39,571 nucleotides of DNA from a virus, in IMG/VR virus record IMGVR_UViG_3300031227_000006, positions 1 through 39,571 of that record. One strand, written 5' to 3'. How positions within the stretch are numbered: position 1 is the first letter of the stretch; the number at the start of each line of letters is the position of its first letter. Shown piece by piece: positions 1 to 39,571 of this stretch. Under the pieces are notes generated by a model. That model searched no databases. It saw only the letters and a program-made list of their open reading frames with translations, and was not told the DNA's origin. Position numbers and translations under genes: made by a program.

Positions 1-86
1 CGGTTGTCGTTACTTCTGTCGTGGTTGGTTCTGCTGTCGTTGTTGGCTCAAGCGTTGTCGTGGGTTCAAGCGTTGTCGTGGGTTCA
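1..86. repeat. Terminal direct repeat, left copy (86 bp)
   Basis: Identical to 39486-39571, and also present internally at 39219-39304. It marks either a circular molecule or an assembly break inside the Thr-repeat array. Confidence 0.95.
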
Positions 87-349
87 AGCGTTGTCGTGGG
101 TTCAAGCGTTGTCGTCGGTTCAAGCGTCGTCGTGGGCTCAAGCGTTGTCGTGGGTTCTTGTGTAGTCGTCAGGGCTGCCGTGGTTGTTAGTTCAGCGGTT
201 GTTGTCGGCGCTGCTGTGGTCGTTGCCGCTTCGGTCGTTGTCACGGCCCCTATCGTTGTAGTTGCCACCTCACGCGGGATGTATTGTATATCTTCCCCCC
301 AATGAATTAGAAACGTCGGTGTAATTGGTGATAACTGAACTTTTGACAT
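1..349 (-). CDS. Thr-rich lectin-domain fibre, N-terminal part (gene continues across the contig join)
   Basis: The start is ATG at 349, preceded by a GCAGGGG ribosome binding site. The first ~30 residues (MSKVQLSPITPTF...) form a short N-terminal domain, followed by Thr-triplet repeats: TTT separated by AAP, AEL, AAL, QEP and then six LEP spacers, encoded by an 18-bp DNA repeat. The frame stays open to base 1. Bases 1-86 are identical to 39486-39571, and merging that overlap keeps the frame, so the full gene is 349..1 plus 39485..38608, 408 codons before the stop. Repeat copy number at the join may be collapsed by assembly. It lies in the late operon after the DUF2190-like gene, which suggests a virion, probably head-associated, fibre. 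The mucin-like stalk is seen directly; the virion location is inferred. Confidence 0.75.
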   Translation of the reverse strand, partial: MSKVQLSPITPTFLIHWGEDIQYIPREVATTTIGAVTTTEAATTTAAPTTTAELTTTAALTTTQEPTTTLEPTTTLEPTTTLEPTTTLEPTTTLEPTTTLEPTTTAEPTTTEVTTT

Positions 350-361
350 TATACCCCTGCT

Positions 362-526
362 TTATGCTGTTGTAGTTGCGGCGTCCGTCGTTGTGGCTGC
401 TGCTGTCGTTGTCGGGCCTGTTGTGGTCGGCCCTGCTGTTGTCGTTGACCCGGCAACAAGAACACCCCATCCGGATACCGGAAAGAAGACGTCGGCGGCT
501 TTTACACCGCCGACTTTTCTCTGTTT
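362..526 (-). pseudogene. Orphan Thr-triplet segment without a usable start
   Basis: Between the DUF2190-like gene and the lectin fibre, one minus frame is open from 526 to a TAA at 362. It encodes VFFPVSGWGVLVAGS followed by TTT blocks spaced by AGP, GP, AAA and DAA, ending ATTTA. There is no in-frame ATG, GTG or TTG. An ATG at 470 lies in another frame and is followed by four G; losing one G would give MGVLVAGS plus the Thr array (37 aa). It could be a decayed or frameshifted repeat protein, a sequencing error in the G run, or a leftover duplicate of the DUF2190 tail. Confidence 0.45.
491..520. terminator. Hairpin with flanking A and T tracts after the DUF2190-like gene
   Basis: A perfect 8-bp GC-rich stem (GTCGGCGG/CCGCCGAC, 8-nt loop). 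On the plus strand it is followed by TTTTCTCTGTTTTT; on the minus strand by the weaker GTCTTCTTT. It is strongest as a terminator of antisense transcription and may only attenuate the late transcript, which must pass through it to reach the tail genes. Confidence 0.55.
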
Positions 527-530
527 TTAT

Positions 531-968
531 TTAACCGCCTGTGGTCGTCGCGGCTGCCGTGGTCGTCGCGGCAACGGTGGTCGTCGGTGCAACGGTGGTC
601 GTCGCGGCTGCTGTGGTCGTCGCCGTCGCACTGCCCGCGCAAGGCTGAAGCCAAACGGATGCTGTTGCATCTGCTGCGGGCTTCGGCCTGTTGGCAAACC
701 CTGCCAGGACGTTAGCACCGGCAACGCCGGTAAGCTGCGCATTGCCAATATCCCAATACAACGGCCATCCGTCAACCCACGCTTCTGCGTTGTTGGCGGC
801 AATGGTGCAAGCGCCGCGAATATAACACTCGCCGCTTGCTCCGTCTGCGATATCGGATATCGCAACGCGGACACTTCCGCCCGCTACAATAACACCACCT
901 GAGGCAACGGCGGCGCCCGATATGTTATCGGTGGTTAGAATCAACCCAGGCTGGTCATAATTAATCAT
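531..968 (-). CDS. DUF2190-like head decoration/stabilisation protein with Thr-rich tail
   Basis: The protein has 145 residues. The N-terminal ~110 residues (MINYDQPGLILTTDNISG, then AVASGGVIVAGGSVRVAISDIADG, GEWYIRG-like GECYIRG, and AEAWVDGWPLYWD) match the pattern of DUF2190 proteins, small capsid-associated proteins usually encoded just after the major capsid gene, as here. The C-terminus is a run of TTT triplets separated by AAA, VAP and VAA, ending TTTGG. The RBS is GGGGAGCAAGTAAC before the ATG. The Thr-rich tail is not part of typical DUF2190 proteins and links this gene to the other mucin-like virion proteins. The fold assignment is from family memory. Confidence 0.75.
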   Translation of the reverse strand: MINYDQPGLILTTDNISGAAVASGGVIVAGGSVRVAISDIADGASGECYIRGACTIAANNAEAWVDGWPLYWDIGNAQLTGVAGANVLAGFANRPKPAADATASVWLQPCAGSATATTTAAATTTVAPTTTVAATTTAAATTTGG

Positions 969-1018
969 GTTACTTGCTCCCCAAAAAGGTTTTTAAATTT
1001 TCAAACACAACAACGATT

Positions 1019-1033
1019 CAAGGCTAAATGCCT
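1019..1033 (-). other. Small hairpin after the capsid stop codon
   Basis: AAGGC-ATTTA-GCCTT, 5-bp stem, directly after the capsid TAA and without a T run. The rest of the 969-1032 gap holds only the RBS of the next gene. Confidence 0.35.
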
Positions 1034-3372
1034 TAAGTGGTGGTCGTGGTGTCATCGCCTGAAACGCGGACAAGACCGCGATAATCAATGGCTTTGGCTA
1101 CGATCTGATGGCGGACTTTGAACTTTTTCGCGTCCGTGTCAAAGTCGGTTTCTTCCTCGAGAACTGGTTCGCGTTCGCCTTCCAAGAAGCATACGTCAAC
1201 TGTATCAACCTGGTTCGGGTCTGCGGCGAGATACCATACCTGCGAACTGGTCTGGTCGAGGTGCGGGCTGGCGATCAGGTTAAAGAAACCCGCGAACGGA
1301 TTCGGAGTCAACGGGTTCAAGTCGGTGTCCGGATCGTTTACGGAGGTCAAGAACTGACGCCCATAAACTTCGCGGCCCTTCGGAACGATCATGTGTCGCG
1401 GATCGTTGCCGATAAGCGTCGAGCCGTCAATGTCCGTCTGCGTTCCCATCGCGGCCATAATCGGCGCGAGGGTTGCAACGGAAATGTTGCCAACAAAATC
1501 GTTGTTGTGGTTCGCCCCGTCAAAGATCGCATTGCCGTCAGACAGGTTCGCGTTGTTGGTGAGGATCGCGTAGGCAACCTGGTCTTCCAAGTATTTAGCC
1601 TTTGCGCCCATTTTCTGCATGATGGTCGAGAACGCGCTCAAGTCATCGTTGATCATCATTTCACGCGTGAACTTCAGCCCTTTGCCGTATTTCGCGAGGG
1701 AATAGACTTCGCGGTTTTCCGTGAGCTTGCCGTAAGTATATTCGCCGCCTTCGTTGATCTGTGCAAGGTCTGGCGCGGCTGAAAGCAGAACCTTAGAAAC
1801 CTGCTTGAAGTCAGCAGCCGTGGTTTCTTTCGCCCACATATTCCAGGTTATGGGGGTGATTTCGTAAGACTGACGCAGCGACTTGTTGAGAACGTTCGCC
1901 AGAATAAACGGGAAGTCGGAAGTGCTCATTGCGAGAAAGGCCATGTTGCCTTTAGCGCGACCGGAAAGCATCATTTTGTTGAAACAAAGAGAAACAACTT
2001 CGGTCTTCGGGATTTCTCGACCGGCAATGCCGAACTGACAGAGATATTCCCGACCAATCTCGAGCAAGCTCATGTGCTTAAAGCCATTGGCTCTTTCACA
2101 TGGTTTGCCAACATTAAGGAATTCGCCGTCAGTGAGTTTGCGCGGGCTGAACAAACCGGACCGCAGCGAGATTGCATCGCTGATACCGTCGCCCAGGGTT
2201 GACAGGTTCAGGTCATCGCCGACCTTTGTTCTTGACACGGGTTCGCCTCCCTCCAGTTTCTTGACGATTTCCTGGAACATCACTGTCGTAACGCCAGAAT
2301 CCGCAAGCGACTGACAAAATGCCTGTTCCATTCCATTCTTTTTGCCGAGCATCGCAATGTTTGCGCGGCGGTTTTTGTCAGAAGTCAGGAACTGTTCCTG
2401 TATCTGTTTTGCGGAAAGAGCCTCTTCAGGCACGACAACGGCTGCCGGGTCGGTTACGATTTCGGGCTCCGGAACGACTGCCGCTTCTTCTGCGGCTTTC
2501 TCGGCCCATATATCGTTTGCGCGGCTTTGACGGCTTACCTCGTCGGGGTATTTTTCCATCATGGTGGAATCCGCAACGAAACGAGCCTTGAACTGCTCTT
2601 CCGTTTCGAGCGCTTCCGGGGTAATGTCCGGAATGACAATCGGGGCTTCTACGTCAACAACTGCTTCGGGATCGACGATAACGTCGCCTTCCGCAAGCAA
2701 GACGGCCCGCGCCTTCTTGAACTGTGCCGGCTTCAGTTCCATCAGATACTTCAACGTGTCCTGGTCGGAACTACCTTTTGAAAGCCCAACGCTTTCAAGA
2801 TGCTTCCTGAGTTTCGGATCGATCATGGTTGAGCCTCCTTGTGATAGTAACCCGCCGGGATTTGCTCCGGCATCGCCTACAAAGTCAACAGCGTGAAGCA
2901 CGGCCACACGGCCTAAAAGATTCTCCCCGCTTTTCTCAAATTTAGCTTTTGCAAATTTAATACTGAGGCCGATTGCGGTTGGGTCGTCTTCCGCAATGTC
3001 TAACAGGTAATCGCGCATGTTGCCCTTCGGACCATCCGGACGAGCGGCATACTTGCCAAAAAAGATATCAGCCTTAATCTGGTTTCCGTCTTTCCTGAAA
3101 TTCTTTGCCCGGCCAAGCAACACTTCAATTTCATCAACCATCGGTGCCGCTAACATGCCCCCGGCTAACTCCGGATGCGTGAAGCGAACCTTTAGACCGT
3201 TGGCATGTGAATTGCCCATTTCAAGAACCTGATTGAGCATAACATCGTCAATTACGAAACCATGACCGGACGCCGGCCCGCCTGTGATCACGCTGGCGTT
3301 ATACAAGACGCCATTTACGCGATCCGTGCGGACTCCTGCCATATCTCCAGTGCGTAAACTGATTATGTTCAT
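1033..3372 (-). CDS. Prohead protease - major capsid protein fusion
   Basis: This is a 779-residue polyprotein. Residues ~1-180 look like an S78-type prohead protease: His66 in VRFTHPELAGG and Ser137 in AIGLSIKF fit the catalytic His and the GLSIGF-type Ser. Residues ~185-330 are charged and helical and resemble a scaffold (delta) region. Residues ~340-779 resemble a Mu gpT/HK97-fold capsid (NRRANIAMLGKKNG, GREVYGRQFLTSVNDP, NPFAGFFNLIASPHL). The last residues are GDDTTTTT, an unusual five-Thr C-terminus. It overlaps the portal gene by 4 nt. The protease, scaffold and capsid are presumably separated by self-cleavage during maturation. The order portal, protease-capsid, DUF2190 is standard for head modules. 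Confidence 0.85.
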   Translation of the reverse strand: MNIISLRTGDMAGVRTDRVNGVLYNASVITGGPASGHGFVIDDVMLNQVLEMGNSHANGLKVRFTHPELAGGMLAAPMVDEIEVLLGRAKNFRKDGNQIKADIFFGKYAARPDGPKGNMRDYLLDIAEDDPTAIGLSIKFAKAKFEKSGENLLGRVAVLHAVDFVGDAGANPGGLLSQGGSTMIDPKLRKHLESVGLSKGSSDQDTLKYLMELKPAQFKKARAVLLAEGDVIVDPEAVVDVEAPIVIPDITPEALETEEQFKARFVADSTMMEKYPDEVSRQSRANDIWAEKAAEEAAVVPEPEIVTDPAAVVVPEEALSAKQIQEQFLTSDKNRRANIAMLGKKNGMEQAFCQSLADSGVTTVMFQEIVKKLEGGEPVSRTKVGDDLNLSTLGDGISDAISLRSGLFSPRKLTDGEFLNVGKPCERANGFKHMSLLEIGREYLCQFGIAGREIPKTEVVSLCFNKMMLSGRAKGNMAFLAMSTSDFPFILANVLNKSLRQSYEITPITWNMWAKETTAADFKQVSKVLLSAAPDLAQINEGGEYTYGKLTENREVYSLAKYGKGLKFTREMMINDDLSAFSTIMQKMGAKAKYLEDQVAYAILTNNANLSDGNAIFDGANHNNDFVGNISVATLAPIMAAMGTQTDIDGSTLIGNDPRHMIVPKGREVYGRQFLTSVNDPDTDLNPLTPNPFAGFFNLIASPHLDQTSSQVWYLAADPNQVDTVDVCFLEGEREPVLEEETDFDTDAKKFKVRHQIVAKAIDYRGLVRVSGDDTTTTT

Positions 3373-4970
3373 GTGCCGGTCCTCTTAACAATCGTTGGCT
3401 GTAAAGGCTTAACAACTTCTGGTTCCGGTTCTGTTTCGACCGGCGCGGGATCGTTCGCATTTTCAGGGAAGGTTACGCCATTGTCGGCGGCGAACTTCTT
3501 CTCCTCTGAAGACTCAAGAACTGTTTCGCGGAAGTCCTCGCCCTGTTGATTCAATATGCGTTCGCGGGTATTTAGAACTTGTTCAATTTGTATGCGCGCG
3601 GCGTCCGCCTGGTTCTTTGGATCAATCCAGAGTTTCGGCTTCGGCTGCCAATCTGTCAGCATAAGTTCGTCTGGTATTTCAAGAGCGAATACGCCCGGAA
3701 CGGAAATGCGACCTTCAAGAAATGCAATGCGTATGAACTCTTCGCGGATAGGCTGACACCAATCATTGATAAGGCGTTGCTGTTCCGGATCGGTTGAATC
3801 CCAAAGCTCGATTTGTCCTTGACGTTGGCTTGTGAACGAGCCGCCTGTATAGTCTCGGCTGACGGTTGGGTAATCCAACCCGGCGCCGGCTGCTATGTTC
3901 TTGGTTTGTCTAACGGTGAACGGCTCGAACTGATTGCCCGGCGTTTGATTCGCGTGGAAGTTCGCTTTCTTGCCTGCCGGAAGTTGATTGACCATGCCAG
4001 GCTCGAAATTGAATATCGGGTTTTCGTTGGTGTCTTCGGTATAGCCCGTGCCAGTTCCGCCAGCGAAGAGGCCGTTTGCAATGCCCGCAGGGCCGCCGAT
4101 CTCTGTTTCGATAGATACGCCCATGCAAGCCTCGAGCCGTGCGCGAATTACCGTGTATTCTTCATACATTTTTAAGTGGTGCATCTCGTTAATAACGGAA
4201 GTCAGGCGGCTAACTCCATACGTCTGACGCACACGGCGTTGACGCATGAGGTGAAGTATTCGGTCAGCAGGGACGCGCTCACTATCAAAGAAACTTCTTG
4301 TATGTTTTTGTTCACGCCTGCTGACCCAAATTGCGGCGGTTTTACCGAAATCGTCGATTTCGATACCGTCGCGAATTTCATTTCCTGTATCTTGATTAAA
4401 TGTCTTTGTTCGGTCGAGTTGTTCGGGCTCAATCTGCTGAAGCGCAAGCCCAATCTCATCAACTCGCGGAATGTAACACATAATCGTAAACGCCTGCCCC
4501 ACGGTTACATCTTCCGAAACGGAAAGGTTTTGGAACTCAACAAAGGTTTTTTTACCTTCGACGTCGCAAAGGTTCTTGCGCGTAGCCCAACGCAACCACT
4601 TTCTATCAAGGATTTTGTTATATTCTACAAGTGGTTCGCCGGTGATCGGATCGCGCGCTTTTGCGCGGGCTGTTATGCCAGAGCCGACAACGTGCCGGAG
4701 ATATCCGGAAACAATGCTTTCCGCAATCCAGTTATCACGGACCGCGCCGCGTCCTCTTGCAACCAACGTCGGATAGTCGGGAAGGATGGCTTGATCTGCT
4801 GTTTTGTTCTGAGAAGGCCAATCGTTCGTAAGCCGGCTTTTGTCCGCCGCTTCGTAAGTAGACAAGGCTTCCATTTGAGATCGCGTAACCTTTGACCGGA
4901 GACGTGCGGTATCCCGACGACTTGACCAACCAGGCGATACAGTTTCGATTGTGCGCTCAAGCCAATTCAT
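3369..4970 (-). CDS. Portal protein, lambda GpB-like
   Basis: The protein has 533 residues. The N-terminus MNWLERTIETVSPGWSSRR and the segment IAESIVSGYLRHVVGSGITARA are typical of lambda-family portals, as are QIEPEQLDRTK, RVPADRILHLMRQRRVRQTYGVSRL and GLDYPTVSRDYTGGSFTSQRQ. The C-terminal tail is rich in Glu and Pro. It forms the dodecameric DNA entry channel and docks terminase. It overlaps gpW upstream by 4 nt and the protease-capsid gene downstream by 4 nt, so translation is probably coupled. Confidence 0.9.
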   Translation of the reverse strand: MNWLERTIETVSPGWSSRRDTARLRSKVTRSQMEALSTYEAADKSRLTNDWPSQNKTADQAILPDYPTLVARGRGAVRDNWIAESIVSGYLRHVVGSGITARAKARDPITGEPLVEYNKILDRKWLRWATRKNLCDVEGKKTFVEFQNLSVSEDVTVGQAFTIMCYIPRVDEIGLALQQIEPEQLDRTKTFNQDTGNEIRDGIEIDDFGKTAAIWVSRREQKHTRSFFDSERVPADRILHLMRQRRVRQTYGVSRLTSVINEMHHLKMYEEYTVIRARLEACMGVSIETEIGGPAGIANGLFAGGTGTGYTEDTNENPIFNFEPGMVNQLPAGKKANFHANQTPGNQFEPFTVRQTKNIAAGAGLDYPTVSRDYTGGSFTSQRQGQIELWDSTDPEQQRLINDWCQPIREEFIRIAFLEGRISVPGVFALEIPDELMLTDWQPKPKLWIDPKNQADAARIQIEQVLNTRERILNQQGEDFRETVLESSEEKKFAADNGVTFPENANDPAPVETEPEPEVVKPLQPTIVKRTGT

Positions 4971-5221
4971 GGATACACCCCAAATGGAGATACACCCGAA
5001 CCGCCAGACGGTTTACGGAACGAAGCGACCGAAGGCCGGCCCCCGTTTTGAGCAAAGGCAAGCTGTTCGAGAAGTTCTGTTCTAAGGGCTCTAAGATCGG
5101 TAAGGCTGGATTTTGTAACGGATCGACCGGCAATAGATACAGATTGAGCCTTCCCGGACAGTAAATCCGAGATTGCCGCGCTTACTAATACCAATTCTGC
5201 TTGAATCTCTGCTTCAGTCAT
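4967..5221 (-). CDS. gpW-like head-tail joining protein
   Basis: The protein has 84 residues. The pattern EIQAELVLVSAAISDLLSGKAQSVSIAGRSVTKSSLTDLRALRTELLEQL is typical of gpW, a small head-completion protein with a helix-hairpin-helix arrangement (split here only for display: helix to ~21, SVSIAGRSVT strand pair, second helix ~37-55). It lies between terminase and portal, the usual lambda position. The C-terminal ~25 residues are Gly/Ser-rich and probably disordered. Confidence 0.8.
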   Translation of the reverse strand: MTEAEIQAELVLVSAAISDLLSGKAQSVSIAGRSVTKSSLTDLRALRTELLEQLAFAQNGGRPSVASFRKPSGGSGVSPFGVYP

Positions 5222-5282
5222 GCGCTAACGATACAACGTATCAACATGAAAAGTCAATAATGCGTTTCAGCGGTGTTGAAGA

Positions 5283-5522
5283 CTATATATAAAGTTTGGC
5301 CGTCTTGTGACACTTGCGACACTGCGTATATCTGATCCGACCGGTCCTTCCCGTAATGGACGGACGGTTTGCGCCGCATACTTCGCAGACAGCTTCAAAT
5401 ATAGCTTTCTTGACTTTATACTCGTCTGTTTCCTCAAAAAAGAAGGTTTTTGCCTGTTTTCCTTGTTTTCCTCTTCTTTTCGCCTTTTTGGTGCTTAAAC
5501 CTGGAATCTTTTCTGTTGCCAT
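5283..5522 (-). CDS. Small basic zinc-ribbon protein
   Basis: The protein has 79 residues. A Lys/Arg-rich N-terminus (STKKAKRRGKQGKQAK) precedes one zinc-ribbon, CEVCGANRP ... YTQCRKCHKTAKLYI (CxxC...CxxC). The start overlaps the last 28 nt of the large terminase gene. The position between terminase and gpW suggests a packaging-linked nucleic-acid-binding role, but no family is recognised. Confidence 0.65.
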   Translation of the reverse strand: MATEKIPGLSTKKAKRRGKQGKQAKTFFFEETDEYKVKKAIFEAVCEVCGANRPSITGRTGRIRYTQCRKCHKTAKLYI

Positions 5523-7330
5523 CCTGATTGCCTCTCCTTTTTGGGTTGTGGTTTCGTTTTTTCGATTTCAGCCGCTTTTATCTTCAATAAGTCATCAACC
5601 GACAAGTTTCTGATACCAAGTATTGAAGCGCCTGCCATTTGATACACTTCGCAAGCATTATAGTGATCGTCGGCCCTGATTTGCTTCCAAACCTTCTTTA
5701 ATCGCCCATTTCTGTCCTTACGTTCGACCAGGACCGTTGAAGTGATCTGCCTGGTATACGATTCGTCTGTATCTTCGGGCAACGCCCAATATCCGGGATC
5801 GCCCTTGCGAATTTTCAACCGATGAAACATGGCGCCGCGGTAATGCGCACTATTTACAGTAACCCGCTGCAAGCCGCCCGGAATCGGTGTCTTCGTCGCC
5901 GGATACTTGTCAATAACCGTCCAGGACATTGGTTGATACAACAACTCCGCGCCCATAAGCGGAATCATCTGTGGATACTGTCTGCAAAAGTCGTATACCT
6001 CGTCCGTGCGATACCGGGAGTCAATCAGCCCATACGTGATCGGAAACCCGGAATAGACGCTATAAAGAATCTCGGCAAGTGCCTTGAAGTCATCAACACA
6101 ACCATAACGCGTAAGCCAGGACGACTCCGAAGGCGGTCCCCACCCGCGCACAATGTAATACAGACAGTCCTTTTGAACGTCTGCCGTAAGTATGACTGCG
6201 GCTATGTTTGCGGTCGACGGGAACTCTCCCGACGCGTATTCCTGCGTGTGTTCCATGACATTAGCATCCTTTACACTTTCGGCCTTCTCTTCCCAAGGTT
6301 CGGCGAAATCACTGTTAATAACAACTTGCAACTCGTCAAGGTCTTTTCGGGCATCGCGGAATCGTGCCAAGACTTCCCCGAACTTGATCCAGGGCGCATA
6401 CCATGACGGCAAGTGAAAGGACACAGTAGAGCCGCCCGGGGGAGGTGGTGTCCACTCGTATTCTGGCATCCCTTCTTTTTTGGGTATCCACTTGCCTTTT
6501 AACTCCATAGCAAGCTTCTTGTCGTTGGTGATTGAGCATTTGCACTTTTCGCATTCATACCAGGCATGCTTTGCGATTTCATCGGAATTCTTCATGTCCT
6601 CTGGTTTGCGGATGTTCTCAAATATCAGCTTTTGGAAATGTCCACATTCAGGGCAAGGGACGTGATATTCGCGCCAGTCACCCTTCATAAGCCCTTGCCA
6701 AATTTGACCATCGACAAGGGTTGGGGTGCTCGAAAGGACGATCTTTCGATTCCAGAAGGCAGTCGTCCGCTTTATGCCGAGACTGAGCATAGAGCCCTCT
6801 TTGCGCGACCTTTCCGGGAACTTGTCGATTTCATCCGCGAAGAACCGCCTTATAGGACGACTCGACAACTCGCCGGCACTGTTCGCCCCAATGAAGGTCA
6901 ACGTCATTTTCTTGAACTGCATTTCAAGGGTTTGATAGTTGTCAAGGTCTGCCGGCTTCTGATCCCTTAGCAAAGGCGAGGCATCGACGACCGGCTGAAA
7001 GCGTAGTTTTGAGAAGGACTTCACGAGCTTTTCCGTAGGCATAGCCCACAAAGCAGAGCCCGCGTCTTCGGTAATGCCATAGAACAGGAACGCAAGCATT
7101 GCCGTGGTTTTGGCGGTTTGAGCACCAAAACACAGATATATCGTTTTGATGGTTGGGTCTTCAAACGCTTCAAGAACTCCGCGCAAGTAAGGTGTCCGAT
7201 CAAGACGCAAAGGACCAGGGAAGTTTGAAACGCGCGCTTCCAGGCGTATATTCTCTTCGGCATAGTCGGCAATCGACACTTGTGCCGGTGGTTCAAAAGC
7301 CGCTCTGAATGCGTCAACTACTGTTGGCAT
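5495..7330 (-). CDS. Terminase large subunit, GpA family
   Basis: The protein has 611 residues, the usual length for lambda GpA. The Walker A-like loop GAQTAKTT is at ~69-76, the Walker B FFADEIDKF at ~163-171, and the motor segment FIGANSAGELSSRPIRR lies just before it. A zinc-binding CPECGHFQKL ... YECEKCKCSI region follows, and the C-terminal nuclease half includes acidic segments VILTADVQKDCL and YGLIDSRYRTDEVYDF. It is the ATP-driven packaging motor and endonuclease. Its ATG overlaps the small-terminase stop (TAATG). Confidence 0.93.
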   Translation of the reverse strand: MPTVVDAFRAAFEPPAQVSIADYAEENIRLEARVSNFPGPLRLDRTPYLRGVLEAFEDPTIKTIYLCFGAQTAKTTAMLAFLFYGITEDAGSALWAMPTEKLVKSFSKLRFQPVVDASPLLRDQKPADLDNYQTLEMQFKKMTLTFIGANSAGELSSRPIRRFFADEIDKFPERSRKEGSMLSLGIKRTTAFWNRKIVLSSTPTLVDGQIWQGLMKGDWREYHVPCPECGHFQKLIFENIRKPEDMKNSDEIAKHAWYECEKCKCSITNDKKLAMELKGKWIPKKEGMPEYEWTPPPPGGSTVSFHLPSWYAPWIKFGEVLARFRDARKDLDELQVVINSDFAEPWEEKAESVKDANVMEHTQEYASGEFPSTANIAAVILTADVQKDCLYYIVRGWGPPSESSWLTRYGCVDDFKALAEILYSVYSGFPITYGLIDSRYRTDEVYDFCRQYPQMIPLMGAELLYQPMSWTVIDKYPATKTPIPGGLQRVTVNSAHYRGAMFHRLKIRKGDPGYWALPEDTDESYTRQITSTVLVERKDRNGRLKKVWKQIRADDHYNACEVYQMAGASILGIRNLSVDDLLKIKAAEIEKTKPQPKKERQSGWQQKRFQV

Positions 7331-8172
7331 TATGCGGACCTCTTCTTTTTGCGTTTAGGCTTATCTCCGGACGCAAGCAACTTCAACACGCCTATTACTT
7401 CCGATTTCACGATTGCTTCAATCTCCGCAGCTGTTCGCCCCTCGCAAACCGGCGCCACAGCTTGAGGCACAGCAAGCAACGCAGTCTTGATTTCCGTCGC
7501 AATCTTGGTGAAAGAGTCTTGAATCTCGCTGGCTTTTATCCATCCAGCATCGTGTTGGCGGATGGATTCCGCGTCTTTTTCCAATTTGCGTAACTGTTCT
7601 GAGATGGTCGTCCACCCCTTCGCCAACGCCGCAGCTTCCGCGATAGGATCGCGTTCATCCTCGAAGGTAGGATTGTTGATACAGTCGGCCCACCTGATGT
7701 AAGCTGCCTTTTCAGATTCGCGAAACCGCTCAAGCATTGCCTCATATCCTGCTTCGATATTCTTAATGTCAATTTGGTTATCGCCATTATGACCGCCTTT
7801 CTCGTCGTTTGTGGCGCCGATTGTGTCCGCGTCTTTGTCCGCAACTTTCGCCGTTTTACGCGCAACAGTCGCGATTTTCCCCTTCGCGGATTTCTTTTTG
7901 GCAGAACTTTTGGCCGGAGTCTTGTCTTTCGTTTTGGCGTTCGGCTTCGCTTTTTTTTTCGCGCCCGGCAAGGTTTTCGGCGCGATCCCTTCGCCGGCAA
8001 GCCACAACTTAACCTCACGAATATCAAACACTCGAAACGGACGGCCCCCCGCTGTCCGTTTCTTTTGGCCCGAAGGACAGCCCTTTTCCAGCCAACGGCG
8101 AACCTGGCGGTCAGAGACGCCAAGCGCCAAAGCCAAGTCGGAAGTCGATTTATCGCGAAACGGACGCGTCAT
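7330..8172 (-). CDS. Terminase small subunit, Nu1-like, with a Lys/Ala-rich linker
   Basis: The protein has 280 residues. Residues ~8-62 form a winged helix-turn-helix (SDLALALGVSDRQVRRWLEKG ... RPFRVFDIREVKLWLAG), as in gpNu1-type DNA-recognition subunits. Residues ~70-115 are a Lys/Ala/Pro-rich stretch resembling histone H1 tails, and the C-terminal half is helical and charged, probably for oligomerisation and binding the large subunit. It is immediately upstream of the GpA-like gene with a 1-nt overlap. The H1-like linker is longer than expected for Nu1 and may bind DNA non-specifically. Confidence 0.8.
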   Translation of the reverse strand: MTRPFRDKSTSDLALALGVSDRQVRRWLEKGCPSGQKKRTAGGRPFRVFDIREVKLWLAGEGIAPKTLPGAKKKAKPNAKTKDKTPAKSSAKKKSAKGKIATVARKTAKVADKDADTIGATNDEKGGHNGDNQIDIKNIEAGYEAMLERFRESEKAAYIRWADCINNPTFEDERDPIAEAAALAKGWTTISEQLRKLEKDAESIRQHDAGWIKASEIQDSFTKIATEIKTALLAVPQAVAPVCEGRTAAEIEAIVKSEVIGVLKLLASGDKPKRKKKRSA

Positions 8173-8178
8173 TTTTTA

Positions 8179-8313
8179 TCACTCGATCAGAGAAAAAACT
8201 TGCCCACACTTACCCGTGTGACGTGGGGGGTTCAGGAGGACCCATTTTGTTTGGGTGATACCTTTTCTCTCTTGTCCGGTGTCCGGTTGTGTGGGTGGTT
8301 TGCTGTTGTTCAT
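8179..8313 (-). CDS. Small leading late-operon protein (44 aa)
   Basis: ATG at 8313 follows a good RBS (AAAGGAAGAGCCA). The protein begins MNNSKPPTQPDTGQERKG and ends GKCGQVFSLIE before a TGA at 8179, 6 nt from the small-terminase start. It is the first gene after the candidate late promoter. It is polar, with one Cys and no recognised family. It could be a small late regulator or a leader peptide. Confidence 0.6.
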   Translation of the reverse strand: MNNSKPPTQPDTGQERKGITQTKWVLLNPPRHTGKCGQVFSLIE

Positions 8314-8349
8314 TGGCTCTTCCTTTCGTTTGTTCGCGTTTAAGTCTTT

Positions 8350-8379
8350 AGTATACTACTACTTATATCTCTTGTGCCA
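8350..8379 (-). promoter_or_regulatory. Candidate late promoter
   Basis: A TATACT -10 box at 8355-8350 has only a poor -35 match (GGCACA or TGGCAC at 17-18 bp). It heads the packaging/late genes and sits next to a 31-bp inverted repeat. The weak -35 suggests activator dependence. Confidence 0.5.
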
Positions 8380-8381
8380 GT

Positions 8382-8412
8382 TTCATACTAACTTATGCCA
8401 AATTAGTATGAA
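8382..8412. promoter_or_regulatory. 31-bp inverted repeat upstream of the late operon
   Basis: Perfect 10-bp arms TTCATACTAA and TTAGTATGAA flank an 11-bp centre and overlap the last codons of the methyltransferase gene. The distance to the -10 box (about 30 bp) fits an activator or repressor operator; a transcript hairpin is the alternative. Confidence 0.6.
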
Positions 8413-9637
8413 GCTCCACGGCCTCTATTCGCTTCCCTATCCATGCCATGACAGGCACGGCCATGCTGTTGCCTAACGCCTTGTATCGCGGCCCGTCTGC
8501 GGCTGGTTTGCCCCGGTAATTTATCAACGTGTATTCGTCCGGGAATCCCTGCAACCTCTCGCATTCAAGCGGCGTCAGTCTGCGCACTGCAAGGCTGCTT
8601 GCAACCATTGTCGTGTTGATTCCACCGTCGCCTTTGTCGCCCGAATGGGATGGGTTGGCGCGCAGCGTGTAGCCTAAATCTGAGCCAGCTATGCCTACTG
8701 GCTTATATGCAATCGCCGGGTTGCTCGATGGTGATGCTTGTAGGCTCTCGGTCATGTCTGAATTCATCGCCATCGTTTGCTGTGCTGACTTGTTCCAGCC
8801 AAATACGATTGGTTGTTCATGGTTACAGTTTAATGTCGGGCTCATATCTTTGCCCACCTCTGCCCCTGCTTGCCCGTGGGCCAACGTAACGGGTATACAA
8901 AAGTCAAGCTCATTACAGTTGCCCGCTGTCCGCGTTAATCCGCCTCCGCTTGCGGCAAGCGTCCCTGCAACGCGTGGCGTGGCTATATAAGTATCGTAGT
9001 CTTCTAAGTTGCTCGTTCCGTCACGCGCTCTAAGGCAGCGCGCAACATTTCTGGAAGCTTCTTTCCCCTCTTCGCGGCTCGGCGGAGTATTCCTGCGCAT
9101 GCTTTCGGTGTCAAAAAGAACCGCTGCGGAATTTCGCCAGTCTCCAATATTTGCGACAACGAACACACGCTTGCGTCGTTGGGCCAAACCGAAGTATTGA
9201 GCGTCCAACACTCGGTAGGCGAACCCATACCCGAGTTGCGCCAGCCCTCCAAGGAAGGCTCCAAAGTCCCGTCCGCCGTTGGATGACAGGACGCCAGGCA
9301 CATTTTCCCAGACAATCCACCTTGCGCGTAATCTTTGAGCAAGTCTAAGAAACTCAAGCGCCAGGTTTCCACGAGCGTCATCCATTCCGCCTCTGAGTCC
9401 GGCAACGGAGAAAGACTGGCAAGGTGTCCCGCCGACCAGAAGGTTAACTGGTCCGTGTTCTCTGATTGTTTCATCACTAATCCTTGTCATATCGCCCACG
9501 TTCGGTAATCCCCAGCGTTCATCCACCACCGCTGCGGGAAAGGGTTCTATCTCGCTTGTCCATGCACAGCGCCAGCCAAGCGGTTGCCATGCCGCGTGTG
9601 CTGCGCCTATGCCGTCGCATACGCTTGCGTATATCAT
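8393..9637 (-). CDS. DNA (cytosine-5) methyltransferase
   Basis: The protein has 414 residues with the C5-methyltransferase motifs in order: I, MIYASVCDGIGAA (1-13); IV, GGTPCQSFS with catalytic Cys73; VI, VWENVPG (~109-115); VIII, QRRKRVFVV; IX/X, RRLTPLECERLQGFP and YKALGNSMAVPV. The long variable region between VIII and IX (~200-340) would be the target-recognition domain. It likely protects phage DNA against host restriction. It is the last gene of the early operon and overlaps the preceding gene by 4 nt (ATGA). No cognate endonuclease is nearby. Confidence 0.95.
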   Translation of the reverse strand: MIYASVCDGIGAAHAAWQPLGWRCAWTSEIEPFPAAVVDERWGLPNVGDMTRISDETIREHGPVNLLVGGTPCQSFSVAGLRGGMDDARGNLALEFLRLAQRLRARWIVWENVPGVLSSNGGRDFGAFLGGLAQLGYGFAYRVLDAQYFGLAQRRKRVFVVANIGDWRNSAAVLFDTESMRRNTPPSREEGKEASRNVARCLRARDGTSNLEDYDTYIATPRVAGTLAASGGGLTRTAGNCNELDFCIPVTLAHGQAGAEVGKDMSPTLNCNHEQPIVFGWNKSAQQTMAMNSDMTESLQASPSSNPAIAYKPVGIAGSDLGYTLRANPSHSGDKGDGGINTTMVASSLAVRRLTPLECERLQGFPDEYTLINYRGKPAADGPRYKALGNSMAVPVMAWIGKRIEAVELHTNLA

Positions 9638-10032
9638 GCTTTCTCAGCCTTCGCGATTGCTTTTTCGATAATATCAATGTGACAATTATCGAAGTGTTCA
9701 ATATCGTTTAAACAGGTGCTTGATATGGCCTTGCATTGTGTGCATTTAAAATATGGGGAATCGTAGGTAAAGAATCGCCCCTTTTGCCCGGCCAACTTCA
9801 ACGCCTTCAACAACTCGGCATTTTGGGCCTTTAATGCTTCGGCTTCGGCAATCGCTTTGCGTTCTCTGTTATAAATATCTCTGACACACAAATACAGAAA
9901 CGTTTTTGTAACCGTGCATTGCGGCATGTTGCCGCGTTCGTCTTCCTTAACAGACCAGACGTCTCCACTGCCGTTTTTGATAAGCGACACGGCCCCTCGC
10001 TTCAACATCGTAACAACCGATTCAACCTTCAT
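9634..10032 (-). CDS. Hypothetical protein with a single CxxC motif
   Basis: The protein has 132 residues; RBS AAGGGGTGAAGT. The N-terminal ~45 residues (VVTMLKRGAVSLIKNGSGDVWSVKED) look like a small beta domain, followed by a coiled coil (ERKAIAEAEALKAQNAELLKALK) and a C-terminal segment with FKCTQCKAISSTC. No family is recognised. It overlaps the methyltransferase gene, suggesting coupled expression. Confidence 0.7.
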   Translation of the reverse strand: MKVESVVTMLKRGAVSLIKNGSGDVWSVKEDERGNMPQCTVTKTFLYLCVRDIYNRERKAIAEAEALKAQNAELLKALKLAGQKGRFFTYDSPYFKCTQCKAISSTCLNDIEHFDNCHIDIIEKAIAKAEKA

Positions 10033-10051
10033 ACTTCACCCCTTCATAAAT

Positions 10052-10117
10052 AACATCCCCGCAAGCCCAGGGCGCCAGTCCTAATATCCTTACGGATACA
10101 CGGCCTGCGAGGATGTT
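10052..10117 (-). ncRNA. Structured intergenic RNA element
   Basis: On the minus-strand RNA a 16-bp stem (10117-10102 with 10067-10052, starting AACAUCC and closing GGAUGUU) contains two G-U wobbles that would be mismatches on the plus strand. Inside it is a perfect hairpin UAUCC-GUAA-GGAUA with a GNRA tetraloop, and a GGCGCC palindrome. It fills the gap between two genes and has no T tract, so it is not an ordinary terminator. An mRNA processing site or cis-regulatory RNA is possible. Confidence 0.65.
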
Positions 10118-10121
10118 TGTT

Positions 10122-10748
10122 TCATTTGCTTGCGTCCTTGTCGTCCGTTAGCTCTTCAATCGGAACGTGTTCTTGTGCGTCGTTGGTCTTCAACCCGGCA
10201 ACGTCCAGATTAGTAGTGTCGTCTTCCGTTGATTCATAACCCATTGACCCGGCAAGATTAAGCTGATCTTCGGTCTTGACAACTGCCGGGACAAACAGCT
10301 CTGTGTGTCTGGAATCAGGCGACACCGCTTCTTCGGGCATGAACTTCGCTTGATACAGTGCAAGCATACTGTCTGCTACTGTGCCAGCCCATGCGGCGGC
10401 CTCTTGCGGAAGTATCATCAACAATGCTTCTTCTTTTTCTGGAAAGTATGCCGAACACCCTCCCGTAATCCCCGTCAATGCCGCTGAAGCATACGCACAC
10501 CATGCCTCTTGTAAATCCGGGTCTTTGATTTCCGCAAGCTTCCTGTCGGCTACTTTCATCATTTCATCTGCCGTTGCATGAGCTCGTGCGGTTGCGACTT
10601 GTGCGCTGCATACGGTTGTGATCTGGTTGTCGCCGTCAAAATGAACCAAGCTTCCCCCGTGGAGAAACCCGGTCATTGCGGCCTGGCTGAACCATATCCA
10701 CCTCGTCCGGCGGTCTTCATCGCGTGTCAATTCTTGCATTATTCCCAT
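10122..10748 (-). CDS. Hypothetical protein with two internal repeats
   Basis: The protein has 208 residues. Two ~55-residue repeats are visible: WIWFSQAAMTGFLHGGS...ATADEMMKVADRKL (~17-71) and EAWCAYASAALTGITGG...GTVADSMLALYQAKF (~81-137). The tail is acidic and likely disordered (KTEDQLNLAGSMGYESTEDD, ELTDDKDASK). RBS AAAGGAAAAACG. It sits between RusA and the structured RNA in the replication operon. The function is unknown. Confidence 0.75.
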   Translation of the reverse strand: MGIMQELTRDEDRRTRWIWFSQAAMTGFLHGGSLVHFDGDNQITTVCSAQVATARAHATADEMMKVADRKLAEIKDPDLQEAWCAYASAALTGITGGCSAYFPEKEEALLMILPQEAAAWAGTVADSMLALYQAKFMPEEAVSPDSRHTELFVPAVVKTEDQLNLAGSMGYESTEDDTTNLDVAGLKTNDAQEHVPIEELTDDKDASK

Positions 10749-10778
10749 CGTTTTTCCTTTCTGATTTGTTTGAATGAA

Positions 10779-11210
10779 TTACCAATTTACTCTGATTACT
10801 GTTCTTGGATTGTTGTTTTCTTGTCCGCAATAAAACTTTCTTGCGGTTCCGATCTTCCACACTTGCGCGTCATCGTGCCATGCTATCCCGTTCAGCGCGT
10901 CTTTTACCAGCTTAATCAGGTTGTCCAAGTCCGGCGTTTTCAGGTGCGGCCTTAGTGGGCGCGGCGTTCTTTTCCGAAAGTCCGACTTCGGACATGCGAA
11001 ATAAAACTCTACTTCAACCTCGACGGGCGCTCCTTTCGGTATGGGCTTCTTGAATTCTTGTAAAGTATAAAACCCGATAGTCTCTTCTTTCGCTTTCGTC
11101 TTGGCCGGCGTGTATGTGATCTTGTGGCCGTGCCTGTTCTTCCCCGCCCGCGCCCGCAGCTTTGATACCGGCTGCCCTGGTATGATTATTGTTTTATGCA
11201 TCTGCCGCAT
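10779..11210 (-). CDS. rusA: RusA-like Holliday junction resolvase
   Basis: The protein has 143 residues (140 if the second ATG at 11201 is used). The diagnostic segment TPDLDNLIKLVKDALNGIAWHDDAQV carries the conserved acidic residues of RusA that bind Mg2+ at the junction; the N-terminus IIIPGQPVSKLRARA is also typical. It resolves branched recombination/replication intermediates before packaging. It overlaps the preceding small gene by 8-17 nt. Confidence 0.92.
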   Translation of the reverse strand: MRQMHKTIIIPGQPVSKLRARAGKNRHGHKITYTPAKTKAKEETIGFYTLQEFKKPIPKGAPVEVEVEFYFACPKSDFRKRTPRPLRPHLKTPDLDNLIKLVKDALNGIAWHDDAQVWKIGTARKFYCGQENNNPRTVIRVNW

Positions 11211-11382
11211 CTTTCTTTTCTTGCCTGTTGAACATGGTTACTGCGTTGTTTAGGCGTTCAACCCATACCTTCATAAGTTGTATTGAGGCAAAAGCCCTCC
11301 CGCCAAGGCAACATTTTACTGCCGTTGCGTTTGTTTCCCCGTCAATACAATCGTGAAATTCAACCTTTTCAATTTCACCCAC
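11194..11382 (-). CDS. Small hypothetical protein, GTG start (62 aa)
   Basis: A GTG at 11382 is preceded by a consensus AGGAGGTGCTTT RBS, the best in the window, which fixes the start. It encodes MGEIEKVEFHDCIDGETNATAVKCC...IQLMKVWVERLNNAV. It overlaps the replication gene by 8 nt upstream and RusA downstream. No recognised domain; the C-terminal half is helical. Confidence 0.75.
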   Translation of the reverse strand: MGEIEKVEFHDCIDGETNATAVKCCLGGRAFASIQLMKVWVERLNNAVTMFNRQEKKDAADA

Positions 11383-12316
11383 AAAGCACCTCCTGTTTAA
11401 GTTTTGCGATTGCGTATGTTGTTGCGGTATCGTCTGACATTCCGGGCGCTGTTGCCTTCTCTGCTTTAAGCCGTGCTGCCTTGTCTTCTGCCGGCAGTCT
11501 ACGCCATACAAGCAGAATATCGTTTTGCTTTTGGTATGCTGTATAAGACTTCGTTTCCGGCACCCGACAATCTGCAACCTCTTTCCTGAATAAGTCCGAA
11601 TCCTTCCACGGTGTTTCGTTGCGTTTGACCCGATCAGACAATAATGCGGTAAACGATTTCTTGATAACCAAACCCGACCTGGCCACCTCCCACGCTAAAA
11701 AGATTCTGTGCTTCTCTTCCTTCGGCTTCGCATCAAAACCCGACAAGTCCTTTCTTGCGTATTTATGACCACCCGACCCCCCCTTGTTTTTAGGGGGCTT
11801 TGGGGGTTGGTCTTTTATAAGGCTATGGTTAAGGATATGGTTAAGGCTTTGGTTATGGTTATGGTGATGTAGTATACCATCGTCATCGTGTCCTGATGGT
11901 ATCCCAATACTGTCGTGATACCATGTCGATAGCATCGGATACCGTTTATGAAAGGCTTTTTTAAGCTCCGCGCATTGCGCTCTAATGTCCTTAATTATCC
12001 CATTAACGTAGTTTTTATGCACACTTCCGTCATCGGTAAACCCGGTCCGTTTTGCTCTGCCAACCACCCAATAAGTATGCTTTTCAAACCACTTAACCTT
12101 ATCGCCGATCTCAATCTTGGCCTTTTCTATCTGGTCTAACGTCAAACGCGACTCAGCAGCCATAATGCGCTTGCTAACGGTGCCAGTCCCCGTAAGCCCA
12201 TTACTGTGGTCATTCAGTAGAAGATACGTATACAGGTGCATTGCTTCCAATCCCCACCCATCCAGGTCTGGATCGGAATAGATTCCCGTTTGTATGCTAA
12301 CGTGTCTACCCGACAT
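11375..12316 (-). CDS. Replication initiator / replisome organiser-like protein
   Basis: The protein has 313 residues. The N-terminal ~110 residues (GWGLEAMHLYTYLLLNDHSNGLTG...RLTLDQIEKAKIEI...VVGRAKRTG) match the pattern of phage replisome-organiser/winged-helix initiators. The middle is a low-complexity His/Asn stretch (HHHNHNQSLNHILNH) then PPKPPKNKGG, encoded by iteron-like DNA. The C-terminal ~120 residues are charged and helical (SFTALLSDRVKRNETPW, YQKQNDILLVWRRLPAEDKAAR). RBS GAGGGGTAACA. It probably binds the origin within its own gene and recruits the host helicase. No DnaC-type Walker motif is seen. Confidence 0.75.
   Translation of the reverse strand: MSGRHVSIQTGIYSDPDLDGWGLEAMHLYTYLLLNDHSNGLTGTGTVSKRIMAAESRLTLDQIEKAKIEIGDKVKWFEKHTYWVVGRAKRTGFTDDGSVHKNYVNGIIKDIRAQCAELKKAFHKRYPMLSTWYHDSIGIPSGHDDDGILHHHNHNQSLNHILNHSLIKDQPPKPPKNKGGSGGHKYARKDLSGFDAKPKEEKHRIFLAWEVARSGLVIKKSFTALLSDRVKRNETPWKDSDLFRKEVADCRVPETKSYTAYQKQNDILLVWRRLPAEDKAARLKAEKATAPGMSDDTATTYAIAKLKQEVLCG
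11824..11866. repeat. Iteron-like repeats, candidate replication origin
   Basis: Four TATGGT(T/G) heptamers and one TTTGGTT variant at 11824, 11836, 11848, 11854 and 11860 (plus strand), spaced in multiples of 6 bp inside the initiator gene. Next to them, 11771-11810 holds a C-run/G-run segment able to pair. This resembles lambda-O-type origins embedded in the initiator gene. Confidence 0.6.
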
Positions 12317-12554
12317 TGTTACCCCTCAACTCTGCAAGCTCTTTTCTTGTTTCCTTGTTTTGAGATACGAGAGAATTTTCAATTATGCGGCTATATTGAT
12401 CAATTCGTTTCATTGCATCTAAAAGTCCACTTAGCGTTTCCAACAATTCCAGTGCCTTTTCGTGTGGCCTTTGGTTGGCAAAGAGCGAATCAAGATACAT
12501 TTGTTTATAATCCGGAAGGTGTTCCGCGTCCGATGATGGCTTGTAGTCTGGCAT
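12306..12554 (-). CDS. Small coiled-coil protein, paralogue of the protein at 13069
   Basis: 82 residues from ATG 12554 (RBS GAGGGGGTAACA); an upstream ATG at 12605 lacks a site. The segment YLDSLFANQRPHEKALELL (~19-37) is nearly the same as YLDSLFTNQRPHEKALFLL in the protein at 13069..13335, so the two are paralogues from a local duplication with one gene between them. The rest is a charged coiled coil. It overlaps the initiator start by 11 nt. The function is unknown; accessory replication role possible from context. Confidence 0.75.
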   Translation of the reverse strand: MPDYKPSSDAEHLPDYKQMYLDSLFANQRPHEKALELLETLSGLLDAMKRIDQYSRIIENSLVSQNKETRKELAELRGNNVG

Positions 12555-12565
12555 TGTTACCCCCT

Positions 12566-13072
12566 CTATAAATGCTGTTCTGCCTCGAATTCGGCCTGCG
12601 ACCAATCTTCGCCTTCTCTGAATATCTCATTGCGGTATTTGTTTTCAACAAAAGGCAGCGCGTCTTTGTCTATCGTTTCTACAAGTTTCGCCATACAGCA
12701 CCACATTGTTTGAAAATCTTGTGATGGCTTAACCAGCCGCGACACCCACTTGGCGCCCATCATTATCGCAAACCCGAAAGTTTCGCTGTTCGGGTCATAG
12801 ATATATAGATAGTCTTCCGTCTCTGCTAAGATTTTATATGGTGGTTTTTTCTTCACAACCTTGTGAGTCAATCTGTCGTTTTTTACATTCAGACGCCGGA
12901 TAACATCCGACGCCACCATCAAAGCCCTTTCAAGTAGCTCACTATTCGTCATCCCGACTGTATAATTTCTTGTCCATTTCCCGTTAATCGTTCCCTCTAT
13001 CTCAATCTTGCCGTCGTCGATAAAGACCCGATTGTTCCCGTCGTTGTATAGGTCTGTCTTTGCTTCGCTCAT
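12566..13072 (-). CDS. Hypothetical protein related to the 245-aa protein at 14758
   Basis: The protein has 168 residues. The N-terminal half (DGNNRVFIDDGKIEIEGTINGKWTRNYTVG, then ELLERALMVASDVIRRLN) resembles the repeated domain in the protein at 14758..15495, a strand pair ending in GxW followed by a helix with a leucine pattern. The C-terminal half contains YLYIYDPNSETFGFAIMMG and two adjacent Cys. It overlaps the next upstream gene by 4 nt (ATGA). No named family. Confidence 0.7.
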   Translation of the reverse strand: MSEAKTDLYNDGNNRVFIDDGKIEIEGTINGKWTRNYTVGMTNSELLERALMVASDVIRRLNVKNDRLTHKVVKKKPPYKILAETEDYLYIYDPNSETFGFAIMMGAKWVSRLVKPSQDFQTMWCCMAKLVETIDKDALPFVENKYRNEIFREGEDWSQAEFEAEQHL

Positions 13073-13335
13073 TGTTTAACCCTCAATTTTACGTTTTCGA
13101 GTTTCAGTCGTTTTATTTCCGATTCCAGGAACTTGCTGTATCGTTGTTCGCTTTGGTGAACGTTTTTATATGCGTCGATAGTCGAGTTGTTCTGTTCGGC
13201 TTCGGCTTTAAACGCGGTAATAAGCCCTTGCAGAATGCCCAACAAAAAGAGCGCCTTTTCGTGCGGTCGCTGGTTGGTAAACAGCGAATCAAGATATACC
13301 TGTCTATAATCCATTGTTGGTTCTGACTCTGGCAT
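13069..13335 (-). CDS. Small coiled-coil protein, paralogue of the protein at 12306
   Basis: 88 residues. MDYRQVYLDSLFTNQRPHEKA near the N-terminus is shared with the 82-aa protein at 12306; the C-terminal half is a long coiled coil (YSKFLESEIKRLKLENVKLRVKQ-type heptads). Its start overlaps the previous stop (TAATG). Function unknown. Confidence 0.75.
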   Translation of the reverse strand: MPESEPTMDYRQVYLDSLFTNQRPHEKALFLLGILQGLITAFKAEAEQNNSTIDAYKNVHQSEQRYSKFLESEIKRLKLENVKLRVKQ

Positions 13336-13679
13336 TACTTCGCCGCCCCATATGCGAACCGCAACGCGTCGATTGTTTTGTTTTTCTTTGTGATCACGCC
13401 GCGCAGGGCTGCGTTTGAGCGTTTAAGTTCTTTGGCACAATCCCGGTGTTTGTCACGCGATCCCAGCACCTCATAATATTCAGTGAGCCGCGCGCTTATA
13501 ACGCCCTGCATATTTTCACGAACTATTTCAGACTTTGCCTTTACGAAGATTCGCGCGTGTCCGTTCGGACAATAGAAAGTTTTCTTCTTTCCTTCTTCCC
13601 GGCATTCATTCAGGAATTCAGCCGGAAGACTGTATTCAATGCCACATTCCCCGCATACCATTCTTGTCATGTCCGCCAT
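13335..13679 (-). CDS. Small zinc-ribbon / coiled-coil protein
   Basis: 114 residues from ATG 13679, which overlaps the upstream TGA (TGATG) and has AGGGG upstream. The N-terminal zinc-ribbon is CGECGIEYSLP...CREEGKKKTFYCPNGHARIFV (CxxC...CxxxH/C type), followed by a basic helix ending KNKTIDALRFAYGAAK. This layout is common in small phage proteins of unknown function. Confidence 0.75.
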   Translation of the reverse strand: MADMTRMVCGECGIEYSLPAEFLNECREEGKKKTFYCPNGHARIFVKAKSEIVRENMQGVISARLTEYYEVLGSRDKHRDCAKELKRSNAALRGVITKKNKTIDALRFAYGAAK

Positions 13680-13927
13680 CAGTTCCCCTTCGCTTTTATC
13701 TTCATGCGTTCCCAATGCTTATACAATTCTGCCTTTGTTACCTTGTATGTCCTGATCCGCGTGTCTTTGTATTTCTGCCAGCCGTATTGTATAACCCATC
13801 CATCCTTGATAAGCTCGTTAATCCTGCTTGCCAGCCTTGCCGCGAACTTTACATTTACACGAGTCAGAACACGACCCGCCAGCAACAGCCTCAAGATTCT
13901 TTGCTTCTGTGTCAGTGCTTTTGGCAT
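13679..13927 (-). CDS. Winged-helix DNA-binding protein
   Basis: 82 residues from ATG 13927, chosen because TGAGGGGATTGAAA precedes it. It resembles the small phage helix-turn-helix family with a QKERIL...LxAR(I)xELxxxGxxI pattern: QKQRILRLLLAGRVLTRVNV, ARLASRINELIKDGWVIQYGW and a wing KYKDTRIRTYKVT. It overlaps the neighbouring gene at 13818..14153 by 110 nt in another frame, which is unusually long for this genome. Confidence 0.75.
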   Translation of the reverse strand: MPKALTQKQRILRLLLAGRVLTRVNVKFAARLASRINELIKDGWVIQYGWQKYKDTRIRTYKVTKAELYKHWERMKIKAKGN

Positions 13928-14153
13928 TTTCAATCCCCTCAGATTTACCATTTAGAAAATCGTTGCACCCGTCAAATATAGTTTTTGCGAACTTTCGCCC
14001 CTTGAATATAAACACGCTGTGATTCATTTGTGCGATTGTGTTCAGCCCACGCATTGTGTGTTCCACAATGGCCTCGGCAGAAGCAACCCGATCAACCAGC
14101 TTTTCGATTTTTGCGTCTTTCTCCTCGAGGCCCGCGAGAAGAACTTCTTTCAT
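13818..14153 (-). CDS. Coiled-coil protein, probably the downstream part of a gene split by a TGA
   Basis: 111 residues from ATG 14153. The N-terminus is a coiled coil (LLAGLEEKDAKIEKLVDRVASAEAIVEH split over ~5-32), and the end is a Cys-rich basic tail GGSCSDSCKCKVRGKAGK. The same frame is open upstream through KHKFNKLAEFGNK to a TGA at 14193 and then through the 30-aa gene at 14193..14285, so the two are likely halves of one ~154-residue protein. Upstream signal for ATG 14153 is weak (CGGAAAC). Function unknown. Confidence 0.6.
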   Translation of the reverse strand: MKEVLLAGLEEKDAKIEKLVDRVASAEAIVEHTMRGLNTIAQMNHSVFIFKGRKFAKTIFDGCNDFLNGKSEGIENAKSTDTEAKNLEAVAGGSCSDSCKCKVRGKAGKQD

Positions 14154-14192
14154 CTTGTTTCCGAATTCTGCCAGTTTATTAAACTTATGCTT

Positions 14193-14285
14193 TCAGTTCT
14201 CCGCGTTGGCTTGCAGTTCGCCGATTAGTGCCGCGTCTTCAAGGGCTCGTTTATGGTAGTAGTCCATCCCTTTTGATTCATCCAT
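14193..14285 (-). CDS. 30-aa upstream part of a TGA-interrupted coiled-coil gene
   Basis: ATG 14285 has a strong GGGGAAAGAGG site. The peptide MDESKGMDYYHKRALEDAAL...QANAEN stops at TGA 14193, but the same frame continues as a similar helical sequence into the 111-aa gene. Replacing TGA by TGG (Trp) would give one continuous coiled coil. It may be a nonsense mutation with downstream re-initiation, a recoded stop, or a base error. Confidence 0.6.
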   Translation of the reverse strand: MDESKGMDYYHKRALEDAALIGELQANAEN

Positions 14286-14445
14286 CCTCTTTCCCCTCAT
14301 TCAAAACTATTGCCAGTGCTTTGCGTTCTGCTTCTGCGCGTGTTAGCTTGCCGTGGTATTCCATAATCCCGGCGCGCTCTTCGTATGTCTCGCGCTGCGC
14401 GGCTGTCAGGTTTGCAAGCGCTTTTTTAAAATCAATGCCGTTCAT
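14278..14445 (-). CDS. Small helical protein (55 aa)
   Basis: ATG 14445 overlaps the upstream TGA (TGATG). The protein runs MNGIDFKKALANLTAAQRETYEERAG...LTRAEAERKALAIVLNEGKEDG. It is helical with no recognised family. Its end overlaps the start of the 30-aa gene by 8 nt. Confidence 0.7.
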   Translation of the reverse strand: MNGIDFKKALANLTAAQRETYEERAGIMEYHGKLTRAEAERKALAIVLNEGKEDG

Positions 14446-14753
14446 CAGTTGCCGAACCCTTCATCGCACATCGGACAATACGCATACGCTTCTTCTTCCT
14501 GCCGATCCATATACGATATTGGAATTTCCGTTTGCGGTTTTGGCGGAAGCATGTCTTTTATTTCGTGTAGGATAGCGGCTTTGAATTCTGCCAAGTCTCT
14601 CCTTGTGACGGGTCTCGCCATCTTTAACCGGGTTTGTTCTTTTTCAAAGTATTTGTGGGCGCAGTCTTCATCGCAAAATATCAACTCATTCATTTTAAAG
14701 AAGGCGTTTTTCTGAAGCCTTTGCCCACACTCAAGACAACAAATCTCTGGCAT
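14445..14753 (-). CDS. Small protein with two Cys pairs (zinc finger)
   Basis: 102 residues. N-terminal CCLECGQRLQKN...ELIFCDEDCAHKYFEKE (treble-clef/MYM-like zinc site with CxxC, CxxxC), a helical middle (TRRDLAEFKAAILHEIKDML), and C-terminal YCPMCDEGFGN. It resembles small phage zinc-finger proteins; no specific function. Translationally coupled to the downstream 55-aa gene. Confidence 0.75.
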   Translation of the reverse strand: MPEICCLECGQRLQKNAFFKMNELIFCDEDCAHKYFEKEQTRLKMARPVTRRDLAEFKAAILHEIKDMLPPKPQTEIPISYMDRQEEEAYAYCPMCDEGFGN

Positions 14754-14757
14754 CGCT

Positions 14758-15495
14758 TTATCCCCGTTCCTTCAGTGCTGCCGTCAAGTTTTCGATGATT
14801 TTCAATGCCCGGTCCTGTATCGCCAGGTGTTCTTGAAACCGTGCCGCGTCCGATTGCGCCATTGCCGTTTGCATGTTCATCATCGTTACCTTAAGCGCCT
14901 TGTTTTCCTTGCGCAGTTCGCTGGAAGTTAAAGCCACGTCAAGATGTCTTTGCAAATTCTGGATAGTAACCCGATAGGCTGCGTTTTCTTTCGCCAGTTT
15001 ATCGTTGGTGCTCCCCGCACCGTCTTGATTCGCTATCGCGGCTTGTTCGTCTTCCTTCAGCTTTGCGATAACGTGCTTCTCAAAAGCCTCGTTGAGAATC
15101 TTTATTAAATGTATGTATGTCTGTGGCCGAAGAACTTCTCTTTTCCATTCGCCTTCAACCTCTATTTCCGACCAATAAACGCCATCTTTTTTCACCACCC
15201 TTACTTCGTTATCTCTTACGGCCTGGCATAATTGGCCCCCCATGCTGTCGCTAATCCCCTTTGCAACGTCCCCATCAGAGACAACGCCGGTCTTCAGCTT
15301 TGCCAACTTCTCTTTGTATCCGCGATCCCGCGCATTAAGAATCGCGTTAAGTCTTCGGATCAACATTAGGTATTCATGTGGTGTAAGCTCTGCCTCTTCC
15401 CACCCATCCCCGAGAAGTCTTTCGGAACAAATCTTGTCACCTTCCATCATAATCCTCGTGTTTTCCTCCAACACAACCAAGCCTTGTTCACTCAT
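14758..15495 (-). CDS. Hypothetical protein with a duplicated domain and coiled coil
   Basis: The protein has 245 residues. Two related units are visible: GDKICSERLLGDGWEEAELTP then HEYLMLIRRLNAILNA (~19-56), and KDGVYWSEIEVEGEWKREVL then TYIHLIKILNEAFEK (~102-141). A related unit occurs in the protein at 12566. The C-terminal ~80 residues form a coiled coil (TNDKLAKENAAYRVTIQNLQ and onward). It follows the SSB-like gene in the replication operon. A binding partner role is possible; no family recognised. Confidence 0.72.
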   Translation of the reverse strand: MSEQGLVVLEENTRIMMEGDKICSERLLGDGWEEAELTPHEYLMLIRRLNAILNARDRGYKEKLAKLKTGVVSDGDVAKGISDSMGGQLCQAVRDNEVRVVKKDGVYWSEIEVEGEWKREVLRPQTYIHLIKILNEAFEKHVIAKLKEDEQAAIANQDGAGSTNDKLAKENAAYRVTIQNLQRHLDVALTSSELRKENKALKVTMMNMQTAMAQSDAARFQEHLAIQDRALKIIENLTAALKERG

Positions 15496-15509
15496 TTTCC
15501 CCTCACTTT

Positions 15510-16673
15510 CTAAAACGGAATCTGTTTATCATTATAGATATTTATTTTTTTCCTTGTTGTTTTCATTTCGCCCAGGCTCATTGCGTTTCTTGCGCTCTTG
15601 CGGTTGAACCAGCCTTTGAAGTTCTTGCTCTTCGTTGCTTCCTGAAAAACGTCCTTCTGGTCTTTCGCGGGGACTTCCTTCAGCAGCTTTTCAATCTCCG
15701 CCCATACAACGTTTTTCTCTTGCTCTTCGGTTAGATTGGACACCTTGTGATCTGGCTCTTCTGCGGCGTCTTCCGCGTCTTTTTGTTCTTGCGCTTCTTC
15801 GGGTTTCGGGTCGGGCTCTTCTTCAAGCGGATTCTTTAAATCAACGTCTTCGCCTTCGCCCTTAATATTATCTTCAACCTTGCCGGCGATCACAGCCAAC
15901 ATCTGTTCGTCATGTTCCGACCTTAGTTTTGCCCCCGCAGCGTAGCAATCTTTCCGCCACTGTTGCATCTCCGGCGAATCCTCTTCGCCTATCCCGAACA
16001 ACGCCGAGGCTGACCAAGGAATGCCCCTACTTGCTGATTTGAACCCGTGGAGTTCTGCGGTTGTTCCTTCGTAATACATTGCGACTACGGGAATTTTGTT
16101 TGTGCGCGGATTGCCTTCGTCGTCAACGCCCTTGACGAATCGCCAGAGATGTTCCAGCGTTACCGGTATTCCGTCCAGGTTTCCTGTCTTTTTGAATAAG
16201 GTCTTTAGCGTGGCTTTGAATCCTTCGATCATGTAGCCGCCTTTTGTGCGGAACTTCCAGACGGTTCCGATCCGTGGCCGCACGGCCAGCCGCATATCAA
16301 GAATGCAATGGGTTCTGCATGCTCTGTCTTCGCACGGGCATTCAACCTCTGTCACGACGCCGCCATTCCCGACCCGATCAGCTTTGTTTTCTGACGTCTG
16401 TTTGCAAGTTGGGAAGCGTCCCGCGTATATCGCACGGTATATATACATCACGTCTTCGGGAGTTTCGCCCGCGAGAACAACTTTAATAATTGTCGGGATT
16501 TCGTCGGCGCCGTCCTGCAAAAGCTCCATGATTTCCGTGTTCAGTATCGGCTTTTTCTTCTCGTCAAGCTCAACCCGAAACGCCTTGAACCCGCCAAACT
16601 TGATCGGCAAGTTTCGTTCATTCCGTTCACCAATCTTGACCTGCCCGACTTCAATCGCGATTCCGTTATTCAC
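15510..16673 (-). CDS. RDF/SSB-like protein with an IPF C-terminal tip
   Basis: The protein has 387 residues. The N-terminal ~190 residues (RNLPIKFGGFKAFRVELDEKK, CPCEDRACRTHCILDMRLAVRP, GTVWKFRTKGGY, IEGFKATLKTLF) resemble the phage proteins often annotated as recombination-directionality-factor-like, with a possible zinc site in the CxC...CxxxC cluster. A long acidic linker (~265-320, rich in Glu/Asp/Pro) follows and the last residues are DKQIPF. SSB proteins end in an acidic tail with IPF that docks partners, so a ssDNA-binding or SSB-partner role in replication/recombination is likely. It overlaps the upstream gene by 4 nt. Confidence 0.65.
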   Translation of the reverse strand: MNNGIAIEVGQVKIGERNERNLPIKFGGFKAFRVELDEKKKPILNTEIMELLQDGADEIPTIIKVVLAGETPEDVMYIYRAIYAGRFPTCKQTSENKADRVGNGGVVTEVECPCEDRACRTHCILDMRLAVRPRIGTVWKFRTKGGYMIEGFKATLKTLFKKTGNLDGIPVTLEHLWRFVKGVDDEGNPRTNKIPVVAMYYEGTTAELHGFKSASRGIPWSASALFGIGEEDSPEMQQWRKDCYAAGAKLRSEHDEQMLAVIAGKVEDNIKGEGEDVDLKNPLEEEPDPKPEEAQEQKDAEDAAEEPDHKVSNLTEEQEKNVVWAEIEKLLKEVPAKDQKDVFQEATKSKNFKGWFNRKSARNAMSLGEMKTTRKKINIYNDKQIPF

Positions 16674-17026
16674 TTTATAACTCCCTTTGCTTTGGCAAGC
16701 GCCCGATAGTTTCCATTTATCTGACCGTTGATCCTGCGCTGTAACTCTTTTCTTTTGTAATTGATTGCGAGATATTTTAGGGCCTTCGTTAAAAGTGCAT
16801 TAGACCTTTCAAGCTCCTCAAACATATCCGGCGCCGCAGCGAGCAGGCAGGCGTTCGCTTCACACAGCCTGATTGCGGCACACTGGTTGCGCGTTTCCAC
16901 CCGGTTAACTGTAAACGCCACCGCCGTCCTGCTCGGCTTCTTTTCATCCGTGCATATAACGGTATTGCGGTCGCCTCCACTCTTGCCGACATACCACGGC
17001 CCCGGCGTATGCTTGCGTTCACTCAC
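16670..17026 (-). CDS. Common small phage protein (HTPGPW...LLAAAPDM family)
   Basis: 118 residues from GTG 17026, chosen because AGGAGAAGGAC precedes it; the ATG at 17077 is less likely. SERKHTPGPWYVGKSGG and the C-terminal ANACLLAAAPDMFEELE are hallmarks of a widespread phage family of unknown function. It overlaps the preceding gene by 8 nt and the SSB-like gene by 4 nt. Confidence 0.8.
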   Translation of the reverse strand: MSERKHTPGPWYVGKSGGDRNTVICTDEKKPSRTAVAFTVNRVETRNQCAAIRLCEANACLLAAAPDMFEELERSNALLTKALKYLAINYKRKELQRRINGQINGNYRALAKAKGVIK

Positions 17027-17405
17027 CGTCCTTCTCCTTCGCAAATATCTTCTCTTCAATTTCCTTAACCAGCCCAATCAATTTATTTTGGTTATAGCAT
17101 ACGGGCATACCGATCCGGATTGCTTCTTCTATTTCGTTTATCATGCCCTGGCTTCGCATCTTCCCGACAACATACACAATGTCGGAACGCTTCATCAACT
17201 CCATTGTGCCGGCGAGAATTTCTTCATCCGGTATCAACCCGTCAAGAATAAACGCTGTATTCATGTGAGGACACAGCGCCGTAACACCCAAGCTCCAAAG
17301 CTGTTTCGCGACCTGCTTCGCCTGGTCGATGTTGTCGCAGATTTCAGATATCGTTTTGCCCCGATACGGCGCGCAAATGTATACTACTATGTTTCGTCGG
17401 TTCAT
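17019..17405 (-). CDS. DUF4406 / nucleoside 2-deoxyribosyltransferase-like protein
   Basis: The protein has 128 residues. VVYICAPYRGKTISEICDNIDQAKQ at the N-terminus, ALCPHMNTAFILDGLIPDEE in the middle and SQGMINEIEEAIRIGMPV with the conserved Ser/Gly/Glu match the DUF4406 Rossmann-like family, related to nucleoside deoxyribosyltransferases. It may bind or hydrolyse nucleotides or ADP-ribose; the substrate is unknown. Common in phage early regions. Confidence 0.82.
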   Translation of the reverse strand: MNRRNIVVYICAPYRGKTISEICDNIDQAKQVAKQLWSLGVTALCPHMNTAFILDGLIPDEEILAGTMELMKRSDIVYVVGKMRSQGMINEIEEAIRIGMPVCYNQNKLIGLVKEIEEKIFAKEKDGE

Positions 17406-17414
17406 TATTGTTCC

Positions 17415-17627
17415 TTATTCTCTCTTGGTATATGCATTACAAATTCCAACTAAAGAAACGGCTGAGTCTTCCGTCCAACTTTCACATGATGCTTGCCAAT
17501 CAAAATCATCCAAGAACGCGCTGCGCAGTGGCCTTGGCTCACGGTTTAAACAACATGGGCCAATGGTTGCGTCCCCGCAGTTGTGGCAACCGTCCTGATT
17601 CCTGTAATTGTCGGTAGTTTTAGGCAT
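17415..17627 (-). CDS. Small Cys-rich protein (70 aa)
   Basis: MPKTTDNYRNQDGCHNCGDATIGPCCLNREP with four clustered Cys suggests a zinc-binding knuckle; the rest (FLDDFDWQASCESWTED) is acidic. Similar CxxC...C small proteins are frequent in phage early operons. Function unknown. Confidence 0.7.
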   Translation of the reverse strand: MPKTTDNYRNQDGCHNCGDATIGPCCLNREPRPLRSAFLDDFDWQASCESWTEDSAVSLVGICNAYTKRE

Positions 17628-17639
17628 TATTATTCCTTC

Positions 17640-18119
17640 TCAATTACATTTGTCGCAAATTGACAACCCGCTTCTGTCGTGTTTTCGGACATTCTCTTTC
17701 GTCAGTGGCGCGCAACAAGCCTGGCAGTGTCCTACAATGTCACTCTCCGGAATAGCCGCTTGCTGTTTTAATTCTTCCTCTCGCTCTCTTTCCCTCACGG
17801 TTGCTCTGAGTGTGTCAAGGTCAACTTCCTCTTTAACGTTGTCTTCAATCCTTCGCCAGAACAACCGCCCGCAGGCCTGGCATTTATACTTGCCGTGGCT
17901 GTGGCCGTCCCCGGTTCGCGCAGGGCTGCGCATTTGTATTGGTTCTTCGTCGTTGTCTTTTATGTGTTTGTAACCCGTTGCGGCGCAGAAATCCGGATGT
18001 CGTCTTGCATGTTTTAACATCAGCTTCCGCCAATATTCAGGCATTCCATCTTTTGCCAGCAGTTCGTCAACGCGTTTTTCGTCTTTCGTCAGTCGGTTCC
18101 ACTTCAGCCAGTTAAACAT
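17640..18119 (-). CDS. Protein with two zinc-ribbons
   Basis: 159 residues from ATG 18119 (RBS ACGAGGGGACT upstream); an ATG at 18173 lies inside the RNA hairpin element and is less likely. Two zinc sites: YKCQACGRLFWRR (~81) and GHCQACCAPLTKENVRKH...ICDKC (~132-159), joined by an acidic helix (REREREEELKQQ). The tandem ribbons suggest nucleic-acid or protein binding. No specific family. Confidence 0.7.
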   Translation of the reverse strand: MFNWLKWNRLTKDEKRVDELLAKDGMPEYWRKLMLKHARRHPDFCAATGYKHIKDNDEEPIQMRSPARTGDGHSHGKYKCQACGRLFWRRIEDNVKEEVDLDTLRATVREREREEELKQQAAIPESDIVGHCQACCAPLTKENVRKHDRSGLSICDKCN

Positions 18120-18150
18120 TTTTAATAGTCCCCTCGTTTTTAAAATAGCC

Positions 18151-18210
18151 GGTCCGGGAGTGAGTGTCTGCATTGTGGGTTGAAGGTGGGTGTTATGCAG
18201 ACCCCGGACC
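18151..18210 (-). ncRNA. Structured intergenic RNA element (two stacked 8-bp stems)
   Basis: On minus-strand RNA GGUCCGGG-GUCUGCAU pairs with AUGCAGAC...CCCGGACC: two perfect 8-bp stems (18203-18210 with 18151-18158; 18195-18202 with 18166-18173), one 7-nt bulge and a 21-nt loop. There is no T tract. It fills the gap between the Xre gene and the zinc-ribbon gene. Confidence 0.6.
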
Positions 18211-18219
18211 AGCGGGTTT

Positions 18220-18396
18220 TTAAGCGCTTACGGCCCTTGCGAGTTCACGGAGCTTATGAAGTCTCTTTCCCTGTGGTTGACGTTTCCCGTTTTCCCATCG
18301 CCAAACGGTTGTCACTCGCACCCGTAAAACGTCCGCAAGTCCCTGTTGCGTCAATCCCTGCTTCAGCCGCAGCGCTTTTATTTCTTCACCATTCAT
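18220..18396 (-). CDS. Xre-family transcriptional regulator (58 aa)
   Basis: From ATG 18396, preceded by AGGATTATAAAT. MNGEEIKALRLKQGLTQQGL then ADVLRVRVTTVWRWENGKRQP is a clear Cro/CI-type helix-turn-helix. It carries no dimerisation or cleavage domain. It could act on the shared spacer motif of the three early-type promoters or on the late operator. It is encoded in the early operon itself, so autoregulation is possible. Confidence 0.85.
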   Translation of the reverse strand: MNGEEIKALRLKQGLTQQGLADVLRVRVTTVWRWENGKRQPQGKRLHKLRELARAVSA

Positions 18397-18398
18397 AT

Positions 18399-18641
18399 TT
18401 ATAATCCTATCATACCATCTTGGAGCCGAAAGCAAGCGTCACAGACAGTATGCCCTTTGACTTGGCGTCCGTGTTCAAGTAGTTGTAGCTTTTGCCCACA
18501 TATTACACACGTCTTTTTATCCATCGAACAACACTTCTTCACCTTCGGCGGCACCCGAAAGACAATCCGCAAGTATAACCCGATCCCGTAAAGAATCAGC
18601 ACCAACATTGCAAGCTTGAAGATTATCGTTCCAATATCCAT
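18399..18641 (-). CDS. Small membrane protein with a zinc-ribbon tail
   Basis: 80 residues. One transmembrane helix (IIFKLAMLVLILYGIGLYL, ~5-23), then a basic stretch and CVICGQKLQLLEHGRQVKGH...CDACFRLQDG, a CxxC...CxxC site likely on the cytoplasmic side. Located just after the DNA ligase gene. Function unknown; could tether a partner to the membrane. Confidence 0.7.
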   Translation of the reverse strand: MDIGTIIFKLAMLVLILYGIGLYLRIVFRVPPKVKKCCSMDKKTCVICGQKLQLLEHGRQVKGHTVCDACFRLQDGMIGL

Positions 18642-18659
18642 TATGCTTTCCTTTCCGCT

Positions 18660-19727
18660 TTAAACTTCGTCAACCCGAAACAAACAATCTATTGATTCTT
18701 TGTCGTCCCTGATCCGGACCATGCTCGGATGGCGCAGGCTCCCGCTTTTGAACTGTTGAAAGTGTGAAACCTCCATGACCCGACCGCGATACTCGTCGAA
18801 GTCCTGCGCAAAGGTTCTGCTCCATTCGTTGGTCATGTTGCCTATTTTTACAGTCGGGCGCAATACGTAGTATTCTGTTCCGTTTTCGCCGTTATGCGCA
18901 AAATACGTTACAAATGTATCTTTCCCTAAGATTTCAAGTGTTTTACGCTCTTCGTATTCTTGTTCCGTAACCGGAAAGAATTGTCCACATATCACGGATT
19001 TTGCCATATCTTCGTCAACCTTTGAATCGGCGTCTGACAACTCAAACTCCATAATTACCAGATCAAGCGTCGGTTGCTTTTTGACTTTGAGCCAGTTCTT
19101 TTCCCGATGACCACACCCTAAATACGGGCCACCGTCGCGGCGCTTCAAAATCAAGCCTTCTTTTTCTTCGTCGAAAAAGCCCAAGAACCCTTCATAGTAT
19201 TGGGCAATCGCTTGAAAGTGTCTCACATCAACACCATTGCGCGACATACTAAGGAAGACATTCGCCAAATATACCTGGCGTTGACGCAAGTCGCATCCTC
19301 TTACGTCACGATATTTATAAAATGCCACATCAAAGACGTCTGCGAAACCGTGGCCCAACTTTTTTCTTCTTTCAACGGCAGTTTGTGAACCATACCCAAG
19401 CTCGCCGATCAAGACAGTTCCCGCCAACTCTGGCAGTATAAAGCCTTCCAGGTCGGGATAGGCTTTGCGCTTCATGGTCTTTGAGTAAAACTCATTCTTG
19501 TCCTCGCCGATAAACATTGCAGCCCATATTCCATCACACTTTGATTCCGCAAAATATGAGCCCGTTTGCTCTAACTTTTGAAGATCGGTTAAATCAAACT
19601 CCCCATCGCCAACAGGCGGAACGTCTACCTTGCCGCCGCAACCCTGAAAGAATTCAATCGTGCGGAACGCCGGCGATTCAAAAAAGGATTTTTCTATTCT
19701 GCGCGTTTCCACGTATTCTGTTGACAT
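18660..19727 (-). CDS. ATP-dependent DNA ligase
   Basis: The protein has 355 residues. Nucleotidyltransferase motifs are in order: I, AESKCDGIW with adenylated Lys63; III/IIIa, TVLIGELGYG (~105-113); IV, EGLILKRRDGG; V, NWLKVKK. The C-terminal ~120 residues probably form the OB-fold. It seals nicks in phage DNA. It is the first gene of the early operon, about 33 nt downstream of the predicted start of the 19.8-kb promoter; RBS AGAGGGG. Confidence 0.9.
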   Translation of the reverse strand: MSTEYVETRRIEKSFFESPAFRTIEFFQGCGGKVDVPPVGDGEFDLTDLQKLEQTGSYFAESKCDGIWAAMFIGEDKNEFYSKTMKRKAYPDLEGFILPELAGTVLIGELGYGSQTAVERRKKLGHGFADVFDVAFYKYRDVRGCDLRQRQVYLANVFLSMSRNGVDVRHFQAIAQYYEGFLGFFDEEKEGLILKRRDGGPYLGCGHREKNWLKVKKQPTLDLVIMEFELSDADSKVDEDMAKSVICGQFFPVTEQEYEERKTLEILGKDTFVTYFAHNGENGTEYYVLRPTVKIGNMTNEWSRTFAQDFDEYRGRVMEVSHFQQFKSGSLRHPSMVRIRDDKESIDCLFRVDEV

Positions 19728-19766
19728 TTCCCTTTACCCCTCTTTCCTTTGACCACTCATGTCTAT

Positions 19767-19795
19767 AACATACACGGTATATACCAAGTTGTCAA
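19767..19795 (-). promoter_or_regulatory. Early promoter P19.8
   Basis: -35 TTGACA (19795-19790), 17-bp spacer containing the palindrome GGTATATACC, -10 TATGTT (19772-19767). It drives the ligase-to-methyltransferase operon. The spacer shares GGTATA...GTGTAT with the promoters at 20.0 and 30.4 kb. Confidence 0.8.
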
Positions 19796-19828
19796 ATTAT
19801 TATTCGTCTTTTTCACAAATAATCTTGA

Positions 19829-19864
19829 ATAAAAAACCGGACAATCTTTTTAATTCTTGCCCGG
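19829..19864 (-). terminator. Intrinsic terminator T19.83
   Basis: CCGGGCAA/TTGTCCGG stem (one G-U pair on the minus RNA) followed by TTTTTTA. It ends the short transcript that begins near 19977. Confidence 0.8.
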
Positions 19865-19977
19865 CTTGCTGTAAACTGTTTGGTTTGAGAACGTTGCGCC
19901 GTTCTCGCCCGGCTTTCAGTGGCGCATGATAAACCTCGCTTTCTTCGTTATATGTGGCATTCCTGCCAACGCTTTCA
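19829..19977 (-). ncRNA. Candidate ~150-nt small RNA between its own promoter and terminator
   Basis: Predicted from P20.0 to T19.83. Two perfect internal hairpins are visible, UGGCA-GGAA-UGCCA and GAGAACG-GCGCAA-CGUUCUC, plus the terminator stem. The longest downstream reading frames are only a 14-residue peptide or a 70-residue frame whose ATG lies in the promoter -35 box, so coding is unlikely. A phage regulatory RNA is the best reading. Confidence 0.6.
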
Positions 19978-19983
19978 GATAAT

Positions 19984-20012
19984 AATATACACGGACTATA
20001 CCATAATGTCAA
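19984..20012 (-). promoter_or_regulatory. Promoter P20.0 (small RNA unit)
   Basis: -35 TTGACA (20012-20007), 17-bp spacer with GGTATAGTCCGTG, -10 TATATT (19989-19984). This is the best consensus match in the window. Confidence 0.8.
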
Positions 20013-20020
20013 ATAATCCG

Positions 20021-20059
20021 CAATAAAAAGCCGGACAAGTCTTTGAAAACTTGCCCGGC
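20021..20059 (-). terminator. Intrinsic terminator T20.02 ending the glycosylation operon
   Basis: 11-bp stem GCCGGGCAAGU/ACUUGUCCGGC (one G-U pair on the minus RNA, a mismatch on the plus) with an 8-nt loop, followed by TTTTTATT. It lies 31 nt after the stop of the last gene. Confidence 0.88.
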
Positions 20060-20089
20060 TTCCCGTAACTATTGCTATTGCTTGAGTTA

Positions 20090-20809
20090 TCAGAACGGCG
20101 GCTCTTTTGCTTTTGCTATCTTTGCCGCTTCAATCTTTGCGGAAATTGTCGGGTTTCTTTTCGTTTCCGCCACAACAGCTTTCACGGTATTTACCGTGCC
20201 ATCTGCTTTTGCGGTTGCTGTTATCGTTGCCTTGACTGCTTTGCCGGAAACTCCGGCGTTCTCAATCGCGGGTATGATCGTGCCTAAAGCTGTCTGGAAG
20301 GACTTGCCCTTGACCAGCATATAGCAAACATACCCGATAGCAACCAACAAAACAAGTGCCGGGATCAGCAACAACCACGGATAATTTTCTATCGTCGCGG
20401 CGATCATTATCAGCGCCAGACCCGAACCGGCGCACAATGCGCCAAGCGTCCACGTCAGGAAATACCCGGCAGCCAAACCCGCAATAATCAGCATAGCGCC
20501 AATCCAATACAACCCGCCAATCTGCGACATTTTGAAGCCTTTGAAGGACGTTTTACCCACAGCGGCACCCGATAGATTAGACGAAATAGCGCCTGGGCTG
20601 AACTTTTCCGCGCCTGGCCCGTTGTATCCGGGAGTTTTGGCGCTGGATCGTTCGGATTCCATAACCTTCTTTCCGTCTGCGTCTATATACGTGGTAACTT
20701 TTTCCGTTTCCGTTTCGCCTGGCGTGATCTGCTCACGCATAAAAAACGAACATCCCCAAACCAGCCAAACAACCAACAACAAAACACTCAACTTCCCGAT
20801 TAGCTTCAT
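20090..20809 (-). CDS. Putative lipoprotein with membrane segments
   Basis: 239 residues from ATG 20809 (AAGGAG 8 nt upstream; the upstream ATG at 20830 is worse). Signal peptide/lipobox MKLIGKLSVLLLVVWLVWGC with the Cys at ~20; a polar segment (~21-95); hydrophobic helices around GGLYWIGAMLIIAGLAAGYF, TLGALCAGSGLALIMIAA and WLLLIPALVLLVAIGYVCYM; and a basic helical tail (~165-239). It is the last gene before the terminator. A lysis or envelope role is possible, as no other lysis protein is visible, but no family is recognised. Confidence 0.65.
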   Translation of the reverse strand: MKLIGKLSVLLLVVWLVWGCSFFMREQITPGETETEKVTTYIDADGKKVMESERSSAKTPGYNGPGAEKFSPGAISSNLSGAAVGKTSFKGFKMSQIGGLYWIGAMLIIAGLAAGYFLTWTLGALCAGSGLALIMIAATIENYPWLLLIPALVLLVAIGYVCYMLVKGKSFQTALGTIIPAIENAGVSGKAVKATITATAKADGTVNTVKAVVAETKRNPTISAKIEAAKIAKAKEPPF

Positions 20810-20860
20810 AATCCTACTCCTTAAAAACACGCTTTTTAGGCAAAAAGCTTGGCAAAAACT

Positions 20861-21205
20861 TTAACCGCTCGCCGGCCCTTCGTAAGAATCTTTTCCAAAT
20901 TGTGTTGGCGGGGCATCGAATCCTATCATTTCCGTTCTGACAAGCAGCTGGAGGATTCTGGCACCTATGACTTCTACTTGGAAGGGGATTGTTTCCATGC
21001 TGTCGCTGGCATTTCGTTTGTAAAGACGCAAAAGCTTCTCAAAATCAGTCGATAAAATACCGCATAAATCGGGGAAATCTGGTATCCCCTTTTCATCTGT
21101 TATGTCAATAGCTTTGTCAACAATCCTACTCGCGCCGCTTTGAATGCGGCAACTTGCTTCCCAACTTTTTTCTACAAACTCTGCTTGATCTTTTCCTATG
21201 CACAT
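20861..21205 (-). CDS. Hypothetical helical protein (114 aa)
   Basis: RBS AAAGGGGTAAGA. Begins MCIGKDQAEFVEKSWEASC and continues with helices (LSTDFEKLLRLYKRNASDSM, VIGARILQLLVRTEM). Soluble, no recognised motif, no signal peptide. Part of the 30.4-20.0 kb operon. Confidence 0.65.
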   Translation of the reverse strand: MCIGKDQAEFVEKSWEASCRIQSGASRIVDKAIDITDEKGIPDFPDLCGILSTDFEKLLRLYKRNASDSMETIPFQVEVIGARILQLLVRTEMIGFDAPPTQFGKDSYEGPASG

Positions 21206-21277
21206 TCTTACCCCTTTTCAATTAAAGTTCTTTCCCGCGCTTTCTTTCAAGAAAGCCCGTGCCGTTCATGGCGAGCC

Positions 21278-21409
21278 TCATTTGTCGTGACCATAGACTT
21301 TCACCCAAATCATAAAACCAAACCAAAGTATAGCCGTATGAGAATATTCACCTCTTAATAGTGATCCTATTATCCCCACCACAGCGATAAAGTATCCTAA
21401 AGCTTTCAT
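21278..21409 (-). CDS. 43-aa membrane peptide
   Basis: ATG 21409 overlaps the TGA of the methyltransferase-GT gene (ATGA) and has GTTAGGGGT upstream. MKALGYFIAVVGIIGSLLRG and HTAILWFGFMIWVKVYG give two hydrophobic helices. Function unknown. The remaining 21206-21277 gap shows nothing but the next gene's RBS. Confidence 0.65.
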   Translation of the reverse strand: MKALGYFIAVVGIIGSLLRGEYSHTAILWFGFMIWVKVYGHDK

Positions 21410-22815
21410 ACCCCTAACGCCCCCGAAATGCGTTCTACGGTCATTTTTGGCGAATGCCGGCGTATTACGGTGCCTCTGATTTGGCTTCGGTCGATTGCCA
21501 GGCATCCTTTCCAATTCGCTGCCAGGTCGTCAGCGGCTTTGTCGCTCCACACAAGCCCCTCGTTGATTCCGCGTTCGCGGACAGGCACGGTTATACCCGT
21601 AAGTCCGTGTATGAGCACCGGACACGACTTCTCGTCCGATATTATCGGGCATCCCATAAGCCCGATTTCCATTGCGGCCAGTGGATAATTGTCTTCCCTT
21701 GACACGTAGAAACACGCCCGCGACCGGCGCGCGGCCTCGAGAAGCGCTTCGCGCGTATACCCGCCATACGTTATTTTGATATGTTTTGGGAATATCTCGC
21801 ACAATCTATCTGCGATTGCTTTCTCCTGCTTGCCGCCTTTAACGTAAATCATTGCATCGCAGTCGATCTCTGCGTAATGCTTAAGCATTTTCCACGGCCC
21901 CGGCATCGGAATATCAAGGATATAATGGTTTGTCTGCTGTTTGAAGTGCTTGCGGCCAAGCTCCGCATACCATCGGGACAGCCAGAATATTGCTTTGTAT
22001 CCTTCATAATCGCATATCTCGCGTTCATGCGCGCCGGCACCCGGCGATTGTGAGTTGGCGAATACGACGTTTGGCCCTAATGCGATTGATCGACCTGCCC
22101 GGATCGCGTCTACAAGCACCTGCAAATGCGAATAAAGCGGAATCCAGACAACTTTACTATCCGGATTAGGCGAACCCGTTATAGAGTATCGCGGGTCTTT
22201 GGCCAGCGCGTCCTTAAACGCACCCATAAGCACCGTTGGCCCGCTTGTGGAGTCAAGGTCGCCTTGTGCAACGATGTTGACAGGTGCCGCCTGTCTCGCC
22301 TCACCACGGCGCAACACGGCAAGCCCGTTGTTGTTGTCGAAATACTCGGCATCCCAGGGCTCATTCTCGAGAAATTCCTGAATTGCGGTCTTTACTCCTG
22401 GGAAGGACACCGTATCATGCAAGATTATAACCCCTGTATCGCTGACGAGTTGTCCAAATTTTTTTAGTTCGTTAAGCGTATGCTCCCTTTCATGCGATGA
22501 GTCGATCACTAAGACATCAACTTCTTCGGTGAATTCAGGCGTCCACGTCATATCATGAGCCGTAACGTATAGCCAGTTGTCCGCTGCGAACTTTGCGCGT
22601 GTCCCGGCATACTCTAAATTATCTACGGAAGTCAGCTTTCCGCCTGTCACGGTCAACCCGGCAAGTATAGCACAAGTAATCCGCCCATGCCCCACGCCAA
22701 GCTCTAACGCCTTCTGCGCATTGGTTTCAACCACAAGATCGCGTATCGTCAAAAGGTGTTCGTTGTTGTCCGAAGGCGTCTTTGCCGTTCGTGCCAGTTC
22801 TGCAAGTAAATCCAT
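21406..22815 (-). CDS. Class I methyltransferase fused to GT4-like glycosyltransferase
   Basis: The protein has 469 residues. Residues ~1-170 are a class I SAM methyltransferase-like domain: glycine-rich loop KALELGVGHGR (~35-45), SVDNLEYAG acidic loop, DVLVIDSSHEREHTLNEL and GVIILHDTVSFPGVK, reminiscent of cephalosporin-hydroxylase-type methyltransferases. Residues ~190-469 are GT-B/GT4-like: ...YGGYTREALLEAARRSRAC and SREDNYPLAAMEIGLMGCPI, an (E/D)x7E-like donor site. A natural fusion suggests glycan transfer coupled to methylation. It lies in the glycosylation operon. Confidence 0.78.
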   Translation of the reverse strand: MDLLAELARTAKTPSDNNEHLLTIRDLVVETNAQKALELGVGHGRITCAILAGLTVTGGKLTSVDNLEYAGTRAKFAADNWLYVTAHDMTWTPEFTEEVDVLVIDSSHEREHTLNELKKFGQLVSDTGVIILHDTVSFPGVKTAIQEFLENEPWDAEYFDNNNGLAVLRRGEARQAAPVNIVAQGDLDSTSGPTVLMGAFKDALAKDPRYSITGSPNPDSKVVWIPLYSHLQVLVDAIRAGRSIALGPNVVFANSQSPGAGAHEREICDYEGYKAIFWLSRWYAELGRKHFKQQTNHYILDIPMPGPWKMLKHYAEIDCDAMIYVKGGKQEKAIADRLCEIFPKHIKITYGGYTREALLEAARRSRACFYVSREDNYPLAAMEIGLMGCPIISDEKSCPVLIHGLTGITVPVRERGINEGLVWSDKAADDLAANWKGCLAIDRSQIRGTVIRRHSPKMTVERISGALGV

Positions 22816-22979
22816 TAGTCGTCCTCCCCTTCTGTTATCATTTTTCCATTTTCATCTATATAATATCTGGTCCATCCACTTGAATTTCGATTCTGCTTCC
22901 AACTTTTGCGCCAATATTTAACCACAACAACCACCACAAACAACAACACAGCCGCAACAAATATCGCTAATACATGCAT
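22815..22979 (-). CDS. 54-aa single-pass membrane protein
   Basis: ATG 22979 with AGGGGTGAAAG upstream; stop overlaps the next ATG (TAATG). MHVLAIFVAAVLLFVVVVVV is one strong transmembrane helix, followed by KYWRKSWKQNRNSSGW and an acidic tail. It may anchor a partner enzyme at the membrane; function unknown. Confidence 0.7.
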   Translation of the reverse strand: MHVLAIFVAAVLLFVVVVVVKYWRKSWKQNRNSSGWTRYYIDENGKMITEGEDD

Positions 22980-22996
22980 CTTTCACCCCTTCTCAA

Positions 22997-23605
22997 TTAA
23001 TTCCGTCTTAGAAAAAACCACCAATCGTCTTTCGTCCATGCTGTTAATCGGACACAATCATACCATGATGCGAGGTGGTTTATTATTGCGTCCCTTGCGC
23101 TTTGTAGTATCGGTTCACCGAACCCGACGCCGTTTGGCCCCCCTCCAGGCCGGTCATGGAAGCCTATGGTCATCTGGTCTGCGTATGGTTGGCGCATTGT
23201 TATCAGTGTCAGCGCTTCCATTCCTTCGCAATTCATTTGCAGGCTTGCCATTTCGCCGGTTTGCTTAAGCACGTCGTCCATCGTTATCAGCTTTACGGTT
23301 GCGATAACCGGACGATGAAACCAGAACATCGACGCGCCGCCGTCGTGCCCGTGTAGCTCTGCCGTGCCGCGAAACGGAGCAACTGCGCCTTCAATTATTT
23401 CAAACCCGTCCGGGACGTTTGACGTCTGCGGATCGACACCGATAACCCGTTTGCCTATTCTTTTGAGTTCTTGCGAAGAACCCCAATTCAGACACCCGAC
23501 AACAACAGACGGCCCCGGATGGTCTTTTACACGCGGATGATATCGCCAGTAAGGTTTAGGCCCGGCAAGTTGGTCCATCAATTCAGGCTTTTGGATGACT
23601 ATCAT
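22997..23605 (-). CDS. FkbM-like SAM methyltransferase
   Basis: The protein has 202 residues. GPSVVVGCLNWGSSQELKRIG is the modified loop I, followed by KRVIGVDPQTSNVPDGFEII, VKLITMDDVLK and the FkbM hallmark QMNCEGMEAL in place of KxDxEGxE. FkbM-type enzymes O-methylate sugars or other hydroxyls. In this operon it could methylate phage glycans. Its C-terminus (YDCVRLTAWTKDDWWFFLRRN) is atypical. Confidence 0.68.
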   Translation of the reverse strand: MIVIQKPELMDQLAGPKPYWRYHPRVKDHPGPSVVVGCLNWGSSQELKRIGKRVIGVDPQTSNVPDGFEIIEGAVAPFRGTAELHGHDGGASMFWFHRPVIATVKLITMDDVLKQTGEMASLQMNCEGMEALTLITMRQPYADQMTIGFHDRPGGGPNGVGFGEPILQSARDAIINHLASWYDCVRLTAWTKDDWWFFLRRN

Positions 23606-23608
23606 AGT

Positions 23609-23806
23609 TTATTCCTCAATTTTCACGCAATACTGACATGCACGTTCGCCCTTGTGTTTCCAGATTATGCAGTCTTCTGATAAGTCTCTTAAGCATACCT
23701 TGCAGGGTGTCTCCATTGCTGTGGCATCAACCATCGTCCACACATGCCCTTCGTCAGTCGCCAACCCATCATAACCCGGTATCGGCTTAAGCTTAATCTT
23801 GCCCAT
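23609..23806 (-). CDS. Small zinc-knuckle protein (65 aa)
   Basis: KIKLKPIPGYDGLATDEGHV is followed by CKVCLRDLSEDCIIWKHKGERACQYC, two CxxC pairs able to bind one zinc. It lies between two enzyme genes of the operon with a 3-nt gap. Function unknown. The 23807-23860 gap shows only a few short direct repeats (TTGTTAATTGTTCA). Confidence 0.65.
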   Translation of the reverse strand: MGKIKLKPIPGYDGLATDEGHVWTMVDATAMETPCKVCLRDLSEDCIIWKHKGERACQYCVKIEE

Positions 23807-23860
23807 TCTTTACCCCTTCTCATTAAAATTCTTGCCTGTTCATTGATCATTGTTAATTGT

Positions 23861-24628
23861 TCACTGTCTATGCGGATTATGCACGGCCAGGCATGTTAGG
23901 CCGAAGCGTATATTTTTGTTTGCCAATGACAAAAACGTTTGCGGCGCCGCCAGTGGTGATATCCCGGTTTCGTAAACTGCTGCGGATAGTGTTGGTTGTT
24001 CTCTTGTCGGCCATTTGAAAAACTCGCTTATCCACGTCCAGGTCAAGCGCTCTGAATGTGTATGGCCGTGTTTGCGGGCGATGGCTCCGCAGATAAATAG
24101 TGGGGTGAACCGATGCATACCCGGTCTTGACATATAGTCCTTTTTTTGTTCCGGAGTCATTGGCTCACCCGTCCAAGTTGGATCGGGGTGCCGGGTTACG
24201 ACAAAACCCGCCCGATCCGCGAGATCGAATAGCACCCGAATTTCTGCAATAGTTCCTTTAATGTCCAGGTCCGCGTCGAGACACAGTGAAAAGGTAGCAT
24301 CCGGGAAGATTGCCGGCGTTGCGATTTTACATATACAGCTTTTGAGCCGGTTGTCGGAGAATCCAGCCCACACGGGAGGCACCCGAACACCGTAAACGCC
24401 AGTCGGTAATGCTGGACACTCGGCCAAGTTATGATAAATAATGCCAACCATGCGCCCTTCGGCGAATTCAAACCGAAGGCCGATATGGTTGTTAATGGTT
24501 TTAATCACGCGTTTGATTGCCGTGTCGTCATCGTAGAGACATTGCCAGGTGATAATCGGCTTGAACATGGTTGCCAACGTAACATCATCAGGAACGGGAA
24601 TCTCGTTAATCCAGCTAAAGTTTGTCAT
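23861..24628 (-). CDS. GT-A glycosyltransferase-like protein (DUF616/TOD1-like)
   Basis: The protein has 255 residues. ...LPTGVYGVRVPP, SDNRLKSCICKIATPAIFPDA, then FSLCLDADLDIKG (~114-125), a DxD-type metal/nucleotide-sugar site in a hydrophobic strand, and AGFVVTRHPDP. The LDADLDIKG + VTRHPDP arrangement resembles DUF616 (TOD1/MUCI70) glycosyltransferase-like proteins. Donor and acceptor unknown. Located between GT-like and methyltransferase genes. Confidence 0.62.
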   Translation of the reverse strand: MTNFSWINEIPVPDDVTLATMFKPIITWQCLYDDDTAIKRVIKTINNHIGLRFEFAEGRMVGIIYHNLAECPALPTGVYGVRVPPVWAGFSDNRLKSCICKIATPAIFPDATFSLCLDADLDIKGTIAEIRVLFDLADRAGFVVTRHPDPTWTGEPMTPEQKKDYMSRPGMHRFTPLFICGAIARKHGHTHSERLTWTWISEFFKWPTREQPTLSAAVYETGISPLAAPQTFLSLANKNIRFGLTCLAVHNPHRQ

Positions 24629-24640
24629 TATGTAACCTCA

Positions 24641-24844
24641 TTATCGTGGCTTCTTTTCTGATAACAACTCCCGATTAAACCAGGGATTCTTTATGTAAGC
24701 GGCAATAGCTTCTTGCAGTTCCGGATACAACTTCAAGGAAAGCCCTGACAACCAATCAATATAAGAACAAGGGACAGAATCAAGCTCTTTCCCTTTGTGC
24801 TTACCCCACGGCACCCGAACTTTGCCTGCTTCTTTGCCGTTCAT
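24641..24844 (-). CDS. DUF3820-like small protein (67 aa)
   Basis: KVRVPWGKHKGKELDSVPCSYIDWL matches the GKHKGxxLxxVPxxYLxWL pattern of DUF3820. Its ATG overlaps the previous stop by 4 nt. The family is widespread in phages and has no established function. Confidence 0.78.
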   Translation of the reverse strand: MNGKEAGKVRVPWGKHKGKELDSVPCSYIDWLSGLSLKLYPELQEAIAAYIKNPWFNRELLSEKKPR

Positions 24845-25095
24845 GGTTCCTCCGACGCGCCGGCATTGATTATTTGAACTGACTTTTGATTCTTGGCGTG
24901 TTCTACCAACTGCTCCAGCCTGAGCGCGCTTTGCTTACTCAAAGCAATAACGGCCAGTTCCAGCGTTTTCTCCCACGAAAAGCCCGATTGTGCGCTCCCC
25001 ATTAAGACGGAATAAAGAACAGGATTTGAGTGGGCCTTTCCCCAAATGGCTTCCTGTTGCCCGATTGGTTCTTGTTTTATGTTTTTATTATCCAC
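24841..25095 (-). CDS. Hypothetical helical protein (84 aa)
   Basis: MDNKNIKQEPIGQQEAIWGK then FSWEKTLELAVIALSKQSAL and RLEQLVEHAKNQ. Helical and soluble; no recognised family. Coupled to the next gene (ATGA). Confidence 0.65.
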   Translation of the reverse strand: MDNKNIKQEPIGQQEAIWGKAHSNPVLYSVLMGSAQSGFSWEKTLELAVIALSKQSALRLEQLVEHAKNQKSVQIINAGASEEP

Positions 25096-25098
25096 GCT

Positions 25099-26139
25099 TT
25101 ACCCCTTCCCGCTTTCTGTTATCTCCGGAATACCGATTACCGTATCAGGATCAAACAATATATCGTGTTCCCGGCGTCCGCAATTACCGATTCCCCTTCT
25201 CTCGTTTGCCATTGGCAAATCTATATTCCGTCTACAACAATCACCCGTGCGTCGGTCTTTTTCGCAGAGATGCGCCCATTCCGGATATGGCGGTAATACT
25301 CCGTTTGTCGCATGACAGAGCCTTGCGTAATACTGACGGTATTTGAGTTTAAAATCTGCCGCGATCAGTTCCTTGTCCTCGCCCCACTTGCGCCCGTTTA
25401 GAGCGAAATCTATTTTGAACAGGTCCGGGAACGGCTGCCGCGTTGTGCCGTCGTGGTTGATGTATGTTACCAGGTCCGGGTTCCATTGCGGGTAATAGTG
25501 GCTGTCAATAGCGCCCAGGTGTTGCGCTTGTATTTGCGGCTGTCTCAAGACGTATGCGCCGTATTGCTTCAGGAACAGCACCATGTCGGGCCGTGTGCCT
25601 GGCAGCAAGTGCGTATCGTGTTCGATAGCACCTCGGGTTGTCATCCAGAACGGTTCTGAGCCACTATCAGCAATACCAAATTCAAGCTTGTTATTACTTC
25701 TGCAAGTGAAATTTTTTGTTACTTTTGTTGTATGACACCAGTCATGCTGATGGGAGCAAAGCCACCTGATCGGCTCACCTGCATTATTTGCTATCTGCCC
25801 ATAACAATGGATAAGGGAAGGCACCGCTCCCGGCTGAAGAAGCATATCGCTTTCGACCTGTACAAGAATCTCCGCGTCTGTTTCTTGCAAAAAGTGCGTA
25901 AACATTGCCCTGCGCAGAAATCCGATATGTCCTTTAGGGACGGTGATTGCTTCATCAACCAGCCCTTCGGCGAGGTAATCGGCTATAATTTGTTTAGTGT
26001 ATGGATCGTCGGAAGCGTCGTCCATCACAACAACGCGCGCATCACCCTTGTTGAAATAACACACCGACCCCAAACACAACGCCAGCATTTCCGGCCGGTT
26101 CCAACTCAAGACATAAATAATTGTTTTCATCGGTTTCAT
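25099..26139 (-). CDS. GT2-like glycosyltransferase
   Basis: The protein has 346 residues. The N-terminus TIIYVLSWNRPEMLALCLGSV and RVVVMDDASDDP (GT-A nucleotide-binding strand), GHIGFLRRAMFTHFLQE, and LVQVESDMLLQPGAV (~93-105), where ESD stands in place of DxD, fit a GT2-type fold. The C-terminal ~150 residues contain several Cys/His (WAHLCEKDRRTGDCC, RRGIGNCGRREHD) and a PLxGTRPDM loop. The start with RBS GAGGGGAAACG is used. Sugar and acceptor unknown; part of the glycosylation operon. Confidence 0.78.
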   Translation of the reverse strand: MKPMKTIIYVLSWNRPEMLALCLGSVCYFNKGDARVVVMDDASDDPYTKQIIADYLAEGLVDEAITVPKGHIGFLRRAMFTHFLQETDAEILVQVESDMLLQPGAVPSLIHCYGQIANNAGEPIRWLCSHQHDWCHTTKVTKNFTCRSNNKLEFGIADSGSEPFWMTTRGAIEHDTHLLPGTRPDMVLFLKQYGAYVLRQPQIQAQHLGAIDSHYYPQWNPDLVTYINHDGTTRQPFPDLFKIDFALNGRKWGEDKELIAADFKLKYRQYYARLCHATNGVLPPYPEWAHLCEKDRRTGDCCRRNIDLPMANERRGIGNCGRREHDILFDPDTVIGIPEITESGKG

Positions 26140-26161
26140 CGTTTCCCCTCTATCTAAAATC

Positions 26162-26668
26162 CTAATTCATTTTCGGTTTCACTGGCCTACTGGCCGGAAA
26201 CTTCGGCTTTTTCTTTGTATAGACAATCGACATTTGCACCCACCCCCCGCCATCCAGAGCGCCATCGGATACGTTTTCAATCGGGATAACGGCTTTTAGG
26301 CTTATCTCGTCACACGGCTTATTCGATAACGCCATCACCTGCCATTGATCCGTCATAATTTTGGTAAGTCCGACTTGCTCGCTTACTTCGGTAACAATAT
26401 CCACGGCGCCTTTCATGCCAAGCGCAACGGGAACAAACGATCCGAGATTCGCAATGCTAACAGAGAAGTTATTCCAAAAGGTCGGCGGCGCTTTAATAGG
26501 AATCTCGGTTAAGTCCCTTCGGTTACCGGCGCGCCTCATAAAGAAACAAACGCCAACCCCTGTATTTACGGGCATGGTGGTGAACATAGTAGCCGACGTT
26601 TTCCCCGGCACCGTAACACAACCCGGCAACACACAACATAACAACCCGATAAGTAGAATGCTTTTCAT
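26162..26668 (-). CDS. Predicted lipoprotein (168 aa)
   Basis: ATG 26668 (RBS GAGGGTGAAAAG) gives MKSILLIGLLCCVLPGCVTVPG with a classic lipobox LPGC; the longer frame from 26728 starts inside a GCGAGTTGCGAGTTGC-type direct repeat and is unlikely. The mature part includes GVGVCFFMRRAGNRRD, GAVDIVTEVSEQVGLTKIM and WQVMALSNKPCDEISLK. Probably exported and membrane-anchored, suggesting action at the infected-cell surface (superinfection exclusion is one possibility). No family recognised. Confidence 0.72.
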   Translation of the reverse strand: MKSILLIGLLCCVLPGCVTVPGKTSATMFTTMPVNTGVGVCFFMRRAGNRRDLTEIPIKAPPTFWNNFSVSIANLGSFVPVALGMKGAVDIVTEVSEQVGLTKIMTDQWQVMALSNKPCDEISLKAVIPIENVSDGALDGGGWVQMSIVYTKKKPKFPASRPVKPKMN

Positions 26669-26729
26669 CTTTTCACCCTCAATAAATGTCGTTGCCTTTA
26701 CTCGCAACCAACAACTCGCAACTCGCAAC

Positions 26730-28358
26730 TCATATGTCTATATCAAACAACTCCTTGCACACATCCGTATCGCTTCGCACCTTCATTGCGTGGAATCTTG
26801 CGGCTTCTCGGTCTAATCCTTCGTCGTTATTCAGGACGTCTTCATGGTGTTTGCCCCACTGCCAATCTTTATATTTGCGCGCCCGTGGGAGCCAGTAAGA
26901 CTCGAACCGGGACGGCTCAAAGCATACTTTCATAACCCGAACGGAATTCATAAACTTCTCGAACCCGTCAACCTTAAACGGATGCGGCCCGCGCGATCTG
27001 AACCAGTGCGAAACCGTCATATCACCGTAGAAATAAATTGGTATCCCTAAAAAAGCCGCTTTCAATGCCATGCCTTCTTCGGAATATCCCCATATTTTGC
27101 AGCAATCGACAAACCCGCCCAGGCGTTGCCATATATCGCGCGGGAAGAAGTAGCTTGCGCCGAGCATACCGTTGATTTTTTTGATTCCCGTTGCCGGCCT
27201 GAAGGTTGCAAAGCCCATTCCGAGCGTTGCGTAATCGTTTTGGCCCGGATGTTTGGTGAAGTTGGCCCCGCAGTGCGGCGCGCTATCGTTGGACTTGCGG
27301 CCTGTAAGCTCGAGGTGCGCGCATTTACCGACCATGATCGCGTTATAATCCTTGGCGGCTTGTGCTATGTCCTGAAGCCCGCCAGGTATCATAACACCCT
27401 CTTGTGTCTGTATCTTGCAGTGAGCGTCAAGAATGCCGATAACGTCGCCAGAAGCGGCCGCCCCTCCGATGTTCCGGGATGGGTCAACCCCGAGGGGTTT
27501 GGGGTTGCGGATCATGCGGAAGGGACAGCCGCCCGGCTGAACAGTTGGTAGTTTTGCGTTTGCGTTGCTTGCGTCGTCAACAAGGATGATCTCCGGTGGT
27601 TCAAACCCTTTTGAGGTATCATCAATGCTTTTAACGGTTTCGGTAAGCAGATAATTTCCGTCGTGGTCCTTTTGGCATTCGTTCCGTGCCGGCATAACGA
27701 TAGACAGTGCCGGTCTTGGCTTCTTGCCCGCCCACCAAAGCTCTGTTTCAGATAATCTGTGCGCGTGGAAATATTCAATTTCCGGATTAACTGGCGAAAA
27801 GTTCTCGCATTCGGCGGTTATAATCTTTTTGCTTTCGGGCCTATGCCAGTGATTCTTGAGCCCGAAAAGCTTTATTGACTCGCCCCACGCCGGCTCAATG
27901 CCTATTTGCTCCAGCCGTGCGTCTTGCGGTCGTGGCCAGGTCTTGTCCATGAAGTCGGGCTTGACGCAATACACTTGCGTATTGACCCGATCCGGGAAAT
28001 GATGTTCTGTGGCCATCAGATCGACCATTTCACGCGTTGCAATATCGACGGACTTTGTTGCCCAGGCTTGCCCTGGATGGAACGTATCGCCGGCGATTTT
28101 AACGATCCAATCAACGCCCATTTCTTTTGCAACCCTAAGCGCAGCCATACCGATTGCGGATTCTCCCTGCTGTTTTCCAAGTTCGCCAAGACCCACAACC
28201 GGTATGCCCACGTCAGATAGGAGATTTGCATTCCCGGTAACAAAAAGGACTGGATACACACTGCCCGCGCGTTTCACCGACTCCAGGCATGCTTTAAGAA
28301 TCAAACGTTTTTCCGTCGTTCCATCCGAATAAAAGCCAATCGCTAATAATACCTTCAA
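26730..28358 (-). CDS. Two-domain glycosyltransferase; C-terminal GT27 (polypeptide GalNAc-transferase)-like domain
   Basis: The protein has 542 residues from TTG 28358 with a strong GGAGGGGG site. Residues ~1-215 are a first GT-A-like domain (VDWIVKIAGDTFHPG). Residues ~216-470 resemble polypeptide GalNAc-transferases: ALSIVMPARNE, EIILVDDAS (256-264), GVDPSRNIGGAAASGDV, the DxH metal site ILDAHC (D311, H313), FFPRDIWQRLGGF (404-416), WGYSEEGMALKAA (423-435, like WGGENxE) and VSHWFRSRGPHPF (449-461, like VGHxFRxxHPYxF). The last ~70 residues do not resemble the usual ricin-type lectin domain. It could start O-glycans on the phage's Thr-rich proteins. A hairpin (28376-28395, 8-bp CUUUCUUU/AAAGAAAG) lies just before its RBS. 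Confidence 0.8.
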   Translation of the reverse strand: MKVLLAIGFYSDGTTEKRLILKACLESVKRAGSVYPVLFVTGNANLLSDVGIPVVGLGELGKQQGESAIGMAALRVAKEMGVDWIVKIAGDTFHPGQAWATKSVDIATREMVDLMATEHHFPDRVNTQVYCVKPDFMDKTWPRPQDARLEQIGIEPAWGESIKLFGLKNHWHRPESKKIITAECENFSPVNPEIEYFHAHRLSETELWWAGKKPRPALSIVMPARNECQKDHDGNYLLTETVKSIDDTSKGFEPPEIILVDDASNANAKLPTVQPGGCPFRMIRNPKPLGVDPSRNIGGAAASGDVIGILDAHCKIQTQEGVMIPGGLQDIAQAAKDYNAIMVGKCAHLELTGRKSNDSAPHCGANFTKHPGQNDYATLGMGFATFRPATGIKKINGMLGASYFFPRDIWQRLGGFVDCCKIWGYSEEGMALKAAFLGIPIYFYGDMTVSHWFRSRGPHPFKVDGFEKFMNSVRVMKVCFEPSRFESYWLPRARKYKDWQWGKHHEDVLNNDEGLDREAARFHAMKVRSDTDVCKELFDIDI

Positions 28359-28424
28359 ACTATTTCCCCCTCCGACTTTCTTTAGAAAAAGAAAGCCTCA
28401 CCAAAGAAACCAATCTTTTAAAGT

Positions 28425-28565
28425 TTAATATAATTTCGCTTTCCTCGCCAATACTTCCATCAGTTTTACTTTTTGGTCATCTGTCAACTTCTCAAAACCA
28501 CGAGTAACAACTCTATGCTTTCGCCTAATCTCTTCTACTCTCTTACGCTTATCAACAGCATTCAC
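28425..28565 (-). CDS. Small basic protein, GTG start (46 aa)
   Basis: GTG 28565 is preceded by AGAGGGGGAATCACCTT and overlaps the radical SAM gene end. MNAVDKRKRVEEIRRKHRVV and LTDDQKVKLMEVLARKAKLY form two basic helices. No family recognised; might bind nucleic acid or the preceding enzyme. Confidence 0.55.
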   Translation of the reverse strand: MNAVDKRKRVEEIRRKHRVVTRGFEKLTDDQKVKLMEVLARKAKLY

Positions 28566-29958
28566 AAGGTGATTCCCCCTCTTCTTTGCCTAACAGCTTT
28601 TCAGCCGATAGTATCGAATACGCCCGCATTGCCTGTTGCCAAAAATGCGGCATGAGTTCACATGCAAAGGTATTCGGCATAAAATGCTTCTCGTCTTGAA
28701 TCATTGTTTCCCATGTGCAAAATGAATGACAGCCGAGAACAGCCGGACACATCGAGCACTCTTCGCGGAATTGATACCGCAAGTCAAAATTACGAATACG
28801 GTTTACCAATTCCAGCGACGTATACCCTTCTTGTATGGTTCCGAGGCGATATTCTGTATTACTTCGCGGGTTGCAGAATCGGTGACAGGGCCATAAATTG
28901 CCGCTTGTGTCAACCGCGATCCTGTTTACGCCCGCACTGCAAAGAGACCGCCGGCGCACACCTGCCTTAAGCCTTTGGACCATGTTGCGTATATGGTAAA
29001 GCCCGTAGGCCTTGCCCTCTCGCGCGCGCTTAATATACCAGTCTGTCGCTATTGTAATCTGTTCGCGGTATATCTGGAACTGTTCTTTTGTCCATTTCAC
29101 ACCGCCTGCGGGTATTGAATTAACCGTATGAAACCCGATTTCGTCACACAGAAACCGGATTGAATCCGCGAGAAGATGCACCGTTGCCGGCGTTACCGTC
29201 ATTCTGCATGATGATGGACGTTTGGCGAGCATCATTTTTACGTTATCGAATACGCTTTCGTCGGTGCCGCGGGCTATTCGTTGCGCTTCCGGGTTCCCGT
29301 CGATTGATGGCGATATCTTTACTTTATGCTCAAACAACCAGTCCAGCTTTTCGGCGGTTAGAAGCGTCATATTTGTAACAATGGTGAACCCGAAATCATT
29401 CTCCGGATATTTGCCAGAGGTCCATTCAACCGTTTCTTTTAACGATTCCCATTCGAGAAGTGGTTCGCCGCCGTAAATGTTTATACGTCTTAGAGTTACG
29501 GGCTCTGTAATCATAACCTTTTTGCCGTCTTTTTTTACAATCCGGTTCCGTTTCGCACCCGTGGATTGCTTCATAAACCAATGAATCGTATTCTTCGTGC
29601 GGGACATATCCGGCCCGGCGCCCGCACCGTCAGCGGCATAGCAAGCCTTGCATTTCAGGTTGCATTTGTCCGAAAGGTTCATATCGAGCACAAGCGGTTT
29701 TGGTATGCGCATATTCCCAACAGGGCAAGAGCCTTCGCGGATGCGTTCGACAATGTTTTTGTTATCTATTTTACAAATTCCGGAAGGTCCGCAGGTTTTG
29801 CATTTTGATTCGGGATCGTCAATGCGATTATCGCAGAAAAAGCAAGCTGTGGTATACAACCGCATTTCTGCTTTAGTCGGTAGGTTCTCTCTAATCGCGC
29901 CTATTGTATCCGATAAGGCTTTTGCATTATCTTCTGATAAGCTCATTAATAAGTCCAT
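28552..29958 (-). CDS. Radical SAM/SPASM protein
   Basis: About 468 residues from ATG 29958 (29946 is equally possible). An N-terminal Cys cluster (CFFCDNR...CKTCGPSGIC, ~39-62) precedes the radical SAM motif CNLKCKAC (~99-106, CxxxCxxC), GGEPLLEWESL, and a C-terminal SPASM domain: CSAGVNRIAVDTSGNLWPCHRFCNP and CSMCPAVLGCHSFC...CELMPHF. The tail ends ESPCECC. SPASM proteins of the anSME/peptide-maturase type modify proteins using 5'-deoxyadenosyl radicals and auxiliary Fe-S clusters. It is directly downstream of a Cys-containing partner gene, overlapping it. The substrate is not identified. Confidence 0.88.
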   Translation of the reverse strand: MDLLMSLSEDNAKALSDTIGAIRENLPTKAEMRLYTTACFFCDNRIDDPESKCKTCGPSGICKIDNKNIVERIREGSCPVGNMRIPKPLVLDMNLSDKCNLKCKACYAADGAGAGPDMSRTKNTIHWFMKQSTGAKRNRIVKKDGKKVMITEPVTLRRINIYGGEPLLEWESLKETVEWTSGKYPENDFGFTIVTNMTLLTAEKLDWLFEHKVKISPSIDGNPEAQRIARGTDESVFDNVKMMLAKRPSSCRMTVTPATVHLLADSIRFLCDEIGFHTVNSIPAGGVKWTKEQFQIYREQITIATDWYIKRAREGKAYGLYHIRNMVQRLKAGVRRRSLCSAGVNRIAVDTSGNLWPCHRFCNPRSNTEYRLGTIQEGYTSLELVNRIRNFDLRYQFREECSMCPAVLGCHSFCTWETMIQDEKHFMPNTFACELMPHFWQQAMRAYSILSAEKLLGKEEGESPCECC

Positions 29959-30385
29959 CCTTTTCGCCTTGCGGCAGCCCTGACGCCTCCAGCACGTCAC
30001 CAAATAAAGCCGCCACTACCCCTTTTTCGTGTCCGCCGTTCTCTTCCGTAATCGAAGTCCATCTAAAGAAAGCATCTTTAAGTAACCTTTTGACTTCCTT
30101 CTTTGGTAAGCCTAATGCTATCAGCTTTTGCATAATATTTTTGACATTTGCCGGGTTTGCGGTCTGGTATCGCGGGCATTCGCCTGCGGTAAACCTTGAC
30201 CTTAATGCCGTAATCAATAGCGTTTTAAGCCCTTCCGAGTCTTCAACGGGCAAAAAATTGAACCCGTCCGCTTTGCATTGATCGCACGTTGCAACACCTA
30301 CGGACACATTAAACCCGGCAGATACGCTCAAATGGCCACACTTTACCGTTGTTTCTGACATCTTATTTTCATATTGACATTTCAT
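29927..30385 (-). CDS. Cys-containing protein preceding the radical SAM gene (152 aa)
   Basis: First gene after promoter P30.4. ATG 30385 leaves a leader of only ~13 nt; ATG 30361 is an alternative. The N-terminal ~45 residues have KCGHLSVSAGFNVSVG and ATCDQCKADG (possible metal site), and the C-terminal half is helical (IMQKLIALGLPKKEVKRLL, DAFFRWTSITEENGGHEKGV). The overlap with the radical SAM gene suggests partnership, as a substrate carrier, recognition element or substrate. No known peptide precursor pattern is clear. Confidence 0.6.
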   Translation of the reverse strand: MKCQYENKMSETTVKCGHLSVSAGFNVSVGVATCDQCKADGFNFLPVEDSEGLKTLLITALRSRFTAGECPRYQTANPANVKNIMQKLIALGLPKKEVKRLLKDAFFRWTSITEENGGHEKGVVAALFGDVLEASGLPQGEKDGLINELIRR

Positions 30386-30404
30386 ATTTCATCCATCCGA
30401 GTAA

Positions 30405-30432
30405 AGTATACACCATATACCGAGGTTGTCAA
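30405..30432 (-). promoter_or_regulatory. Promoter P30.4 of the glycosylation operon
   Basis: -35 TTGACA (30432-30427), 16-bp spacer with GGTATATGGTG, -10 TATACT (30410-30405). It starts the ~10.4-kb operon that ends at T20.02. The 30386-30440 gap otherwise holds nothing; no terminator is seen between the late genes and this promoter. Confidence 0.8.
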
Positions 30433-30440
30433 ATAAAACT

Positions 30441-31724
30441 TTACGGCGCAACACAAGCATCAATCCCATTCCAATCATATATTACGCCAAACCCGGCTTC
30501 TCCGCCACAGTTCCCATCACGCGAAGGAATTAGTTCATCGCAAATAGTTGCCGTTTCATCATACGTGCAAGAGCCAGAATAGGACGCACAAGAAGGAACA
30601 GCTGACTGTTTCGCCGTGCAAGGAACTATTATTGTGCCGGATAAAGCACCGGCGCAAAGACAATCCCAACAACAAAGGGCAGAACCTTCGGTTGTGGTGA
30701 CGCCTTCGGTCGTTGTCACGCCTTCCGTGGTCGTCGGGCCTTCCGTAGTGCTTGCTTCAGTTGTGGATGCTGCCGTGGTTGTCGGGCCGGTCGTGGATGT
30801 TAGAATCGTTGTTGTTACTTCTGTCGTTGTCGGGCCGGTTGTTGTGAAGTCATCAAGCAACGTGCATTGAACTTCGTCGCAAAGCATGCAAGTGCCTTCG
30901 TCGCACAGTGAGCACTTGCCCTGATCGCAGAACGTGCATTTCCCCTGATCAAGATTAATACACTGCCCTTCGTCGCAAGTGTGACATTCGCCTTCGTCGC
31001 ATAAGTCGCAATCCCACTCGTCACATACATTACATTGGCGCGTTGTTGTGGCGAATCCTGGCGTAGTGACGATCCCTGCTGTTGTGGTTACACCGCCAGT
31101 TGACGTTACACCTTCCGTTGTGGTCGGGCCGGTTGTAGTTGGGCCTTCTGTGGTCGTCTCTGCCGTGGTCGTCGGGCCTTCTGTTGTCGTTGGCCCGGTG
31201 GTTGTGGGCTCTGCCGTTGTCGTCGGGCCTTCTGTAGTTGTCGGGCCTGTCGTGGTCGGCCCTGCTGTGGTGGTTGGGCCTTCGGTCGTTGTTGGCCCGG
31301 TCGTTGTGGGCTCTGCCGTGGTCGTCGGCCCTTCGGTTGTGGTTGGCCCGGTCGTTGTGGGCTCTGCCGTTGTCGTTGGGCCTTCGGTCGTTGTCGGGCC
31401 TGTCGTGGTCGGTCCCGCCGTCGTCGTTGGGCCTTCGGTCGTCGTCGGCCCGGTCGTGGTCGGTCCCTGCGTTGTTGTTACGCCTGGCGTCGTCGTTACG
31501 CCCGCCGTCGTTGTCGCAACGCCTTCTGTTGTCGTTGCTACACCTTCCGTCGTGGTCGCAACGCCCGAGGTGGTAGTTACGCCCGCTGTGGTGGTTACGA
31601 CGGTGCCGGTCGCGTCTAATTGATAAACACCATCGCCCAACGCGGTTAAAGTCAAGCCGGTTCCCATCTTTATAACGCCTGGCGTTTGTTCAACTGCGCT
31701 TTCGTCCACCCATACTAATGCCAT
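30441..31724 (-). CDS. Mucin-like Thr/Cys-rich fibre protein (427 aa)
   Basis: Residues 1-40 are a small domain (MALVWVDESAVEQTPGVIKMG, GVYQLDATG). Residues ~40-230 are TTT triplets spaced by EGV, AGP, GP, EGP and AEP. At ~231-294 are eight Cys octapeptides of consensus CxxCDEGx. A second Thr-rich block (~295-350) leads to a C-terminal domain rich in Cys (SALCCWDCLCAG, CASYSGSCTYDETATICDE, NCGGEAGFGVIYDWNGIDAC). It is the last gene of the late operon, after tail genes, so a tail fibre or surface protein is likely. Extremely Thr/Pro/Glu-rich composition makes it a prime O-glycosylation candidate. No known phage family recognised. Confidence 0.8.
   Translation of the reverse strand: MALVWVDESAVEQTPGVIKMGTGLTLTALGDGVYQLDATGTVVTTTAGVTTTSGVATTTEGVATTTEGVATTTAGVTTTPGVTTTQGPTTTGPTTTEGPTTTAGPTTTGPTTTEGPTTTAEPTTTGPTTTEGPTTTAEPTTTGPTTTEGPTTTAGPTTTGPTTTEGPTTTAEPTTTGPTTTEGPTTTAETTTEGPTTTGPTTTEGVTSTGGVTTTAGIVTTPGFATTTRQCNVCDEWDCDLCDEGECHTCDEGQCINLDQGKCTFCDQGKCSLCDEGTCMLCDEVQCTLLDDFTTTGPTTTEVTTTILTSTTGPTTTAASTTEASTTEGPTTTEGVTTTEGVTTTEGSALCCWDCLCAGALSGTIIVPCTAKQSAVPSCASYSGSCTYDETATICDELIPSRDGNCGGEAGFGVIYDWNGIDACVAP
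30843..31034 (-). repeat. Array of eight Cys octapeptide codon blocks
   Basis: Eight 24-bp units encode CNVCDEWD, CDLCDEGE, CHTCDEGQ, CINLDQGK, CTFCDQGK, CSLCDEGT, CMLCDEVQ and CTLLDDFT. They lie between two Thr-rich segments. Confidence 0.85.
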
Positions 31725-31846
31725 TATTCTGTCGCCTCAATAACAAATACCCCATCGCCATCGTCTACCAGTTGCAGCCCATCCCCGATAAGAATAACGT
31801 CCGGAGTCTGAGTATCGCCGTTTTCATCAATCCATACCTGCGCCAT
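31724..31846 (-). CDS. 40-aa protein, paralogue of the Thr/Cys-rich fibre N-terminus
   Basis: Missed by ordinary length cut-offs. ATG 31846 overlaps the upstream stop and its own TAA overlaps the next ATG (TAATG both sides). MAQVWIDENGDTQTPDVILI plus GDGVFVIEATE align with MALVWVDESAVEQTPGVIKM plus GDGVYQLDATG of the next gene, so it is a tandem duplicate of the anchor domain lacking the mucin-like part. It may be a separate subunit of the same assembly. Confidence 0.72.
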   Translation of the reverse strand: MAQVWIDENGDTQTPDVILIGDGLQLVDDGDGVFVIEATE

Positions 31847-32394
31847 TATGACACCCCCTGCCGACTATCAACTCGCACCATTATCAAACCAACATCTGGC
31901 GGAAGCCCAGCCGGTTGGTCAAATAAGTAATTCCCAACGTGCTGCATATGTCCGGCTACCGCTTTTATTGCAAAATATGAATTGGCTTGCAGCCCTATCC
32001 GCGAACCAATCGGAATAGAAGCGTAATCGCTGCACAAGACCGGATGAATACCAGTCGTCCAGACGTTACCCGGCGCATCAACGGGGGTTTGTTCCGTCAC
32101 AATGCCAAACCGTGATACACCCGGATATAATAACTGTGAAGCTTCAACACTGAACCCGTCCGTATAAAAATCATTCAACCAAAGTATAGAATATTGCGCA
32201 ACTTCGTCACCGCTAAAATTTATAATGGGTGTTACTGGAACGAATCTTGCATATTCAGGCTGCGCCGTAGGAAGATACCATCTCCTATTTTTATTTTTGG
32301 TGTCGCTATGAGACTTCGCCACACGATTATAGCCGTCTGGTGACAGTATAACCAGTTTAGCCTTAGCCGCATTATTTGTATTAACTCTGCTCAT
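31846..32394 (-). CDS. Late-operon structural protein of unknown family (182 aa)
   Basis: ATG 32394 overlaps the upstream TGA (ATGA); an earlier in-frame ATG at 32448 is unlikely. Contains AKAKLVILSPDGYNRVAKSH, ARFVPVTPIINFSGDE, SRFGIVTEQTP and GLIMVRVDSRQG. Beta-rich; probable tail-tip or fibre component from its position between the tail protein at 32391 and the fibre genes. Confidence 0.65.
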   Translation of the reverse strand: MSRVNTNNAAKAKLVILSPDGYNRVAKSHSDTKNKNRRWYLPTAQPEYARFVPVTPIINFSGDEVAQYSILWLNDFYTDGFSVEASQLLYPGVSRFGIVTEQTPVDAPGNVWTTGIHPVLCSDYASIPIGSRIGLQANSYFAIKAVAGHMQHVGNYLFDQPAGLPPDVGLIMVRVDSRQGVS

Positions 32395-33251
32395 ATTAGC
32401 CCCAGCGCAGTATAATTTTTTGGAGTATATATATCTTTTTGTAACCATACATCTGGGTCGGCCGGCTGAAGTATCATCCCATCCAGAGCAAGTCGTTGGG
32501 GGGTTGTTACAGGATTTCCATTGGCATCAAGTATTTTTGAAATTTGTTTTGTTCCGGCCAATGATCCAATCGTATAAGTTCTTCCTGTCCAATATAATAA
32601 ACCTTCATTTAATATTCGTAGTTGCCAACCAAACCCGCCACGCCTAAATTGGATTTGATATGTAATCTTCCAGTAATACCCAAACGTATCAACTATACGC
32701 TGTCCGGTGATCGGCAATAATCGCGCTTCCCCTGTATCCCATCCCAAGTAAGGAGCGTCATTTACTGTGTTTTGATAAACTCTGGCCCATACGTCAGGGT
32801 ATGCAATTTCATTGCGGGTAACGTTATAAACCAAGTCGCCTACGTCTGAGGTCAACCCGACGTATTTTTCGCCAACCGTGTTTACTATTGCATCCCCTTT
32901 ATAATCCCGGTCGATCTGTTCGGTGTTGGTTATGCCGCCCCATGATCGCTCATAAGGGTCTGTAATAGGATTTCCCGACCCGGCATATTCACAAAAAACA
33001 TCAAACAACAACGGTCCCAACGGTTGCGAGAATTTCCTAACACAAAATAGAGTTGGGTCTTGGGGGTATACATCTTTTAACGCCGGGACGCCCGCCGCGT
33101 TAACTGCATCAAATGGGGTTGCATCGCCAGCGTCGAAAAGCACGGTAAATTGACGTTTCCCGGTGCTAAGTTCTTTACTAAAAACTTGCCCTATTTCCGT
33201 TGTGAAGGCTTCACCCGTCCAGCCTTCTTGTGTGTTTACAAGGGTTGCCAT
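32391..33251 (-). CDS. Tail-associated structural protein (286 aa)
   Basis: Directly follows the tape measure gene. Segments such as GKRQFTVLFDAGDATPFDA, PLGPLLFDVFCEYAGSGNPI, GITNTEQIDRDYKGDAIVNT and TYQIQFRRGGFGWQLRIL suggest a beta-rich baseplate or tail-tip component. Position corresponds to a distal tail protein; no confident family match. Confidence 0.68.
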   Translation of the reverse strand: MATLVNTQEGWTGEAFTTEIGQVFSKELSTGKRQFTVLFDAGDATPFDAVNAAGVPALKDVYPQDPTLFCVRKFSQPLGPLLFDVFCEYAGSGNPITDPYERSWGGITNTEQIDRDYKGDAIVNTVGEKYVGLTSDVGDLVYNVTRNEIAYPDVWARVYQNTVNDAPYLGWDTGEARLLPITGQRIVDTFGYYWKITYQIQFRRGGFGWQLRILNEGLLYWTGRTYTIGSLAGTKQISKILDANGNPVTTPQRLALDGMILQPADPDVWLQKDIYTPKNYTALGLI

Positions 33252-34745
33252 TTAATTAAGACTCCGAATAGTGAATTGCGCAGTCATTGCGCTTGCGATC
33301 TCTGGCGCCAATTTTTTCAATGCTTCGATTATTCTTTTTGTCTCCGCTTTGCTTGCACCCGTAACAGTAGACACCCAGGCTGGATTTTCTCTACCTGAAG
33401 CACTCCCTAAGAACCGGGATACCGTCGCTTGTAGTTCTTGCGGCCCCTTGTCGTCTTTTTTGTTGCTATCTTTTATTTCTTTTCGTCTAAGCTTTTCGAT
33501 TTTGTCAAGCTTCGCGAGGATATCCGCGTCGTCTGCAAACAGTTTCCGCTTTTCTTTCAGAAATTCTTCAAGCTTTCTAATGTCATTTTCACGCTTACTG
33601 TGCGTCCCCGCGAACAATTCATCTTCAAGCCTTTTCCGGAAATCGGCAACTGTTTTCGCTTCTTTTTCTTTCTTGTCTGCAATCTTCTTCGCCGCCGCAA
33701 GTTCCCGGTCTTCTCGCTGTTTTAATATTGCCTTCTCTTTTGTGGCAAGGTCATCCCATATCTGATTAAAGGCTTTTGCTTTGGCCTTTTCAAGCTTTAT
33801 GGTTTCTTTGCCAGCGTCTTTTGCCCGTGTGATCAGGTCATCATAAAATTTGTTAGATGCTGTTAATTGCCTATTAAAAGAATCAGACAACGCCGATTCT
33901 ATGTCTGCGCCTAATGACGCATCGGCAATCTTCTTAGTTGCCTCTTGTGCTTTGTCCGCTACTTTTTCCCGGCTCTTGATTAAAGTTGCAACGCTCAACT
34001 CGTGAGTGTGCAAGACTTCCCGAAGTCTGCCAAGTTCTTGTCTTACAGAGTTTGTTCGCTTTTCAAGGTCTGCTTCTGATTCTGCCCCGAAAAGGTCTTT
34101 TATAAGGCTTATCTCAAACCCGAACGAGCCGCCCTTCGCTCTTTCGCGTTCTTTTTTGGTTTCTTTGAGCAAGCGCAATTGCTCTTTTGCGCCCTCAATG
34201 TCTGCCTTTAACTGTTCACTTGGTCCCTGGAGTTTCTTATTTTCCTGTTGTATCTTTAGCTGCTTTATTTGTTCTTCCGTTGCGCCCTTCATTTGAGCAG
34301 TTAAAATTTCTTGTTCTCTTGCGATATCGTTTATGGTTTTTTCGACTGATTTTAGAGTTGCTTCCCACTTCTTAGCCTCTTCGATTTGCTTTGTTATAGC
34401 TTCCGTATTTGCAAGGACACGCATTATGCGCTCAACTTCGCCACCTATTACCGGAACAGCAGCGCCGAACTTCGCCCAGGCATCGTTAATCTTCACCTGT
34501 GCTTCAAGTGAAGCGGAAAGGTTTTGTTCTGTCTGCGCTGCCGCTTGCGCTGCCTTGGCGTTTGATAACTCGAACCCTGAAGCAACGGCCTTTGCCGTTG
34601 ACGCAACCGCTGCACCTATCGCCAAAAATGGCAATACCGCATCTTTGAATCCTTTTGATATACCCTTCTGCATCTTCCGCATTTTCGCGCTTGCTTCGTC
34701 CCGCGCTTTGACTACAATGCTTAAGGATTTTTCATTTTGTGCCAT
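33252..34745 (-). CDS. Tape measure protein
   Basis: The protein has 497 residues. Residues SIVVKARDEASAKMRKMQKG (~9-28) are the typical N-terminus, followed by a hydrophobic segment (AVLPFLAIGAAVASTAKAVA, ~37-56) and long charged coiled coils to ~430. At about 1.5 Å per residue it would set a tail of roughly 75 nm. It follows the frameshifted chaperone, the standard order. Confidence 0.82.
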   Translation of the reverse strand: MAQNEKSLSIVVKARDEASAKMRKMQKGISKGFKDAVLPFLAIGAAVASTAKAVASGFELSNAKAAQAAAQTEQNLSASLEAQVKINDAWAKFGAAVPVIGGEVERIMRVLANTEAITKQIEEAKKWEATLKSVEKTINDIAREQEILTAQMKGATEEQIKQLKIQQENKKLQGPSEQLKADIEGAKEQLRLLKETKKERERAKGGSFGFEISLIKDLFGAESEADLEKRTNSVRQELGRLREVLHTHELSVATLIKSREKVADKAQEATKKIADASLGADIESALSDSFNRQLTASNKFYDDLITRAKDAGKETIKLEKAKAKAFNQIWDDLATKEKAILKQREDRELAAAKKIADKKEKEAKTVADFRKRLEDELFAGTHSKRENDIRKLEEFLKEKRKLFADDADILAKLDKIEKLRRKEIKDSNKKDDKGPQELQATVSRFLGSASGRENPAWVSTVTGASKAETKRIIEALKKLAPEIASAMTAQFTIRSLN

Positions 34746-34746
34746 G

Positions 34747-35447
34747 TTACATCTTTTCCATTATTTCGGCTTTTTGTCTCGCGCGCTCTGCGCCTATGAA
34801 CCTGGAAGCTTCGAGGAAGATTTGCGTCTGGTCGAGCAACGCACCCGGCAACGGCAACATTCCTTTTTCCATAAAGCTTGTCATTTCCAGGCAACTCCAA
34901 ACATCGTCCGTAACCCAATTCAGCGGGCATTCGGTTATTAAGATCGTTGCAAGCCCCCGGCAATCCGGGCAATCCCATTCGCCTTTCTTCCCGCTTCCGT
35001 CACATGCCGTGCATTCAAGCTGTATCGGCGATTCCTTTGTAACTGGTTCTAAACATTTTCCTGGCCGGCAATGTCCGCAGATGGTTCCGAACTCGCATCC
35101 GACGCCGACCCTGATTCGTTTTTTGCTTCTACGTCCATCTTCCCACCCTGAAGCGATTTGTAATAAAGACTGACAGCCTCGCCGGTTGTTACCATGTCTT
35201 CGAGCCGGTCAATACTGAAGGGTTCCGCAAGTCCGCGCCAGTCTACAAGGTTCACGCGGATTGCATCAAACAGCGCATCATACGCAACATCTGAAAAAGC
35301 GTCTTCTTCCTCGCGTATTTGGCGAACCTTCAGCGCTGTTTTGTATTCGCGCGCGGTTCGATAACGGAAGACAAATACCTCCGTAGACTTTGGGTCTTCC
35401 GGGTAAATCTTCACTTCAAACCGTTCGTTAGTATCCAGTGCAAGCAT
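34747..35447 (-). CDS. Frameshifted tail assembly chaperone (gpGT-like), zinc-finger extension
   Basis: The -1 frame continues from the slippery site A AAA AAC at 35124-35118 to TAA at 34747, giving ~233 residues. The extension has three Cys pairs (CEFGTICGHCRPGKC, CTACDGSGKKG, CPDCRGLATI) and a helical end (FLEASRFIGAERARQKAEIM). The extension has no start of its own, but is clearly protein-like. Two overlapping products with a fixed ratio are the rule for tail chaperones that bind tape measure and tail tube proteins. The zinc-rich extension is like those in many siphophages. Confidence 0.85.
35049..35447 (-). CDS. Tail assembly chaperone, short form (gpG-like)
   Basis: 132 residues: MLALDTNERFEVKIYPEDPK, STEVFVFRYRTAREYKTALK, AFSDVAYDALFDAIRVNLVDW and a tail ending DIAGQENV. 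It lies between the tail tube and tape measure genes, and is the unshifted product of the same start. The fold and length fit gpG-type chaperones. Confidence 0.82.
   Translation of the reverse strand: MLALDTNERFEVKIYPEDPKSTEVFVFRYRTAREYKTALKVRQIREEEDAFSDVAYDALFDAIRVNLVDWRGLAEPFSIDRLEDMVTTGEAVSLYYKSLQGGKMDVEAKNESGSASDASSEPSADIAGQENV
35118..35124 (-). promoter_or_regulatory. Programmed -1 frameshift site A AAA AAC
   Basis: Perfect XXXYYYZ heptamer in the zero frame (GCA AAA AAC), placed 69 nt before the short-form stop. The -1 frame opens straight into the zinc-rich extension. Confidence 0.85.
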
Positions 35448-35514
35448 TTCTTCCCCTCTTTCTTGTTGTTGTTTTGCCGTTCTTCACTCTTAACTCTTAA
35501 CTAAAAACTCTTTC

Positions 35515-36459
35515 TTACGGTGCGAATGTGGTCGCCGACGTTGTGTCAAGCGTAACCGTTAAATCGTCATCATTCAGGCCGAAATCAATCGCGTTGATTG
35601 CGAGGCCGTTTCTGTCGCCTTCCTGCGGATTGAGCCACTGACAGCCGCCAGCCGTGAACGTTACGGAATCATCGCCGCTGCCACATGCCGCGCTGAATGC
35701 CGCCTCGGTCCCGCCGATCCACTCGCCGAAAATGTCCTTCGTCGCGACAAGCGTTGCCTCCGGGTTGATGGTTCCGACAGGGCGCCTGTTTGCAATGACG
35801 GCATACGAGTAGCCGCTATCGGTTGTCGAATCCTCACGGACTATGACATTATTGCCCGTGTCGATGGTGAGCATTTCAATGCGAGGCGTCCAGGTGCCGA
35901 TCTGGAAAGCGGAATCGACAAAGCGGAGAACTGGAGCGGCCGGATACGTCGGCGCAAGAATCGCAACGTCGGTCGGCTCGGCCCATATACCCGTAAATGT
36001 AAACTCTGCGGATACGCGTTTGCCGGAAACCATTGTGAATTTGACATTCCCCATCGCGCCGTAAATGCACTTGAACAGTCCATTTTCATACATGCCGATA
36101 GTGATTGTGTGCTGTGTCGCGCCGGCGCAACCAGGCGGGATAACGGACATCGAGAACACGCCACCCGTATCGTCGCCAATGCCGCAAGCCGGCAAAAGCA
36201 CGGTTGCCCATAGCGGAATAAGGGAATCCGCAATCAGTTCCGTTGTGAACGTGCAAGTTCCGAGTCTGGAATCAGGGACTGCAGGCAGATAACCCATGCC
36301 GCCCTGTTGATCCCGGTCTACCATTTCAGCGGTTTGCTGAATGATCGGATCAAAAACATTGATTGTCGCGTTTGCCGCAAGCAACGATTCCTTTGTTCCC
36401 GGCACGGCTTCGGCCTTGACTGCAATCGTTCGCACTCTTGAGAGTAGTGGGCATGTCAT
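35515..36459 (-). CDS. Major tail tube protein
   Basis: The protein has 314 residues and a beta-rich pattern (TCTFTTELIADSLIPLWATV, GNVKFTMVSGKRVSAEFTFTG, AINAIDFGLNDDDLTVTL). Position upstream of the tail chaperone and after a tail-terminator-like gene supports tail tube. The short 35448-35514 gap has only an ACTCTTAACTCTTAACT direct repeat and the next RBS. Confidence 0.75.
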   Translation of the reverse strand: MTCPLLSRVRTIAVKAEAVPGTKESLLAANATINVFDPIIQQTAEMVDRDQQGGMGYLPAVPDSRLGTCTFTTELIADSLIPLWATVLLPACGIGDDTGGVFSMSVIPPGCAGATQHTITIGMYENGLFKCIYGAMGNVKFTMVSGKRVSAEFTFTGIWAEPTDVAILAPTYPAAPVLRFVDSAFQIGTWTPRIEMLTIDTGNNVIVREDSTTDSGYSYAVIANRRPVGTINPEATLVATKDIFGEWIGGTEAAFSAACGSGDDSVTFTAGGCQWLNPQEGDRNGLAINAIDFGLNDDDLTVTLDTTSATTFAP

Positions 36460-36483
36460 CGTATCAACTCCTAATAAAAAGCT

Positions 36484-36939
36484 TTATGTTTGACTGTATG
36501 GATCGTCTTCGCGCGTCCTGTATAGAACAACAAGCGTAACCATTACACCTGCGAAACTGCCGTTAATCTCTGCGAACATTTGCGGCTCTTCAATCCGCGC
36601 ATCAACTGCAAGACAGCCGAAAGTCGGGTCTTCGCGGAGTTTCTTTTCTACCTGTGCGCGTATCTCATTAATAGTTGTGTCAACTGCTGATTCGTCTGTG
36701 TCGCTCAAAACAACATAGCAATCCGTAAGGAAAGGCTGCTCCCATTGGATAAACCCTTGCGGCGCAGATTCATCTTTGATCGGGTCATCCTGGTAAAGAT
36801 ATAAGCTTTTGTCCTTCAGCTTCGATGGCGCGCCAAGTCGCGTTGGCCGGTCTACGGTCAAAGCAACGCCGCTTGTGATAAGCTCGTCCAGCTTTGCCTT
36901 AACTGCCTGCGCTATTTGTTCAAGAATTGATACGGCCAC
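36484..36939 (-). CDS. Tail terminator/completion-like protein (151 aa)
   Basis: GTG start at 36939 with AGGAGCAGTAGT upstream. MAVSILEQIAQAVKAKLDEL, LYLYQDDPIKDE and TTINEIRAQVEKKLREDPTF, then a beta region (GSFAGVMVTLVVLYRTRED) resemble gpU-type tail-completion proteins that cap the tail. Immediately precedes the tail tube gene. Confidence 0.65.
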   Translation of the reverse strand: MAVSILEQIAQAVKAKLDELITSGVALTVDRPTRLGAPSKLKDKSLYLYQDDPIKDESAPQGFIQWEQPFLTDCYVVLSDTDESAVDTTINEIRAQVEKKLREDPTFGCLAVDARIEEPQMFAEINGSFAGVMVTLVVLYRTREDDPYSQT

Positions 36940-36940
36940 A

Positions 36941-37213
36941 CTACTGCTCCTTCATTGCATGGGTCAATATTATTGCAACGTTTTTTTCAATCGTCCGCAA
37001 TTTGTCGCGGATATAATTACGGTCTACTTGTGATTTGCCGATAGCAATTTCAACAGCCCGCAGACGTTTATTCATTCCAAAACCAACAGCCCCCGAGATA
37101 CCGACAAAGAGAGTGAACAATGAAACGACTATACGCGTTGTCATTGTGCATCGTGCGCGTCTTGAATCGCATTCGTTAGAACTAATCGCTGTCATGGGTT
37201 TTCTACCTTTCAC
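36941..37213 (-). CDS. Small membrane protein (holin-like?)
   Basis: 90 residues from GTG 37213 (AAGAGGAAACCCA upstream); ATG 37195 is an alternative. One helix TTRIVVSLFTLFVGISGAVG (~25-44) and a charged tail (AVEIAIGKSQVDRNYIRDKL). Inside the head-tail connector block. A holin-like or XhlA-like role is possible; no lysin accompanies it. Confidence 0.6.
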   Translation of the reverse strand: MKGRKPMTAISSNECDSRRARCTMTTRIVVSLFTLFVGISGAVGFGMNKRLRAVEIAIGKSQVDRNYIRDKLRTIEKNVAIILTHAMKEQ

Positions 37214-37231
37214 TGGGTTTCCTCTTATGCT

Positions 37232-37813
37232 TTAACGTTTTTCAAGGAATGCCGCTTTCGCCGCCTTCCGTTCGTAATGCAATTCAACGCGCTGCTTAAG
37301 TCGTTTGGCCAAAAATTCATCGCCCTGACGTATGAGCGATTCCAGTTGTCCGCTTTCAAGAACAACCTGCGTAATGCTTTCCGTTTTCAATTCGCGAAGC
37401 GGGAGTCTTTCGCTTGTTTTTCTCACAAATGCTCCCCTATGACCCGTGGGCATTGTCGCAATAAACGCGTGTCTATGAAGTTTCTTCTTCTTGCCGCGTC
37501 CAATTATTACGCCAACCTCATTCTGCTTCATGTGCTTATTATGGCTGATCGGCCAACCGAACCGCCCGCCAGTTATTCTCCCGGTCAATCTGGTTCGCCT
37601 GGCTTTTTTGATCCACATGCGGCGCCTGATTTGTTTTTGCTTTAAGCCGATCTTTTTTGCCGCCAGCTTCGTAATCAAGCTTCTAAGCTTTTTTAACGTA
37701 TCGTTTAACGCCGCGCCCGTGATAACGTCCAAGTCTCTCGGGTCAAGTAATTTCTCCAGTTCTGCAAGTTCGCCTTTATCAATTTCAATTTCTAAGAATT
37801 GTGCTTGTGACAT
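37232..37813 (-). CDS. Minor tail protein Z (GPZ)-like
   Basis: 193 residues from ATG 37813 (TAATG overlap). AALNDTLKKLRSLITKLAAK, KQKQIRRRMWIKKARRTRLT, and GHRGAFVRKTSERLPLRELK match the GPZ/tail-completion pattern. Very basic. Works at the head-tail interface. Confidence 0.75.
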   Translation of the reverse strand: MSQAQFLEIEIDKGELAELEKLLDPRDLDVITGAALNDTLKKLRSLITKLAAKKIGLKQKQIRRRMWIKKARRTRLTGRITGGRFGWPISHNKHMKQNEVGVIIGRGKKKKLHRHAFIATMPTGHRGAFVRKTSERLPLRELKTESITQVVLESGQLESLIRQGDEFLAKRLKQRVELHYERKAAKAAFLEKR

Positions 37814-38073
37814 TATCTGCACTCCAATAACATCATACCTTCATCCTGCCATAGTATCCGGTTTATTTGCACTAATACAGGTCCGGCGCCTATGCGCTTT
37901 TCAAGTAATAGCTGATCGCCGCCCGTGTCTACTTCGGCAGACGACACGCCCGGATATTCTCCGCTGTCTGAGTTGGAAACCCACACTTGGATAATATCAG
38001 TCATCTCGCGACCATTCTCGGCTTGTATGAAAGCCGGGTTACGGTCGATGACTGCTTTGATATCTCTTGCCAT
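37813..38073 (-). CDS. Small head-tail connector protein (86 aa)
   Basis: MARDIKAVIDRNPAFIQAEN, MTDIIQVWVSNSDSGEYPG, and GPVLVQINRILWQDEGMML. Beta-rich, similar in size and position to head-tail stopper proteins; TAATG overlaps on both sides. No confident family. Confidence 0.6.
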   Translation of the reverse strand: MARDIKAVIDRNPAFIQAENGREMTDIIQVWVSNSDSGEYPGVSSAEVDTGGDQLLLEKRIGAGPVLVQINRILWQDEGMMLLECR

Positions 38074-38570
38074 TACAATTTAACTTCCGTCAGTTTGTCT
38101 TTGATGACGTCTGCAATTACAACCTTGTCAAGTTCCGATTGCGGCGGAGTGTCTCTGTGCTCGTTGATCACTATCGAAAGACTGCTTATTTTAGCAGTCA
38201 GTGAGTTTTTGTGCGCCGTCCATTCTACCGCAGACAAGGTTCCAGCGCGATACATTGCGGCCTTAGTGTTGTTTTCTCTCCGTTGCTTTTCGCGCAACAG
38301 CATCAAACAATTCACGCGCTTGCTCCATGTGTCATACTTTGCCGGTATAATTACCTTGTCCGCAAAAACACAAGCATCCAGGTCAATCGCCGCTAATTCT
38401 GCTTCCGGCGGAGTGAATTTCCTACCGCCAAGAGACGCAAGCACCGACATTGCATTCTCTGACTCGCCTTCGCCAAGCTTTTTTAAAACAAGGAAATCGT
38501 ATGCTTCCTTCTGCCCCCACTCCGTCACATCCGCAGGATATCTGATTTCTTTTGCCATTAACTCAGTCAT
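38073..38570 (-). CDS. Head completion-like hypothetical protein (165 aa)
   Basis: ATG 38570 (AAAGGTAATATC upstream) is chosen; a longer frame from 38735 would overlap the fibre gene by 128 nt. MTELMAKEIRYPADVTEWGQ, LAAIDLDACVFADKVIIPAK, SLTAKISSLSIVINEHRD. It lies between the lectin fibre and the stopper-like gene; a structural or assembly role is inferred. Confidence 0.62.
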   Translation of the reverse strand: MTELMAKEIRYPADVTEWGQKEAYDFLVLKKLGEGESENAMSVLASLGGRKFTPPEAELAAIDLDACVFADKVIIPAKYDTWSKRVNCLMLLREKQRRENNTKAAMYRAGTLSAVEWTAHKNSLTAKISSLSIVINEHRDTPPQSELDKVVIADVIKDKLTEVKL

Positions 38571-38607
38571 GATATTACCTTTTATTCCTTTTTGTCTGCG
38601 CGGTCTA

Positions 38608-39571
38608 TCAGGCCTCATTGATATTGTAATTTCTTGCCCATCCAGATACTGCCTGTGTGCCAGTAGCGTCTCGACTATAACAACATTGTAAATAACGCCT
38701 TGCCGTTGTTGCTCCGGTATAACTGAGCGTGTCAACTATTGTCGTGCGCTCACTATCTGAGTATATTATGCACTGAACGGCTGTTCCTACGCGCGTTATC
38801 GTTAAATAATATGTCGTGTCTTCAACTGGCGAGGTGTAAGTGTCAGAGTTGCCGCCGATATCCCCTATGACTATCTGAGGGGTTGCGCCGCCACCTGGGT
38901 AAAAATAACAACGTGCGCCGTTCGCCATGTCTTGATAACTGCCGCGTGTATCAGAAATTGACCATAAACCATATACGGGATTTAATGTCGGAGCGCCATC
39001 GGTAACTTGGAACTCAAATTCATGCGTAATGTCATCAAAATGGCTCGCGCCGTAGTCTTTATATACGTAAGCGTCCGTCCCTCTTGTAAGGTCCGTAACT
39101 GTGACGGTAGATGATGTCACCGAAATCATGGTATTTGGATCAACTTCGGTAAATGTCGTTAAATCTTCAAACGTTGTTCCCGCAGTTGTCGTTGCCGCTG
39201 CCGTGGTTGTTGCCGCAACGGTTGTCGTTACTTCTGTCGTGGTTGGTTCTGCTGTCGTTGTTGGCTCAAGCGTTGTCGTGGGTTCAAGCGTTGTCGTGGG
39301 TTCAAGCGTTGTCGTGGGTTCAAGCGTTGTCGTCGGTTCAAGCGTTGTCGTGGGTTCAAGCGTTGTCGTGGGTTCAAGCGTTGTCGTCGGTTCAAGCGTC
39401 GTCGTGGGCTCAAGCGTTGTCGTGGGCTCAAGCGTTGTCGTGGGTTCTTGTGTAGTCGTCAGGGCTGCCGTGGTTGTTGCCGCAACGGTTGTCGTTACTT
39501 CTGTCGTGGTTGGTTCTGCTGTCGTTGTTGGCTCAAGCGTTGTCGTGGGTTCAAGCGTTGTCGTGGGTTCA
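38608..39571 (-). CDS. Thr-rich lectin-domain fibre, C-terminal part (start lies across the join)
   Basis: Reading from the window end, the frame is E-P-TTT-LEP repeats: about ten LEP units, then TTTAEP, TTTEV, TTTVAA and TTTAA blocks. A globular ~175-residue C-terminal domain begins near MISVTSSTVTVTD (ATG at 39129, which is internal and not the start). That domain is rich in beta-type sequence (DITHEFEFQVTDG, YYLTITRVGTAVQCIIYSD) and resembles ConA-like/LamG-type jelly-roll lectin folds, although no catalytic residues are evident. With the 349..1 segment it makes a short N-terminal anchor, a mucin-like stalk and a lectin-like head. It precedes the head-completion genes. A receptor-binding or glycan-binding fibre is the best guess; the fold assignment is tentative. 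Confidence 0.75.
   Translation of the reverse strand, partial: EPTTTLEPTTTLEPTTTAEPTTTEVTTTVAATTTAALTTTQEPTTTLEPTTTLEPTTTLEPTTTLEPTTTLEPTTTLEPTTTLEPTTTLEPTTTLEPTTTLEPTTTAEPTTTEVTTTVAATTTAAATTTAGTTFEDLTTFTEVDPNTMISVTSSTVTVTDLTRGTDAYVYKDYGASHFDDITHEFEFQVTDGAPTLNPVYGLWSISDTRGSYQDMANGARCYFYPGGGATPQIVIGDIGGNSDTYTSPVEDTTYYLTITRVGTAVQCIIYSDSERTTIVDTLSYTGATTARRYLQCCYSRDATGTQAVSGWARNYNINEA
39267..39440. repeat. 18-bp tandem array coding TTTLEP
   Basis: About ten near-identical 18-bp units (CAAGCGTTGTCGTGGGTT on the plus strand) encode Thr-Thr-Thr-Leu-Glu-Pro on the minus strand. A six-copy version lies at 47-160. Third-position differences between units suggest slippage and recombination under coding constraint. 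Confidence 0.9.
39486..39571. repeat. Terminal direct repeat, right copy (86 bp)
   Basis: Identical to bases 1-86. The same 86 bases occur 267 bp earlier at 39219-39304, so closure here could be correct or could reflect collapse of a longer repeat. Confidence 0.95.

Follow-up and report, generated by a model that had tools for sequence, protein, structure and literature searches.

Virion glycosylation of tailed phages has been demonstrated in few isolates, and the virion glycans of mycobacteriophages described by Freeman et al. are said to be O-linked. In animals, the polypeptide GalNAc-transferases (ppGalNAc-Ts), which act on mucin tandem repeats, usually carry a C-terminal ricin-type lectin domain. 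In the mycobacteriophages Che8, Corndog, and Myrna, phage enzymes glycosylate capsid and tail-tube proteins at their C-termini (Freeman 2023, as cited in PMC12619734 and PMC12363180). The DNA analysed here, the window, is an uncultivated bacterial virus record of 39,571 bases, and every array feature in it lies on the minus strand (Table 1). Several of its particle proteins carry arrays of threonine triplets (TTT), and the same genome encodes a glycosyltransferase (GT) that resembles the mucin-initiating enzyme of animals. Therefore, the particles are probably sugar-coated by the phage itself. Judged from the sequence and a predicted fold, the TTT arrays are likely to be O-glycosylation acceptor tags and stalks on the virion exterior, to which the phage ppGalNAc-T-like GT would add the first sugar.

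The logic is the same as in mycobacteriophage virion glycosylation, with different enzymes. The glycan sites of mycobacteriophages, on capsid and tail-tube C-termini, fall on the same kinds of protein that are tagged in L004, a relative of the window, and in G055, a second lineage. Ser/Thr C-termini of the mycobacteriophage type are also present on the window capsid and cement proteins, but not on its tail tube. Unlike in the mycobacteriophages, the putative acceptors here are long Thr or Ser arrays, and fibres, cement, and neck proteins bear them too, whereas the capsid and tail proteins of Che8 end in the short sequences NKTGS and YSDGS. In addition, a profile of phage GTs (A3, described below) finds no match in the Che8 and Myrna genomes. 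Eukaryotic ppGalNAc-Ts resemble the window GT in other respects. They are its nearest solved structures both by sequence and by predicted fold, they have the same DxH motif and distal His, and in both systems the likely acceptors are Thr/Pro- or Ser/Pro-rich repeats. In contrast to the eukaryotic enzymes, the window GT has no ricin-type lectin domain, carries an extra N-terminal domain, and would work in the bacterial cytoplasm during infection instead of the Golgi.

Threonine-triplet arrays in the window

A sequence-only reading of this DNA had proposed Thr-triplet arrays on several proteins, and a count of non-overlapping TTT blocks across the window ORFs confirms them. Outside the array genes, 34 ORFs totalling 9,869 aa contain a single TTT, at the capsid C-terminus, so the arrays are far beyond chance. 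The DUF2190-like protein is a Phage_cement_2 protein (PF09956, E 6.5e-15) whose tag has five TTT blocks instead of the six first read. The five blocks assigned to the orphan segment agree with our count, and the more than twenty given for the fibre become 32 in a 408-aa protein once the contig ends are joined, a copy number that is uncertain because the join falls in the repeat. Two features had been overlooked: the TTTTT end of the capsid and the array of a 427-aa protein, which we propose as the first gene of a putative modification island.

Bases 1-86 of the window are identical to bases 39486-39571, an exact 86-base terminal overlap within the fibre TTT array. The contig therefore appears circular, though joined through a repeat only, and since the overlap lies inside the array, both the circularity and the array length are possibly effects of assembly. 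The C-terminal domain of the fibre had been labelled a lectin. This label is unsupported, as the domain has no match in Pfam or PHROGs and its fold prediction has a pLDDT of 42. The orphan array has no in-frame start codon and comes after a terminator-like hairpin; we read it as probably what is left, at the 3' end, of a tagged gene since lost, possibly the second cement copy. We also considered a frameshift that would join this array to the cement gene and rejected it, as stop codons lie in the intervening frames.

Table 1. Features of the window, with positions in its own numbering
Feature	Position	Strand	Remarks
Array fibre, 5' part	2-349	-	Connector N-terminal fragment (340-275), then TTT blocks; runs off base 2
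Orphan array	365-451	-	Five TTT blocks; in-frame start codon absent
Terminator-like hairpin	491-514	-	Between cement gene and orphan array
Cement protein, Phage_cement_2	531-968	-	C-terminal tag of five TTT blocks
Protease-major capsid fusion protein	1033-3372	-	C-terminus TTTTT
Methyltransf_24 fused to a weakly GT1-like region	21406-22815	-	Candidate for glycan extension and methylation
Second GT2-family glycosyltransferase	25099-26139	-	Candidate for chain extension
Glycosyltransferase (GT), 542 aa	26730-28358	-	Residues 211-491 ppGalNAc-T-like, DxH; candidate initiating enzyme
Radical SAM/SPASM protein	28552-30003	-	Best NCBIfam match PapB ranthipeptide maturase
Cys-motif protein, 152 aa	29927-30385	-	Aligned (28%) with the gene in the equivalent place of L123
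427-aa array protein	30441-31724	-	37 TTT blocks, largest array of the window
Cys array of the 427-aa protein	30849-31040	-	Nine CX3D matches, most at a spacing of 8 residues; TTT arrays on both sides
Tail tube protein	35515-36459	-	Ends in TTSATTFAP, without TTT tag; L004 counterpart tagged
Connector C-terminal fragment	37813-38073	-	Residues 34-119 (38073-37816), now its own ORF; intact in L004, L005, L006
220-aa gene	38073-38735	-	Inside the connector-splitting insertion
Array fibre, 3' part	38608-39571	-	LEP/TTT array and C-terminal domain

The claim that the arrays are not one DNA repeat stands for the 427-aa protein and fails for the cement and fibre proteins. Within the 427-aa protein, neighbouring triplets agree at their third bases as often as shuffled ones do (0.31 against 0.31), and 23 distinct DNA words are found among its 37 triplets. 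This indicates that the threonines were retained while the DNA drifted. The cement and fibre arrays contain recent 18-bp tandem duplications with near-identical units. Their adjacent triplets agree at third bases more than shuffled ones do, with values of 0.75 in the cement array and 0.48 in the fibre array (shuffled, 0.38).

Gain and spread of the tags

Related phages were compared for gain or loss of arrays, as had been suggested earlier. Tags are present in L004, a relative at 57% capsid identity, and none were found in relatives at 41-49%. The L004 capsid ends in the TTT tag GTTVGATTTVAATTTA and its tail tube in VVAATTTVGATTTAGATTTA. L004 also has two copies of the cement gene, both TTT-tagged; one copy ends in the tag, and in the other the tag leads into a longer array followed by a further domain. 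No Thr tag occurs on the capsid of L307 (49% identity) or on those of L005 and L006 (41%), and the remaining capsid relatives that we inspected stop at the same homologous position, untagged.

The connector region preserves the trace of one such gain. A connector-region protein of 119 aa is a single ORF in L004 (8939-9298), L005, and L006. In the window, connector residues 2-23 form the start of the array fibre, the C-terminal fragment has become a separate ORF, and between the two fragments lie the array, the C-terminal domain of the fibre, and a 220-aa gene. The break maps to EATSTTAGLG in L004, a Thr-bearing stretch. At the sequence level, the split connector is direct evidence for an inserted array-fibre cassette. 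Together, the L004 tags, the untagged distant relatives, and the split connector gene show that arrays were gained and have spread among virion proteins. They give good support to the earlier proposal that an expanding cassette has been attached to several kinds of virion protein.

A different ending was seen in the relatives that are free of Thr tags: the L005 cement protein (9454-9840) and the L006 cement and tube proteins (7864-8238 and 9746-10687) terminate in GSGSGS. These ends, and the TGS/DGS ends of Che8, are possibly another acceptor tag.

A ppGalNAc-T-like glycosyltransferase and its linkage to Ser/Thr arrays

All relatives of the window GT found by phmmer in the PDB are ppGalNAc-Ts (6s22, E 1e-7). 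Profile A3, which consists of nine phage GT sequences, also matches ppGalNAc-Ts best, over the full length and with an E value of 2.5e-33. The residues D97, H99, E213, and H237 are invariant in A3 and align with the DxH metal motif, the WGGE motif, and the distal His ligand of ppGalNAc-Ts. The AlphaFold2 model of the window GT has a pLDDT of 82.5, and its best 50 Foldseek matches in the PDB are all ppGalNAc-Ts. No ricin-type lectin domain was detected in the window GT, where only Glycos_transf_2 was found and about 50 residues follow the GT domain. The gene lies downstream of the 427-aa protein gene, after the Cys protein and radical SAM genes in that order. As a single query, the window GT retrieved only a near-identical contig from IMG/VR and nothing from 50,697 phage records, and DxH GTs of this type are nearly absent among these deposited records.

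Profile-guided scans of IMG/VR, whose patterns had been built on the window GT, gave twelve DxH-type loci besides a near-identical copy of the window. In the stretches fetched, eight of the twelve contain Ser/Thr arrays under a strict rule (L143, L144, L145, L146, L147, L152, L153, and L154), and L162 contains looser TVTDEFT repeats. L147 and L123 are the same contig, and L123 had initially been picked up by its array, so L147 was omitted from the count. In this small sample of loci, on contigs that are fragments, Ser/Thr arrays occur in 7 of 11 DxH loci, compared with 1 of 9 non-redundant non-DxH GT2 loci that came out of the same scans (Fisher one-sided p = 0.025). The corresponding figure is 1 of 59 for random viral loci, which were drawn by a neutral 15-mer and are shorter than the DxH loci (Fisher one-sided p = 2e-6, or 1e-5 when the similar L152 and L154 are merged). 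The array ORF directly adjoins the GT in five loci (L144, L146, L152, L153, and L154). The reverse test agrees: a DxH GT is present in 9 of 46 array records, with L123 left out, versus 1 of 50 random records (p = 0.005). About 80% of the examined array records have no DxH GT. Conversely, three records with a DxH GT (G051, G063, and G064) have no array within the sequence read.

The loci also bear on which property of the arrays is kept. L152, L153, and L154 have in common a protein of ~500 aa with an array at one site. In L152 this array is mostly Thr-Pro; L153 and L154 have Ser-Pro instead. This exchange at the same site in homologues suggests that it is the hydroxyl residue that is conserved. 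In G055 (L146 and L255), the second lineage with DxH GTs, four proteins end in Thr/Ser tags, namely the head closure protein (PF05521), the tail tube (PF16461), and two further proteins. The G055 tail terminator (PF11367; L146 2105-3607) begins with a laminin-G-like domain and also carries a Ser/Thr array. The gene order of array gene, small Cys protein, and DxH GT is common to the window and L123, and the capsid and terminase genes of L123 seem, by inspection, unrelated to those of the window. Separately, a domain with CxxC and a YVTISG-like motif recurs after arrays (L144 4576-6585 and 6575-9949; L162 7400-8977) and is perhaps a shared fibre tip domain.

The arrays, their spread among virion genes, the predicted fold and motif of the GT, and its linkage to Ser/Thr arrays are observed, whereas the action of the GT on these arrays, the sugar used, the extension of the chains, and the purpose of the coat are inferred. 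In the infected cell, the GT would attach the first sugar to array threonines, and the nearby glycosyltransferase and methyltransferase genes may lengthen and cap the chains. Mucin-like fibres that are rigid, hydrated, and resistant to proteases would result, and the head would be coated with sugars. O-glycosylation is favoured by the ppGalNAc-T-like sequence, fold, and motifs of the GT, and by the linkage of GTs and arrays in both directions. The Thr-Pro/Ser-Pro exchange, the G055 tags, the randomised synonymous sites in the 427-aa protein, and the mycobacteriophage precedent argue for it as well. Counting against it are the untagged tail tube of the window, the missing classical ricin-type lectin domain, and L004, in which the tags are clearest and no GT was seen in a 15-kb fragment, together with the array records and DxH-GT records, described above, in which the partner was not seen.

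The main rival reading takes the arrays as Thr/Pro-rich linkers, flexible or extended and free of modification, which hold receptor-binding domains at a distance from the virion, with the GT unrelated to them. Many arrays do sit within longer proteins, where a spacer is plausible. Among the matches listed, at least, Thr-rich linkers are common in viral contigs, and no DxH GT was seen in most of these records. However, the tags that end the capsid, cement, tail tube, and head closure proteins connect nothing, which speaks against linkers for this group, and the linkage of DxH GTs to Ser/Thr arrays in unrelated phages is also contrary to this reading. We consider it unlikely.

Near-neutral growth of the arrays, through slippage at Thr codons or unequal recombination between them, would fit the near-identical 18-bp units and the raised third-base identity of the fibre and cement arrays. 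It does not fit the 427-aa protein, in which third bases are fully randomised and the threonines retained, nor the homologues whose common array site has Thr in some cases and Ser in others, nor the other ORFs of the window, which have no such arrays. As an account of the arrays it is very improbable. We likewise give little credence to a GT that acts on a host surface polysaccharide or on phage DNA and lies near the arrays through a shared accessory region. Phage GTs for serotype conversion and for DNA glucosylation are known (PMC12619734) and provide a precedent, to which the three DxH-GT records without arrays may be added. Nevertheless, the fold and motifs best match the polypeptide-modifying ppGalNAc-T family, and the non-DxH GT2s have no clear link to arrays.

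If the arrays are indeed O-glycosylated, diverse uncultivated phages would have a mucin-type route in which spreading acceptor arrays are combined with an enzyme related to animal GalNAc-transferases. Sequence rules could then predict coated virions. Such coats would be relevant to fibre stiffness, particle stability, and the immune recognition of phages, and the enzymes, being bacterially expressible, could be of use for producing mucin-like glycopeptides.

Cysteine motifs and a radical SAM gene

PapB joins Cys to Asp by a thioether in CX3D motifs (PMC9413430). The array protein of 427 aa contains nine CX3D motifs within a 64-residue segment. None of 20,000 shuffles of this segment reached nine, but the 8-residue repeat makes the matches dependent on each other. 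Like the PapA/PapB ranthipeptide system, the window has CX3D motifs near a radical SAM/SPASM gene whose best NCBIfam match is PapB. Unlike in that system, the score against the PapB model is 158 bits, below the curated cut-off of 340 bits, and a virion fibre would replace the short precursor peptide as substrate. From its sequence, the CX3D segment is possibly a thioether-stapled part of the fibre, a lead from a single case. To our knowledge, this pairing of a CX3D array with a neighbouring radical SAM gene would be the first hint of a RiPP-type cross-linked virion protein.

Searches for further cases gave little. An alignment of the Cys-motif protein found no new loci as a query, radical SAM genes are not clearly enriched in DxH records, and no further CX3D array was found close to the radical SAM genes in the remaining DxH loci, in gut phages, or in Campylobacter phages. 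A wider picture, in which one fibre is modified twice, by O-glycans on TTT and by radical-SAM staples on CX3D, and in which mucin-type cassettes with gene-hopping tags are spread widely among uncultivated phages and absent from collections of isolates, is conceivable, though we would sooner doubt it than accept it. Two of the DxH loci place the two enzyme types in close association. In L153, the radical SAM gene overlaps the GT gene, and in L143 an ORF of 1139 aa (7577-10996) combines a radical SAM/SPASM region with two tandem DxH GT domains.
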